This document shows positions 1 to 64,000 of a stretch of DNA of 64,000 nt, in pieces. A program made the position numbers and the translations under genes. The notes beneath the pieces are model-generated. The model saw only the letters and a program-made list of their open reading frames with translations. It did no database searches and had not been told where the DNA came from. The stretch is from Parahoeflea alexandrii. GTDB lineage: Bacteria > Pseudomonadota > Alphaproteobacteria > Rhizobiales > Rhizobiaceae. The first letter of the stretch is position 1. The number at the start of each line of letters is the position of its first letter. The DNA is taken from positions 258,575 through 322,574 of the forward strand of contig NZ_JAPWHB010000005.1 of the NCBI RefSeq assembly GCF_027214025.1. Direction: 5' to 3'.

Positions 1-416
1 GTGTCGAGCAGTCCGAGCTCGATGAAGATCAGGTAGATCGGGTAGAGCACGCCGACCGCCGGGAGCATCTTGGTCGAGAGCATCCACAGCAGGATGTCCT
101 TGGTCCGCTTGGAAGGCACGAAGGCCATCGACCATGCTGCGGGTATGGCGATGATCACACCGATGAGCGTTGACCCGCCTGCTATGATGACCGAATTCCA
201 CAGGAAGCGCATGTAATCCGATCGCTCCTGAACCACAGCGTAGTTCTCGAGCGTCCAGTCGAAGAACAGAAACAGCGGTGGGTCGTTGATGGCCTGCGCC
301 TCGGTCTTGAAGCTGGTCAGGATGGTCCAGAGGATGGGGAAGAAGATCAGGATGCCAATGCCCCAGGCGAGCACTGTGTTGATCGTCTTGCGGCGGGTGG
401 TAACGGCTCGGGACAT
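1..416 (-). CDS. smoG: Sugar-alcohol ABC transporter permease, MalG type (partial, C-terminus beyond window)
   Basis: Inner-membrane permease subunit of a carbohydrate ABC importer. The visible N-terminal ~138 residues hold a first membrane helix (about residues 13-35), a periplasmic loop containing FDWTLENY, and two further helices. This is the usual start of MalG/SmoG permeases. The gene runs off the left edge, so the EAA loop is not seen. A strong GAGGAG ribosome site lies 7 nt before the ATG, and only 12 nt separate it from the stop of the preceding permease gene, so it is the third gene of the smoE-F-G operon. Sorbitol/mannitol specificity is inferred from the binding protein. Confidence 0.85.
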   Translation of the reverse strand, partial: MSRAVTTRRKTINTVLAWGIGILIFFPILWTILTSFKTEAQAINDPPLFLFFDWTLENYAVVQERSDYMRFLWNSVIIAGGSTLIGVIIAIPAAWSMAFVPSKRTKDILLWMLSTKMLPAVGVLYPIYLIFIELGLLD

Positions 417-428
417 GGCGCTATCTCC

Positions 429-1298
429 TCACGCGTCCAGGTTCTTGCCGACAATGCGCATCAGGAAGACGGCAACGATGTTGGCGAGAATGATTGCGTA
501 GACACCACCTGCACTGCCGAGCCCGACATTCTGGCTTTCCAGCACCCGCTGGAAGATCAGATAGGTCAGCGTCCGCGTGCCGAAGGCTCCCCCGGTGGTC
601 ACGAAGATCTCGGCAAAGACCGACAGGAGGAAGATGGTCTGGATCAGGATGACGATCGTGATCGCGCGGCTCAGATGCGGCAGAATGATGTAGAAGAAAC
701 GGGAGAGCGGTGGCGCACCATCCATCTCGGAGGCCTCCAGCTGCTCGCTGTCGAGCGACTGAATTGCAGTCAGCAGGATCAGTGTCGCGAAGGGAAGCCA
801 TTGCCACGATACGATCAGGATAATCGAAAAAATCGGAGCGTCGCTTAGCCAGACAACCGGTTCGGCGCCGAAAGCGCGCCAAAGGTGGGCAAACAAGCCA
901 TTGACCGGGTCCATGAAGATGTTCTTCCAGACCAGGGCGGAAACAGTCGGCATGACGAAGAACGGTGCGATCACCAGGATACGGACGACGCCTTGGCCCC
1001 ACATCGGCTGGTCAAGAAGCAGTGCCAGCAACACACCGAGAACGATAGTGATCAGCAGCGCGCCGCCAACGATGATCAGTGTGGTCTGAACACTCGGCCA
1101 GAAGGCGCTGGACGTGACAAACCGCACGTAATTGTCGAAACCAACCCAGCCAGGCACGATGTCGGGACGGTTCGGCAGAAAGCGGCGGAAGGAAAACCAA
1201 AGTGTCATCACCAGCGGGATGAGCATCCAGCCAAGAAGCAGAATGACCGCCGGTGCCATCATCAGCCGGGCTGCAGATCTGGAGTGTTGGGTCGCCAT
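429..1298 (-). CDS. smoF: Sugar-alcohol ABC transporter permease, MalF type
   Basis: Inner-membrane permease, 289 residues with six predicted helices, of a carbohydrate ABC importer. The ATPase-docking EAA loop is visible as EASEMDGAPPLSRFFYIILP near residue 190. The N-terminal helix (about residues 13-36) is followed by a short loop with PGWVGFDNY, typical of MalF-like permeases of the sorbitol/mannitol group. It follows the binding-protein gene after a 122-bp gap holding a stem-loop, and is followed 12 nt later by smoG. No ATPase gene is visible; it probably lies beyond the left edge. Confidence 0.9.
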   Translation of the reverse strand: MATQHSRSAARLMMAPAVILLLGWMLIPLVMTLWFSFRRFLPNRPDIVPGWVGFDNYVRFVTSSAFWPSVQTTLIIVGGALLITIVLGVLLALLLDQPMWGQGVVRILVIAPFFVMPTVSALVWKNIFMDPVNGLFAHLWRAFGAEPVVWLSDAPIFSIILIVSWQWLPFATLILLTAIQSLDSEQLEASEMDGAPPLSRFFYIILPHLSRAITIVILIQTIFLLSVFAEIFVTTGGAFGTRTLTYLIFQRVLESQNVGLGSAGGVYAIILANIVAVFLMRIVGKNLDA

Positions 1299-1372
1299 GA
1301 CGCAAATCCTCTGTGGCCGGGCACACTGGCCCGTTTATCGCCGAATTTTCAGGAATCGTGCGATTGCAAGTG

Positions 1373-1407
1373 AACCGGAAGGCGGCGGCATGCGCCACCC
1401 TCCGGTT
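1373..1407 (-). other. Intercistronic stem-loop after smoE
   Basis: AACCGGA (1373-1379) pairs with TCCGGTT (1401-1407), and GGCG (1381-1384) can pair with CGCC (1393-1396) inside it. It lies 14 nt beyond the smoE stop codon in the smoE-smoF gap. No T-run follows on the minus strand, so it is unlikely to be a full terminator. Such hairpins often protect the 3' end of a binding-protein message so that it outnumbers the permeases; that role is inferred. Confidence 0.5.
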
Positions 1408-1420
1408 TCGGGAGGAAGAC

Positions 1421-2725
1421 TTAGCGGTAACCCGCCGCTTCCATGGCGTCGTTGGTGATCGCCTGCGCCTTTGCGAGCGCCTCCTCGACCGTCTGCTGAC
1501 CTGCATAGACTGCCGAGAACTCCTGGCTGACCTCGGTCGCGATGCCGGCAAACTCCGGGATGGCCGCGAACTGGACCCCGACATAGGGTACCGGCTCGAC
1601 CGTGGGCTTGTTCGGATCCGCCGTCAAAATCGACTCGAGCGTCATCTTGGCGAACGGAACAGCCTGGTAATTCGGGTTCTCGTAGAGCGAGGTCCGTGCA
1701 CCGGGCGGCACGTTGGCCCAGCCTTCCTTTTCGGCAACCAGTTCGATGTAGTCCTTCGAGGTAGCCCATTCGATGAACTGCTTGGCAGCAGCTTCCTTGG
1801 CTGTGCCTGCCGGAATGGCGAGTGCCCAGGCCCACAGCCAGTTGGAACGCTTACCCAGGCCATTGTCCGGCGCGAGCGCGAAGCCAACGCTGTCAGCCAC
1901 AGTCGAATCTTTCGGGTTGGTCACGAAGGATGCCGCCACCGTGGCGTCAATCCACATGCCGCACTTGCCTTGCTGGAACAGCGACAGGTTTTCGTTGAAG
2001 CCGTTGGTCGCGTAGCCGGACGGGCCAGACTCGTTCATCATGCCGACGAAGAAGTTGAGCGTATCGGCCCATGGCTTGGTGTCGAACTGGGCATTCCAGT
2101 CCATGTCGAACCAGCGGGCGCCGAAGGAATTCGACATCGCGGTAATGAAGGCGCCGCCTTCGCCCCAACCGGCCTTGCCGCGAAGGCAGATGCCGTTGAC
2201 GTCGTTGTCGCGATCGGTCATTGCCGCCGCTGCCTTGCGGATGAACTCCCAACTGGGGGCTTCCGGCATTTCCATGCCGGCCTTCTCCATCAGGTCGGTG
2301 CGGTACATGATCATCGAGCTTTCGCCATAGAACGGCGCTGCATACAGTGTGCCGTCGTAGCTCAGGCCGCCTGCCATCGCCGGCAGGATGTCGCCGACGT
2401 CGTAGCTTTCGGAAAGATCATCAAGCGGGATCAGCCAGCCATTGGCGCCCCAGATCGGGGTTTCGTACATGCCGATGGTCAGGATGTCGAACTGGCCACC
2501 CTTGGTGGTGATGTCGGTTGTGACCCGCTGGCGAAGAACGTTTTCCTCCAGTGTGACCCACTCGACCTTGTGGCCGGTCTTGGCGGTGAAATCGTCCGTC
2601 AAACCCTGCATGCGGATCATATCGCCGTTGTTCACGGTTGCGATGGTGATTGTCTCGGCAATAGCGCCGGTGGTGCCGAGGACCGTCAAGGCGGTCGCCG
2701 CACACAGTGCGTTCCTCAAGTACAT
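1421..2725 (-). CDS. smoE: Sorbitol/mannitol-type ABC transporter substrate-binding protein
   Basis: Periplasmic family 1 solute-binding protein, 434 residues, with a Sec signal peptide (hydrophobic core about residues 6-20, cleavage after AIA near residue 23). The mature start ETITIATVNNGDMIRMQGL and the ENVLRQRVTTDI, YETPIWGANGWLIPL and PFYGESSMIMYR segments match what I recall of rhizobial SmoE proteins. AGGGAGG lies 6 nt before the ATG. It is first in the operon with two permeases, downstream of a LacI-type gene on the same strand. Polyol binding is inferred from family resemblance; a related sugar is possible. Confidence 0.88.
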   Translation of the reverse strand: MYLRNALCAATALTVLGTTGAIAETITIATVNNGDMIRMQGLTDDFTAKTGHKVEWVTLEENVLRQRVTTDITTKGGQFDILTIGMYETPIWGANGWLIPLDDLSESYDVGDILPAMAGGLSYDGTLYAAPFYGESSMIMYRTDLMEKAGMEMPEAPSWEFIRKAAAAMTDRDNDVNGICLRGKAGWGEGGAFITAMSNSFGARWFDMDWNAQFDTKPWADTLNFFVGMMNESGPSGYATNGFNENLSLFQQGKCGMWIDATVAASFVTNPKDSTVADSVGFALAPDNGLGKRSNWLWAWALAIPAGTAKEAAAKQFIEWATSKDYIELVAEKEGWANVPPGARTSLYENPNYQAVPFAKMTLESILTADPNKPTVEPVPYVGVQFAAIPEFAGIATEVSQEFSAVYAGQQTVEEALAKAQAITNDAMEAAGYR

Positions 2726-2790
2726 CCGTATCCTCCCTTTGATTGGATGTTGCCATCAAAAGGTACTGCCAGATCTACTCTCGCGTCAAT

Positions 2791-2812
2791 TATATTTTTA
2801 CGCGCGTATATA
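2791..2812. promoter_or_regulatory. Candidate LacI-type operator in the smoE promoter
   Basis: In the 117-bp gap between the lacI-type gene and smoE, the perfect palindrome TACGCGCGTA (2799-2808) lies in AT-rich flanks with partial further symmetry. LacI/GalR operators are usually palindromes with a central CG, and this is the only clear one here, so it is the natural binding site for the adjacent regulator. Inference only. Confidence 0.45.
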
Positions 2813-2842
2813 TTTTGAATTTATGAATATGTTTTCAATTGG

Positions 2843-3874
2843 TTAAGCAGAGCCTCTCATGACCAGCTTGCCATCATAAAGTGTCACTTCACGAGAACTC
2901 GCGCGTTGTTCGGTGTCGATCAGCGTGAACAGCGTCTCCGCGCTCCGGGCCGAAATTGCCGCATAATCCTGTGAGACAGTCGTCAGCGTCGGGCAGGTAT
3001 AACGCGAGAATGGATGGTCATCGTGACCTGCAACGCGCAAGGCGCAACTTGGACCCAGTCCCACGCGCAGCCCGTGTTGATAGGCTGCGGACAAGAAGCC
3101 GATTGCGAGACGGTCGTTGCTGCACAGAACCGTGTCAGTCGAGAGCATCCGGTCGGCTATGACCCGGGATCCTTCCCGAAATCCGATTTCCTCGAAGTCC
3201 CAGCCTTCGCCCTCGACCTGAATCAGATGCGGCGTGTGGCCCAATCGCTCCATCGAGTTGACATAGGCGTTGCGGCGTTTCAGAGCATTCGGGTTGGACG
3301 GGGTCAGCATCTCGAAGAATGCGGGCGGCTCGCCGGTCCGGCACAAGTACTCGACGATCAAGCCGATGCTCTGGTTGTTGTTCATTCCGATGAAAGCTTC
3401 GCCGACATCCTCGATATTTGCATCGAACAGAACCGTAGGGACGTCCTTGCAGAAGTCCGCTATGCGTCGGGCATCCGACATCCGTCCGATCGGGGCAAGC
3501 AGGACGCCGGCAGGCTTGAGCAGCCGCAGATTGTTCAGATTCTCGATCTCTTGTTCCGGATTGCCCTGGGATCCGAGCACGACCGGACGATACCCGGCCT
3601 CAATGACATGGTTTTCGACATTACGCGCAATCTCGGCAAAATGCGGGTCGGCCATATAGGGGATGACGATGCCGACATTTTTTGTCAGCCGCCGGTTCTG
3701 GTTCATCGCATAGAAGTTCGGCTGGTAGTCATAGCGCTCCAGCGCCTTCTCGATCCGCTCCCGGGTGGACTTCCTGACGCTGTCGGCATCATTGAAATAT
3801 TTCGAGATCGTCGGGCGGGAAATGCCGCTCACGGATGCGAAGTCGTCCATATTCTTGATCTTGAAGTCGCTCAT
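2843..3874 (-). CDS. LacI-family transcriptional regulator
   Basis: DNA-binding repressor, 343 residues. The N-terminal helix-turn-helix is VSGISRPTISKYFNDADSVRKS (split here as residues about 14-35), followed by the hinge ALERYDYQPN. A periplasmic-binding-protein-like sensor domain starts near residue 60 (NVGIVIPYMADPHFAEIARN). It lies upstream of smoE on the same strand with a 117-bp gap, so it most likely controls the transporter in response to the transported sugar alcohol. A palindromic candidate operator lies in that gap. The effector is unknown. Confidence 0.88.
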   Translation of the reverse strand: MSDFKIKNMDDFASVSGISRPTISKYFNDADSVRKSTRERIEKALERYDYQPNFYAMNQNRRLTKNVGIVIPYMADPHFAEIARNVENHVIEAGYRPVVLGSQGNPEQEIENLNNLRLLKPAGVLLAPIGRMSDARRIADFCKDVPTVLFDANIEDVGEAFIGMNNNQSIGLIVEYLCRTGEPPAFFEMLTPSNPNALKRRNAYVNSMERLGHTPHLIQVEGEGWDFEEIGFREGSRVIADRMLSTDTVLCSNDRLAIGFLSAAYQHGLRVGLGPSCALRVAGHDDHPFSRYTCPTLTTVSQDYAAISARSAETLFTLIDTEQRASSREVTLYDGKLVMRGSA

Positions 3875-4186
3875 CCGTCAGCTCGCCCTTTTCATGTTCA
3901 AGTGCGCATGGGAACACTCGAAGTCCGCGATTCCCTCGACTGCCGCAATGGCCGGCAGACTAGTTTACGGGCGGAAATTTTGCCAGCATTCTGTCGGCTC
4001 CTTGGCGGGCCGCGTTTTCGAGCCGGGATATCCGTTCGAGCCCGAGATAGGTGCATCGTTGTTGCCTGGCTCAGGAGAGGCGAGCCAGAACCAATTCGGT
4101 CTTCCGGGAACGGAGATCGAGTACCCGAGTGTGGCTGCAGCAAGATTGTGCATTGCACAATTTTTTCGTTTGCGCAAAATGCAGCT
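3875..4186. other. Divergent intergenic region between lacI-type gene and nasT
   Basis: A 312-bp region between two divergent starts. It should hold the minus-strand promoter of the LacI-type gene and the plus-strand promoter of nasT. Apart from the 17-bp palindrome at 4145-4161 and the 10-bp palindrome TTTGCGCAAA at 4169-4178 I see no gene, hairpin or repeat. Open frames crossing it are continuations of other frames without start-site support. Confidence 0.6.
4145..4161. promoter_or_regulatory. 17-bp perfect palindrome upstream of nasT
   Basis: ATTGTGCA-T-TGCACAAT is a perfect inverted repeat centred 34 nt before the nasT ATG. Its right part, TTGCACAATT (4153-4162), recurs exactly at 6059-6068 upstream of nrtA. 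A shared regulator such as NtrC, or another nitrogen or redox regulator, is possible; the sequence does not say which. It could equally be a repressor operator overlapping the nasT promoter. Confidence 0.5.
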
Positions 4187-4786
4187 ATGAATGAGCCTCT
4201 GCCGTCGGTGCTGATCATTGATGAAAACGCCACCCGCGCTTCGATCATCGAAGCGGGGTTGTCGGCGGCCGGGCATACGAGGGTCACCGTCATCAACGAG
4301 ATGCACGGTATTGCCGCCAAGATCGCGTTGCACGCGCCGGACGTGATCGTCATCGATCTGGAAAACCCGAACCGCGACATGCTTGAAAGCATCTTCCAGC
4401 TGTCGCGCGCGGTGAAACGGCCGATTGCCATGTTCGTCGACCGATCCGACAAGGAGGCGATGCAATCGGCGATTGATGCCGGCGTGTCCGCCTATGTTGT
4501 CGACGGACTGCGCCAGGAACGGGTCAAGAGCATTCTCGACATGGCCATCAGCCGGTTCAATGCCTTCTCCAGGCTCGAGCGGGAGCTTGAGGAAGCGCGC
4601 GGCGCGCTGGAAGAGCGCAAGGTGATCGATCAGGCCAAGGGGCTGATCATGAAATCGCGCGGGGTCGATGAAGCCACGGCCTACAAGCTGCTGCGCAAGG
4701 CCGCCATGAACGGCAACAGGAAAATCGCCGATGTAGCCGAAAGCCTGGTGATGTCGGCGCGGCTGCTTGGCGATGGGGGCGAATAG
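4187..4786 (+). CDS. nasT: Nitrate-responsive antiterminator NasT (ANTAR response regulator)
   Basis: RNA-binding antiterminator of nitrate assimilation, 199 residues. A receiver-like domain (about residues 7-125, PSVLIIDENATRASIIEAGL, with VIVIDLENPN around the phosphoacceptor position) is followed by a C-terminal ANTAR domain (about 135-190: ERKVIDQAKGLIMKSRGVDE and AYKLLRKAAM). In known NasST systems NasS holds NasT inactive until nitrate binds NasS; freed NasT then binds a two-hairpin leader and prevents termination. The ATG at 4187 was chosen because the frame continues upstream but the conserved receiver domain begins here. Its TAG is followed directly by the nasS ATG. Confidence 0.93.
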   Translation: MNEPLPSVLIIDENATRASIIEAGLSAAGHTRVTVINEMHGIAAKIALHAPDVIVIDLENPNRDMLESIFQLSRAVKRPIAMFVDRSDKEAMQSAIDAGVSAYVVDGLRQERVKSILDMAISRFNAFSRLERELEEARGALEERKVIDQAKGLIMKSRGVDEATAYKLLRKAAMNGNRKIADVAESLVMSARLLGDGGE

Positions 4787-6001
4787 ATGACCATAGAACT
4801 GAGCGCCGGCTTTCTTCCGTTGACCGACAGCGCGATTCTGATCGCCGCCAGGGAGTGCGGTTTCGCCGAAGCCGAAGGCATCGCGCTCGATCTGGTGCGG
4901 GAAACATCGTGGGCCAATGTCCGCGACAAGCTCGCCGTCGGGCAATTCGAGATTTCCCATGCGCTGGCTCCGATGCCGATTGCGGCCAACCTGGGACTGA
5001 CGCCGTTCGAGACGCGGCTGATTGCGCCGATGGCGCTTGGCCTGGGTGGCAACGCCATCACCGTGAGCAACCGGCTCGTGGCCGAGATGCGCCATCAGCA
5101 TGCCTTCGAGATGACCAACGCCAAGGCAGCGGGCGAAGCCCTTGCCCGCGTGGTCAGGACCGGACAGACACAGGGCCGCAAGCGGCTGCAGTTTGGCGTC
5201 GTGCATCCGTTCTCCGGGCACAATTTCGAACTGCGCTATTGGCTCGGCGCGTCCGGCATCGCACCCGACAGCGATATCGAGATCGTCATTCTGCCGCCAT
5301 CGCTGATGGCTGATGCGCTGGCCTCCGGGCAGATCGACGGCTATTGCGTCGGCGAACCCTGGAACTCCGTCGGCGTTGCCAGAGGCGCCGGCCGGATCAT
5401 TGCCACCAAGTCATCGATCTGGGCCTCGAGCCCGGAAAAGGTCCTGGCGGTCCGCGAGGACTGGGCGGAGGAAAACATGGAGACGCTGCATGCCTTGTTG
5501 CGTGCGCTCTACCGCTCCGCCGAATGGTGCGGACAACCGTCAAACCATACCGAACTGGCCGCACTTCTCAGCCTGCCCGGATATCTCGGGCAGCCCGTAA
5601 GCGTGATCCTTCCCGCGCTCGATGGCTCGATTCTCGGTGAAGCCGGCGCCGCGGCGTCACCGGATTTCTTCGAGCCGCATGCCCGGGCGGCGACGTTCCC
5701 CTGGCAAAGCCATGCGCTGTGGTTCTATTCGCAGATGGTCCGCTGGGGCTATGTCGATCATTCGGCGGACCATGCCGAGATGGCGCGATGCAGCTTCCGT
5801 CCGGATATCTACCGCTCGGCGCTTGCCGGAATCGGTGTTCCGGTGCCTTCGGCCAACTCCAAGGTTGAAGGCGCCCTCGCACGGACGACCGCTGTCGGCG
5901 CGTCCTCGCAGTTCCTCTATCTCGGGCCGGACGGTTTCTTCGACGGCGCGGTGTTCGATCCGGACCGGCTGGGCGCCTATATCGACAGCCAGAAGCCCTG
6001 A
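4787..6001 (+). CDS. nasS: Nitrate sensor NasS (NrtA-like, cytoplasmic)
   Basis: 404-residue protein of the NrtA/CmpA binding-protein fold. Unlike nrtA it has no signal peptide, so it acts in the cytoplasm as the nitrate/nitrite sensor that sequesters NasT. Shared features with NrtA include HPFSGHNFELRYWLGASGI and [17 protein letters not shown]. Its ATG (TAG-ATG) abuts the nasT stop, implying translational coupling and balanced NasT:NasS levels. It precedes the leader region of the nrt-nir-nas operon that NasT should control. Confidence 0.93.
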   Translation: MTIELSAGFLPLTDSAILIAARECGFAEAEGIALDLVRETSWANVRDKLAVGQFEISHALAPMPIAANLGLTPFETRLIAPMALGLGGNAITVSNRLVAEMRHQHAFEMTNAKAAGEALARVVRTGQTQGRKRLQFGVVHPFSGHNFELRYWLGASGIAPDSDIEIVILPPSLMADALASGQIDGYCVGEPWNSVGVARGAGRIIATKSSIWASSPEKVLAVREDWAEENMETLHALLRALYRSAEWCGQPSNHTELAALLSLPGYLGQPVSVILPALDGSILGEAGAAASPDFFEPHARAATFPWQSHALWFYSQMVRWGYVDHSADHAEMARCSFRPDIYRSALAGIGVPVPSANSKVEGALARTTAVGASSQFLYLGPDGFFDGAVFDPDRLGAYIDSQKP

Positions 6002-6152
6002 GTTTTTTTCCGCGAGTCGACGCTTGTGATTGTTTTTTGGTCTGCACTTTGTGCTGCTTTGCACAATTGCTGCGCAGAACTTCGCAAGGGCGGAAATTTC
6101 GGCAAATCCGGATTATCCCGAAAAAACAATGACAAGACGTCCTTTTTAGGAA
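6002..6152 (+). promoter_or_regulatory. nasS-nrtA intergenic region with candidate NtrC-type enhancer
   Basis: About 100-140 bp upstream of the predicted sigma-54 start site lie two overlapping, imperfect TGCAC/GTGC-type repeats: TGCACTTTGTGC (6043-6054) and TTGCACAATTGCTGCGCA (6059-6076). Position and half-sites fit an NtrC enhancer, but neither is a close match to TGCAC-N5-GGTGCA. The 10-mer TTGCACAATT is shared with the nasT promoter. No gene is visible in this stretch. Confidence 0.35.
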
Positions 6153-6169
6153 TTGGCACGCCGTTTGCA
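6153..6169 (+). promoter_or_regulatory. Sigma-54 promoter of the nrt-nir-nas operon
   Basis: TTGGCAC-GCCGT-TTGCA matches the sigma-54 (RpoN) consensus TGGCAC-N5-TTGCW with the correct GG to GC spacing. The predicted start is near 6180, just before the leader hairpins. RpoN-dependent transcription implies nitrogen-limitation control through NtrC, stacked on nitrate-specific NasT antitermination. Confidence 0.85.
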
Positions 6170-6179
6170 GGGCTTGGAC

Positions 6180-6288
6180 CAGCTTTCCAAGGCTGACCAG
6201 GTCCAATGAAGGGCCCGAACCAGGCAACGCCGCCAAACCGAAGTGTCCCGCATCCTCCCGCGGGTCCTCCGGTTTGGCGGCTTTTTTT
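6180..6288 (+). ncRNA. NasT-responsive (ANTAR-target) leader RNA of nrtA
   Basis: A leader of ~140 nt precedes nrtA. A first hairpin can form from CAGCTT (6180-6185) with AGGCTG (6190-6195, one G-U pair). A second is GGTCC (6200-6204), hexaloop AATGAA, GGGCC (6211-6215). The second loop has A at position 1 and G at position 4, the recognised feature of ANTAR target loops; the first loop does not conform. A strong terminator follows. Together with nasTS immediately upstream this fits a two-hairpin antitermination leader. The first hairpin is the weak point. Confidence 0.75.
6229..6288 (+). terminator. Intrinsic terminator in the nrtA leader
   Basis: GCCGCCAAACCG (6229-6240) pairs perfectly with CGGTTTGGCGGC (6270-6281), followed by seven T (6282-6288). 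It lies 33 nt before the nrtA ATG and after the ANTAR-type hairpins, so it is placed to abort transcription unless NasT intervenes. The loop holds a smaller CCCGC/GCGGG stem. Confidence 0.9.
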
Positions 6289-6321
6289 ATGCGGTCAACG
6301 GACCGCCAAAGGAGACAGGGA

Positions 6322-7701
6322 ATGACCATGAAGTTCACACGGCGTACCGCTCTTGCACTCAGCGCCATGATATTGGCTTCCGCCACCATGCTGACGCCCG
6401 CCTCTGCCGGCATGCTCGATGTCGAGAAGGACGAGTTGAAGTTCGGCTTCATCAAGCTCACCGACATGGCGCCGCTGGCGATCGCCTACGAGAAGGGTTA
6501 TTTCGAGGATGAGGGCCTGTTCGTCACGCTCGAGCCGCAGGCCAACTGGAAGGTGTTGCTTGACCGGGTGATCACCGGCGAACTTGACGGCGCCCACATG
6601 CTGGCCGGCCAGCCACTGGCCGCCACCATCGGCTTCGGCACCAAGGCGCACATCGTCACCCCATTTTCGATGGACCTCAACGGTAACGGCATCACCGTTT
6701 CCAATGAAGTCTGGGACCTGATGAAGCCGTATCTGGAGAACGGCCCGGACGGCAAGCCCGTGCACCCGATCAAGGCGGATGTCCTCAAGAAGGTCGTCGA
6801 CAAGTTCAAGGCGGAAGGCCGGCCGTTCAACATGGGCATGGTGTTTCCGGTCTCCACCCATAACTACGAACTGCGCTACTGGCTCGCCTCCGGCGGCATC
6901 CACCCCGGGTTCTATTCACCCAACGATGTCTCGGGCCAGATCGGCGCGGATGCGCTTCTCTCGGTGACGCCGCCGCCGCAGATGCCGGCGACGCTGGAAG
7001 CCGGCACCATTGACGGCTACTGCGTCGGCGAACCCTGGAACCAGGCCGCCGTGTTCAAGGGCATCGGCGTGCCGGTGATCACCGATTACGAGATCTGGAA
7101 GAACAATCCGGAAAAGGTCTTCGGCCTGACCAAGGAATTCACCGAGCAATATCCCAACACCACGCTGGCGCTGACCAAGGCGCTGATCCGCGCGGCGAAA
7201 TGGCTCGACGAGAACGACAATGCCAATCGCATGGAGGCCGTCCAGATCCTGGCCCGGTCCGAATATGTTGGTGCCGATGCCGAAGTCATCGCCAATTCGA
7301 TGACCGGTACCTTCGAATACGAGAAGGGTGACAAGCGCGACGTGCCCGATTTCAACGTGTTCTACCGGCACTTTGCCACCTATCCCTACTATTCGGACGC
7401 CGTCTGGTATCTCTCGCAGATGCGCCGCTGGGGACAGATCTCCGAAGCCAAGACGGACGAGTGGTTCGATGAAACCGCGAAATCGGTCTACCTGCCCGAC
7501 ATCTATCTCAAGGCGGCGCGGCTGCTGGTCGAGGACGGTCATGCCAACGAGGCGGATTTCCCCTGGGACACCGATGGCTACCGCGCGCCGACACCGGCCG
7601 CCGATATCATCGACGGCATCGCCTATGACGGCAAGAAGCCCAACGACTACCTCAACAGTCTGAGTATCGGCCTCAAGGGCGATGAAGTCGCCGGCGGTTA
7701 G
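6322..7701 (+). CDS. nrtA: Nitrate ABC transporter periplasmic binding protein
   Basis: 459-residue NrtA/CmpA-family binding protein. Export signal: basic KFTRR, hydrophobic core, cleavage near PASA (about residue 29); the RR could also suit Tat export. Family motifs [13 protein letters not shown] and [10 protein letters not shown] are present. The ATG at 6322 was chosen because GGAG lies 7 nt upstream; the open frame extends back into the terminator and is not a credible start. It is the first gene of a long operon through cysG, under sigma-54 and leader control. Nitrate is the likely ligand given nasA and nirBD downstream; nitrite may also bind. Confidence 0.93.
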
Positions 7702-7716
7702 TCCGCCCGCTGTTTG

Positions 7717-7738
7717 GGGGCGCCCTTAGCGGCGCTCC
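7717..7738 (+). other. Intercistronic stem-loop after nrtA
   Basis: GGGGCGC (7717-7723) pairs with GCGCTCC (7732-7738, one G-U pair) across an 8-nt loop in the 73-bp nrtA-nrtB gap. There is no T-run. It probably stabilises the abundant binding-protein message, as proposed for the similar stem-loop after smoE. Confidence 0.4.
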
Positions 7739-7774
7739 GTTCCATCTGTTGACCACTTCAAAGGATTACCACCG

Positions 7775-8842
7775 ATGGCAAATGCCACCGAAACCGCACC
7801 AATCGATCTGACCGGACGCGAGAAGATCTTTTCCGCCATCACCAGGGCTAGTGGCTGGCTGGATGCGCTGGGCTTTTCCTGGCTTGTGCCCATCCTGCGC
7901 ATGCTGGCCGGCGACAATCCGCGCGTGCAACTGGGCGAACTCAAGCGGGTCCTGCTCATTCCGTTGCTGGGCATCCTCGCCTTCCTCGTCGCCTGGGGCA
8001 TGCTGGCTCCGAAGGTCGAGACGTCGCTGGGCGCGGTTCCGGGACCGGTTGAGGTCTGGGAGCAGGCGGGCAATCTGTGGGCCGACCACGTCCGGGAGCG
8101 CGAAAAGTCCGCGTCCTTCTACGAACGCCAGGACAAGCGCAACGAGAAGCTGGTGGCCGAGGGCAAGGAGCCGCAGTTCCGCACCTACACCGGCAAGCCG
8201 ACCTATCTCGACCAGATCGTCACCTCGTTGTTTACCGTCGGCCTCGGATTTGCCATCGGCACGCTGATCGCCGTTCCGCTCGGCATCGCCTCCGGACTGT
8301 CGAAGTCCTTCAATGGCGCCATCAATCCGCTGATCCAGATATTCAAACCGGTATCGCCTCTGGCCTGGCTGCCGATCGTCACCATGATCATTTCGGCGAC
8401 CTACGCCAATCCCTATGACTGGATGCCGAAATCGCTGCTGATCTCCGCCGTCACCGTGACACTGTGTTCGCTCTGGCCGACATTGATCAATACTGCCCTC
8501 GGCGTCGCCTCGGTCGACAAGGATCTGATGAATGTCGGCCGCGTGCTGCAGCTGCCGACCTCGAGAACCATCACCCAGGTGGTGCTTCCGTCGTCGCTGC
8601 CGCTGATCTTCACCGGCCTCAGGCTGTCGCTGGGCGTGGGCTGGATGGTGCTGATCGCTGCCGAAATGCTGGCGCAGAATCCCGGTCTTGGAAAATTCGT
8701 CTGGGACGAATTCCAGAACGGCTCTTCGCAGTCGCTGGCCAGGATCATGGTCGCAGTGCTGACCATCGGCATCATCGGCTTCATGCTCGACCGGCTGATG
8801 TTCGCGCTGCAGCGCGCCTTCACCTTCTCGGCCAACCGGTAG
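7775..8842 (+). CDS. nrtB: Nitrate ABC transporter permease
   Basis: 355-residue inner-membrane permease of the NrtB/SsuC family. A hydrophilic N-terminal ~50 residues precede the first helix (LLIPLLGILAFLVAWGML). A soluble loop of ~60 residues (about 105-150) precedes the core permease helices. The ATPase contact loop is around VDKDLMNVGRVLQLPTSRTI. The C-terminus ends with a helix pair. It sits between nrtA and the dual ATPase gene, with 9 nt to the latter. Confidence 0.92.
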   Translation: MANATETAPIDLTGREKIFSAITRASGWLDALGFSWLVPILRMLAGDNPRVQLGELKRVLLIPLLGILAFLVAWGMLAPKVETSLGAVPGPVEVWEQAGNLWADHVREREKSASFYERQDKRNEKLVAEGKEPQFRTYTGKPTYLDQIVTSLFTVGLGFAIGTLIAVPLGIASGLSKSFNGAINPLIQIFKPVSPLAWLPIVTMIISATYANPYDWMPKSLLISAVTVTLCSLWPTLINTALGVASVDKDLMNVGRVLQLPTSRTITQVVLPSSLPLIFTGLRLSLGVGWMVLIAAEMLAQNPGLGKFVWDEFQNGSSQSLARIMVAVLTIGIIGFMLDRLMFALQRAFTFSANR

Positions 8843-8851
8843 GAGGATGTG

Positions 8852-10612
8852 ATGCCAATTCTTGAAATATCCGGTCTCACCAAATCCTACGGCGAAGGCG
8901 CTGACCGCACCGAAGTGCTGAGCAACATCAACCTGAAGGTCGACGATGGCGAGTTCATCGCCATCGTCGGGTTCTCGGGATCGGGCAAGACGACGCTGAT
9001 TTCGCTCCTGGCCGGGCTGATCAAGCCGGAAGAGGGTGGGGTGATCTTCAAGGGCACCGAAATCGACGGTCCGGGGCCGGAGCGGGGAGTGGTGTTCCAG
9101 TCCTATTCGCTGATGCCGTGGATGACCGTGGCCGGCAATGTCAGCCTCGCCGTCGACAGCGTCTTCAGGAAAAGGACTCGAGCCGAACGGGCGGCTATCG
9201 TCGACAAGTATATCGGGATGGTCGGGCTCGGCCATGCGCGTGACCGCAAGCCGGCCGAACTGTCAGGCGGCATGCGCCAGCGCGTGGCGGTGGCCCGAGC
9301 GCTCGCCATGCAGCCGGAAGTCCTGCTGCTCGACGAGCCGCTTTCGGCGCTCGATGCGCTGACCCGTGCCAAGCTGCAGGATGAGTTCGCCGATATCTGC
9401 CAGAAAGAGAAGAAGACCATCATCCTCATCACCAATGACGTGGATGAAGCCATTCTGCTGGCCGACCGTATCATCCCGCTCAATCCGGGACCGAAGGCGA
9501 CGCTTGGTCCGGATTTCCGGGTCGACATCGCCCGGCCGCGCGACCGTGCTGAGATGAATTCGGACGAGGACTTCATCCGGCTGCGCGGCGAGATCACCAG
9601 CTATCTGATGGAGGTCGGCGCCGAACGCGGGTCTGAGGCGGAGCGCGATATTGCCTTGCCCAACATCGTGCCGATATCGCTCGGCAGGGAGAGGCTTCCC
9701 AAAGCCTATGCCGAAGCGTCAGCGGCGGTCAAGGACAACAGTTTCCTCGAGTTCAGCCAGCTGAAAAAGGTCTATCCGACGCCCAAGGGGCCGCTCACCG
9801 TTGTCGACGGCTTCGAGCTGAAGATGAAGAAGGGGGAGTTCACCACCCTGATCGGCCATTCGGGCTGCGGCAAGTCCACCGTGCTGTCGATGGCTGCGGG
9901 CCTCAACCCGATCACCGAAGGCGCGATCATCCTCGATGGCCGCCATATCACCCAGGCCGGACCTGACCGGGCGGTGGTGTTCCAGGCGCCTTCGCTGATG
10001 CCGTGGCTGACGGCTTATGAAAACGTCGCGCTCGGCGTCGACCGGGTCTATCCGAACGCTTCCAGGGCCGAGCGCAACGACGTGGTCGAGTACTACCTGC
10101 AGCGCGTCGGTCTGATCGACGCCATGCACCGTCCGGCGCTGGACCTGTCGAACGGCATGAAGCAGCGCGTCGGCATCGCCCGGGCGTTTGCGCTGTCGCC
10201 GAAGCTGCTGCTGCTCGACGAGCCCTTCGGCATGCTCGACAGCCTGACCCGCTGGGAGTTGCAGGATGTCCTGATGGACGTCTGGAAGCGCACCCAGGTC
10301 ACCGCCGTCTGCGTCACCCACGATGTCGACGAGGCGATCCTGCTGGCTGACCGGGTGGTGATGATGTCGAACGGGCCGAACGCCCGGATCGGCAACATCA
10401 TGGACGTTGATCTGCAGCGTCCCCGCTCGCGCAAGGCGCTGCTCAATCACCAGGATTATTACGCCTACCGCGAAGAGCTGCTCGAGTTCCTCGAAGCCTA
10501 TGAGGGCGGTGCAAACCCCTCCGAGGAGCAGTTGAAATCCATTTCCCAGAAACGGTCCGTTCGGGTCGCCCGCCAGAAAAGCGTGGCCGCCAGTCTGACC
10601 GCAGCGGAGTAG
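8852..10612 (+). CDS. nrtC: Nitrate ABC transporter ATPase, two nucleotide-binding domains fused
   Basis: 586-residue cytoplasmic ATPase with two complete ABC domains in one chain. Domain 1: Walker A GFSGSGKT (about residue 40), Q-loop [11 protein letters not shown], signature LSGGMRQRV, Walker B LLLDEP. Domain 2 (from about residue 290): [34 protein letters not shown]. In domain 1 the switch-histidine position reads ITNDVDEA, so Asn replaces the usual His; domain 2 has VTHDVDEA. The ATPase therefore looks asymmetric. This differs from cyanobacterial NrtC, which fuses an ATPase to an NrtA-like domain. AGGAGG sits 5 nt before the ATG at 8852. Confidence 0.92.
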
Positions 10613-10616
10613 ACCC

Positions 10617-13070
10617 ATGACCGGAAAACAAAAACTCGTTGTCATCGGCAATGGCATGGCGCCCGGACGGATGCTCGAGCATCTGTTCGACAATGCCCCC
10701 GACGCCTTCGACGTGACCATCTTCAACGCCGAACCGCGCGTCAATTATGACCGCATCATGCTGTCGCCGGTGTTGTCGGGCGAAAAGAGCTTCGAGGACA
10801 TCATCATCCACGGTGACGGCTGGTACGTCGACCATGGCGTCATGCTCTACAAGGGCCACAAGGTGGTCGAGATCGATCGCACCGCCAAGACGGTGAGATC
10901 AGAACACGGTGAAGTCGTCGGCTACGACAAGCTGGTGATCGCCACCGGCTCGGCCCCCTTCATCATTCCGGTTCCCGGCCATGATCTGCCTGGCGTTCTC
11001 ACCTACCGCGATCTCGATGACGTCGACGCGATGCTGCTCGCCGCCCAGTCGCGCGGCAAGGCAGTCGTGATCGGCGGCGGGCTGCTGGGTCTTGAAGCCG
11101 CAGCAGGCCTCAAGGAGCGCGGCATGGATGTCACGGTGATCCATCTGATGCCGAGCCTGATGGAACGCCAGCTCGATCCCGCCGCCGGCTACCTGCTGGA
11201 GCAGGAACTTGAGGGACGCGGCATCAAGGTCATCACCAAGGCCAGCACAAAGAAGATCCTGGGCGACAGCCGTGTCGAAGGCATCGAGCTCGAGGGCGGC
11301 ACCGTTATCCCCGCCACCCTGGTGGTGATGGCGGTCGGCATCCGGCCGAACGCCGCACTGGCGAAAGCGGCGGGGCTCTCCGTCAACCGTGGCATCGTCG
11401 TCTCCGACCACATGCAGACCAGCGATCCGGACATCTATTCGGTCGGCGAGTGCGTCGAGATCAATGGCAATGTCTACGGCCTGGTGGCGCCGCTCTACCA
11501 GATGGCCGAGGTTGCCGCTTCGCATCTCGGCCGCACCGGCCAGAAGCGCTTCGTCGAGACCTCGACTGCAACCAAGCTCAAGGTCACCGGCATCAATCTC
11601 TACTCGGTGGGGGACTTTGCCGAAGCCGACGACCGCGAGGAGATCGTGCTGCGCGATGCCACGGCCGGCGTCTACAAGCGGCTTGTTCTCAAGGACAACA
11701 GGATCCTCGGGGTAGTTCTGTATGGCGAAACCGCCGACGGCGCCTGGTTCTTCGATCTCCTCAAGAAGCAGACCGACATATCCGAGATGCGGGAGACGCT
11801 GATCTTCGGCCAGGCCTATCAGGGGGGATCCCCGATGGACCCTATGGCAGCCGTTGCAGCCTTGCCGGATGATGCGGAAATCTGCGGCTGCAACGGCGTT
11901 TGCAAGGGAAAGATCACGGGAGCCATAACCTCCAAGGGGTTGACCGGCCTTGACGACGTGCGCGCCCATACCAAGGCGTCGGCGTCCTGCGGGACATGCA
12001 CCGGTCTGGTCGAGCAACTTCTCAGCCTGACACTTGGCGATGCCTACAATCCGGCGGCGGTGACGCCGATGTGCGGCTGCACCGAACTCGGCCATGACGA
12101 CGTGCGCCGCCTGATCAAGGCAAAGCAGCTGAAAACCATCCCGGCGGTGATGCAGGAGCTGGAATGGAAGACCTCCTGCGGCTGTGCCAAATGCCGTCCG
12201 GCACTCAATTACTATCTGGTCTGCGACTGGCCGGCCGAATATGCCGACGACTACCAGTCGCGCTTCATCAACGAGCGCGTGCACGCCAACATCCAGAAGG
12301 ACGGCACTTACTCAGTGGTGCCGCGGATGTGGGGCGGCATGACTTCGGCGGCGGAGCTTCGCGCGATTGCCGATGTCGTCGACAAGTTCAACATCCCGGC
12401 GGTCAAATGCACCGGCGGCCAGCGCATCGACATGCTCGGCGTCCGGAAGGAGGACCTGCCGGCGGTCTGGGCCGACCTCGGCAAGGCCGGCTTCGTCTCG
12501 GGCCAGGCCTACGCCAAGGGGCTTCGCACCGTTAAAACCTGCGTCGGCAGCGACTGGTGCCGGTTCGGCACCCAGGATTCCACCGGCCTCGGCATCAGGC
12601 TCGAAAAATTCATGTGGGGCTCATGGACGCCCGCCAAGCTGAAACTGGCTGTCTCCGGCTGCCCGCGCAATTGCGCCGAAGCCACCTGCAAGGACATCGG
12701 CGTCATCTGTGTCGACAGCGGCTACGAGATCCATTTCGCCGGAGCCGCCGGCCTCGACATCAAGGGCACCGAGATCCTCGGGCATGTGAAGACCGAGGAA
12801 GAGGTGATGGAGCATGTCGTGGCGCTGGCGCAGATGTACCGCGAGCAGGGCCGCTATCTCGAACGCATCTACAAATGGGCCAAGCGCATCGGCCTCGACG
12901 AGATCCGCCGTCAGATCATGGATGAGCCCGACAAGCGCAAGGCCTATTACGAGCGCTTCGTCTTCAGCCAGAAATTTGCCCAGGTCGATCCCTGGTCTGA
13001 GCGCGTCTCCGGCAAGGACAAGCACGAGTTCAACCCGATGGCGACACTGAGCCTGGAGGCGGCGGAATGA
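10617..13070 (+). CDS. nirB: NADH-dependent assimilatory nitrite reductase, large subunit
   Basis: 817-residue cytoplasmic enzyme reducing nitrite to ammonium with NAD(P)H. Domains in order: FAD/NAD-binding reductase (VVIGNGMAPGRM near residue 8; IGGGLLGLEAAAGL near 155), two BFD-like [2Fe-2S] segments (CGCNGVCKG and CGTC around 420-465; CGC and CGCAKC around 485-525), then the sulfite/nitrite reductase half with siroheme/[4Fe-4S] cysteines CVGSDWC and GCPRNCAEATC. It follows nrtC by 4 nt and overlaps nirD by ATGA, so the reductase is co-translated with its small subunit. Confidence 0.96.
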   Translation: MTGKQKLVVIGNGMAPGRMLEHLFDNAPDAFDVTIFNAEPRVNYDRIMLSPVLSGEKSFEDIIIHGDGWYVDHGVMLYKGHKVVEIDRTAKTVRSEHGEVVGYDKLVIATGSAPFIIPVPGHDLPGVLTYRDLDDVDAMLLAAQSRGKAVVIGGGLLGLEAAAGLKERGMDVTVIHLMPSLMERQLDPAAGYLLEQELEGRGIKVITKASTKKILGDSRVEGIELEGGTVIPATLVVMAVGIRPNAALAKAAGLSVNRGIVVSDHMQTSDPDIYSVGECVEINGNVYGLVAPLYQMAEVAASHLGRTGQKRFVETSTATKLKVTGINLYSVGDFAEADDREEIVLRDATAGVYKRLVLKDNRILGVVLYGETADGAWFFDLLKKQTDISEMRETLIFGQAYQGGSPMDPMAAVAALPDDAEICGCNGVCKGKITGAITSKGLTGLDDVRAHTKASASCGTCTGLVEQLLSLTLGDAYNPAAVTPMCGCTELGHDDVRRLIKAKQLKTIPAVMQELEWKTSCGCAKCRPALNYYLVCDWPAEYADDYQSRFINERVHANIQKDGTYSVVPRMWGGMTSAAELRAIADVVDKFNIPAVKCTGGQRIDMLGVRKEDLPAVWADLGKAGFVSGQAYAKGLRTVKTCVGSDWCRFGTQDSTGLGIRLEKFMWGSWTPAKLKLAVSGCPRNCAEATCKDIGVICVDSGYEIHFAGAAGLDIKGTEILGHVKTEEEVMEHVVALAQMYREQGRYLERIYKWAKRIGLDEIRRQIMDEPDKRKAYYERFVFSQKFAQVDPWSERVSGKDKHEFNPMATLSLEAAE

Positions 13071-13399
13071 ACGCGATGACACAGACATGGGTCAGGGTGG
13101 GAAGCCTCAACGATATTCCCCGGCGCGGGGCGCGCTGCATCAAGAACGGCGAGACGAGCATCGCCATTTTCCGCACGGCCGATGACCGGGTGTTCGCGCT
13201 GGAAGACAAGTGCCCGCACAAGAACGGGCCCTTGAGCCAGGGCATCGTGCATGACGGCTGCGTCACCTGCCCCCTGCACAACTGGGTGATCAGTCTCGAA
13301 ACCGGGCTTGCCCAGGGTGCTGACGAGGGGCAGACCCTGTCGTTCCCGGTTCGGCTCGAGGGCGATGAAATCGTCCTCGGCCTCGGCGTTTCGAAATGA
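13067..13399 (+). CDS. nirD: Nitrite reductase small subunit, Rieske-type
   Basis: 110-residue partner of NirB. It carries an intact Rieske motif: C49-P-H51 and C68-P-L-H71, with 16 residues between the two pairs, so it probably binds a [2Fe-2S] cluster. Enterobacterial NirD has the same fold but lacks these ligands. The gene overlaps nirB and nasA by 4 nt at each end (ATGA), showing tight coupling. A second ATG 9 nt downstream is possible. Confidence 0.93.
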   Translation: MNAMTQTWVRVGSLNDIPRRGARCIKNGETSIAIFRTADDRVFALEDKCPHKNGPLSQGIVHDGCVTCPLHNWVISLETGLAQGADEGQTLSFPVRLEGDEIVLGLGVSK

Positions 13400-16071
13400 C
13401 TGGAAAAATGGGCACAACGGTCAGGACGACGTGTCCCTATTGCGGGGTGGGGTGTGGCGTTCTGGCGACCCTGGAGGAGGGCGGCGCCGTCACGATCAAG
13501 GGCGATCCCACCCACCCCGCAAACCTTGGCCGCCTGTGTTCAAAAGGCTCGGCGCTCGGAGAAACAGTCGATCTGGATGGCAGGCTGCTTTATCCGGAGA
13601 TCGCCGGCGAGCGTGCCTCGTGGAACACGGCCCTTGATCTTGTGGCCTCGCGATTTTCTCAGGCAATCGCCGAACACGGACCGGACAGTGTCGCTTTCTA
13701 TGTTTCCGGCCAGATCCTGACCGAGGATTACTACGTCGCCAACAAGCTGATGAAGGGCTTCATCGGCTCGGCAAACATCGACACCAATTCGCGGCTGTGC
13801 ATGGCGTCCTCGGTCGCCGGTCACCGCCGCGCCTTTGGCTCGGACACTGTGCCGGGAACCTACGAGGATCTGGAACTCGCCGACCTCGTCGTGCTGACGG
13901 GATCGAACCTGGCCTGGTGCCATCCGGTGCTCTATCAGCGCATCGCCGCCGCCAAGGCCGCACGCCCGGAAATGAAGATCGTCCTCATCGATCCGCGCCG
14001 CACCATGACGGCCGATATCGCCGACCTGCATCTGCCGATCGCACCCGATGGCGACGTAGCCCTGTTTCTGGGGCTTCTCGCCCATCTCGAAGAAAACGGC
14101 CATTTCGACACCGGCTACGTCGCGGCCCACACCACCGGCGTCGAAGCGACGCTCGCGGCTGCCCGTGCGGTGGGACTTTCAGACCTGATGGCGCAGACCG
14201 GGCTGGCAGCGGCCGAACTGGAAGCCTTCTACGCCCTCTGGGCCGGATCCCAGAAGGTCGTCACAGTCTACAGCCAGGGCGTCAACCAGTCCGCCTCCGG
14301 TACCGACAAGGTCAACGCCATCATCAATTGCCATCTGGCGACCGGCCGCATCGGCAGGCCGGGGATGGGACCGTTCTCGGTGACCGGTCAACCCAATGCA
14401 ATGGGCGGCCGCGAGGTCGGCGGCCTCGCCAACATGCTGGCAGCCCATATGGAGATCGAGAACCCGGTCCATCGCGACCGCGTGCAGCGTTTCTGGAAGT
14501 CTCCGGTGATCGCCGACAGGCCGGGGCTGAAGGCGGTTGACCTGTTCAAGGCGGTGGGAGACGGGCGGATCAAGGCGCTCTGGATCATGGCCACCAACCC
14601 GGTCGATTCGATGCCCGATGCCGGCGCGGTCGAGTCAGCTCTCAAGACCTGCCCCTTCGTGGTCGTCTCCGACATCATGGCTGACACCGATACCATCCGG
14701 CATGCCCATGTCAAACTGCCGTCGCTCGGCTGGGGCGAGAAGGATGGCACGGTGACCAATTCCGAACGCCGCATCTCGCGCCAGCGCACCTTCCTGGCCG
14801 CGCCGGGCGAGGCCAGGGCCGACTGGTGGCAGATGGCCGAGGTCGGCAGGCGCATGGGTTATCCCGAAGCCTTCGGTTTTGCCAATCCCGCATCGATCAT
14901 GCGCGAGTATGCGGCGCAAACCGCTTTCGAGAACAACGGCGGCCGCGATCTCGATATCGGCGCCTGCGCCGATATCGATGACCGGGCATATGATGAACTG
15001 ACGCCGTTCCAGTGGCCGAAACCTGCACGGGATATCTCGATCTCGCCCGATACGAGGTTCTTCGCCAATGGCGGTTTTTTCACTCCGGACCGCCTGGCAC
15101 GCTTTATCGCGGTTGCACCGCCCGAAGCTGCTTCCGCCAAGACCGATCATCGCTTCACGCTGAACACCGGACGCGTTCGCGATCACTGGCACACGATGAC
15201 GCGCACCGGCAAAAGCCCGCGGCTGGCGGCGCATATCGCAGAGCCCTTCGCCGAGATCCATCCGCGCGATGCGAAATCATTGAACATCGGGACTGCGGAC
15301 CTGGTGCGGGTGGCGAGCGTGCGTGGTGAGATCATTGTCCGGGCGCTGATCACCGACAGGCAGCGGCCGGGCAACATCTTCGTGCCGATGCATTGGACCG
15401 ACCAATGGGCATCCGGCGCGAGGGTCGACCGGCTGGTGGCGCCGGTGGTCGATCCGGTCTCGGGACAGCCGGCGCTGAAGAACACCGCCGTAGGCCTCAG
15501 CCGGTTCGAGGCCAGTCACTATGGATTTGCGGTCACTCGCCACAAGCCGGCCATGCACCGGGCCGATTACTGGGCGATGGCCAGGACCGGGGCCGGCTGG
15601 CGTGCCGAATTCGCGTTGGCGTGCGCGCAGGCCGATATCCGGGAACTTGTCTGCGCCGTGCTGGATCTCGATCCGGCCACGCCGCTTCTGTCCTTTACCG
15701 ATCCGCGCAGCGGCCTGGCTCGGCATGCCGCCTTTGACGGCGCCGGTCTGGTCGGCGCGGTCTTCGTTTCGGACCGTCCGGTGGCGGTCTCGCGCAGCTG
15801 GGCCGCCGATCAGCTGGCGGAAGACTTCGCAAACGTATCGTCGCGCTGGCGGGTGATCGCGGGTAGGCCGGCCAATGACATGCCGGACAAGGGCGCGATC
15901 GTCTGCGCCTGCATGAATGTCGGCATCAACGACATTGTCGGCGCCATCAGCAGAGGATGCGCCAGCGTCGACGCGATCACCAATGCCACCACCGCCGGCA
16001 CCAATTGCGGCTCCTGCAAATCGGAAATCAAGGGTCTCCTCGATGAACATCAGATCATTGCAGCCGAATGA
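13396..16071 (+). CDS. nasA: Assimilatory nitrate reductase catalytic subunit with C-terminal [2Fe-2S] domain
   Basis: 891-residue cytoplasmic Mo-bisMGD enzyme reducing nitrate to nitrite. The N-terminal [4Fe-4S] motif is CPYCGVGC with the fourth Cys in RLCSKG. SRLCMASSVAGHRRAFG contains the expected Mo-region cysteine. The molydopterin-dinucleotide domain occupies about 600-720 (TGRVRDHWHTMTRTGKSPRL). The last ~60 residues form a BFD-like [2Fe-2S] module (IVCACMNVG and TNCGSCKSE), an electron-entry domain found in bacterial NasA. No separate electron-transfer subunit is nearby. It overlaps nirD and cysG. Confidence 0.95.
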   Translation: MTGKMGTTVRTTCPYCGVGCGVLATLEEGGAVTIKGDPTHPANLGRLCSKGSALGETVDLDGRLLYPEIAGERASWNTALDLVASRFSQAIAEHGPDSVAFYVSGQILTEDYYVANKLMKGFIGSANIDTNSRLCMASSVAGHRRAFGSDTVPGTYEDLELADLVVLTGSNLAWCHPVLYQRIAAAKAARPEMKIVLIDPRRTMTADIADLHLPIAPDGDVALFLGLLAHLEENGHFDTGYVAAHTTGVEATLAAARAVGLSDLMAQTGLAAAELEAFYALWAGSQKVVTVYSQGVNQSASGTDKVNAIINCHLATGRIGRPGMGPFSVTGQPNAMGGREVGGLANMLAAHMEIENPVHRDRVQRFWKSPVIADRPGLKAVDLFKAVGDGRIKALWIMATNPVDSMPDAGAVESALKTCPFVVVSDIMADTDTIRHAHVKLPSLGWGEKDGTVTNSERRISRQRTFLAAPGEARADWWQMAEVGRRMGYPEAFGFANPASIMREYAAQTAFENNGGRDLDIGACADIDDRAYDELTPFQWPKPARDISISPDTRFFANGGFFTPDRLARFIAVAPPEAASAKTDHRFTLNTGRVRDHWHTMTRTGKSPRLAAHIAEPFAEIHPRDAKSLNIGTADLVRVASVRGEIIVRALITDRQRPGNIFVPMHWTDQWASGARVDRLVAPVVDPVSGQPALKNTAVGLSRFEASHYGFAVTRHKPAMHRADYWAMARTGAGWRAEFALACAQADIRELVCAVLDLDPATPLLSFTDPRSGLARHAAFDGAGLVGAVFVSDRPVAVSRSWAADQLAEDFANVSSRWRVIAGRPANDMPDKGAIVCACMNVGINDIVGAISRGCASVDAITNATTAGTNCGSCKSEIKGLLDEHQIIAAE

Positions 16072-17605
16072 AGCGCCGCGCGGACGCGGCGAGCGCGAGC
16101 GCATGGGACCGCTCGCGACCCTGCCGGTTTTCTACAGGCTCAAGGGCAAGAAGGTGCTGGTGGCGGGCGGTTCCGATGCGGCGGCGTGGAAGGCCGAGTT
16201 ACTCGCCGCCGCCGGTGCAGAGGTGCACGTCTTTGCCGAGGAACTCGAAGCGGTCTTTGCCGGGCTGATCGCGGGCAGCACCTGCGCCTATGTCTGGCAC
16301 CCGCGGCTCTGGACCTCCGACAGTTTCGAGGGCATGCAGATCGCCATCTGCGATGCCGCGACCGATGGCGAGGCACAGGCCTTCCACTGCTCAGCGCATG
16401 GAGCCGGGGTCCCCGTCAATGTCATCGACAAGCCGGCCTTCTGCGAGTTCCAGTTCGGCTCGATCGTCAACCGTTCGCCGGCGGTGATCGCGATTTCGAC
16501 CGATGGCGCCGCTCCGATCCTCGGACAGGCCATCCGCCGCCGCATCGAAACCCTGATCCCGCCCTCGGTCGCGGCCTGGGCGAAGCTCGCGCAGACGATC
16601 CGCGCCGCGGTCAATGACCGCCTCAATCCGGGCGGCGAGCGCCGCGCCTTCTGGGAAGGCTTTGTCGACCGCGCCTTTGCTGCCGCCCCCACCGCAGCCA
16701 CCGCGCGCGAATTGCTGGCCGGCACCGCGGCGCTTAAGCGGGCAGGCGCGCGCGGTACAGGCCGGGTCACCCTGGTCGGAGCCGGTCCGGGAGACGCCGA
16801 ACTGCTGACGCTCAAGGCCGTCCGCGCGTTGCAGGCCGCCGACGTCATCCTGTTTGACGATCTCGTTTCCGGCGACGCGCTCGAACTGGCGCGCCGCGAA
16901 GCCAAACGCATGTTGGTAGGCAAGCGTGGCGGCCGGGAAAGCTGCAGGCAGGACGACATCAACGCGACCTTGGTCAAGCTCGCCAAAGCCGGCAAGCATG
17001 TGGTGCGGCTGAAGGGCGGGGATCCGATGATTTTCGGCCGGGCAGGGGAGGAAATCGCCCGGCTCGAGGCGGAAGGCATCCCGGTCGCGGTGGTCCCGGG
17101 CATCACTTCGGCGCTCGCCATGGCGTCGCAGCTCGGGGTATCGCTGACGCATCGCGACCATGCGCAATCGGTCCGTTTCGTTACCGGCCACAGCCGCAAC
17201 GGGGAATTGCCATCGGATCTGGATTGGACCGGGATCGCCGATGCCGGAACCACCACCGTCTTCTACATGGGCGGACGCACGGCGGGCGATATCTCGGGCC
17301 GCCTGATCGCCGGCGGGATGCGTCCTTCCACGGCCGTGGTTGTCGCCAGGTCCGTCGCCCGCGACGGCTTCCGGCACTGGGCCGGCGAACTCAAGGACCT
17401 CGACGCGGGAATGTCCATCATCGGATACGACGAACCGGTCCTGATCGGAATCGGTGCCGTTTTCTCACGCGTCGCAAAGCCTGTCTCCCGCACACAGCCG
17501 GACATTCCGGTCTCGGTCAGAGTAGCTGAACTTGCATCGCCTCTGTTGCAACCGCGCGAAGATGCTAGATTGGCTGACCGCGGACGCGTCGCCGGACGGC
17601 CTTAG
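16043..17605 (+). CDS. cysG: Siroheme synthase (fused CysG)
   Basis: 520-residue bifunctional enzyme making the siroheme needed by NirB. The N-terminal half is precorrin-2 dehydrogenase/ferrochelatase (KKVLVAGGSDAAAWKAELL, then PVNVIDKPAFCEFQFGS). The C-terminal half is uroporphyrinogen-III methyltransferase (VTLVGAGPGDAELLTLKAVR, RLKGGDPMIFGRAGEE, VVPGITSALA). The ATG at 16043 overlaps the end of nasA by 29 nt and has AAGGG 8-9 nt upstream; an in-frame ATG at 16103 is the alternative. It is the last gene of the nitrate-assimilation operon. Confidence 0.94.
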   Translation: MNIRSLQPNEAPRGRGERERMGPLATLPVFYRLKGKKVLVAGGSDAAAWKAELLAAAGAEVHVFAEELEAVFAGLIAGSTCAYVWHPRLWTSDSFEGMQIAICDAATDGEAQAFHCSAHGAGVPVNVIDKPAFCEFQFGSIVNRSPAVIAISTDGAAPILGQAIRRRIETLIPPSVAAWAKLAQTIRAAVNDRLNPGGERRAFWEGFVDRAFAAAPTAATARELLAGTAALKRAGARGTGRVTLVGAGPGDAELLTLKAVRALQAADVILFDDLVSGDALELARREAKRMLVGKRGGRESCRQDDINATLVKLAKAGKHVVRLKGGDPMIFGRAGEEIARLEAEGIPVAVVPGITSALAMASQLGVSLTHRDHAQSVRFVTGHSRNGELPSDLDWTGIADAGTTTVFYMGGRTAGDISGRLIAGGMRPSTAVVVARSVARDGFRHWAGELKDLDAGMSIIGYDEPVLIGIGAVFSRVAKPVSRTQPDIPVSVRVAELASPLLQPREDARLADRGRVAGRP

Positions 17606-17714
17606 CGATCATCTTTCCTTAGTCCGGCGCGCCGGCGCGAACGCGAGGCAGTCCGTGGAGGGGCGTCTTCGTGATGGCGTCTCTCCGGGTGCGCGCGAGG
17701 AGAAGGATGCGACT

Positions 17715-18662
17715 ATGGCAAAGCTCGAAAAACCTGCGCAGGCCTCCGATGATCAAGGCGCGGTTCTGGGTGTGCGGATCACCCATCCGGATCGTGTGGT
17801 GTTTCCCGAGGCGGGCTGCACCAAGGGCGATGTTGCGGCGTATTACGCGAAGGCGGCGGACAGGATGCTGGAACTTGCCGGACACCGGCCGGTGTCGCTG
17901 CTCAGATGCCCCGAGGGCATCGACGGCGAGTGTTTCTTTCAGAAACACGCCGGCAAGGGATTTCCCTCCGGCATCGCCCGGGTCGACCTCACGGAGAAGT
18001 CCGGCAAGACCGAGCCATACATGGTGATCGAGAAGAGGCAAGGTGTTGTCGCGGCTGCGCAGATGGGAACCATCGAATTCCACATCTGGGGCTCGCGGAC
18101 CGACATGCTGGAGACCCCCGACCGACTCGTCTTCGATATCGACCCGGATGAGGGGCTGCCCTTCTCCGACGTCAAGGCCGCGGCCAGCGATGTCCGCAAG
18201 CTGCTGGAAGATGTCGGACTTCAAGGTATGCCGATGGTTACCGGCGGCAAGGGTGTGCATGTCGTTGTGCCGTTGCACCGGGCGGCGGGTTGGGAAACGG
18301 TCGCGGCCTTCTCGCGCACGGCTGCCGGCGGCCTGGCGCTGCGCCATCCGGATCGCTATGTCGCAACCATGTCGAAGGCCAGGCGCAAGGGCAGGATTTT
18401 CATCGACTGGCTGCGCAACGAAAGGGGGGCGACGGCGGTTGCACCCTATTCACTCCGGGCCCGCAAGGGCGCTCCGGTGGCAATTCCGGTAACCTGGCGG
18501 GAATTGTCGCGTCTGGATTCGGCTCATTGCTTCGGCATCGCAGAGGCACTCAGGCGCCTGGACACGCCCTGTCCGTTGCAGGCGATGAACGCCAATCAAT
18601 CGATATCGCAGGATATGGTCGAGGGCCTGAAAAAACGGATCGCCGACTCCTCTGATCCCTGA
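17715..18662 (+). CDS. Stand-alone LigD-type primase/polymerase domain protein
   Basis: 315-residue protein matching the polymerase domain of bacterial non-homologous end-joining ligase LigD. It begins with the THPDRVVFPEAGCTKGDVA segment, carries the metal-binding acidic motif FDIDPDEG (about residue 140), and the SKARRKGRIFIDWLRN and GATAVAPYSLRARKGAPVA segments. No ligase, phosphoesterase or Ku gene is adjacent, so it is either a free polymerase working with partners elsewhere or a relic of a larger gene. AAGGA lies 7 nt before the ATG at 17715. It follows cysG by 109 nt but has no functional link with nitrate genes. Confidence 0.85.
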   Translation: MAKLEKPAQASDDQGAVLGVRITHPDRVVFPEAGCTKGDVAAYYAKAADRMLELAGHRPVSLLRCPEGIDGECFFQKHAGKGFPSGIARVDLTEKSGKTEPYMVIEKRQGVVAAAQMGTIEFHIWGSRTDMLETPDRLVFDIDPDEGLPFSDVKAAASDVRKLLEDVGLQGMPMVTGGKGVHVVVPLHRAAGWETVAAFSRTAAGGLALRHPDRYVATMSKARRKGRIFIDWLRNERGATAVAPYSLRARKGAPVAIPVTWRELSRLDSAHCFGIAEALRRLDTPCPLQAMNANQSISQDMVEGLKKRIADSSDP

Positions 18663-18852
18663 CGCCGGAGTCCATCCGTCGGACAGGACGTTTCGTGGCC
18701 AGGTGACCGCATGGATTCAGCGGGCAAGCGTGTCTGTCCGGGTCTCGCGTGCACCGCTTCCGCATCAGATGGAAATCGGGAGATGAATTATGCTAGCCTG
18801 CAACCATGATCAGCAAAGCAACTCTGTACCAGGCTGACGGGGCCACCCCGTA

Positions 18853-20049
18853 ATGGCATCGCACCACCACAATCTCTATCTGGTCGTTCTGTCGATCGTC
18901 GTCGCCATACAGGCGAGCTATGTCGGCCTCAATCTGGCGCTGCGCATCTCGGGGGCTTTCGCACTCAATCGCCGCCTGCTCATCGCCGCATCGGCGATTA
19001 CCCTGTCGGTCGGCATCTGGAGCATGCATTTCATCGGCATGCTGTCGATGGGCATGGCCTCGCAGGTTGACTATCTGGTCCTGCCGACATTGCTGTCACT
19101 GCTGCTGTGCGTGCTGGTGACCGGCATCGCGGTGTTCCTCGCAAGCCTGCGCTCGCGGCACTTGCTCGCCATCGCTGCAGGTGTGATGGGGATGGGCATC
19201 ACCACGATGCACTATGTCGGCATGATCGCACTGCGCTCAAGCGCCAGCTTGAGCTATGATCCGGTTTACGTCGTCTTGAGCTTCGTGATTGCCGTCACAG
19301 CCTCGGGACTGGCGCTGTGGCTGGCGTTCTCGGCCGACCGGCGGCCACCGCTTTTCCTCTGCGCCACGTTCCTGGGATGCGCGGTCTCCGGAATGCACTA
19401 CACCGCCATGGTGGGCACCACTTTCGATTTCTCCCTTGCAGCCGAGAGCACCTCGACCTCGTTCATCTCGAGCGATACACTGGCCGTCATTGTCAGCGTC
19501 GTTGCCTTCGCGATCTCCGGGATTTTCATGCTGACGCTTGTGCCGAAGCGACCGGACGCAGGCAGCGACGACGCGAGACTGAAGGCCGGGGAAGACAACG
19601 CCGACGATTTCAATGACACCGAACCCAATGGCACGGACCCTGCGAGACTGGTAGGCGCGCCAGCCGCTGCGCCGACCGACGGCGTTTCGGCCACCCTGCT
19701 GCCGATCGAAAAGAACGGAAATCGGTTTCACATCGCCGCCAGCGACGTCATATCAGTGCACGCCAACGCCCATTACACCTATGTCTTCAACGGGCGCGAC
19801 GATCTGTTCTGCACGCTCTCGATCAGCGAGATCTTCGAACGCCTGCCAAAGCCTGAATTCTACAGGACCCATCGCAGCTACATCGTCAGCCTTGCGCATG
19901 TCGGGCAGGTGAAAAAATCTGGCGATGCAGCCGTCGCCGAACTGGTTTCGCCGGTCCGCCGAACCGTTCCGATCAGCCGTGCCCGCGTCGCCGAACTTCG
20001 GCAGGAACTGGCCGCCCACCAGGCCCGTCAGCACTCGGGCATTGCCTGA
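18853..20049 (+). CDS. MHYT-LytTR membrane regulator (CoxC/CoxH-like)
   Basis: 398-residue membrane-bound regulator. The N-terminal ~240 residues form an MHYT sensor of about seven helices with three repeats of the signature: SMHF (57-60), TMHY (118-121) and GMHYTAM (180-186). These are thought to bind a metal and sense O2, CO or NO. After a linker of ~60 acidic residues, the LytTR DNA-binding domain covers about 285-390 (HANAHYTYVF, FYRTHRSYIVSL). In Oligotropha, CoxC and CoxH have this same architecture and lie in the cox cluster. Here it lies 199 bp upstream of coxM, so control of the cox operon is likely. Confidence 0.88.
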   Translation: MASHHHNLYLVVLSIVVAIQASYVGLNLALRISGAFALNRRLLIAASAITLSVGIWSMHFIGMLSMGMASQVDYLVLPTLLSLLLCVLVTGIAVFLASLRSRHLLAIAAGVMGMGITTMHYVGMIALRSSASLSYDPVYVVLSFVIAVTASGLALWLAFSADRRPPLFLCATFLGCAVSGMHYTAMVGTTFDFSLAAESTSTSFISSDTLAVIVSVVAFAISGIFMLTLVPKRPDAGSDDARLKAGEDNADDFNDTEPNGTDPARLVGAPAAAPTDGVSATLLPIEKNGNRFHIAASDVISVHANAHYTYVFNGRDDLFCTLSISEIFERLPKPEFYRTHRSYIVSLAHVGQVKKSGDAAVAELVSPVRRTVPISRARVAELRQELAAHQARQHSGIA

Positions 20050-20055
20050 ATTTAA

Positions 20056-20119
20056 GTCAATATTGTTGACGCAGTTCGTGCAGGCTGGCTGTATTTCGTG
20101 AAAATACGTGGTGTTCGTG
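20056..20119 (+). promoter_or_regulatory. cox promoter region with three TTCGTG direct repeats
   Basis: Between the LytTR gene and coxM, TTCGTG occurs at 20075-20080, 20095-20100 and 20114-20119, i.e. at 20- and 19-bp steps. LytTR proteins bind direct repeats about two helical turns apart, and GTTCGT resembles the AgrA-type GTTNRK core, so this is a good candidate site. A possible promoter TTGACG (20066-20071), N18, TGTATT (20090-20095) overlaps it. Inverted repeats GTCAA-N5-TTGAC (20056-20070) and GTATTT-N5-AAATAC (20091-20107) are also present. Function is inferred. Confidence 0.5.
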
Positions 20120-20248
20120 CGCCACCGGTTGTCCGCAACCATTGGAATAGCCTCTCATCAAGACACTGTTGAAAACCGATCAGGAAGCCGGCTCGCCGGA
20201 TTAATGACGATGCGGTTTTTGAACTGCCAGGCTTTGGGAGGAGCTAAC

Positions 20249-21115
20249 ATGATACCCGGCACTTTCGACTATCATCGACCTGCGTCCGTAGAGGATGCAG
20301 TTGCCTTGCTTGCCAGGCTCGGCGAGGAGGCCAACATCCTTGCAGGCGGTCACAGCCTGATACCGCTGATGAAAACCCGGCTGGCTTCGCCGGAACATCT
20401 TGTCGACCTGTCCGGTATCGGCAATCTCAAGGGTATTTCGGTCACCGGCAATGACGTCGTCATCGGCGCCATGACGACGCAGTTCGAGCTGATCTCCTCG
20501 GAGGAACTCGGCCGGCATCTCCCGATCATTGCCGAGACTTCCAGGCTGATCGCCGATCCGCAGATCCGCTACAAGGGCACATTCGGCGGCAATGTCGCCA
20601 ACGGTGATCCGGGCAACGACATGCCGGCGCTGATGATGTGCCTGGGGGCGACCTATGCGGTCACCGGCCCGGACGGCAGCCGTGATATTGCGGCTCGCGA
20701 CTTCTACCAGGGCGCCTATTTCACCGCGCTCGTGCATGGCGAGATCCTGACCGCGGTCCGCATCCCGATCCCTTCGCCGGATCATGGCTATGCCTATGAG
20801 AAGCTCAAGCGCAAGGTCGGCGACTATGCCACTGCGGCGGCCGCCGTTGTTATCACCATGGCGGGCGGCAAATGCACCAGCGCATCCATCGGCCTGACCA
20901 ACGTGTCGGAAACCCCGCTGTGGGCATCCGATGCGGCAGCTCTGCTTGTGGGAACGAGCCTCGACAAGGTGTCGGTGGATGCAGCGGTTGCAGCCGCTGA
21001 AGCGATCACGCAACCGGCGTCGGACATGCGCGGGCCTGCCGAGTACCGCACGAAAATGGCCGGCGTCATGGTGCGTCGCGCACTTGAGCGGGCGCAGTCC
21101 CGCGCCAAGGGTTGA
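20249..21115 (+). CDS. coxM: CO dehydrogenase medium (FAD) subunit
   Basis: 288-residue flavoprotein subunit of aerobic Mo-Cu CO dehydrogenase, the same length as Oligotropha CoxM. FAD-binding motifs: AGGHS at residues 32-36, the published position, and a TFGGNVANGDPGND segment near 110. It passes electrons from the [2Fe-2S] clusters of CoxS to the respiratory chain. The ATG at 20249 has GGGAGGAG 5 nt upstream; the longer open frame upstream is not supported. First gene of coxMSLDEFG. Confidence 0.96.
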   Translation: MIPGTFDYHRPASVEDAVALLARLGEEANILAGGHSLIPLMKTRLASPEHLVDLSGIGNLKGISVTGNDVVIGAMTTQFELISSEELGRHLPIIAETSRLIADPQIRYKGTFGGNVANGDPGNDMPALMMCLGATYAVTGPDGSRDIAARDFYQGAYFTALVHGEILTAVRIPIPSPDHGYAYEKLKRKVGDYATAAAAVVITMAGGKCTSASIGLTNVSETPLWASDAAALLVGTSLDKVSVDAAVAAAEAITQPASDMRGPAEYRTKMAGVMVRRALERAQSRAKG

Positions 21116-21130
21116 GGGGGGAGAATTCCA

Positions 21131-21631
21131 ATGGCAAAATCACACATCGAACTGACCATCAACGGCAGGAAGGTTGAGGCTCTGGTCGAGCCGCGCACCC
21201 TGCTGATCCACTTCCTGCGTGAACAACAGAACCTCACCGGCGCGCATATTGGTTGCGACACCGGCCATTGCGGCGCGTGCACCGTCGAGATGGACGATAT
21301 GTCGGTCAAGAGCTGCATGACCTTCGCGGTCCAGGCCAACGGCGCCAACATCACCACCATTGAAGGCATGGCCAACCCCGACGGGACGCTGAGCGCGCTG
21401 CAGGAAGGCTTCCGCATGATGCACGGCTTGCAGTGCGGTTTCTGCACACCCGGCATGATCCTGCGGGCGCACCGCCTGCTTCAGGAAAATCCGGCGCCGA
21501 CCGAAGACGAGATTCGCAACGGCATTGCCGGCAATCTTTGCCGCTGCACCGGCTACGTCAACATCGTCAAGGCGATCCAGTATGCCGCAGCCAAGATCAA
21601 CGGAACCCCGTTTCAGGAGGCAGCAGAATGA
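21131..21631 (+). CDS. coxS: CO dehydrogenase small (iron-sulfur) subunit
   Basis: 166-residue subunit carrying two [2Fe-2S] clusters. The plant-ferredoxin-like N-terminal motif is [14 protein letters not shown] with a later Cys (KSCM); the C-terminal helical cluster is QCGFCTPGM and CRCTGY. Its length equals that of Oligotropha CoxS. It lies 15 nt after coxM and overlaps coxL by 4 nt (ATGA), so the three subunits are co-translated. Confidence 0.97.
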
Positions 21632-24057
21632 ACGACCAGACCAAGATTGATCAGGACCGCGCCGAACGTACGGAAAAGCTCCAGGGCATGGGCTGCAAGC
21701 GCAAGCGCGTCGAGGACATCCGCTTCACGCAAGGCAAGGGCAGCTATGTCGACGATTTGAAATTGCCCGGCATGCTGTTCGGCGACTTTGTCCGCTCACC
21801 CCACGCCCATGCGCGGATCAAGAGCATCGACACCAGCCGTGCGAAAGCCCTGCCGGGCGTCGTTGCGGTGCTGACCGCCGCCGACCTCAAGCCGCTCGGC
21901 CTGCATTACATGCCGACGCTGGCCGGCGACGTGCAGGCGGTCCTGGCCGAGGAAAAGGTGCTGTTCCAGAACCAGGAAGTGGCCTTCGTCATCGCCGAAG
22001 ACCGCTACATCGCCTCGGACGCCACCGAACTGGTCGACGTCGAGTACGAAGCACTGCCCTGCATCGTCGATCCCTTCAAGTCGATGGATCCCGACGCGCC
22101 GATCCTGCGCGAGGACATTCAGGACAAGATGGTCGGCGCGCACGGCCCGCGCAAACATCCCAATCACATCTTCGAGTGGACCATCGGCGACAAGGAGGCC
22201 ACCGACGCGGTCTTTGCCAATGCCGATGTGACCATCAAGGAAATGCTGGTCGATCACCGCACCCATCCGTCACCGCTCGAAACCTGCCAGTCGGTGGCGT
22301 CCTTCGACAAGGTCAAGGGTGAGCTGACGCTGTGGGGAACCTTCCAGGCGCCGCACGTCATCCGCACCGTCGTCTCGCTGATCTCGGGCCTGCCCGAGCA
22401 CAAGATCCATGTCATCGCGCCCGATATCGGCGGCGGCTTCGGCAACAAGGTCGGCGCTTATGCCGGCTATGTCTGCTCGGTTGTCGGCTCCATCGTGCTG
22501 GGCGTGCCGGTCAAGTGGGTCGAGGACCGGATGGAGAACCTCTCCACCACGTCGTTTGCCCGCGACTATCACATGACGACGGAACTCGCCGCCACCAAGG
22601 ACGGCAAGATCCAGGCGATGCGCGTGCATGTGCTCGCCGACCACGGCGCCTTCGACGCCTGCGCCGATCCGTCGAAATGGCCGGCCGGCTTCATGAACAT
22701 ATGCACCGGGTCTTACGACATCCCGACCGCGCACCTGGCCGTCGACGGCGTCTACACCAACAAGGCATCGGGCGGTGTGGCCTATCGATGCTCGTTCCGC
22801 GTCACCGAAGCGGTGTTCGCCATCGAGCGCGCGGTCGAACTTCTTGCCCAGAAGCTCGGCATGGACGCGGCGGAGCTGCGCATCAAGAACTTCATCAAGG
22901 CCGAGCAGTTCCCCTACCAGTCGGCGCTCGGCTGGGAATATGACAGCGGCGACTATCACACCGCCATGAAGAAGGCGATGGACACCATCGGCTACAAGGA
23001 GCTGCGCGAGGAGCAGGCGAAGAAACGCGAGGCGTTCAAGCGCGGCGAAACCCGCGAACTGATGGGCATCGGCATCTCCTTCTTCACCGAGATCGTCGGC
23101 GCCGGACCCTCCAAGAATTGCGACATCCTCGGCATCGCGATGTTCGATTCCGCCGAGATCCGCATCCATCCCACCGGTTCCGTGATCGCCCGCATGGGGA
23201 CCAAGAGCCAGGGCCAGGGACACGAGACCACCTATGCCCAGATCATCGCTACGGAAATCGGCATTCCAGCCGACGACATCATGATCGAGGAAGGCAACAC
23301 CGACACCGCGCCCTATGGTCTGGGCACCTACGGCTCGCGCTCGACCCCTGTGGCGGGTGCAGCGACGGCCGTCGCCGCGCGCAAGATCAAGGCGAAGGCG
23401 CAGATGATCGCCGCCCACATGCTCGAAGTGCACGAGGGCGATCTCGAATGGGATGTCGACCGGTTCCGGGTCAAGGGCTTGCCGGAAAAGTTCAAGACGA
23501 TGAAGGAAATTGCTTGGGCTGCCTACAACAGCCCGCCGCCGAACATGGAGCCGGGCCTGGAGGCGGTGAATTATTACGAACCGCCGAACATGACCTATCC
23601 GTTCGGCGCCTATTTCTGCGTCATGGACATCGACGTCGACACCGGTGTCGCCAAGACCCGGCGCTTCTATGCGCTCGATGATTGCGGCACCCGCATCAAC
23701 CCGATGATTATCGAGGGTCAGGTGCATGGCGGGCTCACCGAAGCCTTTGCCTGCGCCATGGGCCAGGAAATCCGCTACGACGAGCATGGCAATGTCATGG
23801 GCGCGTCCTTCATGGACTTCTTCCTGCCGACCGCTGTGGAGACCCCGCACTGGGAAACCGACCACACGGTGACCCCGTCGCCGCACCATCCGATCGGCGC
23901 CAAGGGCGTGGGCGAGAGCCCGCATGTCGGCGGCGTGCCCTGCTTCTCCAACGCAGTGAACGACGCCTATGCGTTCCTCGGCGCCGGTCACATCCAGATG
24001 CCCCACGATGCATGGCGGTTGTGGACCGTCGGCCAGAAGCTGGGCCTGCACACCTGA
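21628..24057 (+). CDS. coxL: CO dehydrogenase large subunit, form I
   Basis: 809-residue Mo-Cu catalytic subunit oxidising CO to CO2. The active-site loop AYRCSFR lies at residues 385-391, putting the Cu-binding cysteine at C388. The GVGE glutamate is E763. Both numbers equal those of Oligotropha CoxL, and AY(X)CSFR is the signature that separates true CO dehydrogenase (form I) from form II homologues. AGGAGG precedes the ATG at 21628. This strongly supports CO oxidation by the organism if the accessory genes are complete. Confidence 0.98.
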
Positions 24058-24079
24058 CGATCGGCGCGGGGAGAGAGCG

Positions 24080-24955
24080 GTGAAAATCCCTCAGGAAAAT
24101 GTCGCCACAGAGCTGGCTGCGGTCGGGTACATTCCCGACCGCGACCTGGCGACGGCGCTGTGGCTGATGGACAGCCTCAAGCGGCCCTTGCTGCTTGAGG
24201 GCGAGGCCGGCGTCGGCAAGACCGAAGTGGCCCGCGCCTTGGCGCTGGCCCATGACACGCGGCTGATCCGGCTGCAATGCTACGAGGGTCTGGACCAGAG
24301 CGCGGCGCTGTATGAGTGGAACTACCAGCGGCAATTGCTGGCCATCAAGGCCCGCGAAGGTGCCGATGCCTCTTCGGTCGAGGAACACATTTTCAGCGAG
24401 ACCTATCTGCTGGAACGGCCGCTTTTGGCGGCGATCCGGCAGGACAAGGCGCCGGTGCTGCTCATCGACGAGGTGGACCGTGCGGACGAGGAGTTCGAGG
24501 CGTTCCTGCTCGAGCTGCTGTCTGATTTTCAGGTCTCGATCCCCGAGCTGGGGACGATCACGGCGACCACGATTCCCCGCGTCATCCTGACATCGAACGG
24601 GACCCGCGAGCTCAGCGACGCGCTGCGCCGCAGATGTCTCTATCACTATGTCGACTATCCCGATGTCGACCGCGAGGCCCGGATCATCCTGTCGCGCCTG
24701 CCCGGCATCGACACCGATCTGGCCTTGCAGATCGCCAACATGGTCAGCCTGATCCGCAAGGAAGAGCTGCGCAAGACGCCTGGCGTCGCCGAGACGCTGG
24801 ACTGGGCGGCAACGCTGGCCGGGCTCGAGATCCGCCACCTGCGCGATGAGCCCGAAGCGGTGCATGAAACGCTGATGTGCCTGATAAAGACCGCCGAGGA
24901 CAAGTCCCGCATGACCCGCGAGGTCTCCGACCGCCTTCTCGGCAAGGTGGCCTGA
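24080..24955 (+). CDS. coxD: AAA+ ATPase CoxD, CO dehydrogenase maturation
   Basis: 291-residue MoxR-type AAA+ ATPase. Walker A GEAGVGKT at residues 41-48, Walker B VLLIDEVDRAD near 130, sensor region VILTSNGTREL near 170. In Oligotropha CoxD is needed for assembling the [CuSMoO2] centre (sulfuration step). The start is GTG at 24080 with GGGGAGAG just upstream; no better start exists between the coxL stop and the conserved N-terminus. It lies 1 nt from coxE. Confidence 0.93.
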   Translation: MKIPQENVATELAAVGYIPDRDLATALWLMDSLKRPLLLEGEAGVGKTEVARALALAHDTRLIRLQCYEGLDQSAALYEWNYQRQLLAIKAREGADASSVEEHIFSETYLLERPLLAAIRQDKAPVLLIDEVDRADEEFEAFLLELLSDFQVSIPELGTITATTIPRVILTSNGTRELSDALRRRCLYHYVDYPDVDREARIILSRLPGIDTDLALQIANMVSLIRKEELRKTPGVAETLDWAATLAGLEIRHLRDEPEAVHETLMCLIKTAEDKSRMTREVSDRLLGKVA

Positions 24956-24956
24956 G

Positions 24957-26144
24957 ATGAGCCTGGCGATGGCATCCGAAAATCCTCTCGGCGCAGGCGC
25001 CCGGACGAAGCTGAACGGCTTTGCCCAAACCCTGCGCGACAATGGTTTTATCGTTGGCCTGGCTGAAACCCGGGATGCGCTGACGATCCTGGCCGGCGGC
25101 GATGCGGCACGCCCCTCGCGCTTGCGTCCGGCTCTGAAGACCCTTTTGTGTAGCCGCCAGGCCGACTGGGAGAAATTTGACGAGCTGTTCGACGCCTACT
25201 GGTTGAGCCGCGGCATGAAATCGGCGACGCGCATTTCCGGCGCGCCGCAGAAATCGCCTCCCGGGCTGCAGACCCAGGCGGCGGGCCGGCGCGGAATTGG
25301 TGAGAGCGACATGGCCGACCATGTCGAGCGCGGCGAGGGAAGCGAAGTCTCCGAGACCGGCCAGTCAAAGCGGGAGGGCGCCTCACGCACCGAGCTGTTG
25401 TCGAAAACCGATTTCAGGCATCTCACCCAGCCCAAAGACCTGGCGGAAGCACACCTGCTTGCCGAGCGGCTGGCAAAGAGCATGCGCGCGCGGCTGACGC
25501 GCCGAATGCACGCGCGGCGTTCGGGCCAGCGGCTCGACCTCAGGCGGACGATCCACAAGAGCATTGCCCATGGCGGCACGCCGCTGGAACTGATCCGGCG
25601 AAAGCGCAAGGACAAGCCGCTTCGGCTGGTGGTCCTGCTCGATGCGTCGGGCTCGATGAACCTTTATTCCGCGGTCTTCCTGCGCTTCATGCACGGCGTG
25701 CTCGACAGTTTTCGCGAGGCCGAAGCCTTCGTCTTTCACACCCGCCTGATCCACATCTCGCCGGCGCTGAAGGAGCGTAATCCGCAGCGTGCAGTGGAAC
25801 GCATGTCGTTGCTGGCGCAAGGCACCGGCGGCGGCACGCGGATCGGTGAAAGCCTCGCCACCTTCAACCGCTGGCATGCAAAGCGCTGCATTCACTCACG
25901 CACCTGCGTCATGATCGTCTCGGACGGCTATGACACTGGTCCCGCCGAGGTGCTGGGTGTCGAGATGCAGGCCCTGCGCCGCCGCTGCCGCCGCATCGCG
26001 TGGCTCAACCCGATGATCGGCTGGCAGGGCTACGCGCCCGAGGCCGCAGGCATGAAGGCGGCGCTGCCCTATGTCGACCTGTTCGCCCCGGCGCACAATC
26101 TCGAAAGCCTCAAATCCCTTGAACCCTATCTGGCGAGGATATGA
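24957..26144 (+). CDS. coxE: von Willebrand A-domain protein CoxE
   Basis: 395-residue VWA protein partnering the MoxR-type CoxD. The C-terminal VWA domain starts near residue 220 (RLVVLLDASGSM, a complete DxSxS MIDAS motif). The ~200-residue N-terminal region is basic (LTRRMHARRSGQR around residue 180). In Oligotropha CoxE is required for insertion of copper into the active site. AAGGTGG lies 7 nt before the ATG. Cytoplasmic; no signal peptide. Confidence 0.93.
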   Translation: MSLAMASENPLGAGARTKLNGFAQTLRDNGFIVGLAETRDALTILAGGDAARPSRLRPALKTLLCSRQADWEKFDELFDAYWLSRGMKSATRISGAPQKSPPGLQTQAAGRRGIGESDMADHVERGEGSEVSETGQSKREGASRTELLSKTDFRHLTQPKDLAEAHLLAERLAKSMRARLTRRMHARRSGQRLDLRRTIHKSIAHGGTPLELIRRKRKDKPLRLVVLLDASGSMNLYSAVFLRFMHGVLDSFREAEAFVFHTRLIHISPALKERNPQRAVERMSLLAQGTGGGTRIGESLATFNRWHAKRCIHSRTCVMIVSDGYDTGPAEVLGVEMQALRRRCRRIAWLNPMIGWQGYAPEAAGMKAALPYVDLFAPAHNLESLKSLEPYLARI

Positions 26145-26146
26145 TC

Positions 26147-26965
26147 ATGCCGCAACACGCCGATATTCTGGAGCTGATGAACGACTACAAGACCAGGGGC
26201 GAGCCTTTCGCGCTGGCAACGGTGGTGCGCACGGTCTCGGTTACCGCCGCGAAGGCCGGCGCCAAGGCGCTGATCCTGGCTGATGGCACCATCACCGAAG
26301 GATGGATAGGCGGCGGCTGTGCCCGTGGAGCCGTGCTCAAGGCGGCACGGGAAGCGCTTGCCGATGGCCAGTCGCGGCTTGTCAGCATCCAGCCCGGCGA
26401 TCAATTGTCCGAGCACCGGGTCAAGGCAGGAGAAACGCGTGACGGCGTCATCTATGCCAGCAACCATTGTCCGAGCCAGGGGACGATGGACGTGTTCGTG
26501 GAGCCGGTGTTGCCGCGACCCAACCTGCTGATCTGCGGCGCCTCGCCGGTCGCGGTAGCACTCGCCGACCTTGCGCGGCGGATGGGCTTCTTCATCACCG
26601 TCTGCGCCCCGGCGACCGAACACGCGAGCTTCGGCGAAACCGATCGGCTGATTGACGGCTATGCCGTGCCGATAGACGGAAGCGAGCGGGACTATGTGGT
26701 GATCGCCACACAGGGCCGCGGCGACAGTGCGGCACTCAAGGCAGCGGTTGAGGCGCCTTCCAAATATCTCGCCTTTGTCGGCTCGCGCAAGAAGGCGGCG
26801 GCGCTAAAGGCCGACATGATCGAAAGCGGCATTCCGCCTGCTCGGCTCGAAAACATTCGCGCGCCGGCGGGTCTCGATATCGGCGCCATCACGCCGGACG
26901 AGATCGCCTTTTCGATCGTCGCCGAGATGATCGAACTGCGCCGCCGCGGCCAACGCACACTCTGA
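26147..26965 (+). CDS. coxF: XdhC-family maturation protein CoxF
   Basis: 272-residue XdhC/CoxF-family chaperone for molybdenum-cofactor insertion. The N-terminal XdhC segment includes GWIGGGCARGAVLKAAR; a Rossmann-like C-terminal domain begins at PNLLICGASPVAVALADLA (about residue 125). The ATG at 26147 has GAGG at 8-nt spacing; the ATG at 26141, which overlaps the coxE stop, has only 2 nt and is less likely. The stop codon lies inside the first unit of a 12-bp repeat array. Confidence 0.9.
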   Translation: MPQHADILELMNDYKTRGEPFALATVVRTVSVTAAKAGAKALILADGTITEGWIGGGCARGAVLKAAREALADGQSRLVSIQPGDQLSEHRVKAGETRDGVIYASNHCPSQGTMDVFVEPVLPRPNLLICGASPVAVALADLARRMGFFITVCAPATEHASFGETDRLIDGYAVPIDGSERDYVVIATQGRGDSAALKAAVEAPSKYLAFVGSRKKAAALKADMIESGIPPARLENIRAPAGLDIGAITPDEIAFSIVAEMIELRRRGQRTL

Positions 26966-27003
26966 CCCACGCTCTGGCCAACGCTTTGGCCCACACTCTG
27001 GCA
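26956..27003. repeat. Four tandem 12-bp repeats across the coxF stop codon
   Basis: Units CACACTCTGACC, CACGCTCTGGCC, AACGCTTTGGCC and CACACTCTGGCA run head to tail and end 13 nt before the coxG ATG. The coxF stop codon (26963-26965) is in unit 1. The length is divisible by three, so copy-number change would not disturb coxG and alters coxF only if the stop is lost. Possibly slippage-generated spacer; no function assigned. Confidence 0.85.
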
Positions 27004-27016
27004 AGGACACACCAAG

Positions 27017-27535
27017 ATGGAAATGAACGGATCACAACGCATCGAAGCTTCCCGCGAGCAGGTCTACGCCGCCTTGAATGACGTCGATATCCTGCGCCAG
27101 TGCATTCCGGGCTGCGAGTCGATCGAGAAGACCTCCGACACCGAGATGAACGCCAAGGTGACGCTGCGGGTCGGTCCGGTCAAGGCGAGCTTCACCGGCA
27201 AGGTGACCCTGTCCGATCTCGATCCGCCCAACGGTTATACGATCAGCGGAGAAGGATCGGGCGGCATGGCCGGCTTCGCCAAGGGCGGAGCCAAGGTGGA
27301 CCTGGTACCCGATGGCGATGCAACGATCCTCAATTACACCGTGTCGGCTGAAATCGGCGGCAAGATCGCTCAGCTCGGCAGCCGTCTGATCGATGGAACC
27401 GCGAAGAAGCTGGCCGGTGATTTCTTTGCGAAATTCAGCGAGATTGTCGGCCCGACACCGGCAGCCGAAGACACGCCAGCTGAAGACGTCGCGGAGAAGA
27501 AGGGCTGGGTTGGCCGCTTGCGCGATTCCCTATAG
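27017..27535 (+). CDS. coxG: CoxG, SRPBCC-fold membrane-recruitment protein
   Basis: 172-residue SRPBCC (CoxG) family protein. The conserved N-terminus is MNGSQRIEASREQVYAALND with IPGCESIE; the fold covers about residues 3-145, followed by an acidic linker and a basic/aromatic tail GWVGRLRDSL. In other bacteria CoxG binds quinone or anchors CO dehydrogenase to the membrane. It is the last gene of the cox operon, 51 nt after coxF. No clear terminator is visible downstream. Confidence 0.92.
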   Translation: MEMNGSQRIEASREQVYAALNDVDILRQCIPGCESIEKTSDTEMNAKVTLRVGPVKASFTGKVTLSDLDPPNGYTISGEGSGGMAGFAKGGAKVDLVPDGDATILNYTVSAEIGGKIAQLGSRLIDGTAKKLAGDFFAKFSEIVGPTPAAEDTPAEDVAEKKGWVGRLRDSL

Positions 27536-27589
27536 GCCAGGCGCCACGCAGGGGCCCTTCCGGCCAGGCGATGCCAAATCACCAGTTGA

Positions 27590-27627
27590 TTGCGATTGAA
27601 CAAATTGCGCCCGACAGGGTCTGCTAG
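27590..27627 (+). promoter_or_regulatory. NnrR-type box and -10 of the DUF1858 gene
   Basis: TTGCGATTGAACAA (27590-27603) has the TTG-N8-CAA layout of Crp/Fnr boxes. Exactly 21 nt separate it from TAG (27625-27627) in the -10-like TGCTAG. Nearly the same box and spacing precede nnrS and nosR. This fits a class II activated promoter with the box centred near -41.5. Confidence 0.65.
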
Positions 27628-27656
27628 CGTCCGGGTTTGACAAACCGGGCAGCTCA

Positions 27657-27875
27657 ATGGGCAAGCAGACCATCACACTGGAGACGCCGATGGATGTGGT
27701 GATGAGCCGGCATCCTGAAGTGCTTCCGGTGTTGCTGGCATCCAGGATCCATTGTGTCGGCTGCCCATTGAGCGCGTTTCACAGCGTTTCGGATGCGGCT
27801 CTCGAGCATTCCCGTAACCCCGAAGAGTTCCTTGCGTCGCTCATGTCGGCGATCGCTGCGGCCGGTTCGCGGTGA
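27657..27875 (+). CDS. Small DUF1858-domain protein
   Basis: 72-residue protein with the DUF1858 fold (TLETPMDVVMSRHPEVLPVLLASRI), ending in a conserved HCVGCPLSAFHSVSDAALEH segment with C33 and C36. Such CxxC-containing domains occur alone or fused to redox and iron-sulfur-repair proteins, often near denitrification genes. Its own NnrR-type promoter places it in the nitrogen-oxide response. A role in nitrosative-stress defence or thiol chemistry is plausible but unproven. The Shine-Dalgarno is weak. Confidence 0.85.
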   Translation: MGKQTITLETPMDVVMSRHPEVLPVLLASRIHCVGCPLSAFHSVSDAALEHSRNPEEFLASLMSAIAAAGSR

Positions 27876-27881
27876 ACGGCA

Positions 27882-28577
27882 TCAGTCGCGCGCGGATGCG
27901 ACCATCATCAGCCTGTGGCCTTCGACAAGCGTGATCTTCTGGCGTCCGCCCTTGATCCAGCCCTTCGAATCCCAGCTGCTGAGCAGGCGGGAGACGGTGT
28001 GAAGCGTCGTGCCGGTCATCTCGGAGATGTCCTGCCGGGAGATCGGAAAGTCGATCAGGATTCCTTCATCGGTCTTGCGGCCGGTTTCCCGTGCAAGGCT
28101 TAGAATGGCGTTGGCGACCCTTTGTTCCACCCGCTCCGTGGCCAGTTCGACGACACGGTCCTGGGTGCCGACCAGCCGGCTGCCGACCATGGAATAGGTG
28201 TTGGTGGCAAAACCCGGGTGTGCGGCAACGATGGCGTCCCAGGCGTTGGAAGGCCAGGCGAGCAGGACGCAATCGACCGCGGCCACTGCATTGGCCGGGT
28301 AGCTGTCCCGCCCGATTGCCTTTGCAATACCGAGCAGTTCGCCGGTCGCGATATAGCGGACGATCACCTGTTCGCCGTCGGGCGTCACCTTGACCACACG
28401 CACATAGCCATCAAGCAGCAGGAAGAACGAGTGCGCTTCCTCGCCTTCCCGAAACACATAGGCATCCTTCGCGCTCCGGAACGACACGGCCCGTGCGAGC
28501 ATATCGTCGAGCGCGTCCCGGCTCATTCCGGAAAAGGGAGGCAGGTCGGCAAGAAGCGACGCATCAAGACGGCTCAA
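27882..28577 (-). CDS. nnrR: Crp/Fnr-family nitric-oxide-responsive regulator NnrR
   Basis: 231-residue Crp/Fnr activator. A cyclic-nucleotide-like sensor domain covers residues ~10-125 and the winged HTH ~145-225. The recognition helix reads TLHTVSRLLS, with H193 where FNR has Glu, followed by S196-R197. There is only one Cys (C103), so no FNR [4Fe-4S] cluster; a haem- or NO-sensing mode is typical of NnrR. The start is TTG at 28577 with GGAG 7 nt upstream. It is divergent from nnrS, with an NnrR-type box 15 nt upstream of its own start, which suggests autoregulation. Confidence 0.87.
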   Translation of the reverse strand: MSRLDASLLADLPPFSGMSRDALDDMLARAVSFRSAKDAYVFREGEEAHSFFLLLDGYVRVVKVTPDGEQVIVRYIATGELLGIAKAIGRDSYPANAVAAVDCVLLAWPSNAWDAIVAAHPGFATNTYSMVGSRLVGTQDRVVELATERVEQRVANAILSLARETGRKTDEGILIDFPISRQDISEMTGTTLHTVSRLLSSWDSKGWIKGGRQKITLVEGHRLMMVASARD

Positions 28578-28591
28578 TGGTTTTCTCCAGT

Positions 28592-28629
28592 TTGCGACAA
28601 TGCAAAGATCCGGCTGGCCAAACTGTTAG
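28592..28629 (+). promoter_or_regulatory. NnrR-type box and -10 of nnrS
   Basis: TTGCGACAATGCAA (28592-28605), flanked by T and A to give the palindrome TTTGC-N6-GCAAA. TAG of the -10-like TGTTAG follows after 21 nt (28627-28629). It differs at only two positions from the box before nosR. On the other strand it overlies the nnrR untranslated leader, so NnrR binding there could repress its own gene. Confidence 0.75.
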
Positions 28630-28694
28630 GGATTTGGTGGCGCCAACGCAACCCGAACAGGCGTCCCGCAACTCAACAGACACTGGATCCCATC

Positions 28695-29885
28695 ATGGCA
28701 ATTCCTCGAACCCGCACATATGCCGGACCGGCCATCCTGAGCTACGGCTTTCGTCCGTTCTTTCTTTTCGGCGGGCTGTATACGGGGCTGTCGATCCTGC
28801 TTTGGCTGCCGCAGTTTTACGGCGAGCTGGCGCTGGCGACGCTGTTTGCGCCGGTTGATTGGCACGTGCACGAACTCTATTTCGGTTTCCTGCCGGCGAT
28901 CGTCACCGGGTTCCTGTTCACCGCCGTGCCAAACTGGACCGGCCGCATGCCACTGCAGGGAAACGCCCTCCTGGCATTGCTCCTGCTCTGGTTGGCGGGG
29001 CGGGTGGCGGTTACCTTTTCAGCGTATATCGGCTGGCAGTCGGCGCTGGTCGTGGATTGTGCTTTCCTGATCGCAGTGGCGATCGTGATTGCCCGTGAAA
29101 TCATCGCCGGCGCGAACTGGCGAAACCTGAAGGTGCTGCTGCCCTTGTTGGTCCTGGCAGCCGCCAACATCGCCTTTCATCTGGAAGCGCATTTTGACGG
29201 CGTCTCCGATATCAGCCGCCGGCTGGCGGCGCTCGCCGCGATCACGTTGATTATGCTGATTGGGGGGCGAGTCATCCCGAGTTTCACCCGCAACTGGCTG
29301 GTTCGCGAGAATCCCGGGCGCCTGCCTGCGGCCTTTTCGCGCTTCGACGTGGTCTCCATTGCCGCGGGCATAGCGGCCCTGGGTGTCTGGACCGCGTCTC
29401 CGGAGTCACTCGGCGCCGCTGTAACCATGGCCATCGCGGCCTTGCTGCATTTCATTCGGCTCGGGCGCTGGGCCGGCGATCGCACCTTGCGCGATCCGCT
29501 GGTCTGGATCCTGCACGCGGCTTATCTCTTTGTACCCGCCGGATTTGCGCTTATTGCTGCGGCCATTCTCCTACCGGAGCATATCTCGCCGCTTGCCGGT
29601 GTGCATGCGCTCGGTGTCGGCGCTGTCGGTGGCATGACCCTGGCGATGATGGTACGTGCCTCGCTGGGGCATACCGGACAGGCGCTGCGTGCCGGTCCCG
29701 CCGTCAGCTTGCTTTTTCTGGCGGTGCTGGTCGCGGCGGCCGCGCGCATTCTCGCCGCCATGACCGACAGCCATACGGGCCTGTCATTGCATGTCGCGGC
29801 TTTCGCGTGGATGGCGGCATTCTGCGGCTTTGCTGTAGTCGTCGGCCCGGCGCTCGTCATGCCGCGGCGGTCGGCGAGGCCCTAG
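28695..29885 (+). CDS. nnrS: NnrS family haem-copper membrane protein
   Basis: 396-residue polytopic membrane protein (about 12 helices) of the NnrS family. The N-terminal signature is GPAILSYGFRPFFLFGGLY, followed by DWHVHELYFGFLPAIVTGFLF with histidines likely to bind haem or metal; a later conserved HALGVGAVGGMTLAMM segment is present. NnrS proteins protect against nitrosative stress and accompany NnrR regulons. The ATG at 28695 begins the conserved N-terminus; the longer frame crosses the promoter. Its stop overlaps the convergent nnrU stop by 4 nt. Confidence 0.93.
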   Translation: MAIPRTRTYAGPAILSYGFRPFFLFGGLYTGLSILLWLPQFYGELALATLFAPVDWHVHELYFGFLPAIVTGFLFTAVPNWTGRMPLQGNALLALLLLWLAGRVAVTFSAYIGWQSALVVDCAFLIAVAIVIAREIIAGANWRNLKVLLPLLVLAAANIAFHLEAHFDGVSDISRRLAALAAITLIMLIGGRVIPSFTRNWLVRENPGRLPAAFSRFDVVSIAAGIAALGVWTASPESLGAAVTMAIAALLHFIRLGRWAGDRTLRDPLVWILHAAYLFVPAGFALIAAAILLPEHISPLAGVHALGVGAVGGMTLAMMVRASLGHTGQALRAGPAVSLLFLAVLVAAAARILAAMTDSHTGLSLHVAAFAWMAAFCGFAVVVGPALVMPRRSARP

Positions 29886-30562
29886 AGAACGGCCGCCAGC
29901 GGCGACACCCCGATCACGGCCGGATGCAGTGCCAGCAGGATCGCAAACAACGCCAAGCCGGCGATCAGCCTCACCAGAAGGCTTTGCGCGCCGAAGCTGT
30001 CTGCAAGGGATGCCCGGCGCATGTCCGCCAGCAGGTCCTGATACCGGTCCTCACCGATTTCCCGTTTCTTGCGCCGGTCGATCAGCCGCATTCCGACAAG
30101 GGTGAAGGCGGCGAAGATGCCGAACATTATGAGATGCGCTAGGTTGCCGTTGGGGAGGATATGCGAGCCGGACCACAGCAGGAGAGCCACCAGCAACGGA
30201 TGCCGGTGCAAGCGGACAATTCCGGCCCGCCTCGGATCAAAGGAGCTATTTCTGGAACCGCCAAAGGAAAAGGGATTGGGGCGCCCGATGGAGAGTGCGA
30301 AGACGATACAGGCAAGCAGCATTGCCGCCAGCGTCACGGCCGACTGCCAGGGCGCCGGCTGCCAGATTTCTACATAGGGCGCGCGTCCGGCGCTGACGAT
30401 CAGCCAGGCCAGCGCCAGCACCGATACGATCGAATAGCCAATCGAGAAGGTCCGCGCTCCGAAGCGGCCGACAATATGAGACTTGACCGCCGGCCGGACC
30501 GGCACCGCATGCAAGACGAAGAAAACCGCCAATGCCAACGAAAATTCAGTCCAGTTTTCCAT
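29882..30562 (-). CDS. nnrU: NnrU family membrane protein
   Basis: 226-residue integral membrane protein with about five or six helices. Its NnrU features are FVLHAVPVRPAVKSHIVGRFG near the N-terminus and DPRRAGIVRLHRHPLLVALLLWSGSH (conserved RHP) in the middle. NnrU is required for NO metabolism in Rhodobacter and resembles isoprenylcysteine methyltransferase-like proteins; its biochemical role is uncertain. It is convergent with nnrS (4-nt overlap) and divergent from nosR. The upstream Shine-Dalgarno is weak. Confidence 0.88.
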   Translation of the reverse strand: MENWTEFSLALAVFFVLHAVPVRPAVKSHIVGRFGARTFSIGYSIVSVLALAWLIVSAGRAPYVEIWQPAPWQSAVTLAAMLLACIVFALSIGRPNPFSFGGSRNSSFDPRRAGIVRLHRHPLLVALLLWSGSHILPNGNLAHLIMFGIFAAFTLVGMRLIDRRKKREIGEDRYQDLLADMRRASLADSFGAQSLLVRLIAGLALFAILLALHPAVIGVSPLAAVL

Positions 30563-30940
30563 TATCGAACCCCGACCCTTCCGGCAAATCTTGAAGCTGT
30601 ATCAGCGGTTTGCAACCGTTCGACGGATGTCTCGCATGGCGCGGCTGCTGTTTGGCCGCCGCATGCGGACCGCCTTCACAAAATCGCTTCCCCATGCGCG
30701 ATAATGCGAACGCGGGAGTGTGGCTCTGCTCGGTCAACCCGTTGGCTGAGGTGGAACAAAAAGCATTTCGTTCGGATACAGGCAAGGGTCCTGAGCCAAA
30801 TGCAGCAACGAAAACATTATATATAAACAATATAATATATTGATATCGCTGAGGTTTCCGGGCGCGTTTCATTTGCGAGTTTGCGCAAATGCAAAGAGGT
30901 CGCCAGGCCACGAGGCTAGGTTCACGCCGGAAATGACCGG
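30563..30940. other. Divergent nnrU-nosR intergenic region
   Basis: A 378-bp gap. It holds the nosR promoter near its right end and an AT-rich tract at about 30810-30845 (ATATA-rich, unlike the GC-rich surroundings) that may be an upstream element or bend. An 8-bp inverted repeat CATTTGCG-N6-CGCAAATG spans 30870-30891 and overlaps the NnrR-type box. I found no convincing box for nnrU and no gene; short open frames lack start signals. Confidence 0.6.
30881..30919 (+). promoter_or_regulatory. NnrR-type box and -10 of nosR
   Basis: TTGCGCAAATGCAA (30881-30894) has the TTG-N8-CAA layout; TAG of GGCTAG follows after 22 nt (30917-30919). The predicted start is near 30929, leaving a very short leader before nosR. 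It shares TTGCG-NN-AATGCAA with the nnrS box. A second TTGCG at 30873-30877 makes a longer inverted repeat and may help or compete for binding. Confidence 0.75.
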
Positions 30941-33202
30941 GTGAGTTTAGACATGATGGCCAAGTCGATCAGCGTTCGCAATTACATGGTTGCAGCATTT
31001 GCGATGCTGGCAAGCCTTCTTCTGCCCATCGGCGCCGCGCAGGCCGAACCCCTGGTCATGAAGTTCCTGGACAAGGCGAGTGTCGGCGACATCGTTCCCG
31101 GCGCCACCGAGTACGGTCAATTGCGGTCGGACATTCCCGTGGTTGAAGCCCTGAAGGACGGCAAGGTCGTCGGCTACGTCTTCCTGACATCCGATTTCGT
31201 CACGACGACCGGCTATTCCGGCAAGCCGATCCACACGCTCATGGGAGTTGACGACAACGCGAAGGTCACCGGCGTCCGCCTCGTCAAGCATTCCGAACCG
31301 ATCGTGCTGGTCGGCATCCCCGAATCCAAAATCGCCGCGGTGACGGAGAAATACGCCGGGCTCGATCTCATCGCCGAGGCCGCCGCCGGTGGCTCGGCGC
31401 ATGATCTCGACATCGTCTCGGGCGCCACCGTGACGATCATCGTCATCGACGATTCCATTGTCCGGGCAGGGCTGAAAGTGGCGAGGTCTCTTGGCCTTGG
31501 CGGCCTTGAGCCCGAACTGGCAAGCTCGGGACCGACGAAGGCTTTGTCGATGCCAAGCGGTGACGACGTCACGGTATCCGACTGGCAGACGCTTGCGGGT
31601 GATGGTTCGATCCGCAGCCTTCGGCTCGATATCGGTCAGGTGAACACGGCATTCGAGGAGACCGGTGACCCTCGCGCCATCAAGCGCCCGGAAAAGGGGG
31701 CGCCCGAAGACACCTTCATCGACATGCAGATGGCGCTGGTCAGCGCGCCGGAGATCGGCCGCACGCTGCTTGGCGACGATGAATACGCCAACCTGCTCGA
31801 ATGGCTCGATGAAGGCGACCAGGCGATCCTCGTTGTCGGTCGCGGCAAGTATTCCTTCAAGGGATCGGGCTATGTCCGCGGCGGCATATTCGACCGCATC
31901 CAGCTGATCCAGGGCGACACCGCGGTTCGCTTCCACGACAAGCAGCACAAGCGGATTGGCAAGCTCGCGGCGGAAGATGCGCCGTCGTTCACCGAACTCG
32001 ATATCTTCAAGGTGAAGGCGGGCAGCGGCTTTGATCCGGCGGAGCCGTTCAGGCTGCAGCTCTTGGTGCAGCGCGCCGTTGGCGCCATCGACAAGGCCTT
32101 CATCACCTTTGATCTCGGCTACCGAATTCCGGACCGCCATACCGAGAAGCTTGCGGTCGAAACCGCCGCCGTCAACCCGCAGATCCAGAGCGACGTGGCG
32201 GTATCGGATACCAGCGAACTGAGCCATCTGTGGAAGCGCGTCTGGCTGCAGAAGCGCGTCGAGGTCGTGGTCCTGGTGGCCGCCCTCGTCATCCTGACCG
32301 GTGTATTCTTCTTCCAGATGCAGGTAACCCGGCATGAGCGTTTCACCTACTGGTTCCGCGTCGGCTTCCTGGTGTTCACGCTGGTCGGCCTCGGCTGGTA
32401 CGCCAATGCGCAATTGTCGGTGGTCAACATCCTGGCATTCTTCTCGGCGGTGATGGCAGGCTTCTCCTGGTCGGCCTTCCTGATGGACCCGCTGGTCTTC
32501 ATCCTCTGGTTTTCGGTGGCGGCGTCGCTGCTGTTCTGGGGCCGCGGTGTGTATTGCGGCTGGCTCTGCCCGTTCGGCGCGTTGCAGGAACTGACCAACA
32601 AGATCGCGCGCTTTTTCAAGGTCCCGCAATACACGCTGCCCTGGGGTCTGCATGAGCGCCTGTGGCCGATCAAGTACATGATCTTTCTCGGCCTGTTCGG
32701 CCTGTCGCTGTACTCGCTGGAAATGGCCGAGCGCTATGCGGAGATCGAGCCGTTCAAGACCGCGATCATCCTCAAGTTCCAGCGTGGCTGGCCGTATATC
32801 CTGTTCGTGGTCGTGCTGCTTGGCGCCGGCCTGTTCATCGAGCGCTTCTACTGCCGCTACCTGTGCCCGCTCGGCGCGGCGCTGGCGATCCCTGCGCGGC
32901 TCAGAATGTTCGACTGGCTCAAGCGCTACAAGGAATGCGGCGATCCATGCCAGCGCTGCGCCAAGGAGTGCATGGTCCAGGCCATCCATCCGGAAGGCAA
33001 TATCAATCCCAATGAATGCCTGCAGTGTCTGCACTGCCAGGTGCTCTACCAGAGCGCCACCAAGTGCCCGGTTTGCATCAAGAAAGAAGCCAAGCGGGCG
33101 AAATTCCGCAAGCAGAACGGGCTCGACTCCGTCGCTCCGGCATCGACCGGCATAGGGCAGCCGCGCGTGGGAACCAATCCGACAACACAACCATCAACCT
33201 GA
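30941..33202 (+). CDS. nosR: N2O reductase maturation/electron-transfer flavoprotein NosR
   Basis: 753-residue membrane flavo-iron-sulfur protein. Signal peptide (about 1-35, GAAQA), then a periplasmic FMN-binding domain (about 90-180; SGAT near 165 gives the flavinylation-type threonine, followed by VT), then membrane helices with the polyferredoxin-like CGWLCPFGALQE and CRYLCPLGAALA motifs, and a cytoplasmic two-[4Fe-4S] domain (CGDPCQRCAKEC, CLQCLHCQ, CPVC). NosR delivers electrons to, and supports maturation of, NosZ. The start is GTG at 30941; ATG at 30953 or 30956 is possible. Confidence 0.95.
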   Translation: MSLDMMAKSISVRNYMVAAFAMLASLLLPIGAAQAEPLVMKFLDKASVGDIVPGATEYGQLRSDIPVVEALKDGKVVGYVFLTSDFVTTTGYSGKPIHTLMGVDDNAKVTGVRLVKHSEPIVLVGIPESKIAAVTEKYAGLDLIAEAAAGGSAHDLDIVSGATVTIIVIDDSIVRAGLKVARSLGLGGLEPELASSGPTKALSMPSGDDVTVSDWQTLAGDGSIRSLRLDIGQVNTAFEETGDPRAIKRPEKGAPEDTFIDMQMALVSAPEIGRTLLGDDEYANLLEWLDEGDQAILVVGRGKYSFKGSGYVRGGIFDRIQLIQGDTAVRFHDKQHKRIGKLAAEDAPSFTELDIFKVKAGSGFDPAEPFRLQLLVQRAVGAIDKAFITFDLGYRIPDRHTEKLAVETAAVNPQIQSDVAVSDTSELSHLWKRVWLQKRVEVVVLVAALVILTGVFFFQMQVTRHERFTYWFRVGFLVFTLVGLGWYANAQLSVVNILAFFSAVMAGFSWSAFLMDPLVFILWFSVAASLLFWGRGVYCGWLCPFGALQELTNKIARFFKVPQYTLPWGLHERLWPIKYMIFLGLFGLSLYSLEMAERYAEIEPFKTAIILKFQRGWPYILFVVVLLGAGLFIERFYCRYLCPLGAALAIPARLRMFDWLKRYKECGDPCQRCAKECMVQAIHPEGNINPNECLQCLHCQVLYQSATKCPVCIKKEAKRAKFRKQNGLDSVAPASTGIGQPRVGTNPTTQPST

Positions 33203-33214
33203 AGGAGACAGAAC

Positions 33215-35134
33215 ATGTCAGCAGAAGAAACCAGACGAAAAGGCCTGTCCCGGCGATCCCTGATGACCGCCACGGCAGGGGGAGCCTTCCTGGCCGGATC
33301 CGGAATGGGATCCGAATTGCTCAAGGGTACGCTTGTCAGCAAGGCGCATGCTTCGACACCGAAACTGAACTTCGAGCCGGGTGAGCTCGACCCCTATTAC
33401 GGGTTCTGGTCGTCGGGTCAGAGCGGTGAATTGCGCATTCTCGGCTTTCCGTCGATGCGTGAGCTGATGCGGGTGCCGGTGTTCAACCGCTGCTCGGCCA
33501 CGGGCTGGGGCCAGACCAATGAAAGCCTGAAGATCCTGACCGAAGGCCTGACCGAGGAGACAAAGGCGTTTCTCGCGGCCAAGGGCATGAAGACCTATGA
33601 CAATGGCGACCTTCACCATCCGCACATGTCGTTTACAGACGGTACCTATGACGGCCGCTACATCTTCGCCAACGACAAGGCCAACACCAGGGTCGCGCGC
33701 ATCCGCTGCGACGTGATGAAATGCGACAGGATCATCGAGATCCCCAATGCCCATGACATCCACGGCATGCGGCCGCAGAAATATCCGCGCACCGGCTATG
33801 TGTTCGCCAATGGCGAGCATGAGGCACCACTCGTCAATGACGGCAAGATCCTCGACGATCCTTCGCAGTATGTGAACATCTTCACCGCCATCGATGGCGA
33901 CGAGATGAAGGTGGCCTGGCAGGTCATGGTGTCGGGCAACCTCGACAACACCGATTGCGACTATCAGGGCAAGTATGCCTTCTCCTCGAGCTACAACTCG
34001 GAAATGGGCATGAACCTTGCCGAGATGACCGAGAGCGAACTCGACCACGTGGTGGTGTTCAACCTGAAAGCCATCGAGGACGGCGTCGCCGCCGGCGATG
34101 TGCAGATGCTCAACGGGGTGCCGGTGATCGACGGCCGCAAGGGCCAGAACAAGAAGTACACCCGCTACATCCCGATTCCCAACAGCCCGCACGGCGTCAA
34201 TGCGGCGCCGGACAAGAAGCACATCATGATCAACGGCAAGCTGTCGCCGACCGTTTCGGTGATCGACGTGACCAAGCTCGATGCATTGTTCGACGAGGAT
34301 GCCGATCCGCGCTCCTGCATCGTCGCCGAGCCTGAACTGGGTCTCGGGCCGCTTCACACGGCCTTTGACGGCAAGGGATTTGCCTACACCACGCTTTTCC
34401 TCGACAGCCAGATCGTCAAGTGGGACATCGACAAGGCCATCCGCGCTTATGCCGGCGAGGACGTCGATCCGATCGTCTCCAAGGTCGATGTGCACTACCA
34501 GCCTGGCCACAACTCGACCTCGATGGGCGAAACCGCCGAGGCTGACGGTGCATGGCTGATCTCGATGAACAAGTTCTCCAAGGACCGGTTCCTCAATGTC
34601 GGCCCGCTGAAACCGGAGAACGAGCAGCTCATCGACATCTCGGCCGATGACATGAAGGTGGTTCATGACGGCCCGACATTCGCCGAGCCGCACGACAGCA
34701 TCATCGTGCGTGCGGACATCGTCAATCCGGTCAATGCCTGGTCGCGCGATGATGCGATGTTCGCCGATGCCGTCGCCCAGGCGAAAGCCGACGGCGTGGA
34801 CCTCGAAAGCGATGACATCGTCATCGAGGACGGCAACAAGGTGCGCGTCTACATGACGTCGGTCGCCCCGCAGTTCGGCCTTGAAAAGTTCACGGTCAAG
34901 CAGGGGCAGGAAGTCACGGTCTACGTCACCAACCTCGACGATGTTGACGACGTGACCCACGGCTTCTGCATTTCCAACTACGGCATCGCCATGGAAGTGG
35001 CGCCGCAGGCGACCGCGTCGATCACGTTTACGGCGGACCGCCCCGGCGTTCACTGGTTCTACTGCCAGTGGTTCTGCCATGCACTGCATATGGAAATGCG
35101 CGGCCGCATGTTTGTCGAACCGCGGAATGCGTGA
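33215..35134 (+). CDS. nosZ: Nitrous-oxide reductase
   Basis: 639-residue periplasmic copper enzyme reducing N2O to N2. Twin-arginine signal [18 protein letters not shown] with cleavage near KAHA (about residue 46), typical of clade I NosZ. The seven-bladed propeller with CuZ histidines (DLHHPHMSF and others) is followed by a cupredoxin domain whose CuA ligands are visible: C617, C621, H625 and M628. AAGGAG precedes the ATG. It is 12 nt after nosR in an intact nosRZDFYLX operon. Confidence 0.97.
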
Positions 35135-35146
35135 GGCCATACGACC

Positions 35147-36415
35147 ATGAAACTGACCGCCCGCACATTCGCAATGCTGATCGGATCCACGCTCCTCGCG
35201 GGATCGGCGAACGCCGCCGATATTCGTGTCGAGCCGGGTCCGGATGCACTGGTGCGGGCGGTCGAACTGGCTCAGCCGGGCGACAGGCTTCTGTTGTCCG
35301 GCGGGATCTACCAGGGCGGCATAACCTTGTCCAAGCCGCTCGAAATCGATGGCCAGGGCAAGGCTGAGGTGACCGGCACGGGCGTCGGCTCGGTCATCAC
35401 CATTGATGCGCCCGATGTGGTGATCGACGGTTTGAGGCTGACCGGCTCGGGCTCTTCGCACGAGACCATCGACAGCGGCGTGCAGATGACGAAAAACGGC
35501 ACCCGCGCCATCGTCCGCAGCAACCATATCGAAGGCAATCTCTACGGCGTTGATATCCATGGCGCCCGCGACGCTCGTGTCGAAAACAACACCATCATCG
35601 GCCGCGACGACAGGCTGATGAACCGGCGCGGCAATGGCGTTTATGTCTGGAACGCACCCGGAGCGAGGGTATCAGGCAATGTGATCCGGCAGGGCCGGGA
35701 CGGCATTTTCGTCAACACCAGCCGCAAGAACACATTCACCGACAACCGCTTCGAGGGCCTGCGCTTTGCCATTCACTACATGAATGCCGATGACAGCGAG
35801 GTTTCCGGCAACATCTCGATCGGCAACCATCTCGGCTACGCCATCATGTTTTCCAAGCGCGTTACCCTGCGCGACAACATCTCGCTGGATGACCGCGATC
35901 ACGGCATCATGCTCAATTATGCCAACAACGCCGTCATCGAAGGCAACGCCGTGGTCGGCGGCGGCGAAAAGTGCCTGTTCGTCTACAATGCCAACAAGAA
36001 CATGATCAGTGGCAACCGCATCGAAGGGTGCGAGATCGGCATCCACTTCACCGGTGGATCGGCAAACAACGAAATCACCGGCAACGCCTTTGTCGGCAAC
36101 CGCACCCAGATCAAATTTGTCAGCACCAGGGATCACGTCTGGTCGGGCAACTACTGGAGCGACCACGCCGCCTATGACGTCAATGGCGACGGCATCGCCG
36201 ACCAGGCCTTCCGCCCCAATGACGCGATGGACCAGGTGTTGTGGACCCAGCCATCGGCGAAGCTGCTGCTGGGCAGCCCGGCGGTGCAACTGGTGCGCTG
36301 GGCGCAGAGCGAATTTCCGGCGCTGCTGCCCGGCGGCATCGTCGATGACCGGCCCCTGATGAAACCGCATGCGCTGCCCGAGACCGCGCGCAAATGGAAA
36401 GAATCGCTGCAATGA
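35147..36415 (+). CDS. nosD: NosD, periplasmic copper-processing protein
   Basis: 422-residue periplasmic protein with a Sec signal (cleavage after GSANA, about residue 23) and a right-handed parallel beta-helix made of CASH-type repeats (RVENNTIIGRDD, ARVSGNVIRQGRDGIF, SEVSGNISIGNHLG and so on, about residues 90-330). With NosF and NosY it forms an ABC-type complex that matures the CuZ centre of NosZ. Overlaps nosF by ATGA. Confidence 0.95.
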   Translation: MKLTARTFAMLIGSTLLAGSANAADIRVEPGPDALVRAVELAQPGDRLLLSGGIYQGGITLSKPLEIDGQGKAEVTGTGVGSVITIDAPDVVIDGLRLTGSGSSHETIDSGVQMTKNGTRAIVRSNHIEGNLYGVDIHGARDARVENNTIIGRDDRLMNRRGNGVYVWNAPGARVSGNVIRQGRDGIFVNTSRKNTFTDNRFEGLRFAIHYMNADDSEVSGNISIGNHLGYAIMFSKRVTLRDNISLDDRDHGIMLNYANNAVIEGNAVVGGGEKCLFVYNANKNMISGNRIEGCEIGIHFTGGSANNEITGNAFVGNRTQIKFVSTRDHVWSGNYWSDHAAYDVNGDGIADQAFRPNDAMDQVLWTQPSAKLLLGSPAVQLVRWAQSEFPALLPGGIVDDRPLMKPHALPETARKWKESLQ

Positions 36416-37341
36416 CCGAGATCGTCAAAGCCCGGAATGTGAGCATGAAGTTCAAGGCCGTCGAGGCGCTGACCGATGTCTCGCTCGGCGTGGCGCCCGG
36501 TGAACAGGTTGCCTTGCTTGGCCACAATGGCGCCGGCAAGACCACGCTGTTCCGCCTGATCCTGGGTTTCATCAAGCCAACCGCCGGTTCCATTTCCATT
36601 GCCGGTTTCATGCCGGGGAGTGACGCAGCGCGGCACGTTGTGTCCTACCTGCCCGAGCAGGTGGCGTTTCCAAAAATGCTGACCGGCCGCGAAGTCGTGC
36701 GTTTCTACGCCAGGCTCAAGGGCGCAGCGCCCGAGGGTGTGCAGGCGGTGCTCGACAAGGTCGAACTCGTCGAAGCGGCCGACCGCCGGGTGGACACCTA
36801 TTCCAAGGGTATGCGGCAACGGCTGGGGCTGGCGCAGGCACTGGTCGGAAACCCCCGCCTGCTGTTGCTCGACGAGCCGACCTCCGGCCTCGACCCGCTT
36901 TCAAGGCAGCATTTCTATGAATTGATCGCCGATGTCAGCCGGCGGGGTTGCGCGGTGCTGCTGTCTTCGCACGGGCTGAGCGAACTCGAAGCCAAGACCG
37001 ACCGGGTGGCCATCATGCGCAAGGGCCGGCTGGTTGCCGACGGGCCATTGGCTGAACTGCAGCATCAGGCCGATCTTCCGATCCGCATCCGCGTGCGCGC
37101 CGCTGCCGGCGCCGTTGCCTCCGTCCATGCCGAGATCGGTGGCGGCCGCATCAATTGCGCATCGGTGGAACTCTACTGCGCCAAGGGAGACAAGATGCGC
37201 ATCCTGTCGAAGATCAGCGGACTTGGCGCGCAGGTTGAGGACGTGGATGTCGCCTCTCCGACACTGGACGAGGTCTACCGCTATTTCTCCAACAACGGGA
37301 TTGAACAAATCCAGAGAGGTGAGATCCAATGCACGGCGTAA
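36412..37341 (+). CDS. nosF: NosF, ATPase of the Nos maturation complex
   Basis: 309-residue ABC ATPase. Walker A GHNGAGKT near residue 39, signature YSKGMRQRLGLAQALVGNP near 130 (SKGMRQ variant usual for NosF), Walker B LLLLDEPTSGLDP, switch SSHGLSE. The C-terminal ~90 residues form the accessory domain. The ATG at 36412 overlaps the nosD stop; an in-frame ATG 18 nt earlier inside nosD is less likely. Overlaps nosY by 13 nt. Confidence 0.95.
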   Translation: MTEIVKARNVSMKFKAVEALTDVSLGVAPGEQVALLGHNGAGKTTLFRLILGFIKPTAGSISIAGFMPGSDAARHVVSYLPEQVAFPKMLTGREVVRFYARLKGAAPEGVQAVLDKVELVEAADRRVDTYSKGMRQRLGLAQALVGNPRLLLLDEPTSGLDPLSRQHFYELIADVSRRGCAVLLSSHGLSELEAKTDRVAIMRKGRLVADGPLAELQHQADLPIRIRVRAAAGAVASVHAEIGGGRINCASVELYCAKGDKMRILSKISGLGAQVEDVDVASPTLDEVYRYFSNNGIEQIQRGEIQCTA

Positions 37342-38159
37342 TCACCATCGCTGCAACGGAAATCCGGATCGGCCTTCGCAACCGCTGGATCATCCTGTCG
37401 TCGCTGATCCTTCTGGCCTTCGCACTCATCCTCGTGCTGCTGGGCAGTGCGCCGGGTGGCGAAGTCAAGACCGATGCCGTCACCGTAGTGGTCGCCAGCC
37501 TGTCGACGCTCTCGGTCTATCTGGTGCCGCTGATTGCGTTGCTGTTGTCCTACGACGCGATTGCCGGCGAGATCGACCGCGGCACATTGCAGCTCGTGCT
37601 CGCCAGCCCGGTTTCCCGCGGCGCCGTTCTTGTCGGCAAGTTTCTGGGCCATGTCGCCGTTCTCGCCATCGCGGTCAGTTTCGGATACGGCATTGCCGGT
37701 CTCGTGGCTTTCTTGGCCAATGGGGGAGGGGAGGCCGTTGCATTGATCGGCGTCGGCCGACTGATTGCAAGCTCGACGATCCTCGGCGCCACCTTCATCG
37801 CCATCGGCTATATCGCCAGCGCCAGCGTGCGCCAGACCGGGACCGCGGCAGCGCTCGCCATCGCCATCTGGCTGTTTGCCGTGGTGCTCTATGATCTCGC
37901 GCTTCTTGGCGGATTGCTGGCGAGCCAGGACGGCTTCTTCGCCCGGACCGTGTTCCCCTGGCTGCTGGTGTTCAATCCGGCCGATGCGTTCCGGCTCTAC
38001 AACATGAGCGCCATCGACGCGCTCGCCGTCGGCAGCAATCTGGGCGGCGCCGGCTCGGCGCTGCCGCTCTCCGGTCTTGCAACCATGGTCAGCCCGGTTG
38101 CCTGGACCGCCATCGCCCTGGGACTTTCCACCTTCATTCTCAAAAGGGTCAGGCCATGA
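37329..38159 (+). CDS. nosY: NosY, membrane subunit of the Nos maturation complex
   Basis: 276-residue ABC-2-type permease with six hydrophobic segments. LSYDAIAGEIDRGTLQLVLASPVSRGAVL (cytosolic coupling region about residues 72-100) is diagnostic of NosY/ABC-2 permeases. It starts inside nosF and overlaps nosL by 4 nt, showing strict co-translation of the NosDFY complex. Confidence 0.95.
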   Translation: MHGVITIAATEIRIGLRNRWIILSSLILLAFALILVLLGSAPGGEVKTDAVTVVVASLSTLSVYLVPLIALLLSYDAIAGEIDRGTLQLVLASPVSRGAVLVGKFLGHVAVLAIAVSFGYGIAGLVAFLANGGGEAVALIGVGRLIASSTILGATFIAIGYIASASVRQTGTAAALAIAIWLFAVVLYDLALLGGLLASQDGFFARTVFPWLLVFNPADAFRLYNMSAIDALAVGSNLGGAGSALPLSGLATMVSPVAWTAIALGLSTFILKRVRP

Positions 38160-38707
38160 ACATTTTCGTGCGGCTCTCAGCCATGGTTGTCGTGGCGGTC
38201 GCGGTTGCGGCTTGCAGTGAACAGCAATCCAGCACCGAACTGCCACAACCGGTGGCGCTTTCGGAAGAAGCGGTCGGGCATTACTGCAACATGACCGTTC
38301 TCGAGCACACCGGGCCCAAGGCGCAGATCCACCTCGTCAACAACCCGCATCCGATCTGGTTCAGCCAGGTGCGGGACGGTATTGCGTTCATCCGCTCCCC
38401 GGAGGAGCAGGAGGACGCCGTCGTCGTCTACGTCAACGACATGGGCAAGGCGAAGGACTGGGATTTCCCCGGCGATGATACCTGGATTGACGCCAGTCAT
38501 GCCTGGTTCGTGATCGGATCACGCAAGACCGGTGGCATGGGAACGCCGGAAGTCATTCCGTTTGGAGCCGAACAGGGCGCAACAGCCTTCGTCGCGCAAC
38601 ATGGCGGAAAGGTTGTCCGGCTGGACGACATCCCCGACGCCTATGTTCTCGGCCCCGTCGAGCTGAATCAAGAGAGCAGCAATCTGGTCACGGGAGCGAT
38701 ACGATGA
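38156..38707 (+). CDS. nosL: NosL, copper-chaperone lipoprotein
   Basis: 183-residue lipoprotein. The signal peptide ends in the lipobox VAAC (Cys about residue 19). The conserved YCNMTVLEHTGPKAQIH segment (about residues 42-58) holds the Cys, Met and His that bind Cu(I) for delivery to NosD/NosZ; a WF segment follows. Overlaps nosY and nosX by 4 nt each. Confidence 0.93.
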   Translation: MNIFVRLSAMVVVAVAVAACSEQQSSTELPQPVALSEEAVGHYCNMTVLEHTGPKAQIHLVNNPHPIWFSQVRDGIAFIRSPEEQEDAVVVYVNDMGKAKDWDFPGDDTWIDASHAWFVIGSRKTGGMGTPEVIPFGAEQGATAFVAQHGGKVVRLDDIPDAYVLGPVELNQESSNLVTGAIR

Positions 38708-39651
38708 ACCTTTCCAGACGCCGATTCATCAGTATCACGGCAGGCTGTCTGCTCGGTGCGCACCATGCGATTGCCTCCGAGAATATGGGAGCACGCTGGC
38801 AGGGGATCGCGCTTGGGGCCCATGCCGATCTTCGGCTGGTTGGATTGCCGGCGCGCGAGGCCGAGAGATTGCTGCTTGCAGCGCGCGCTGAAATCGAAAG
38901 ACTGGAACGGCTGTTCAGCCTCTATCGGGCTGACAGCGCGCTGGTCCGGCTCAACGCGACGGGTATTCTCGAGCGGCCGGGGCCGGATATGCTCGAACTC
39001 TGTTCGCTCGTGTCCACCATCCATCAGGCAAGTTCCGGACGGTTCGATCCGAGCATCCAGCCGCTGTGGATGGCCTATGCGCGCGCCGGCGGTGTTCCGG
39101 ATCAAAAGACCCTGGCCGCGGCCCGCGCAGCAACCGGCTGGAGCAAGGTGGAGGTATCGGCGGATCGTATCCGGCTCCGGCCCGGCGCCGCCCTGACCTT
39201 CAACGGCATTGCGCAGGGCTTCATCACCGACCGGGTTGTCGGTCTCCTCATGGCGCAGGGCCTTGAGTCAGGGCTTGTGTCCGTCGGCGAGATTGCCGCA
39301 GTCGGCGCATCGCCTGGCGGCGGGGACTGGGCGATCGGTCTGGCCGATCTTGAAGATGGCCCGGCAGACACCACCATCCATCTGCGCGACCGGGCCGTGG
39401 CAACTTCAAGTCCGCGCGGAACAATGTTCGGGCCAGGACTAGCCGGGCATATTCTCGACCCTGAAACCGGCATGGCGGCCCCGGCCAATTGGCGAAGGGT
39501 CAGTGTCATTCATCGCTCGGCCGCGATCGCCGATGGGCTGTCCACCACAGGCGTTCTGCAAAGCGCCGCGGACTTGCGCGCCATGGTGAGCCGCTTTCCG
39601 GATGCTGCGGTCCGCGCGATTGATCAGGTTGGACATATGCTGGATGCCTGA
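38704..39651 (+). CDS. nosX: NosX, ApbE-type flavin transferase
   Basis: 315-residue exported ApbE-family protein that attaches FMN to NosR. The signal LSRRRFISITAGCLLGA has a twin-arginine look; the flavin-transferase domain includes YRADSALVRLNATG, NGIAQGFITDRV and GHILDPETG near residue 255. It is the last gene of the nos operon and ends 65 bp from the convergent narR; I see no strong terminator in that gap. Confidence 0.92.
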   Translation: MNLSRRRFISITAGCLLGAHHAIASENMGARWQGIALGAHADLRLVGLPAREAERLLLAARAEIERLERLFSLYRADSALVRLNATGILERPGPDMLELCSLVSTIHQASSGRFDPSIQPLWMAYARAGGVPDQKTLAAARAATGWSKVEVSADRIRLRPGAALTFNGIAQGFITDRVVGLLMAQGLESGLVSVGEIAAVGASPGGGDWAIGLADLEDGPADTTIHLRDRAVATSSPRGTMFGPGLAGHILDPETGMAAPANWRRVSVIHRSAAIADGLSTTGVLQSAADLRAMVSRFPDAAVRAIDQVGHMLDA

Positions 39652-39716
39652 TCGGTGGCCATGCGATCGGCCGGTTTGCGCATGTTCGGCGAGGCAGTAT
39701 CTCTCGCGGGTGCTGT

Positions 39717-40481
39717 TCAGCTTGTTCTGCGCTGTTTGTCGTCCCATCGAACATCGGGAAAGTTTGCACCGGGAAACTCGGAATTGGCATCGGGTCCGTC
39801 CATCAGCGAGTCTGGCCCGGCAATCGCCTCAAGCGCCTTCAGATCGGTGATGATAATGCGCATGCCATCGACGGCGACACCGTCGGTTTGCAGCGACTTG
39901 ACGGCACGTGAAAAGTTTTCCGGGGTCATTCCGAGATAGGACGCCAGCAACCGCTTTTCGATCGGCAGGATAAAGCTGGCAGCGTTCCCCGCAAGTCTTG
40001 CCTGCCGGCAGATATAGGCGGCGACCCGTTCCCTTGAGGTGCGCAGTTTCAGGCCCTTGGCGTGCCGCACCACGGACCGGTAGCAATTTGCCAACTCGGT
40101 GATCGTCGACATGGCGAACTCCGGGTCGAGCCGGAAGGTTGCGCGCAGATCCTTGGCGGGGATCATGATGATGCGGGATTTCTCGACCGTCCGCGCCGAC
40201 ATCAGGTAGGGGGCATCCTTGATGCAGGCGGCGAGGATGAAGGTCGAGACCGGCCTGACCACCGCCATGGTCGTCTCGCGGCCGCGCCATCCGGAGAAGA
40301 GCTCGACCGTACCCTCCATCATTATATGCAGAAAGTCTGCAGGTTCGCCCTGGTGGATCATTTCGAGTTGTGCGGGAAAGCTCTGCGCATAGGCCGCCAG
40401 CATGAGCGTCTCGAAATTCTCTTCGCTCATGTCGCGGAACAACGGCAATTTGCGAATCTCGGGTTTGTCTTGATCCCGCAT
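39717..40481 (-). CDS. narR: Crp/Fnr-family nitrate-respiration regulator NarR
   Basis: 254-residue Crp/Fnr regulator resembling NarR of Paracoccus, which activates nar genes in response to nitrate or nitrite. The sensor domain is ~15-130 and the HTH ~150-215. The recognition helix TPENFSRAVKSL carries E188, S191 and R192, the FNR residues that read TTGAT half-sites. The N-terminal Cys cluster of FNR is absent. GGGGGAGA lies 7 nt before the ATG. It is divergent from narK, whose promoter holds FNR-type boxes. Confidence 0.88.
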   Translation of the reverse strand: MRDQDKPEIRKLPLFRDMSEENFETLMLAAYAQSFPAQLEMIHQGEPADFLHIMMEGTVELFSGWRGRETTMAVVRPVSTFILAACIKDAPYLMSARTVEKSRIIMIPAKDLRATFRLDPEFAMSTITELANCYRSVVRHAKGLKLRTSRERVAAYICRQARLAGNAASFILPIEKRLLASYLGMTPENFSRAVKSLQTDGVAVDGMRIIITDLKALEAIAGPDSLMDGPDANSEFPGANFPDVRWDDKQRRTS

Positions 40482-40549
40482 GTCGTGTCTCCCCCAGGTT
40501 CCGACTTGCCAGACACTAGATCAGGCCCAGACAAAAGCTCGCACAAGAA

Positions 40550-40656
40550 TTGATAATTGTCACCTCTGCGATTGACCCTTTTGTTTCCCGATTTTGACCA
40601 AGTTCAATTCCGGTTGGTTTGTGCCGGGCGATGCCGACCGGTTTGATCTGCATCAA
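40550..40656 (+). promoter_or_regulatory. narR-narK divergent promoter with three FNR-type boxes
   Basis: Three boxes occur in 107 bp: TTGATAATTGTCAC (40550-40563, one mismatch to TTGAT-N4-GTCAA), TTGACCAAGTTCAA (40594-40607, TTGA-N6-TCAA) and TTGATCTGCATCAA (40643-40656, a perfect TTGAT-N4-ATCAA). The last is best placed for narK; the first lies closer to narR. The adjacent narR has the matching recognition residues; an FNR/FixK-type protein encoded elsewhere could also bind. No convincing -10 was identified. Confidence 0.75.
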
Positions 40657-40764
40657 CGGCACCAGGGTTTCTCCATGGATTTTTGTCTCCGAACGGCCAT
40701 CGGGACCGATGGCGGAAGCGCACTTGCGCAGGGGGAGCCCGGCGCTGCCATGTGGAGATACACA

Positions 40765-43488
40765 ATGCTGGAAAAGGTGAATGTATCGGACAGTGAACGC
40801 ACCCGTGCTCTTGGATTGAGCACCATTGCATTCACCGCCTGTTTCGCAGTCTGGACCATATTTTCGATCATCGGAATCGAGATCAAGGCTGAACTGGGAC
40901 TGAGTGAGTTCCAGTTTGGTCTGCTGGTCGCGACCCCCATTCTCACCGGATCGCTGACCCGGCTGATCCTCGGCGTCTGGACCGAGAAATACGGCGGGCG
41001 CCTGGTGTTCACGACCCAGATGCTGCTGACAGCTGCGGCGACGTGGATGCTCACCTGGGCCGATTCCTACGCGGTGTATCTCATTGCAGCCCTTGGCATC
41101 GGCCTTGCCGGCGGCTCCTTCATCATCGGCGTTGCATACGTGTCGCGCTGGTATGATGCGGGACGTCAGGGGACCGCTCTGGGGATCTTCGGCGCCGGCA
41201 ATGTCGGTGCTGCGGTCACCAAGTTCGTCGCGCCCTTTGTCATGGTGGCCTATGGCTGGCAGGGCGTCGCCCATGTCTGGGCCATCGGTCTGGCGCTGAT
41301 GGCGGTCGTCTTCTACGTGTTCGCCAAGGATGACCCGGCTCTGGTGGCGCAACGCAAGTCCGGACGGAAATCACCTTCGCTGGCCGAGCAGTTTGCGCCG
41401 CTCAGGAACCTTCAGGTCTGGCGCTTCTCTCTGTACTATTTCTTCGTGTTCGGCGCGTTCGTGGCTCTGGCGCTGTGGATGCCGCATTATCTGGTCGATG
41501 TCTACGCGTTGGACATCCGTACGGCCGGCATGTCGGCGGCGGCGTTCTCGCTCTCGGCGTCCCTGTTCCGCGCCTATGGCGGGCACCTGTCCGACCGTTT
41601 CGGCGCCCGCGCGGTGATGTACTGGACCTTCGGCTTTTCGCTGATCCTGCTGTTCATGCTGTCCTATCCTCCGACCGACTACGTCATCATGGGCAAGGAT
41701 GGTCCGATCGCCTTCAGCACGCAGATGGGTCAGTGGCCGTTTGTCATCACTCTGTTCGTGCTCGGCTTCTTCATGAGCCTGGGCAAGGCCGCAGTGTTCA
41801 AGCACATCCCGGTCTACTACCCGGACCATGTCGGCGCTGTGGGTGGTCTCGTCGGCATGATCGGCGGGCTCGGCGGTTTCGTGCTGCCGATCAGCTTCGG
41901 GGCGTTGCTCGACCTGTCGGGTATTTACACCAGCTGTTTTGCGCTGTTGTTCGTGATCGTTGCCATATCGTTGGCGTGGATGCACCTGTCGGTCCGCGCC
42001 ATGGAGCGTGCGGCGCAGGGTCCCGAATTGGACAAGCTGCCGCAGCTTCCTGAAATGCAGGATATCCACGATCCAGAACGGATCACGGCGACGCGCGTGC
42101 TGCAGGAATGGAAGCCCGAGGACCCGGAATTCTGGGAAACCAAGGGTCGCGCCATCGCACGCCGCAACCTGTGGATCTCGATCCCGGCGCTGCTGCTGGC
42201 CTTCTCTGTCTGGATGGTCTGGTCGGTCGTCGTTGCACGGCTGCCGGCGATCGGCTTCAACTTCACCCAGGGCCAGCTGTTCTGGCTGGCGGCGTTGCCG
42301 GGTCTGTCGGGCGCCACGTTGCGCATCTTCTACAGCTTCATGGTGCCGATCTTCGGCGGCAGGCTGTGGACGACGATCTCGACCGCTTCGCTGCTGCTGC
42401 CGGCCATGGGTATCGGCTATGCGGTGCAGAGCCCGGAAACACCCTATCTGATCTTCCTGGTTCTGGCGCTGCTGTGCGGCTTCGGTGGCGGCAACTTCGC
42501 CTCATCGATGGCCAATATCGCCTTTTTCTACCCGAAGGCCGAGAAGGGCAACGCACTGGCCTTGAATGCGGGGCTTGGCAATCTTGGTGTGTCGGTCATG
42601 CAGTTCCTTGTGCCGCTTGCCATTACCGCCGGCGTCTTCGGTGTGATGGGCGGGCAACCGCAAACCATGTCGGATGGCGGGCAATTGTGGATGCAGAACG
42701 CGGGCTTCATCTGGGTCCCGTTCATCATCGCCGCCACCATCGCCGCCTGGCTCGGCATGAATGACATCGCCGATGCCAAGGCCAGCTTCCGGGAACAGGC
42801 GATCATATTCAGCCGCAAGCACAACTGGATCATGTGCGTGCTCTACACCGGGACCTTCGGTAGCTTCATCGGCTATTCAGCGGGCTTCCCTTTGCTGACC
42901 AAACTGCAGTTCCCGGAAGTCAACGCGTTGCAGTTCGTCTTCCTCGGGCCGCTTGTGGGGGCGCTGTCACGCGCCGCGACGGGATGGGTCTCTGACAGGT
43001 TCGGCGGCGGACGCGTCACTTTCTGGACGTTCCTTGGAATGATCGCGGCGGTGTTCGGGGTGATCTTCTTCCTTGGCATCAAGGAGCAGCCGGGTGCGTT
43101 CTGGGGATTCTTCTCCTGCTTCATGGCGCTGTTCTTCCTCACCGGAGTGGGCAATGCCTCAACCTTCCAGATGATCCCGGTGATCATGGCGCGCGAAGTT
43201 CCGCGTCTGATGAAGGGGTTGAAGGGTGACGAATTGCAGAAGCAGGCAGGTCGCGAGAGTGCGGCGATCATCGCCTTTACCTCGGCGATCGCCGCCTACG
43301 GCGCATTCTTCATCCCGAAAGCCTACGGCACGTCGATTGCCATGACCGGCGGACCGGTCGCGGCACTCTGGGGCTTCCTCGCCTTCTACCTGATCTGCGC
43401 GGTGTTGACATGGGCCTTCTACACAAGACCCGGCGGGCTTCTGTTCGACGTCGAACGCAATGTTGCCGCCACACCCCTGACAGCCTGA
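40765..43488 (+). CDS. narK: Fused nitrate/nitrite transporter NarK1-NarK2
   Basis: 907-residue inner-membrane protein made of two complete MFS (NarK) units of 12 helices each. Unit 1 runs from about residue 10 to 415; the cytoplasmic link is about 415-500 (KLPQLPEMQDIHDPERITATRV); unit 2 runs to the end. In Paracoccus, NarK1 acts as nitrate/proton symporter and NarK2 as nitrate/nitrite antiporter. The ATG at 40765 has GGAG 7 nt upstream; the longer frame would start inside the FNR boxes. 18 nt separate it from narG. Confidence 0.94.
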   Translation: MLEKVNVSDSERTRALGLSTIAFTACFAVWTIFSIIGIEIKAELGLSEFQFGLLVATPILTGSLTRLILGVWTEKYGGRLVFTTQMLLTAAATWMLTWADSYAVYLIAALGIGLAGGSFIIGVAYVSRWYDAGRQGTALGIFGAGNVGAAVTKFVAPFVMVAYGWQGVAHVWAIGLALMAVVFYVFAKDDPALVAQRKSGRKSPSLAEQFAPLRNLQVWRFSLYYFFVFGAFVALALWMPHYLVDVYALDIRTAGMSAAAFSLSASLFRAYGGHLSDRFGARAVMYWTFGFSLILLFMLSYPPTDYVIMGKDGPIAFSTQMGQWPFVITLFVLGFFMSLGKAAVFKHIPVYYPDHVGAVGGLVGMIGGLGGFVLPISFGALLDLSGIYTSCFALLFVIVAISLAWMHLSVRAMERAAQGPELDKLPQLPEMQDIHDPERITATRVLQEWKPEDPEFWETKGRAIARRNLWISIPALLLAFSVWMVWSVVVARLPAIGFNFTQGQLFWLAALPGLSGATLRIFYSFMVPIFGGRLWTTISTASLLLPAMGIGYAVQSPETPYLIFLVLALLCGFGGGNFASSMANIAFFYPKAEKGNALALNAGLGNLGVSVMQFLVPLAITAGVFGVMGGQPQTMSDGGQLWMQNAGFIWVPFIIAATIAAWLGMNDIADAKASFREQAIIFSRKHNWIMCVLYTGTFGSFIGYSAGFPLLTKLQFPEVNALQFVFLGPLVGALSRAATGWVSDRFGGGRVTFWTFLGMIAAVFGVIFFLGIKEQPGAFWGFFSCFMALFFLTGVGNASTFQMIPVIMAREVPRLMKGLKGDELQKQAGRESAAIIAFTSAIAAYGAFFIPKAYGTSIAMTGGPVAALWGFLAFYLICAVLTWAFYTRPGGLLFDVERNVAATPLTA

Positions 43489-43506
43489 CCTGAAAGGACA
43501 AGCAAG

Positions 43507-46500
43507 ATGAGCCACCTGCTCGACAGATTGAATTTCTTCGCCTCCAAGCGCGTCGACACCTTTTCCGACGGCCACGGCGAGACCACCAATGAAAGCCGCG
43601 ACTGGGAGGATGTCTACCGCAATCGCTGGCGCCACGACAAAATCGTCCGCTCGACCCACGGGGTCAATTGCACGGGCTCCTGTTCCTGGAAGATCTACGT
43701 CAAATCCGGCGTCGTCACCTGGGAAACCCAGCAGACCGACTATCCGCGCACCCGGCCGGAACTGCCCAATCACGAGCCGCGCGGCTGCGCCCGCGGTGCC
43801 AGCTACAGCTGGTATCTCTATTCCGCCAACCGGGTGAAGACGCCGCTTGTCCGGGCGCGGTTGATGAAGATCTGGCGCAAGCTGCGCCAAACCCAGTCGG
43901 CGATCGAGGCCTGGACGACCATCCAGTCCGATCCCGCGCTGCGCGCCGAGTATGTCACGAAGCGCGGCAAGGGCGGCTTCGTGCGCGCCTCCTGGGATGA
44001 GGCCACCGAAATCACCGCCGCCGCCAACGCCTACACGGCGAAGAAATACGGCCCGGACCGGGTCTTCGGCTTCTCACCGATCCCGGCCATGTCGATGGTC
44101 TCCTACGCCGCCGGTTCGCGCTATCTGAGCCTGCTCGGCGGCACCTGCATGTCGTTTTACGACTGGTATTGCGACCTGCCGCCGGCCTCGCCGCAGACCT
44201 GGGGCGAGCAGACCGACGTGCCGGAATCGGCTGACTGGTACAATGCCGGCTTCCTCATCCTGTGGGGCTCGAACGTGCCGCAGACGCGCACGCCGGATGC
44301 GCATTTCTACACCGAGGCGCGCTACCGCGGCACCAAGTCCGCCGTCATCTGCCCGGATTACTCGGAAGCATCGAAGTTTTCGGACATCTGGCTCAACGCC
44401 AAGCAGGGCACCGATGCGGCGCTCGGCATGGCTTTTGGTCATGTGATCCTCAGGGAATTCCATCTCGACCGCCAGGCCGAGTATTTCGAGGATTACTGCC
44501 GCAAATATTCCGACATGCCGATGCTGGTGCAGCTCGACAAGCGCGGCGGCTCCTACATTCCCGGCCGCCAGCTGCGCGCCTCCGACTTCGCAAAGAAACT
44601 CGGCCAGGACAACAATCCCGAATGGAAGACCGTCGGGATCGACGAGGCCACCGGCAACGTGGTGGTTCCCAATGGATCGATCGGCTTCCGCTGGGGTGAG
44701 CACGGCAACTGGAACCTTGAGGAAAAGGCCGCGGGCGAACCGGTCAAGCTGCGCATGAGCCAGATCCTCGACACGGACCACGATGCTGTTGTGGGCGTCG
44801 AGTTTCCCTATTTCGGCGGCGCGGCCACCAACGGCTTCGAGGTCTGCGATCATCCCGATGTCTTGACCCGCAATGTGCCGGTCAGGAAGATCAAGCTGGC
44901 CAATGGCAAGACCGCCATGGTCGCCACGGTGTTCGACCTGTTCTGCGCCAATTACAGCCTCGACCGCGGCCTGGGCGGCGGCAATGTCGCCAGCTCCTAC
45001 GATGACGACGTGCCGTTCACGCCGGCCTGGGCCGAGAAGATCACCGGCGTTCGCCGCGACAAGATCATCCAGGTGGCGCGCGAATTCGCCGACAATGCCG
45101 AAAAGACCAATGGCAAGTCGATGGTGATCATCGGCGCCGCCATGAACCATTGGTACCACATGGACATGAACTACCGCGCGGTCATCAACATGCTGGTGAT
45201 GTGCGGGTGCATCGGGCAGTCGGGCGGCGGCTGGGCGCATTACGTTGGCCAGGAGAAACTCAGGCCGCAGACCGGTTGGGCGCCCCTGGCATTCGCGCTC
45301 GACTGGGCCCGTCCGCCACGCCACATGAACTCGACGTCTGCCTGGTACGCCCATACCGACCAGTGGCGCTACGAGACGGTGACAGCGGCGGAGATCCTGT
45401 CGCCGACGGCGCCGGAGGGCGACTGGAAGTCGTTGAGCCTGATCGACTACAACATCCGCGCCGAACGCATGGGCTGGCTGCCCTCGGCGCCGCAGCTCAA
45501 GACCAATCCGCTCGAGGTCGGCCGCGCCGCCAAGGCGGCCGGCAAGGACGTGCCGGCCTATGTCGCGGAGAAGCTGAAATCGGGCGAACTGGAAATGTCG
45601 TGCGAGGATCCGGATGCGCCGGAAAACTGGCCGCGCAACCTGTTCGTCTGGCGCTCCAACCTGCTCGGATCGTCGGGCAAGGGACACGAGTATTTCCTCA
45701 AGCACCTGCTCGGCACCGATCACGGCGTCCAGGGCAAGGATCTGGGCGAGGAAGGCCGGCAGAAGCCGGTGGAAGCCAAGTGGCATGACCAGGCGCCGGA
45801 GGGAAAGCTCGATCTTCTGGTGACCATCGATTTCCGCATGTCGACCACTGCGGTCTATGCCGACATCGTGCTGCCGACGGCGAGCTGGTACGAAAAGGAC
45901 GACATGAACACGTCCGACATGCACCCGTTCATCCATCCGCTGCAGGCGGCGGTGGACCCGGCCTACGAGAGCAAGACGGACTGGGAGATCTTCAAGGCGA
46001 TCGCCAAAAAGTTCTCCGAGATCTCGCCTGAGATCCTCGGTGTGGAAACCGATGTGGTGCAACTGGCGCTGCATCACGACACGCCGTCGGAACTGGCGCA
46101 GCCGCAGGTTCTGGACTGGAAGCTGGGCGAATGCGACCTCGTTCCGGGCAAGACGGCTCCGGGCTATATCGCGGTCGAACGCGACTATCCCAACCTCTAC
46201 AAGCGCTTCACCTCGCTTGGGCCGCTCATGGACAAGGTCGGCAATGGTGGCAAGGGGATCACCTGGGACACCAAGACGGAGGTCCACCACCTCAAGGCGC
46301 TCAACGGCACAGTGACGGAGGAGGGGGCTTCCCGGGGGCTGGCCAGGATCGACACGGCCATCGACGCCTGCGAGGTCATCCTGATGCTGGCGCCGGAAAC
46401 CAACGGCGAGGTTGCGGTCAAGGCCTGGGACGCGCTCGGCAAGCACACCGGCATCGATCACAAGCACCTGGCCGAGGTCAAGCAGGACGAGAAGATCCGT

Positions 46501-47253
46501 TTCCGCGACATCGCTGCCCAGCCTCGCAAGATCATTTCGTCGCCGACATGGTCGGGGATCGAGAGCGAGGAGGTCTGCTACAACGCCGGCTGGACCAATG
46601 TGCATGAGCTGATCCCCTGGCGCACGGTGTCGGGCCGCCAGCAGCTCTACCAGGACCACAAGTGGATGCAGGCCTTCGGCGAGTTCTTCGTCACCTGGCG
46701 CCCGCCGGTGGACCTGAAGACGGTCGGTCCGGACATCAATATCTCCGAACGCGACAGCGAGCCGCATGTGGTGCTCAACTTCATCACACCGCACCAGAAA
46801 TGGGGCATTCACTCCACCTATTCGGACAATCTGATGATGCTGACGCTCAACCGCGGCGGCCCGGTGGTGTGGATTTCGGAAGTGGACGCCCGCAAGGCCG
46901 GCTTGGTCGATAACGACTGGGTCGAGGTCTACAACTCGAACGGGGTTCTGACAGCACGGGCGGTGGTGAGCCAGCGTATCAAGGAAGGCACGCTGTTCAT
47001 GTATCACGCCCAGGAAAAGATCGTGAACACGCCGGGATCGCAGATCACCGGCCAGCGTGGCGGCATCCACAATTCGGTGACCCGTGCCACGCTCAAGCCG
47101 ACCCACATGATCGGCGGCTACGCCCAGCTCTCCTACGGATTCAACTATTACGGAACCGTGGGCTCCAATCGCGATGAGTTCGTCATCGTTCGCAAAATGA
47201 CAAAGGTCGACTGGCTGGATCGCCCGTCCACCCAAGTGGAGGCAGCAGAATGA
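43507..47253 (+). CDS. narG: Respiratory nitrate reductase alpha subunit
   Basis: 1248-residue Mo-bisMGD catalytic subunit facing the cytoplasm. The FS0 cluster motif is HGVNCTGSCSW (His plus Cys ligands) with the fourth Cys in EPRGCARG. DWYCDLPPASPQTWGEQTD, around residue 220, contains the aspartate region that ligates Mo in Nar enzymes. The molydopterin-dinucleotide domain is near the C-terminus. AAAGGA precedes the ATG. It is the first structural gene of narGHJI and overlaps narH by 4 nt. Confidence 0.97.
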   Translation: MSHLLDRLNFFASKRVDTFSDGHGETTNESRDWEDVYRNRWRHDKIVRSTHGVNCTGSCSWKIYVKSGVVTWETQQTDYPRTRPELPNHEPRGCARGASYSWYLYSANRVKTPLVRARLMKIWRKLRQTQSAIEAWTTIQSDPALRAEYVTKRGKGGFVRASWDEATEITAAANAYTAKKYGPDRVFGFSPIPAMSMVSYAAGSRYLSLLGGTCMSFYDWYCDLPPASPQTWGEQTDVPESADWYNAGFLILWGSNVPQTRTPDAHFYTEARYRGTKSAVICPDYSEASKFSDIWLNAKQGTDAALGMAFGHVILREFHLDRQAEYFEDYCRKYSDMPMLVQLDKRGGSYIPGRQLRASDFAKKLGQDNNPEWKTVGIDEATGNVVVPNGSIGFRWGEHGNWNLEEKAAGEPVKLRMSQILDTDHDAVVGVEFPYFGGAATNGFEVCDHPDVLTRNVPVRKIKLANGKTAMVATVFDLFCANYSLDRGLGGGNVASSYDDDVPFTPAWAEKITGVRRDKIIQVAREFADNAEKTNGKSMVIIGAAMNHWYHMDMNYRAVINMLVMCGCIGQSGGGWAHYVGQEKLRPQTGWAPLAFALDWARPPRHMNSTSAWYAHTDQWRYETVTAAEILSPTAPEGDWKSLSLIDYNIRAERMGWLPSAPQLKTNPLEVGRAAKAAGKDVPAYVAEKLKSGELEMSCEDPDAPENWPRNLFVWRSNLLGSSGKGHEYFLKHLLGTDHGVQGKDLGEEGRQKPVEAKWHDQAPEGKLDLLVTIDFRMSTTAVYADIVLPTASWYEKDDMNTSDMHPFIHPLQAAVDPAYESKTDWEIFKAIAKKFSEISPEILGVETDVVQLALHHDTPSELAQPQVLDWKLGECDLVPGKTAPGYIAVERDYPNLYKRFTSLGPLMDKVGNGGKGITWDTKTEVHHLKALNGTVTEEGASRGLARIDTAIDACEVILMLAPETNGEVAVKAWDALGKHTGIDHKHLAEVKQDEKIRFRDIAAQPRKIISSPTWSGIESEEVCYNAGWTNVHELIPWRTVSGRQQLYQDHKWMQAFGEFFVTWRPPVDLKTVGPDINISERDSEPHVVLNFITPHQKWGIHSTYSDNLMMLTLNRGGPVVWISEVDARKAGLVDNDWVEVYNSNGVLTARAVVSQRIKEGTLFMYHAQEKIVNTPGSQITGQRGGIHNSVTRATLKPTHMIGGYAQLSYGFNYYGTVGSNRDEFVIVRKMTKVDWLDRPSTQVEAAE

Positions 47254-48773
47254 AAGTCCGCGCGCAAATCGGCATGGTGCTCAATCTCGACAAATGCATC
47301 GGATGCCACACCTGCTCGGTGACCTGCAAGAATGTCTGGACCAGCCGTGAAGGTGTCGAATACGCCTGGTTCAACAATGTCGAGACCAAGCCCGGCATCG
47401 GCTATCCCAAGGACTGGGAAAACCAGAAACGCTGGAACGGCGGCTGGACCCGATCGAAATCCGGCCACTTGCAGCCCAAGCAGGGCGGCAAGTGGCGGAT
47501 CCTGGCGAATATCTTCGCCAATCCGGACCTGCCCGAAATCGACGACTTCTACGAGCCGTTCGATTTCGATTACGACCATCTCAAATCGGCCCCGGAAATG
47601 CAGGCGTTCCCGACGGCGCGGCCGCGTTCGAAGATTTCCGGCGAGCGGATGGAAAAGATCGAATGGGGTCCGAACTGGGAAGAAATCCTTGGCGGTGAAT
47701 TCGCCAAGCGCAGCCAGGACTACAATTTCGAGGGCATCGAGAAGGAAATCTACGGCGAGTACGAAAACACCTTCATGATGTATTTGCCGAGATTGTGCGA
47801 GCATTGCCTCAACCCGGCCTGCGTCGCCTCCTGTCCCTCGGGCGCGATCTACAAGCGCGAGGACGATGGGGTCGTGCTGATCGACCAGGAGAAATGCCGC
47901 GGCTGGCGCATGTGCGTCTCCGGCTGCCCCTACAAGAAGATCTACTACAACTGGGAAAGCGGCAAGTCGGAGAAATGCACCCTGTGCTATCCGCGCCTCG
48001 AATCGGGTCAGCCGACGGTCTGTTCTGAAACCTGCGTCGGCCGCATCCGCTATCTCGGCGTCATGCTCTATGACGCCGACAAGATATCGCAGGCGGCGGC
48101 GACCGAGCACGAGAAGGATCTCTACGACGCCCAACTCGGCGTCTTCCTCGATCCCAATGATCCCGACGTGATCAAGGCGGCGCGCGCCGAAGGCATTCCG
48201 GAAGACTGGATCAAGGGCGCGCAGAACTCGCCGGTGTGGAAGATGGCGATGGAGTGGAAGATCGCCTTCCCGCTGCATCCCGAATACCGCACCCTGCCGA
48301 TGGTCTGGTACGTGCCGCCGCTCTCGCCAATCCAGAATGCGGCGGAAGCCGGCGCCATCGGCACCGTCGACAACATGCCGGATGTGAAGTCGCTGCGCAT
48401 CCCGGTACGCTATCTCGCCAACATGCTGACCGCCGGTGACGAACAGCCGGTGATCGCGGCGCTGGAACGGATGATGGCGATGCGCGCCTACATGCGCTCG
48501 AAGACGGTGGATGGCGTAGTCAATCTCGGCGTGGCCAATCGCGTCGGGCTGACGCCGCACCAGATTGACGAGATGTACCAGCTGATGGCCATCGCCAATT
48601 ACGAGGACCGGTTTGTCATCCCGACAACCCACCGGGAGCTGGTCGAAGACGCCTATGACCTCAAGTCGGGCTGCGGCTTCACCGACGGCAATGGCTGCTC
48701 GTCAGGCATTTCCAAAGGCAAACTGTTCGGCGGCGGCAAGAGCTTCCGCTCACCCACGGAGTTCCTGTCATGA
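47250..48773 (+). CDS. narH: Respiratory nitrate reductase beta subunit
   Basis: 507-residue iron-sulfur subunit. Four cluster motifs are visible: CIGCHTCSVTC (N-terminus), CEHCLNPACVASC, CRGWRMCVSGC (the Trp in place of a Cys marks the [3Fe-4S] site) and CTLCYPRLESGQPTVCSETC. It passes electrons from NarI to NarG. It overlaps narG and narJ by 4 nt each. Confidence 0.97.
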   Translation: MKVRAQIGMVLNLDKCIGCHTCSVTCKNVWTSREGVEYAWFNNVETKPGIGYPKDWENQKRWNGGWTRSKSGHLQPKQGGKWRILANIFANPDLPEIDDFYEPFDFDYDHLKSAPEMQAFPTARPRSKISGERMEKIEWGPNWEEILGGEFAKRSQDYNFEGIEKEIYGEYENTFMMYLPRLCEHCLNPACVASCPSGAIYKREDDGVVLIDQEKCRGWRMCVSGCPYKKIYYNWESGKSEKCTLCYPRLESGQPTVCSETCVGRIRYLGVMLYDADKISQAAATEHEKDLYDAQLGVFLDPNDPDVIKAARAEGIPEDWIKGAQNSPVWKMAMEWKIAFPLHPEYRTLPMVWYVPPLSPIQNAAEAGAIGTVDNMPDVKSLRIPVRYLANMLTAGDEQPVIAALERMMAMRAYMRSKTVDGVVNLGVANRVGLTPHQIDEMYQLMAIANYEDRFVIPTTHRELVEDAYDLKSGCGFTDGNGCSSGISKGKLFGGGKSFRSPTEFLS

Positions 48774-49462
48774 CCCGTACTTTCAAGGCCCTGTCGGCAG
48801 TACTGACATACCCCTCCACCGAGCTGCAGCAGGCCATTCCGGAGATCCGGGAGGTGCTTGCGGCCGAAGCCATCGTCTCGGCGGCCGCGCTTGATGCCAT
48901 CGAGCCGTTGCTGGCCGAGTTCGAGACCGGAGACATCTACGATCTGCAGGAGCGGTACGTGCTCCTGTTCGACCGGTCGCGGACGCTGTCGCTCAACCTG
49001 TTCGAACACATCCACGGCGAGGGCCGGGACCGGGGCGGGGCGATGGTCGACCTGCTCGAGACCTACCGCGCCCGTGGCTTCGATCTGGTCGCGACCGAAC
49101 TGCCCGATCACCTGCCGGTGCTGCTCGAGTTCATCTCGACGCTGCCGCAGGCCGAAGCGCGCGAGATGCTGGCCGACGCCGGCCACATCATCGCCGCCCT
49201 GGCTGAGCGGCTGACCCGGCGCGAAACGCCCTACGCGGCTGTGCTGGTCGCGTTGTCGGAGATCGCGCAGGCCTCGACCGGGACCGAAGAAGCCCAGGCG
49301 CTGATCGCCGAGAAGGATGACGATCCCGAGGATCTCGAGGCGCTCGACGCGGTCTACGAGGAGGCGATGGTCACCTTCGGCCCTGATCCGAACGCCGGCT
49401 GCCCCATCAGCCGCGATATTCTGGCCCGCATGGACGAGCCGCTCCGGCCGGCCTCCGCCTGA
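48770..49462 (+). CDS. narJ: Nitrate reductase assembly chaperone NarJ
   Basis: 230-residue all-helical TorD/NarJ-family chaperone that assists Mo-cofactor insertion into NarG. LQERYVLLFDRSRTLSLNLFEHIHGEGRDRG (split, about residues 60-90) is the conserved NarJ signature. Cytoplasmic, not part of the final enzyme. ATGA overlap with narH; 18 nt to narI. Confidence 0.94.
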   Translation: MTRTFKALSAVLTYPSTELQQAIPEIREVLAAEAIVSAAALDAIEPLLAEFETGDIYDLQERYVLLFDRSRTLSLNLFEHIHGEGRDRGGAMVDLLETYRARGFDLVATELPDHLPVLLEFISTLPQAEAREMLADAGHIIAALAERLTRRETPYAAVLVALSEIAQASTGTEEAQALIAEKDDDPEDLEALDAVYEEAMVTFGPDPNAGCPISRDILARMDEPLRPASA

Positions 49463-49480
49463 CACGAAAGGACGAACATC

Positions 49481-50182
49481 ATGAGCTATTTTCTTTTCGG
49501 AGTTCTTCCGTACCTGGCGCTGACCGTGCTGGTGTTCGGATCCATCGCGCGCTACGAGCGCGACCCCTTCACCTGGAAATCATCCTCCAGCCAGCTGTTG
49601 CGCCGCAAGCAGCTGGTCTGGGGCTCGATCCTGTTCCATGTCGGCGTGCTGATCGTGTTCTTCGGCCATCTGGTCGGCATGCTGACGCCGGTCGAGATCT
49701 TTCACATGCTGGGCATGAGCTACGGCTTCAAGCAGGTGCTGGCGATTGTCGTCGGCGGCGTGGCCGGAGCAATGGCCATTGTCGGCGGCGCCATGCTGCT
49801 GCACCGCCGGCTGTTCGATCCGCGGGTCAGGGCCAACTCGTCGTTTGCCGACACCGCCATCCTGGTTCTGCTCTGCGCGCAGCTTGTCCTGGGTCTCGGC
49901 ACCATCCTGGTCTCCATCCAGCATCTGGATGGCGGCGAGATGGTCAAGTTCATGATGTGGGCGCAAGGCATCTTCACCCTGCAGGCGGGAGCCTGGGAAC
50001 TCGTCGCCGACGTGCACTGGATCTTCAAGCTGCATATCCTGCTGGGGCTGACGATCTTCATCCTGTTCCCGTTCACCCGGCTGGTGCACATGCTCTCGGT
50101 TCCGGTGCGCTACGTGTTGCGCCCGGGTTACCAGATCGTCCGCACCCGCAAGCACAAGGTAAATCTGGGGCCAAGACCATGA
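49481..50182 (+). CDS. narI: Respiratory nitrate reductase gamma subunit
   Basis: 233-residue cytochrome b membrane anchor with five helices. SILFHVGVLIVFFGHLVG (about residues 48-65) and the FKLHILLGLTIFILFPFTRLVHMLSVP segment near residue 190 carry the histidines expected to bind the two b haems. It oxidises quinol at the membrane. AAAGGA precedes the ATG. Overlaps the following isomerase gene by 4 nt. Confidence 0.96.
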   Translation: MSYFLFGVLPYLALTVLVFGSIARYERDPFTWKSSSSQLLRRKQLVWGSILFHVGVLIVFFGHLVGMLTPVEIFHMLGMSYGFKQVLAIVVGGVAGAMAIVGGAMLLHRRLFDPRVRANSSFADTAILVLLCAQLVLGLGTILVSIQHLDGGEMVKFMMWAQGIFTLQAGAWELVADVHWIFKLHILLGLTIFILFPFTRLVHMLSVPVRYVLRPGYQIVRTRKHKVNLGPRP

Positions 50183-50973
50183 AGCAGACATTCACCGACA
50201 TTTCCGTCAACGGCGAGGCCATCTCGCCGGAACTGATCGCCACGGAAGCGCAGAACCATCCGGCGCCCAAGGGCAAGCCGGGCATGGCCTGGATGGCGGC
50301 GGCGCGGGCGCTCGCGGTCCGCACGCTGATCCTGCAGGAGGCGCGGCGCCGCGGGCTTGCGGCCTCGCCGTTGGAACTGGCGCCAGGGCTATGGGAAACC
50401 GAGGAAGAGGCGATCATCCGCCAGGTTCTCGATGACGCGGTCGAGGTGGAAACCCCGACGCCTGAGGCCGTTCGCGCGGCCTACGAGGCCAATCCGGAAC
50501 GCCACCGCGCGCCCTCGCTTTATGAAGCAGCACATATCCTGTTCGCCGCGCGGCCAGACGATGTGGTGGCGCGCAAAGTGGCGAAGGATCAGGCCAGTGC
50601 AGTTCTGGCCAAGATCAAGGCCGAGCCGAAAGCCTTCGATGCATTGGCGCGGGACCATTCCGCCTGTTCGTCGCGCGCCAATGGCGGCCGGCTGGGGCAG
50701 ATCTCGGCCGGCGACACCGTGGCCGAATTCGAAGCCGCGCTGGCGGCGCTCAACGAGGGCGAGATCGTCGACGCACCGGTGGAAAGCCGTTACGGCTTTC
50801 ACATCATTCGGCTCGACGCCCGCGCGGAAGGCGAGATCCTGCCGTTCGAGGCGGTGGAGACCGCCTTGCGCTCGGCCCTTGAGAAAGCCGCCTGGGTTCG
50901 CGCCAGCCGTGCCTTTGTCGATGCCTTGGCCGAACAGGCGCAGGTCACCGGCATCACGCTCAGGGCGGCGTGA
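50179..50973 (+). CDS. Parvulin-type peptidyl-prolyl isomerase of the nar operon
   Basis: 264-residue PpiC/NifM-like protein. An N-terminal helical region (about 1-115) precedes the parvulin domain (about 118-220: EAAHILFAARPDD, LARDHSACSSRANGGRLGQI, YGFHIIRLDARAEG). No signal peptide is seen, so it is probably cytoplasmic. Parvulins of this kind follow narGHJI in many proteobacteria and probably aid folding of the nitrate reductase, as NifM does for NifH; this is inferred. ATGA overlap with narI supports co-expression. Confidence 0.9.
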   Translation: MKQTFTDISVNGEAISPELIATEAQNHPAPKGKPGMAWMAAARALAVRTLILQEARRRGLAASPLELAPGLWETEEEAIIRQVLDDAVEVETPTPEAVRAAYEANPERHRAPSLYEAAHILFAARPDDVVARKVAKDQASAVLAKIKAEPKAFDALARDHSACSSRANGGRLGQISAGDTVAEFEAALAALNEGEIVDAPVESRYGFHIIRLDARAEGEILPFEAVETALRSALEKAAWVRASRAFVDALAEQAQVTGITLRAA

Positions 50974-50988
50974 GCCGTTTGGCCTGTC

Positions 50989-51017
50989 CCTGCCGCGGCA
51001 TGATCAGTCGCGGCAGG
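50989..51017 (+). terminator. Hairpin after the nar operon
   Basis: CCTGCCGCG (50989-50997) pairs perfectly with CGCGGCAGG (51009-51017), followed by AACCTTTATTT. The T-run is interrupted, so it may be a leaky terminator between the isomerase gene and the DUF2478 gene. Confidence 0.55.
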
Positions 51018-51087
51018 AACCTTTATTTCCACCGGTTGCGGTCGTACTCTCGCGTTCGATCCTGCCGGAAAACGAGGAGCAGTCATC

Positions 51088-51600
51088 ATGGCGTTGGCCT
51101 TTGTGAAAACCACCGAGCGCGGATTGACCGACCGGTTGTTGTGGGAGTTTGCCGACCGCCTGCAAGAGCGCGGGTTTAACCTCGCCGGCGTTGTGCAGAC
51201 CAACAGCGACCGGCCCGGTTCACATCACTGCGACATGGATGTACGGGTTTTGCCGACCGGCCCGGTGATCCGGATCAATCAGGTTCTGGGCGACGAATCG
51301 CGCGGCTGCCGCCTCAATCCGGTTGCGCTCGAGGAAGCCGTTGCGCTGGTCGAGGCCGGGCTCGAGCGTTCGCCAGACCTCCTGATCATCAACAAGTTCG
51401 GCAAGCACGAAGCCGAGGGCAGGGGCTTCCGGCCGCTGATCGCCGAGGCGCTCGCCCGCGACATCCCCGTGCTGCTGGGTGTCAACGCGCTCAACAGCCA
51501 GGCTTTCGAGGAGTTCAGCGGCGGCTATGCCGAGGAGATCGCGGCGAATGCCGAAAGCTTGGCCGCATGGTACGGGTGTTTGCAGCAATTGCCTGCCTGA
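51088..51600 (+). CDS. DUF2478 protein
   Basis: 170-residue protein of the DUF2478 family. Visible features are a GSHHCDMDVRVLPTGPVIRINQ segment with His/Cys residues, GDESRGCRLNP, and DLLIINKFGKHEAEGRGFRPLI, which looks like the Walker B/guanine-type part of an NTPase although the start lacks a clear P-loop. Such genes often accompany molybdenum-transport or Mo-enzyme loci, so a role in molybdate or cofactor supply for nitrate reductase is possible but unproven. GAGGAG precedes the ATG. Confidence 0.8.
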   Translation: MALAFVKTTERGLTDRLLWEFADRLQERGFNLAGVVQTNSDRPGSHHCDMDVRVLPTGPVIRINQVLGDESRGCRLNPVALEEAVALVEAGLERSPDLLIINKFGKHEAEGRGFRPLIAEALARDIPVLLGVNALNSQAFEEFSGGYAEEIAANAESLAAWYGCLQQLPA

Positions 51601-51699
51601 CAGGACGTCCATGCTTGGTGTGCAGGGCCTGATCTGCTTTCCGGGGCGGGACTGTCGCGGCGCAAGCGGGCGGTGTTTTCGAGAGAGGCCGAAACGAAA

Positions 51700-51730
51700 A
51701 ATCCTCCCTTCCGGGTCGGAAGGGAGGATT
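51700..51730 (-). terminator. Strong terminator after the binding-protein gene
   Basis: AATCCTCCCTTCCG (51700-51713) pairs perfectly over 14 bp with CGGAAGGGAGGATT (51717-51730) around a 3-nt loop. On the minus strand TTTTCG follows, so it terminates the leftward binding-protein transcript 18 nt after its stop codon. It may also stop rightward transcription from the DUF2478 gene. Confidence 0.88.
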
Positions 51731-51748
51731 GAGAGCGATGGGTAGATC

Positions 51749-52573
51749 TTAGCCGCCGAAACCGAAGCCGGGAGGCATGTCGGTCAGCGTGACACCATAG
51801 GTCTCGAGGCTCTTCAGGATCCAGGTCTGGTTGTTGCCGATGCGGCGATTGTACTCCGCCCAGCCTGAAACGAAGCTCTTGAAGGTTTCGTCCGTGCCAT
51901 AGTTGACCGCGATGACCGATGGTGTCGAAAGAACCGGGGTCGGTACCTTGACGGCGCCAATCGTCGGGGCCTTCTTCGAGATCACCAGGCCGTTGAGCAT
52001 GGTGTTGACGAGGCCGTCCGCCTTGCCCGTGGTGACCGCGACGATGGCTTCGTCGCGGGTCTTGAAGCGAAGCATGTTGGCATTCGGCAGATATTGCTGC
52101 GCCATAAGGTCCTGGGCCGATCCGAGGTCGACGGCGAAGGTGTATTTCGCATCGTTGAGCTCGTTCCAGCTCTTGCCGGTCAGTTCCTCATTGGCCGAAA
52201 CGATGACGAAGCTGTTGTAGTAGGTCGGGTCCGAAAACGAGACCGACATGGCGCGGACCGGGGTCGCGGTCACGGCGAACGCCATGTCGACCTTGCCGCT
52301 CTGCACGTCGAGGATGGCATTTGCCCAGCTCGATTCGACCACTTCCAGCTTGACGTCGAGGGTCTTGGCGATGTCGCTCGCCATGTCGATGACGAAGCCC
52401 TGCCATTCGTTGGTGCGCGGATCCTTGTTGAAGTAAGGAACCTCGTTGAGAATGGCCGGTATGCGAAGCACGCCCCGGGCGCGGATTTCGTCGATGGTGC
52501 CGGCGGAGGCAGTCGTTCCCAGAACGGAAAGCGCCATGGCCGCCAGGCCGCAGATCTTTGCGAATAGTTTCAT
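51749..52573 (-). CDS. Amino-acid-type ABC transporter substrate-binding protein
   Basis: 274-residue family 3 periplasmic binding protein. Signal peptide about residues 1-24 (GTTASA), then the classic DEIRARGVLRIPAILNEVPYF start, FVIDMASDIAKTLDV, and the DMAFAVTATPVRAMSVSFSDPTYY stretch. The ATG at 52573 has GGAG 9 nt upstream; a further in-frame ATG 15 nt earlier is weaker. It is on the opposite strand from the permease and ATPase genes (59851-61411), which lack a binding protein of their own, so it is the likely partner. Ligand unknown; a polar or dicarboxylic amino acid is likely. Confidence 0.88.
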   Translation of the reverse strand: MKLFAKICGLAAMALSVLGTTASAGTIDEIRARGVLRIPAILNEVPYFNKDPRTNEWQGFVIDMASDIAKTLDVKLEVVESSWANAILDVQSGKVDMAFAVTATPVRAMSVSFSDPTYYNSFVIVSANEELTGKSWNELNDAKYTFAVDLGSAQDLMAQQYLPNANMLRFKTRDEAIVAVTTGKADGLVNTMLNGLVISKKAPTIGAVKVPTPVLSTPSVIAVNYGTDETFKSFVSGWAEYNRRIGNNQTWILKSLETYGVTLTDMPPGFGFGG

Positions 52574-52734
52574 TGTCAGGTTCTCCATTGTTCCCCGAAA
52601 ACTCCTCAGTGTCCGTTCCCGCGGCGGGAAATTCCCTGTGCGGCGTCAACGGCCACGGGTAGCCTAGCCGGTAAAAGAAGGGGGACAATGCTAGAGAACC
52701 CGAGCCACTTATCCGCTTTTTTGTATGTGGCCGG

Positions 52735-53664
52735 TCACAATGGAGGGTGGGACAGCTCGCCGCCGCGGGGTGGTTCGAGAACGGGGCCGACGAGTTCGCG
52801 CCTGCAATCCTCGAACAATTGCTGCACCGTCGGGTGCTTCTGCAGGAAGCCGGCACTGCCGAAATACACGCGGACTTCCGGCAGGTTCGTCAAACGCGTG
52901 CTGCTGATGGTCGGATCTTCCGGACCAACACACCAGGATGGAATGATCGAGAACCCCAGCCCTTCCTCAACACAGCGCTTGACGCTGGAACTGCCCGAGG
53001 CCGAGATCACCGGCTGGACGACCGAACCGTCGCGGCCGAGAAAATCGACGGCCAGGTTTCTCAGCGTCTGTCCGGGCTCGTAGGTGATGAAGGGACGCCC
53101 CTTTGCCCAGGACGGGATGTCGAGCAGCGCAGGCGCCTTGCCCCAGGCGCGGGGGTAGACCAGGCTCAGCCGGTAGCTGCCCAGAAGCCGCTGGGGCACG
53201 ACCGGGTCGCCGAAATAGCGCTCTGAAATGCACACGTCGAGACTGCCGTTCTTGACCAGTTCGGCAAGCACGGTGTCGCGCTCGTAAACCGCGAACTCCA
53301 TCTCCGGAAAGCACTCGCGAAATCGCGACAGCACTTTCGGAAACAGGTAGAAGAAGATCGCCTGCGGCATGCCCACCCGCAGCGACGAACGTTGGCTCTC
53401 GATCAGCTTCGACAGTCGCTCCAGCATGATGTCGAGTTCGGGATGCAGCAGATTGTAGAGCGCCCGCCCGCGCGGCGTCAGCGAAATGCGCTTGGCGCCC
53501 TGCTCGCTGTCGATCAGCTTGCCCTTGAGGATCTGCTCAAGCCGGCGCACATGGTTTGCCGCCGATTGGTAGCTCAGGTTCAATTCTCGGGCCGCACCGG
53601 AAAACGAACCGTGCCGGGCCACCTGGTAGAAGGTCTGGATGAGTGTGAGGCTTATCTCTGCCAT
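52735..53664 (-). CDS. LysR-family transcriptional regulator
   Basis: 309-residue LysR-type regulator. The N-terminal HTH spans residues ~5-62 (IQTFYQVARHGSFSGAARELNLSYQSAANHVRRLEQ); the effector domain follows (about 90-295). It lies upstream of the binding-protein gene on the same strand and is divergent from the flavoenzyme operon (151-bp gap). It probably controls both in response to the transported compound. I found no clear T-N11-A operator. Confidence 0.9.
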   Translation of the reverse strand: MAEISLTLIQTFYQVARHGSFSGAARELNLSYQSAANHVRRLEQILKGKLIDSEQGAKRISLTPRGRALYNLLHPELDIMLERLSKLIESQRSSLRVGMPQAIFFYLFPKVLSRFRECFPEMEFAVYERDTVLAELVKNGSLDVCISERYFGDPVVPQRLLGSYRLSLVYPRAWGKAPALLDIPSWAKGRPFITYEPGQTLRNLAVDFLGRDGSVVQPVISASGSSSVKRCVEEGLGFSIIPSWCVGPEDPTISSTRLTNLPEVRVYFGSAGFLQKHPTVQQLFEDCRRELVGPVLEPPRGGELSHPPL

Positions 53665-53815
53665 GGCTGAATTCCCCTTTCTTCGGGCTTAAGGGGTCTG
53701 GACCTTCTCACCGATACAAATTTCGTGAGCGAACAAGGCCGTCATCTTGTATCGACGGCCCGAGCCGGCAGCCGTCAATATTGGCCTACGAAAGCAACAA
53801 TGTCGGTCAAACGCA

Positions 53816-54991
53816 ATGCAAACCCGCACCCCGTCCACTGTCATCGTCGTCGGCTCCGGCATCGTCGGTGCCGCGACGGCATACTTTCTGGCGAAACGTG
53901 GTGTTGCGGTGCAGCTTTTGGATGCCACGGCACCTGCGGCTGAGGCGACGGGTGCAGCCGATGGCGCGGTGTCCGTCGCCAGCAAGCGTCCCGGCCCGAT
54001 GATGCAGGCGGCCCTCGCAGGCGTCGAGCTCTATCGGAACCTGGCAAAAGCCGGGCTGTTCGCCGATGTCTTCAAATCCCGCTCGACCTTCATTGTCGCC
54101 TCCTCGGATGAGGAATGCTCGGTTCTGACGTCCCATGCCGATGCGCTTGCCGGTGCAGGTGTCCGCGTCGAGCGGCTTGGCGCGGCAATGCTGCGCGAGC
54201 GCTTCCCGGCGCTGTCGTCCAACGCGATGATGGCGGTCGAGGTTCACGACGAGGGACACGCTATAGGCTACCAGATTGTCCATCGCCTGTTGACCGCTTC
54301 CGGGACGATTGTTGCAAGGCGTACGCCTGTCGAGGGTCTGGTAAGGGCTTCCGGCGGGTCCCGTGTCGTCGCGGTCGCAACGCCGCAAGGCAATCTCCAG
54401 GCCGATGCGGTCGTGATCGCCGCCGGCAACGGATCGGGAAAGCTGCTTGGGCTCGAGCAGATCCTGACGCCGCGAAAGGGCCAGTTGCTGATAACTGAAC
54501 GGGTGCCTCCATTGAATGCCGCGATGGCCGGGTCGATCATGTCGGGCCGCTATCTGCTGAGCAAAGGCAGCCAGCCGGCGGGCAACGGCAAGCCGGCGCG
54601 GGGACTGGGTCTCGTGATCGATCCGCTGTCGACCGGCCAGTTCCTGATCGGCGGAACACGTGAAGACCACGGCGACCGGCAGACCAATGACATCGACGCA
54701 GTCTCGCGCATCCTCGCCGATGCCGTGGCGCTGGTGCCGGAACTCGCGGCCGTGCGCCTGTTGCGCAGCTTTGCCGGCGTCCGCACTGCCGTCACCGACG
54801 GCTTGCCGCTGGTTGGACGCATACCCGGACTGGAGAACGCCTATGTCGCCACCGGATTCGAGGGCGATGGAATCTGCCTTGGCCCGATCACCGGCAAGGT
54901 GATGTCGGAGCTTGTCTGCGGCGAAAGCCCGTGCATCGACATCGCGCCTTTTAACCCGGCGCGGTTCGACGGACTGGGGGTCGCGGCATGA
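53816..54991 (+). CDS. FAD-dependent amino-acid/opine oxidoreductase, catalytic (DAO-like) subunit
   Basis: 391-residue FAD oxidoreductase of the D-amino-acid-oxidase/glycine-oxidase fold. The dinucleotide motif GSGIVGAATAYFLAKRG is near residue 12; the C-terminal YVATGFEGDGICLGPITGKVMSELVCG is the flavin-domain end typical of this group. With the next two genes it matches the three-subunit plan of opine, nopaline and D-hydroxyproline dehydrogenases, where this is the substrate-oxidising beta subunit. The ATG at 53816 was chosen because it starts 8 residues before the FAD motif; an in-frame ATG at 53747 is possible. Neither has a strong Shine-Dalgarno. Confidence 0.85.
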   Translation: MQTRTPSTVIVVGSGIVGAATAYFLAKRGVAVQLLDATAPAAEATGAADGAVSVASKRPGPMMQAALAGVELYRNLAKAGLFADVFKSRSTFIVASSDEECSVLTSHADALAGAGVRVERLGAAMLRERFPALSSNAMMAVEVHDEGHAIGYQIVHRLLTASGTIVARRTPVEGLVRASGGSRVVAVATPQGNLQADAVVIAAGNGSGKLLGLEQILTPRKGQLLITERVPPLNAAMAGSIMSGRYLLSKGSQPAGNGKPARGLGLVIDPLSTGQFLIGGTREDHGDRQTNDIDAVSRILADAVALVPELAAVRLLRSFAGVRTAVTDGLPLVGRIPGLENAYVATGFEGDGICLGPITGKVMSELVCGESPCIDIAPFNPARFDGLGVAA

Positions 54992-55242
54992 CCGAGGATA
55001 CCTTCCGTTTGATGGGCCGGACCATCTCCTTCAGGGCAGGCGAGAGCATTGCCGCGGCGTTGCAGGCCGTTGGCGTCCTGACCTATGGCCCCGATGCGCT
55101 GGGTAACGAGACACGCTGCTTCTGCGGTATTGGCGCCTGTCAGTGCTGTCTGGTTCGGGTCGACGGGGTCGTTCGCGAAGCCTGCATTACGCTGGCACGA
55201 CCTGGCATGAGTGTCGAGCCGATGGAGCGCCGAAATGCGTGA
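54988..55242 (+). CDS. [2Fe-2S] small subunit of the opine-oxidase-like enzyme
   Basis: 84-residue ferredoxin-like protein. Clustered cysteines C44, C46, C51, C53/C54 and C66 (ETRCFCGIGACQCC) form the [2Fe-2S] site seen in the gamma subunits of opine oxidases and HcnA. It overlaps the preceding flavoprotein gene by ATGA and the next by 8 nt, so the three subunits are made together. Confidence 0.87.
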   Translation: MTEDTFRLMGRTISFRAGESIAAALQAVGVLTYGPDALGNETRCFCGIGACQCCLVRVDGVVREACITLARPGMSVEPMERRNA

Positions 55243-56566
55243 TCCCGACATTCTTGTAATCGGTGGCGGCCCCGCTGGCATGTCAGCCGCACTTGAAGCC
55301 GCAAGATCAGGCCTGGCAGTCGAACTTGTCGAACAGCGCGAAAGCCTTGGTGGCGCGATCTATCGGCAACCGATCGAGGGCGTCCAGGTTATCCCGCAAT
55401 CGGCGGGAGCCCGCGGCCGCTGGGCGGCCCTTTCGCAGGCATTCAGCAAAGCCGCAATCCCGGTCCGTTTCGGATCCGTCTTTTTGGGCGTCGATGGCCA
55501 CGGCTACGTTCTGGTCGAGAACCGGCAGAACGGCCTGGTCGAATGCCTGTCGCCCAGGGCGGTGGTGTTGGCGACCGGCGCCGTCGAGCATGTCCATCCG
55601 CGCCCGGGTTGGCAATTCGCCGGCGTTTCGACGGCCGGTGGATTGCAGGTAATGATGAAGGAAACCGGCACCGCCCCGCGCGGAAGCGTGCTTCTTGCCG
55701 GCAGCGGCCCGCTGTTGATCGCGGTTGCGGCGCAGATGGCGCGCCTGGGAAATCCGCCTCTGGCAATCGTGGAATCCGGCGATCCCTACCGGCGGATCAT
55801 GCCCGGCCTCAGCATGCTCGGTTTTCCGAAGCTGCTGGCCGAGGCGCTTGGCTATCTCAAGGACATTCACCTGCACCGCATTCCATGGCTGCGCGGTTCG
55901 CGGCTGGTACGGATCGAACGGCAAGGGGAACGGTTCTCTGCTGTCGTGCGAGCCGGAGACGGGAGCCAATCGACGTTCGTCTGTGACCGGATTGGCCTGC
56001 ATGACGGCATCAGGCCCAATGACTATGGCCTGCCTCAGGCTTCGTCGGAGGCCGCGGCCGGTCCGGTCATCTTGCGGGCGGGCGATTGTCGCGAGGCGCT
56101 CGGCGCCATTGCCGCCGAAGCCGACGGCCGTCGCGCCGGCCGCCTGGCGATCCAGGGAGTGGCCGCAAGCGCTGCTGATGATATCGGGAAGATCGACCGG
56201 CAACGCCGTGCACAGGCCCTGCTTGCCAGACTTTTTGCGCCCGTTGATGACCGTTCCGCGCTCGACGAGCTTGCTGACGACACGCTGCTGTGCCGCTGCG
56301 AAGGCAAGACGGTTGGCGATCTGCGCAACCTGTGCCAGCGGGTCGACAGCCTGACCGGGCGCGAGGTCAAGCACAATGGCCGGTTTGCCATGGGCGCCTG
56401 CCAGGGCCGGTTTTGCGCCGCCAACACTGCCGCCCTGATGGCCCGGTTCAAACCTGAAGCCCCGGCATCTTCAGCCGCTGACCTGACCGGTCGGCGCTGG
56501 CCGGTTCGACCGGTGTCGATCGGCGCCCTCGTTCGCGCCGCCTCCCGAGACAATGACACACAATGA
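55235..56566 (+). CDS. FAD/NAD-binding subunit with C-terminal BFD-like [2Fe-2S] domain
   Basis: 443-residue pyridine-nucleotide-disulfide-reductase-like alpha subunit of the opine-oxidase/HcnB type. N-terminal FAD motif ILVIGGGPAGMSAALEA, second nucleotide motif SVLLAGSGPLLIAVAAQMARLG near residue 150. The C-terminal BFD-like cluster has C353, C355, C389 and C394. The ATG at 55235 immediately precedes the FAD motif; the frame extends further upstream without need. It probably passes electrons from the catalytic subunit to quinone or another acceptor. Confidence 0.87.
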   Translation: MRDPDILVIGGGPAGMSAALEAARSGLAVELVEQRESLGGAIYRQPIEGVQVIPQSAGARGRWAALSQAFSKAAIPVRFGSVFLGVDGHGYVLVENRQNGLVECLSPRAVVLATGAVEHVHPRPGWQFAGVSTAGGLQVMMKETGTAPRGSVLLAGSGPLLIAVAAQMARLGNPPLAIVESGDPYRRIMPGLSMLGFPKLLAEALGYLKDIHLHRIPWLRGSRLVRIERQGERFSAVVRAGDGSQSTFVCDRIGLHDGIRPNDYGLPQASSEAAAGPVILRAGDCREALGAIAAEADGRRAGRLAIQGVAASAADDIGKIDRQRRAQALLARLFAPVDDRSALDELADDTLLCRCEGKTVGDLRNLCQRVDSLTGREVKHNGRFAMGACQGRFCAANTAALMARFKPEAPASSAADLTGRRWPVRPVSIGALVRAASRDNDTQ

Positions 56567-56578
56567 TGAGGTTTTGAG

Positions 56579-57979
56579 ATGACGCAGACCCAACGAAAAG
56601 CGCTGTCGGACATCTGTTCGATCCCGGTGCGCAATCCTTTCGATGGCAGGATCGTCGGCGAAGTAGGTGAATCCTCGCAAGCCGAAATTGCCGGCGCCAT
56701 TGTGCGGGCCAAGGTCGCGCAATGGGAATTCCGCCGTTCGACGCCGGCGATGCGCCGCCAGCTCCTGAACGCGCTTGCAGCCGAGGTTGCGGCGGACGCC
56801 GAAAACCTGGCGCGCATCATTTCGTCCGAGATGGGCAAGACCATCCGCGAGGCCCGCAACGAAGTCCGCCGTGCCCAGAACACCCTGAAACTCTCCGGCG
56901 ATGCGGCGACCTTCCTCGACGGGGAGGCGCTTCACTGCGCCATTGTCGAAGGCGGCGCCGACCGTCTGGCGACCATTACCTATGAACCGGTCGGCGTCAT
57001 CGGCGCCATCACGCCGTTCAACTATCCGCTCAACCTGCTTTGCCACAAGCTCGGTCCGGCCATTGCGGCCGGCAATGCGGTAGTCGCCAAGCCGTCGCCC
57101 AAGGCACCGCTGGCCGCCAATCGCCTGTGCGAACTGGCGGTGAAGGCCGGGTGGCCGCGCGACCTGTTCCAGGTCGTCCATGGCGGCGCGGAGGCAGCAC
57201 TTTCGCTGGCGCGCGCGCCGATCGACCTCCTGTCGTTCACCGGGGGGCCGGCGGCGGGCCTGGCACTGAAAAACGCCAGCGGTCTCGTGCGTTGCCTGAT
57301 GGAGCTTGGCGGCAACGATCCGCTGTTCGTGCTGCCCGATGCCGATCTAGGCAAGGCCGTGGCGACTACCATCGGCCACCGCTTCGAGATCGCCGGCCAG
57401 AGCTGTGCGGCAGTCAAGAAGCTCTACCTGCACAAGAATATCGAGAAGGTCTTCACCGAGATGCTGCTCGCCGCAGTCGATGAGGTCGAGTTCGGCGATC
57501 CCTCGCTCGACGATACCGACATGGGCACGGTGATCGATCTGCCCGCCGCGCGTCTCGTGGCTGAGCGGGTGAACGCCAGCATTTCCGGCAATGGTGGAAG
57601 GCTGCTGACAGGTGGCACCCATGACGGCACGGTGTTCTCGCCGACCGTGATTGCCGATGTCGCGCCCGACGCGCCGGTCATCGCCGACGAAACCTTCGGG
57701 CCGGTCATCGCCATCCGCAGCTTCACCGATGCGCACGAGGCGATCGCCGAGGTCAATGCCGGCGCCTATGGCCTGCAGGCGGGCGTGTTCACCAACGACC
57801 ACGCATTGATCAAGACGTTCTCGCGCGACCTGATTGTCGGTGGCGTGATGATCAACGAGGGGCCGGATTTCCGGGCCGAACATGTTCCGTTCGGCGGCGT
57901 CAAGCGCTCAGGCCTCGGCCGCGAAGGGGTCCGCATCGCACTGCGCGAAATGTCGGAGACCAAGGTCGTCATCGATTGA
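56579..57979 (+). CDS. Aldehyde dehydrogenase
   Basis: 466-residue NAD(P)-dependent aldehyde dehydrogenase. The catalytic cysteine is C276 (IAGQSCAAVKK) and the general base E242 (MELGGND), 34 residues apart as in the family. The ELGGNDP and AGQSC forms resemble phosphonoacetaldehyde, lactaldehyde and related semialdehyde dehydrogenases. In this operon it probably oxidises a semialdehyde released from the amino-acid substrate, for example aspartate semialdehyde or 2-oxoglutarate semialdehyde. GAGG lies 8 nt before the ATG, 12 nt after the previous stop. Confidence 0.9.
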   Translation: MTQTQRKALSDICSIPVRNPFDGRIVGEVGESSQAEIAGAIVRAKVAQWEFRRSTPAMRRQLLNALAAEVAADAENLARIISSEMGKTIREARNEVRRAQNTLKLSGDAATFLDGEALHCAIVEGGADRLATITYEPVGVIGAITPFNYPLNLLCHKLGPAIAAGNAVVAKPSPKAPLAANRLCELAVKAGWPRDLFQVVHGGAEAALSLARAPIDLLSFTGGPAAGLALKNASGLVRCLMELGGNDPLFVLPDADLGKAVATTIGHRFEIAGQSCAAVKKLYLHKNIEKVFTEMLLAAVDEVEFGDPSLDDTDMGTVIDLPAARLVAERVNASISGNGGRLLTGGTHDGTVFSPTVIADVAPDAPVIADETFGPVIAIRSFTDAHEAIAEVNAGAYGLQAGVFTNDHALIKTFSRDLIVGGVMINEGPDFRAEHVPFGGVKRSGLGREGVRIALREMSETKVVID

Positions 57980-57990
57980 GGAGAAGCAGC

Positions 57991-58734
57991 ATGCGTATTG
58001 GAATCGTTGGTGCGTCCGGCCGCGTCGGAACACAACTGGTCGAGATCATTCTCTCAAGCCCCGGCCTGGAACTTGCCGCGGCCCTTGTCTCGCCAGGCTC
58101 GAAACTGGTCGGCACGGCGGTTGCTGGCGGTAGCGTCGAGTACCGTCCGGCGGATGCCGCCATGCCCAGCCATTGCGACGTCATGATCGATTTCACCACG
58201 CCGGCCGCGAGCCTCGCGCTGCAGAGGGAGATCGGTGAGAAGCGGATTCCGATGGTGATTGGAACGACCGGTTTCACCCGGGAGGAGGACGCTCTCCTGA
58301 CCGAGGCTTGCGCCTATCGGCCGATGCTTGTCAGCGCAAACTTCGCCCACGGCTTCGAGGCCTTCCGCCTGGCCGTCATCGATTTCGCCAAACGCATGCC
58401 CGACGCCGCTGCACGGATCAGCGAAACCTACCATGCGCGCAAGAAGGCGGAACCCTCGGGCACGTCGCGTTTGCTGGCCGGTGCGATCAAGGAGGTCCGC
58501 AGTCGGGCAATCGGGTCTGATGCGCCGCAGCCGCCGATCGACGTCCATCGGCTTGGTGACACCGTCGGTCTGCACGACGTGCATTTCGACATGGGATCCG
58601 CCGAGGCGAGCTTCAATTACCGGGTTCACACGCTGGGCGCCTATGCCGAAGGGGCAATTGCCGCAGCGCTCTGGCTCATCTCCGAGCCGAGGGCTGCGGG
58701 CCGGTACAGCCTTGCCGACAGTCTTGCAGATTGA
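57991..58734 (+). CDS. DapB-like dihydrodipicolinate-reductase family protein
   Basis: 247-residue DapB-family reductase. Rossmann motif IGIVGASGRVG (residues 3-13), DFTTPAAS near 67 and GTTGF at 91-95 are standard. The catalytic segment ETYHARKKAEPSGT aligns with E. coli EAHHRHKVDAPSGT: Y147 replaces the proton-donor H159, while the H160 and K163 equivalents (H148, K151) and PSGT are kept. It probably acts on a related cyclic imine rather than serving as the housekeeping DapB. GAGGAG lies 7 nt before the ATG, 11 nt after the aldehyde dehydrogenase gene. Confidence 0.83.
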   Translation: MRIGIVGASGRVGTQLVEIILSSPGLELAAALVSPGSKLVGTAVAGGSVEYRPADAAMPSHCDVMIDFTTPAASLALQREIGEKRIPMVIGTTGFTREEDALLTEACAYRPMLVSANFAHGFEAFRLAVIDFAKRMPDAAARISETYHARKKAEPSGTSRLLAGAIKEVRSRAIGSDAPQPPIDVHRLGDTVGLHDVHFDMGSAEASFNYRVHTLGAYAEGAIAAALWLISEPRAAGRYSLADSLAD

Positions 58735-58754
58735 TGAGAAAGAGGATGAAGACG

Positions 58755-59672
58755 ATGAACGAACTTACCGAACGCTTCAGGGGTGTTTTCACCGCGCTGG
58801 TCACGCCGTTCAAGGACGGTGCGGTCGACTACGCCGCCTATGACGCGCTGGTCGAGCGGCAGATCGACGCCGGGATTGCAGGTCTCGTTCCGGTCGGCAC
58901 CACCGGCGAGGCCGCGACCCTTTCCGATGAGGAGGCCGACGCGCTGATTGCCCGCACCGTGCGGCTTGCCGCCGGTCGTGCGCTGGTCATGGCGGGTGCC
59001 GGGGCCAACGACACGCTGAAGACGGTCGACAAGGTCAGGCGCGCCGAGAAAGCCGGCGCTGACGCCGTGCTGATCGTCACGCCCTATTACAACAAGCCGA
59101 CGCAAGCCGGCCTGATCGCCCATTACGGCGCGGCGGCCGAAGCGACCTCGCTTCCGATCATGCTCTACTCGGTGCCGGGCCGCTGCGGCGTCGAGATCGC
59201 CCCGGAAACCTGCGCCACCCTGATGGCGGCACACGACAACATCGTCGCCATCAAGGAGGCCGGCGGATCGGCGGCCCGGGTCACCCAGCTGCGCAAGGCC
59301 TGCGGCGACAAGCTGATCATCCATTCCGGCGATGACGGCCTGACGCTGCCCTTCCTCTCGCTCGGCGCCATTGGCGTCACCAGCGTCGTTGCCAATGTGG
59401 CGCCTCGGGAAATGGTGCAACTGGTCGAGGCCTGGCAGAAGGGCGACACGGCTCGCGCGCTTGCCCTGCACGACATGATCGCCGAACTGACTGATGGCAT
59501 GTTCATCGAATCCAATCCGGGACCGGTAAAGGCGGCGCTGGCGCTCAGCAATCTCGCCGGTCCGGAGATGCGCCTGCCGATGGTGCAGGTCTCGGATGCA
59601 AACCGCGAAACGATCGCCGGGATCCTCAACCGCTTCGCCTCAACGGCGGCCGCCTTCCAAGAAATGCGCTAA
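58755..59672 (+). CDS. DapA-family aldolase/lyase (dihydrodipicolinate-synthase-like)
   Basis: 305-residue TIM-barrel Schiff-base aldolase. The full dihydrodipicolinate-synthase catalytic set is present: T49-T50 (GTTGE), Y111-Y112 (YYNKP), Y138 and R143 (LYSVPGRCG) and the Schiff-base K167 (AIKEAGG). Arg in this position binds the carboxylate of aspartate semialdehyde in DapA, so aldol chemistry with pyruvate is plausible in either direction. Hydroxyproline-pathway HypD deaminases belong to the same superfamily and are an alternative. The start at 58755 has AGAGGA 8 nt upstream; ATG at 58746 is possible. Confidence 0.85.
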   Translation: MNELTERFRGVFTALVTPFKDGAVDYAAYDALVERQIDAGIAGLVPVGTTGEAATLSDEEADALIARTVRLAAGRALVMAGAGANDTLKTVDKVRRAEKAGADAVLIVTPYYNKPTQAGLIAHYGAAAEATSLPIMLYSVPGRCGVEIAPETCATLMAAHDNIVAIKEAGGSAARVTQLRKACGDKLIIHSGDDGLTLPFLSLGAIGVTSVVANVAPREMVQLVEAWQKGDTARALALHDMIAELTDGMFIESNPGPVKAALALSNLAGPEMRLPMVQVSDANRETIAGILNRFASTAAAFQEMR

Positions 59673-59724
59673 GCAGGCCCGGTAGCTTTACATTGTTCTC
59701 GGCCATTGGACATAGGACACTTCA

Positions 59725-59754
59725 GTGCCGGAAGCCTCATCGGCTGTCCGGCAC
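59725..59754 (+). other. Stem-loop between the DapA-like gene and the transporter genes
   Basis: GTGCCGG (59725-59731) pairs with CCGGCAC (59748-59754), and AGCC (59733-59736) with GGCT (59742-59745) inside it. No T-run follows. It may limit readthrough or set an mRNA processing point between the enzyme genes and the ABC genes. Confidence 0.5.
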
Positions 59755-59779
59755 GACAGGAAAGATCGGGGGAAGCAGA

Positions 59780-59854
59780 ATGATTTCCAGAACCAGGAGC
59801 GGCCGGCCAGGACGGACCGGTAGCGGCGCTGCTTCAGGGAGGCGCGCGCAATGA
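59780..59854 (+). CDS. Possible 24-residue leader ORF coupled to the permease gene
   Basis: A short frame with a strong GGGGGAAG ribosome site 6 nt before its ATG encodes a basic peptide starting MISRTRSGRPGR. Its TGA overlaps the permease ATG (ATGA). It may couple translation to the permease, or be a remnant of a longer gene that once stood here, since a binding-protein gene would normally precede the permease. No homology recognised. Confidence 0.4.
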   Translation: MISRTRSGRPGRTGSGAASGRRAQ

Positions 59855-60516
59855 CCTACACTTGGGATTTCCACTCTGTCTGGCAATATTACGATCTTTT
59901 CCTCTGGGGGCTCTGGATCAGTGTCGTCTACACATTCGGCTCGATCTTCTTCGGAATAGTGATCGGACTGGCCACCTGTGCAGCCCGGCTTTCAAGCTGG
60001 AAAGTGCTCAACGCGATCGCTCGCGTCTACCAGGAAATCTTCCGCTGCACGCCGCTGCTGGTCCAGCTGCTGTGGTTCTATTATGCCTTCCCGCTGCTGG
60101 TCGGCGGCTCAATCGACAATCGCGTCGCCGCCCTGCTGACCCTTTCGCTTTATGTCGGCGCCTTCTATGCCGAGATATTTCGGGGCGGGATCGTGTCTAT
60201 CGACAGGGGCCAGCACGAGGCGGCTTCTGCGATCGGCATGAGCCCCGCGCAATCGATGCGGCGGATCATCCTGCCGCAGGCACTGAAGCGGGTGCTGCCG
60301 TCTTTCATCAACCAGTCGGTGATCCAGTTCAAGAATACCTCGCTGGTCTCCGTCATCTCGGTTGCCGATCTCGCCTACATGGCGGCGGTGGTGAACGGCC
60401 AGACCTACCGGCCTCTTGAATCCTACACGCTGATGGCGGGGCTCTACATCGCCATGTTGCTGCCGCTGACGCAGGCGGCCGACTGGATCGAGCGGCGTCT
60501 CAGGGTGAGCGACTAG
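59851..60516 (+). CDS. Polar-amino-acid-type ABC transporter permease
   Basis: 221-residue permease of the HisM/GlnP family with about five helices. YQEIFRCTPLLVQLLWFYYAFPLL near residue 53 and the EAA loop EAASAIGMSPAQSMRRIILPQALKR (about 125-150) are diagnostic. Only one permease gene is present, so it probably works as a homodimer. It is 178 nt after the DapA-like gene and 115 nt before the ATPase gene. Confidence 0.92.
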   Translation: MTYTWDFHSVWQYYDLFLWGLWISVVYTFGSIFFGIVIGLATCAARLSSWKVLNAIARVYQEIFRCTPLLVQLLWFYYAFPLLVGGSIDNRVAALLTLSLYVGAFYAEIFRGGIVSIDRGQHEAASAIGMSPAQSMRRIILPQALKRVLPSFINQSVIQFKNTSLVSVISVADLAYMAAVVNGQTYRPLESYTLMAGLYIAMLLPLTQAADWIERRLRVSD

Positions 60517-60631
60517 AGCATCCAGCGTTCGGGCGGAACCGCCCGACACAGACAGGATGCTCCAGATTCAAAATGTCAGAGCGGCCCTTGCGCGACCAGC
60601 TGGACGTGCAGCGCTCTGGAGGAACGGATGG

Positions 60632-61411
60632 ATGAACATGACAACCAATTCGAACGCCGTCGCGCCCGTTATCGAAGCCATAGGACTGCAGAAGAGTTAC
60701 GGACCGCTCGAGGTTCTGAAGGGGCTCGACCTCAGCCTCGAGCGCGGCGAGGTGGTGGCGTTGATCGGCCCGTCCGGCTCGGGCAAATCGACGTTCATCC
60801 GCTGCCTCAACATGATGGAGATCCCGACCGGCGGGATCATCCGTTTCCGCCAGAAGCGGGTTGGCGATCGCTTTCGCGACAAGGGCGAGGACATCGGCAT
60901 CGGCACGCTCCGCCGTCACGTCGGCATGGTGTTCCAGCACTTCAATCTGTTCCCGCACAAGACTGTCCTTGAGAATGTCACCGAAGGTCCGATCGTCGTC
61001 TGCAAACGTCCGAAAGCGGAAGCACGAGACCTGGCAATGGACCTGCTGATCCAGGTCGGCCTCGGAGACAAGCACGCGGCCTATCCCGCCCATTTGTCCG
61101 GCGGGCAGAAGCAGCGTGTCGCCATAGCCCGGGCATTGGCCATGGAACCCGAGGTCCTGTTGCTCGACGAAGTCACCAGCGCGCTCGATCCGGAACTGGT
61201 AGGCGAAGTGCTGGCCGTCATCCGCGGACTGGCCGACAAGGGCATGACCATGGCGATCGTCACCCACGAAATGGCGTTTGCCGCCGACGTCGCCAGCCGC
61301 GTCCTCTTCCTGGATCAGGGCGTGATCGCCGAGTCCGGCTCGGCCGAGGATGTGATCCTCAACCCGCAGAACCCCAGGCTTCAGGGCTTCGTTGCGCGGT
61401 TCAGGGGGTAA
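60632..61411 (+). CDS. Polar-amino-acid-type ABC transporter ATPase
   Basis: 259-residue ATPase of the GlnQ/HisP group. Walker A GPSGSGKS near residue 49, Q-loop VFQHFNLFPHKTVLENV, signature LSGGQKQRVAIARAL, Walker B VLLLDEVTSALDPELVGEV, switch IVTHEMAFA. The ATG at 60632 has GGAGG 9 nt upstream; the longer frame starting at 60557 lacks a ribosome site. It works with the preceding permease and most likely with the binding protein encoded at 51749-52573. Confidence 0.93.
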   Translation: MNMTTNSNAVAPVIEAIGLQKSYGPLEVLKGLDLSLERGEVVALIGPSGSGKSTFIRCLNMMEIPTGGIIRFRQKRVGDRFRDKGEDIGIGTLRRHVGMVFQHFNLFPHKTVLENVTEGPIVVCKRPKAEARDLAMDLLIQVGLGDKHAAYPAHLSGGQKQRVAIARALAMEPEVLLLDEVTSALDPELVGEVLAVIRGLADKGMTMAIVTHEMAFAADVASRVLFLDQGVIAESGSAEDVILNPQNPRLQGFVARFRG

Positions 61412-61416
61412 GCGGC

Positions 61417-62493
61417 ATGGCAAGGCTCAATGTCAGCATTTTCGGCGCCGGCGAGATAGGGACAGCGCTTGCCGCTGCATTGGCCGCCAGCGACGCCTTC
61501 TCGGTGCAGGTTATCGACCGGTCGGAGGGCGCGCTCGACCGCCTTCGCTCGATGAACACCAAGGCATTGCTGCGAACCTTCAGCCATCGCGATGATCTGC
61601 AAAGACTTCTGTCCGGCCAGGACGTCGCGGTCGCCGCCGTTCCTGAATCCGCAGTAGGCGATATTGCCCAGGCCGCGGCGCAGGCAAACGTCCATTATCT
61701 CGACTTCACCTGCCCCGGACCGGACACGCGGGCAATCCTGGATGGTCTGTCACGGCATCGCGCAGTCTTCACCGGTTGCGGCGTTTCGCCGGGCTTGATC
61801 GGCAACGTCGCGTGTCAGCTTCTGGACGCGTTTTCGCCGGTGACGGACCTGACGATCCGGGTCGGCGCCATACCGCGCTACCCCACCAACCGGCTCGGTT
61901 ATGGCCAGATCTGGAACGTCGACGGACTGATCGACGAATACACGCGGCCCAGCGCCGGGATTCGCGACGGCAAGCCGGTTTCGCTTACGCCGCTCGAGGG
62001 ATACGGCCAGCTGAGCATCGATGGCGTGAGCTACGAGGAGTTCATCACCTCGGGCGGCATCGAAGACCTGTCGATCTTTGGCGAGCAACTGCCCAAGAAC
62101 GTCACGTTCAAGACCATTCGCTATCCGGGCCATCTCGACTACATGCGCTTCCTGCTCGACGACCTGGGCCTTCGCCATCGCCGCGACATGCTCCGTTCGC
62201 TGCTCTACAACGGGCTGCCGGTCATCGACGACGATATCCTGCTTCTGGTCGTCACCGCCCGTGGCTATCGCGGTCGTCAGCCGACGGAACGGACGGTCAG
62301 CTACCGGTTCGCCCCTGACCTGAAGTCCGGCCCGTTCAACGCCCTGACGTCCGTGGCGACGCGCTATGCCGCCACGCTTCTTTCCATGCTCCAGCGCGGA
62401 GATATCGGGCCGAGCGGAAAGGTTGCCCATCACCGCATCGACACCACGAAGATCCTTGCAGACCCGTTCCTCAAGCCGCTGATTTGCGATTAG
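61417..62493 (+). CDS. Saccharopine-dehydrogenase-like oxidoreductase
   Basis: 358-residue NAD(P)-dependent protein of the saccharopine/lysine-6-dehydrogenase group. Rossmann motif SIFGAGEIGTALAAALAAS (about residues 7-25), YLDFTCPGPDTRAIL near 92, and the family segment FTGCGVSPGLIGNVACQLLD near 120. A conserved TRPSAGIRDGKPVSLTPLEG segment follows. It lies 5 nt after the ATPase gene with GGGGG upstream of the ATG and is the last gene of the operon. Substrate unknown; members of this family act on amino acids with a second amino group or on N-linked opines. Confidence 0.82.
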   Translation: MARLNVSIFGAGEIGTALAAALAASDAFSVQVIDRSEGALDRLRSMNTKALLRTFSHRDDLQRLLSGQDVAVAAVPESAVGDIAQAAAQANVHYLDFTCPGPDTRAILDGLSRHRAVFTGCGVSPGLIGNVACQLLDAFSPVTDLTIRVGAIPRYPTNRLGYGQIWNVDGLIDEYTRPSAGIRDGKPVSLTPLEGYGQLSIDGVSYEEFITSGGIEDLSIFGEQLPKNVTFKTIRYPGHLDYMRFLLDDLGLRHRRDMLRSLLYNGLPVIDDDILLLVVTARGYRGRQPTERTVSYRFAPDLKSGPFNALTSVATRYAATLLSMLQRGDIGPSGKVAHHRIDTTKILADPFLKPLICD

Positions 62494-62553
62494 CCGGCAT
62501 TCCGGGCTCGGCACCTCCCGGCACCACTCGCTTTTGAATTCAGGCCGAAGATG

Positions 62554-62585
62554 TCGATGGCGCTGGTTCTTGCCTGCGCCATCGA
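62554..62585. terminator. Hairpin between convergent genes
   Basis: TCGATGGCGC (62554-62563) pairs perfectly with GCGCCATCGA (62576-62585) around a 12-nt loop. It lies in the 192-bp gap between the convergent saccharopine-dehydrogenase-like gene and the 99-residue gene. T-runs are weak on both sides, so it may be a bidirectional but inefficient terminator. Confidence 0.5.
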
Positions 62586-62685
62586 TCTTCGCTTCGTGTT
62601 GTCTTTCCGGCAGTCTGGAACAAGGAAGGCAGACATCCTGCAGGAGTGACTAGGCGGCTGTTTTCCAGGGCTCCGGCAGCAGGGG

Positions 62686-62985
62686 CTAGGGTGTGACGCC
62701 GGGATTGCGTCCGCTGGTTTCCATTACAGCGGCGGCTATCGCTTCAATTGTGATCTCTGCCATGGGCAAGTGAATTCGGATCGTCCGGATCGGCTTGCCT
62801 GCTTCCATCAGGCCGATCACGGTTTCGATATCCGGACATCCTTCATCCCTGCAGGCGAGTTCGACGACGCTCACCGGCGTGTCTTCCGGCAACACCGCAA
62901 GTAGGCGCGCCCAAGCCTTGATCTCGGCCGACTTCACCTGCAGCCGGTTGGGCCTGGGGGCAAGCGGGTTCACAAAGCCCTTCAT
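62686..62985 (-). CDS. Hypothetical protein in the CobW operon
   Basis: 99-residue protein I do not recognise. It starts [21 protein letters not shown] and has a [22 protein letters not shown] segment with C45 and C50, then [20 protein letters not shown]. The ATG overlaps the cobW-type stop by 4 nt (ATGA), so the two are translated together and probably work together; the C-x4-C pair could bind metal or hold an iron-sulfur/thiol function. No signal peptide or membrane helix. Confidence 0.75.
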
Positions 62986-63971
62986 TGCCGGCGGCTTTGC
63001 TCGCCGGCGACACACCGTTTGAACCCGTCCTCGATGATGTCGCGCGGCAGATCCCTGCCTATGAAGACGATCCGCGTCCGACGCGGCTCGTCGGGTTTCC
63101 ACGCCCGCTGATGATTGCCTTCCAGCAGCATGTGGACGCCCTGCATGACATAGCGGTCGTCATCGTCTTCGAAGGCGATGATGCCCTTCATGCGCAGCAT
63201 GTCGATGCCGAAATGCTGGGCAACGGACTGGATCCAGGGGAAGAACCTCTCCGGCGACAACGGCTCCTCGCTGAGCAGCGAGAAACTGGAAACGTGGTCG
63301 TCGTGGTCATGGTCATGGAAGTGATCGAGGAAGTCCGGCTCGATCTCCAGCACCCGCTCGAGATCGAAGGCGTTGCGGCCGATCACGTCCTCCAGCGGCA
63401 CCTGACAGCGCTCGCTGTGCCGGATGACGGCGGTCGGATTGATCCTGCGGATCCGCGCCTCGACTTCGGTCAGTTCACGGGCATCGACCAGGTCGATCTT
63501 GTTGAGCAGGATGATGTCGGCGAAAGCCAGCTGTTCCTGTGCTTCGTGCGCCTTGTCGATTTCTCCAAGGAGATGCTTGGCATCGACAACCGTCACGATG
63601 GCGTCGAGTTTCGTTTTCGATTGCACGTCTTCGTCGACAAAGAAGGTTTGCGCCACCGGCGCCGGGTCAGCCAGTCCGGTCGTTTCCACAAGGATTGCGT
63701 CGAAACGGTTGCGACGCTTCATCAGGCCTTCGATGATGCGGATCAGGTCGCCGCGAACCGTGCAGCAGATGCAGCCATTGTTCATTTCGAAGACTTCTTC
63801 ATCGGCATCCACCACAAGGTCATTGTCGATGCCGATCTCGCCGAACTCGTTGACGATCACCGCGTAGCGCTTGCCGTGGCTCTCGGTCAGAATCCGGTTC
63901 AGCAGTGTCGTCTTTCCAGCGCCGAGATAGCCGGTGAGAACGGTGACGGGGGTCTTCTCGATGGCATTCAT
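62982..63971 (-). CDS. CobW/COG0523 GTP-dependent metallochaperone
   Basis: 329-residue G3E-family GTPase. P-loop GYLGAGKTT (residues 14-22), the metal-binding motif G-C67-I-C69-C70 followed by [18 protein letters not shown] near 100, and NKIDLVD near 160. A His/Asp-rich loop [10 protein letters not shown] (about residue 225) and a C-terminal CobW_C domain follow. Such proteins insert Zn, Co or Fe into target enzymes; which metal is not visible. AAGGAG precedes the ATG. No zinc-uptake-regulator box was found, but only 29 nt of upstream sequence is available. Confidence 0.92.
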
Positions 63972-64000
63972 TTAAATCTCCTTGGGAAATTGGCGATGTG

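Follow-up and report, generated by a model that had tools for sequence, protein, structure and literature searches.

An eleven-gene alphaproteobacterial cassette combining a DHDPS-type aldolase, a divergent DapB homologue and an R-X-F flavin dehydrogenase: a candidate operon for an opine-like or cyclic imino compound

Three-subunit flavin dehydrogenases are known as opine dehydrogenases (OdhABC, Nox, Oox) and also as D-hydroxyproline dehydrogenase, and they are described with the FMN motif R-X-W in the beta subunit, the subunit order beta, gamma, alpha and an adjoining ABC importer (PMC4575208). In amino-acid binding proteins the free alpha-amine of the ligand is locked by an Asp, a position at which NocT has Ser and OccJ has Asn, and NocT does not bind arginine, according to PMC4192606. 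The cassette of Parahoeflea alexandrii analysed here shares the subunit order and the adjoining importer with these systems, whereas their clusters, as described, are without its DapA-like, DapB-like, aldehyde dehydrogenase and lysine-dehydrogenase-like partners. No prior description of such a cassette has been found in the open-access literature searched.

Within the window, the whole 64,000-nucleotide stretch that was analysed, profile searches (Pfam/NCBIfam) and open reading frames have resolved positions 51749-62493 into 11 genes of an import and breakdown type. The minus strand carries an amino-acid-type ABC substrate-binding protein (SBP, 51749-52573, SBP_bac_3), which probably starts at 52573 though its reading frame runs from 52588, and a LysR-family regulator (52735-53664, LysR matches in Pfam/NCBIfam). 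The plus strand encodes a three-subunit flavin dehydrogenase, consisting of the DAO-family catalytic beta subunit (53813-54991; PF01266, DAO), the small [2Fe-2S] gamma subunit (54988-55242; PF13510, Fer2_4) and the FAD/[2Fe-2S] alpha subunit (55211-56566; PF07992, Pyr_redox_2), followed by an aldehyde dehydrogenase (ALDH, 56579-57979; PF00171, Aldedh), a divergent DapB homologue (DapB', 57991-58734; DapB_N/DapB_C, 117 bits against the dapB cut-off of 122), for which the ATG at 57991 is the probable start, and a DHDPS-type aldolase (DapA', 58731-59672; DHDPS, 317 bits in TIGR00674 against a cut-off of 206). Further downstream on this strand lie the only permease gene of the cassette (59851-60516; PF00528, EhuC-like with 180 of 197 bits), an ABC ATPase (60557-61411), an open reading frame named from its own sequence and its homologues in other loci, and a saccharopine/lysine-6-dehydrogenase-like NAD(P) enzyme (61417-62493; PF16653/PF03435, Sacchrp_dh_C/NADP). 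The coordinates and strands of all genes named in the first-pass annotation have thus been borne out, as has its reading as a coherent, LysR-controlled catabolic operon that includes an importer of the amino-acid type.

The complete set has been found in all 20 loci examined and in identical order in 19 of them (the P. alexandrii locus and 18 relatives, hereafter the aligned loci), while the 20th, L094, is rearranged with the same 11 genes. The carriers are scattered alphaproteobacteria in which the cassette is intact, some copies lying on plasmids. Its borders are exact, and the 2.9-kb flanks are mostly unlike, falling into 18 upstream and 15 downstream groups among 19 loci (the upstream flank of L013, only ~0.25 kb long, is little informative here). 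Since the set is constant in all loci while the flanks mostly differ, the grouping of the 11 genes is not due to chance. Identities across the 18 relatives amount to 74-89% for the SBP, 71-91% for LysR and 73-90% for the ATPase, and the cassette genes are under purifying selection, with pN/pS of 0.10-0.45 in three comparisons, one of which covers the ATPase.

A palindrome, GATACAA-N27-TTGTATC (53713-53753), is conserved at the LysR/operon promoter, its arms being exact in 17 of the 19 aligned loci and variant in L017 and L018. As it occurs once per genome, at the cassette, in six of eight genomes searched (the reversed-pattern control gave 0), no distant operon shares it, and its placement and conservation mark it as the probable LysR operator. 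Because the alternative TTG start of the DAO gene at 53747 falls within this palindrome, the ATG at 53813 is preferred as the probable start. Promoter-region elements upstream of the SBP gene (52685-52728, minus strand) comprise ACATACAAAAAAGCGGATAAG at 52708-52728 and TCTCTAGCATTGT at 52685-52697 and have been aligned in 19 loci; the element AGCTTTACATTGT between DapA' and the permease (59684-59696, plus strand), conserved among the aligned loci listed, possibly belongs to a second promoter region.

The beta-gamma-alpha gene set is present in all 20 cassettes, and the beta subunit reads R-X-F in every one and R-X-W in none, in contrast to the opine and D-hydroxyproline dehydrogenases described in PMC4575208. 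The gamma motif C-X4-C-X2-C-X11/12-C has likewise been seen in 20/20; the alpha subunits all contain C-X-C...C-X4-C with at most 40 residues between the pairs, and none has the spacing C-X-C-X15-20-C-X4-C given in that text. The other trimer of the genome (L160) carries RSW. The R-X-F motif is shared by a LysR and trimer cluster on Sinorhizobium pSymA and pC101c (L082, L083), whose LysR is 57-58% and whose catalytic subunit is ~54% identical to those of the cassette; unlike the cassette, this cluster has another type of ABC importer together with an SDR and a TauE/SafE protein, and no match to the DapA', DapB', ALDH or lysine-dehydrogenase-like gene has been detected in the stretches examined.

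Regarding the imported compound, the alignment places a Thr in the SBP at the alpha-amine Asp of LAO/HisJ in 20/20 cassettes, with the carboxylate-site Arg retained in all of them and the motif T-P-x-R-A in 19 (V-P-T-R-A in L094). The cassette protein thus resembles the opine-binding proteins in having lost the Asp and kept the Arg; for nopaline, the full signature of such proteins is G97/M117/H170/S207. The absence of this Asp argues against the import of free meso-diaminopimelate, which the first-pass annotation had proposed, and an opine-like compound or a cyclic imino-dicarboxylate is the favoured candidate class.

DHDPS normally works in the synthetic direction, and its lysine-feedback site, His53, His56 and Glu84 (E. 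coli numbering), is not present in all known members. DapA' scores 316.9, 318.9 and 301.9 bits in the three copies tested, above the curated TIGR00674 cut-off of 206.15, compared with 315 bits for the biosynthetic DapA of the same genome and 92-150 for three other paralogues. As anticipated from the P. alexandrii protein alone, the full DHDPS active site, Thr44/Thr45, Tyr106/107, Tyr133, Arg138 (which presumably holds the semialdehyde carboxylate) and Lys161, is kept in 20/20 cassettes and in 29/29 canonical DapAs (29 of 30 fetched loci used), whereas none of the three feedback residues is kept in any cassette, against 28/29, 29/29 and 29/29 in the canonical set. An intact active site with lost feedback, set in a catabolic-type operon, fits a dedicated role, probably one in which DapA' yields pyruvate and aspartate semialdehyde by splitting an intermediate similar to hydroxytetrahydrodipicolinate.

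DapB' shares with dihydrodipicolinate reductase the two-domain fold (by Pfam), the nucleotide-binding Gly motifs and, in 19/19 aligned loci, the substrate Lys and the S-G-T loop. It differs in scoring 117.1, 116.8, 108.7 and 116.2 bits in the four copies tested, below the TIGR00036 cut-off of 122 (the canonical DapB of the genome reaches 258.4), and in the catalytic His, the first of His-His-x-x-Lys: it is Tyr in all 20 cassettes (19 aligned plus L094) and His in 31/31 canonical DapBs. A conserved Arg is replaced by Leu in 17 and by Val in one of 19 cassettes and kept in one, and a loop is shortened, both features being present in all or nearly all of the 31 canonical proteins.

The ALDH has its catalytic Cys and Glu motifs in 20/20. 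The NCBIfam models that score it highest are those for the dehydrogenases of sulfoacetaldehyde, lactaldehyde and phosphonoacetaldehyde, and it stays under the cut-off of each, so its proposed role as an aspartate-semialdehyde oxidiser has no family support. The nearest solved relative of the last gene product is PH1688 (3abi, E 1.1e-17), called an L-lysine 6-dehydrogenase in PMC10413350; the His-Glu-Glu triad given there for carboxyspermidine dehydrogenase has no counterpart in any of the 20 products. Among 19 homologues from elsewhere, seven have an ALDH as neighbour. The TEDV motif is kept in 19/19 of these homologues, and its E-D is absent from 19 of 20 cassettes, L094 having retained it.

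The route first suggested for this locus, in which the D-centre of imported meso-diaminopimelate is oxidised to tetrahydrodipicolinate and DapB' and then DapA' run in reverse to pyruvate and aspartate semialdehyde, and on to aspartate, is chemically sensible in its enzyme order and agrees with the intact, feedback-free DapA'. It has nevertheless become improbable: besides the SBP, reversal of DapB chemistry is doubtful because the catalytic His is Tyr throughout and all four scores fall below the cut-off, the Arg and loop being lost as well; NAD(P)+-driven reversal of DapB is thermodynamically poor, such desaturation being strongly uphill by analogy with butyryl-/crotonyl-CoA; and the lysine-dehydrogenase-like gene is left without a clear task. 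Nor are DapA' and DapB' the sole lysine-biosynthetic pair, as the genome has canonical dapA and dapB genes outside the cassette. That they are spare lysine genes travelling with an unrelated transport and oxidation operon would suit the score of DapA' in the dapA model and is highly improbable, given their constant presence beside existing canonical copies and the lost feedback site and altered DapB' in all carriers.

The trimer, a DapA-family enzyme and an ALDH also meet in hydroxyproline catabolism, which favours a similar route for another ring, where the trimer would oxidise a hydroxylated imino acid such as a hydroxypipecolate, the DapA-family enzyme would open or cleave the product and the ALDH would oxidise the aldehyde; an SBP without the alpha-amine lock fits a ring imino acid. 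We consider this quite unlikely, as no 2-epimerase gene of the hydroxyproline clusters is present among the 11 genes (Pfam/NCBIfam), in line with the first-pass annotation, the trimer is nowhere R-X-W, both its score and its residues, among them the Arg, make DapA' a DHDPS, which is better suited to a dicarboxylate, and DapB' and the last gene stay unexplained. An opine of a diamino acid, e.g., lysine or 2,4-diaminobutyrate, could be split by the trimer into keto acid and diamino acid, the latter converted by the lysine-dehydrogenase-like enzyme to a semialdehyde for the ALDH, with DapA'/DapB' as a forward side branch. The SBP pattern, the trimer type and the kinship of the last gene product with PH1688, as well as the ALDH neighbours of its homologues, speak for this reading, which is still unlikely, as the constant DapA'/DapB' would not be needed and the E-D of TEDV is lost outside L094.

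We tentatively propose, as a possibility short of an even chance, a self-contained, horizontally moving operon for one compound whose alpha-amine is not free, either a secondary amine of opine type or a cyclic imino acid, with a 2,6-dicarboxylated (diaminopimelate or piperidine-2,6-dicarboxylate) skeleton. We know of no abundant natural piperidine-2,6-dicarboxylate or diaminopimelate opine, and none has been found in the open-access literature searched. In the proposed pathway, LysR would sense the compound and open the divergent promoters, a step suggested by the conserved operator, and SBP, permease and ATPase would import it, as their families imply. By family precedent, the trimer would oxidise a C-N bond and feed the respiratory chain. 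The lysine-6-dehydrogenase-like and DapB'-type enzymes may then turn the amine or cyclic imine into a 4-hydroxytetrahydrodipicolinate-type intermediate, the weakest step, these roles being derived from the leftover chemistry rather than from residues. DapA', free of lysine feedback, would cleave the intermediate to pyruvate and L-aspartate semialdehyde, a direction that would need the pull of the ALDH, whose oxidation of the semialdehyde to aspartate would make the sequence irreversible.

One may postulate, with considerable doubt, that a DHDPS without lysine feedback has been recruited to run in reverse in a mobile catabolic pathway to pyruvate and aspartate, with the DapB homologue as a new cyclic-imine enzyme, the R-X-F trimer as a new subfamily, and an opine-like or cyclic diaminopimelate derivative as substrate and hitherto unrecognised bacterial nutrient. 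Even with other chemistry, the cassette is sharply bounded, present in 20 examined loci and equipped with a recognisable operator, so that its substrate should be findable by few standard experiments. If the proposal is true, a lysine-branch enzyme would be used for breakdown, and the cassette would be a sign that a reservoir of compounds resembling diaminopimelate or opines serves soil and plant-associated bacteria as food.

The first-pass annotation had delimited a catabolic gene cluster at 51749-62493, and its gene list and borders were found to be correct by open reading frames and domain profiles; the cassette comprises eleven genes. Two genes run leftward, encoding an ABC substrate-binding protein (SBP) and a LysR regulator, and nine run rightward, encoding the catalytic (beta) subunit of a three-subunit flavin dehydrogenase (DAO), its [2Fe-2S] and FAD subunits, an aldehyde dehydrogenase (ALDH), a DapB-like and a DapA-like protein (DapB' and DapA'), a permease, an ATPase and a lysine/saccharopine-dehydrogenase-like NAD(P) enzyme (61417..62493, forward strand). 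Several of these genes overlap at start and stop. Nitrate-reductase beta and gamma genes and then a DUF2478 gene adjoining the cassette lie on the 5' side (47250-51600), and a CobW gene on the 3' side. All eleven genes have been found in 20 of 20 loci examined, the window included. A contig scan with DapB' gave at least 19 loci, at least 12 of them 62-77% identical to DapB', and the set is complete in all 12 listed loci of that range, in three plasmid loci (Pannonibacter, Martelella and Ensifer canadensis, taken from five plasmid matches at ≥60% identity, with H3 and H5 left out) and in three further loci. In G436, a more distant genome of the same class that carries locus L094, the eleven genes are present with the SBP gene relocated between those of DapA' and the permease. 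In the first 18 relatives, the gene products are between 42% (last gene of the lowest locus) and 91% identical to those of the window; for the last gene of L094 the value falls to 35%. The 2.9-kb flanks of 19 loci form 18 groups upstream and 15 downstream, and the 20 loci do not represent 20 independent events, as downstream flanks are common to L008, L010, L011 and L016, and likewise to L056 and L059. Values of pN/pS against three relatives are 0.10-0.45, that of the ATPase coming from one of the three comparisons, since in the other two the aligned segment contained a stop codon. The DapB' form is rare, with at least 4 of 397 genomes of the order (≥50% identity), at least 2 of 385 of the class and at least 1 of 398 of the phylum (E ≤ 1e-35), own genome counted in each; these are lower bounds, because only few candidates per genome were scored. 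One locus, L008 (contig JAIBEK010000065.1), belongs to an Arenimonas-labelled metagenome-assembled genome and has a Ciceribacter-like cassette and downstream flank; this contig is probably mis-binned.

Regarding regulation, a palindrome, GATACAA-N27-TTGTATC, is located between the LysR and DAO genes; of the 19 loci aligned, 17 have both arms unchanged, and L017 and L018 have variant arms. The TTG at 53747, chosen by the ORF caller as the DAO start, falls within this palindrome and is therefore probably not the true start. An exact-arm search of eight whole genomes gave a single site in six, each at the cassette by coordinates, and none in G436 or the L017 genome, while the reversed pattern gave no site in any of the eight. 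A second regulon site elsewhere was considered and dropped, none with exact arms occurring in these genomes. With a single site, placed at the cassette, in six of the eight genomes, the cassette seems to form a pathway of its own controlled by one regulator, and the palindrome is its putative operator. Additional conserved elements precede the SBP and permease genes; the GCATTGT-like element at 59684-59696, in a gap of ~130-280 bases before the permease gene, resembles that upstream of the SBP gene and marks a possible second promoter region.

The scores of DapA' against the dihydrodipicolinate synthase (DHDPS) model are 317, 319 and 302 bits in three cassettes tested (cut-off 206), compared with 315 for the biosynthetic DapA of the same genome and 92, 150 and 110 for three other family members. 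As had been proposed, the DHDPS active site, which we take to be E. coli Thr44/45, Tyr106/107, Tyr133, Arg138 and Lys161, is kept, all positions being identical in 20/20 cassettes and 29/29 canonical enzymes (29 of 30 loci were used, one having been dropped at extraction). The lysine-feedback positions, presumably His53, His56 and Glu84 (E. coli numbering), are lost in DapA' of all 20 cassettes and kept in 28, 29 and 29 of the 29 canonical enzymes. Judging by the score and both sets of residues, DapA' probably still acts on pyruvate and aspartate semialdehyde, or on the adduct of the two, and is no longer controlled by lysine. An interpretation as spare lysine-biosynthesis genes was rejected, given the canonical copies elsewhere in the genome and the lost feedback site. 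DapB' scores 108.7-117.1 against the dapB model in four of four tested, under the cut-off of 122, compared with 258.4 for the genome's own canonical DapB. In the His-His-x-x-Lys motif, Tyr takes the place of the first His in all 19 aligned DapB' proteins and in L094, and this His is kept in 31/31 canonical enzymes (L024-L026, partial or different matches, are excluded from these controls). A conserved Arg is replaced by Leu or Val, and a second conserved His is gone, each in 18 of 19; a loop is shortened, and the Lys and the S-G-T loop are kept. Judged from these residues, DapB' is a changed enzyme, and the proposal that the ordinary DapB reaction runs backwards is not accepted. Reversal with NAD(P)+ would also be strongly uphill, by analogy with enoyl reduction. 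A switch from NADPH to NADH through Arg39, which we take to be the relevant position, was also discarded, since this position is apparently not conserved in the canonical set.

The import of free meso-diaminopimelate, also part of the first-pass annotation, is disfavored by the binding protein, in which the position aligned with the amine-binding Asp, read here as LAO Asp161, is Thr in 20/20. The corresponding residue is Ser in NocT and Asn in OccJ, and the authors of PMC4192606 connect their loss of free-arginine binding with this replacement together with a change at Ser72. This comparison favors a ligand that has no free alpha-amine. The flavin trimer has its genes in the same order as opine and D-hydroxyproline dehydrogenases and shares the Cys motif of their gamma subunit, but its beta subunit has R-X-F (20/20) in place of the R-X-W of those described in PMC4575208; on this motif, it is assigned to a subfamily apart from the characterized ones. 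The other trimer of the own genome (L160) has RSW, and a Sinorhizobium sister cluster has R-X-F as well. Sister LysR and R-X-F trimer genes (54-58% identity) occur on Sinorhizobium plasmids (L082, 13739-16709; L083, about 12861-16661). They are accompanied by an ABC importer of another type, an SDR and a protein annotated in L082 as TauE/SafE, with no match to DapA' or DapB' in the stretches examined. The Ti-plasmid matches H78 and H83 turned out to be another cluster type. Locus L156, on the short contig C5 of the own genome, holds several DAO-type genes along with genes for flavin/[2Fe-2S] subunits, for peptide-type ABC ATPases and for an SDR-like protein; in one region the matches are spread across neighboring frames. 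For the last gene, the best solved relative is PH1688 (3abi), named L-lysine 6-dehydrogenase in PMC10413350. Its homologues occur in 55 of 385 class genomes (E ≤ 1e-25; own genome counted), and an ALDH gene lies within ~1.5 kb in 7 of 19 homologues from outside cassettes. A T-E-D-V stretch is kept in all 19 of these; its E-D is lost in 19 of 20 cassette copies and kept in L094. Carboxyspermidine-type chemistry was rejected, the H-E-E triad, as given in PMC10413350, being found in 0/20 cassette copies.

Taken together, the earlier interpretation is supported in part, with support for a DapA' with a DHDPS active site and none for an ordinary DapB reaction in reverse. Residues and their conservation are consistent with an inducer that would be sensed by LysR at the operator and with import of a compound lacking a free alpha-amine, which the trimer, by family precedent, would oxidize. 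That DapB' and the last enzyme would reshape the product is a guess. DapA' would then cleave the intermediate to pyruvate and aspartate semialdehyde, as its residues suggest, the direction being inferred from the operon. Oxidation of the semialdehyde to aspartate would follow by family precedent; against this last step, the families nearest to the cassette ALDH are those for other small aldehydes. The paralogues of this ALDH in the own genome are at most 37% identical to it. For the substrate, a diaminopimelate relative of opine-like or cyclic type is the best fit, although the open-access literature searched yielded no description of such a compound as a nutrient, nor of the cluster or its chemistry. 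The cassette belongs to the opine/imino-acid catabolic kind of operon, and an enzyme of the lysine pathway may have been put to a novel use in it.
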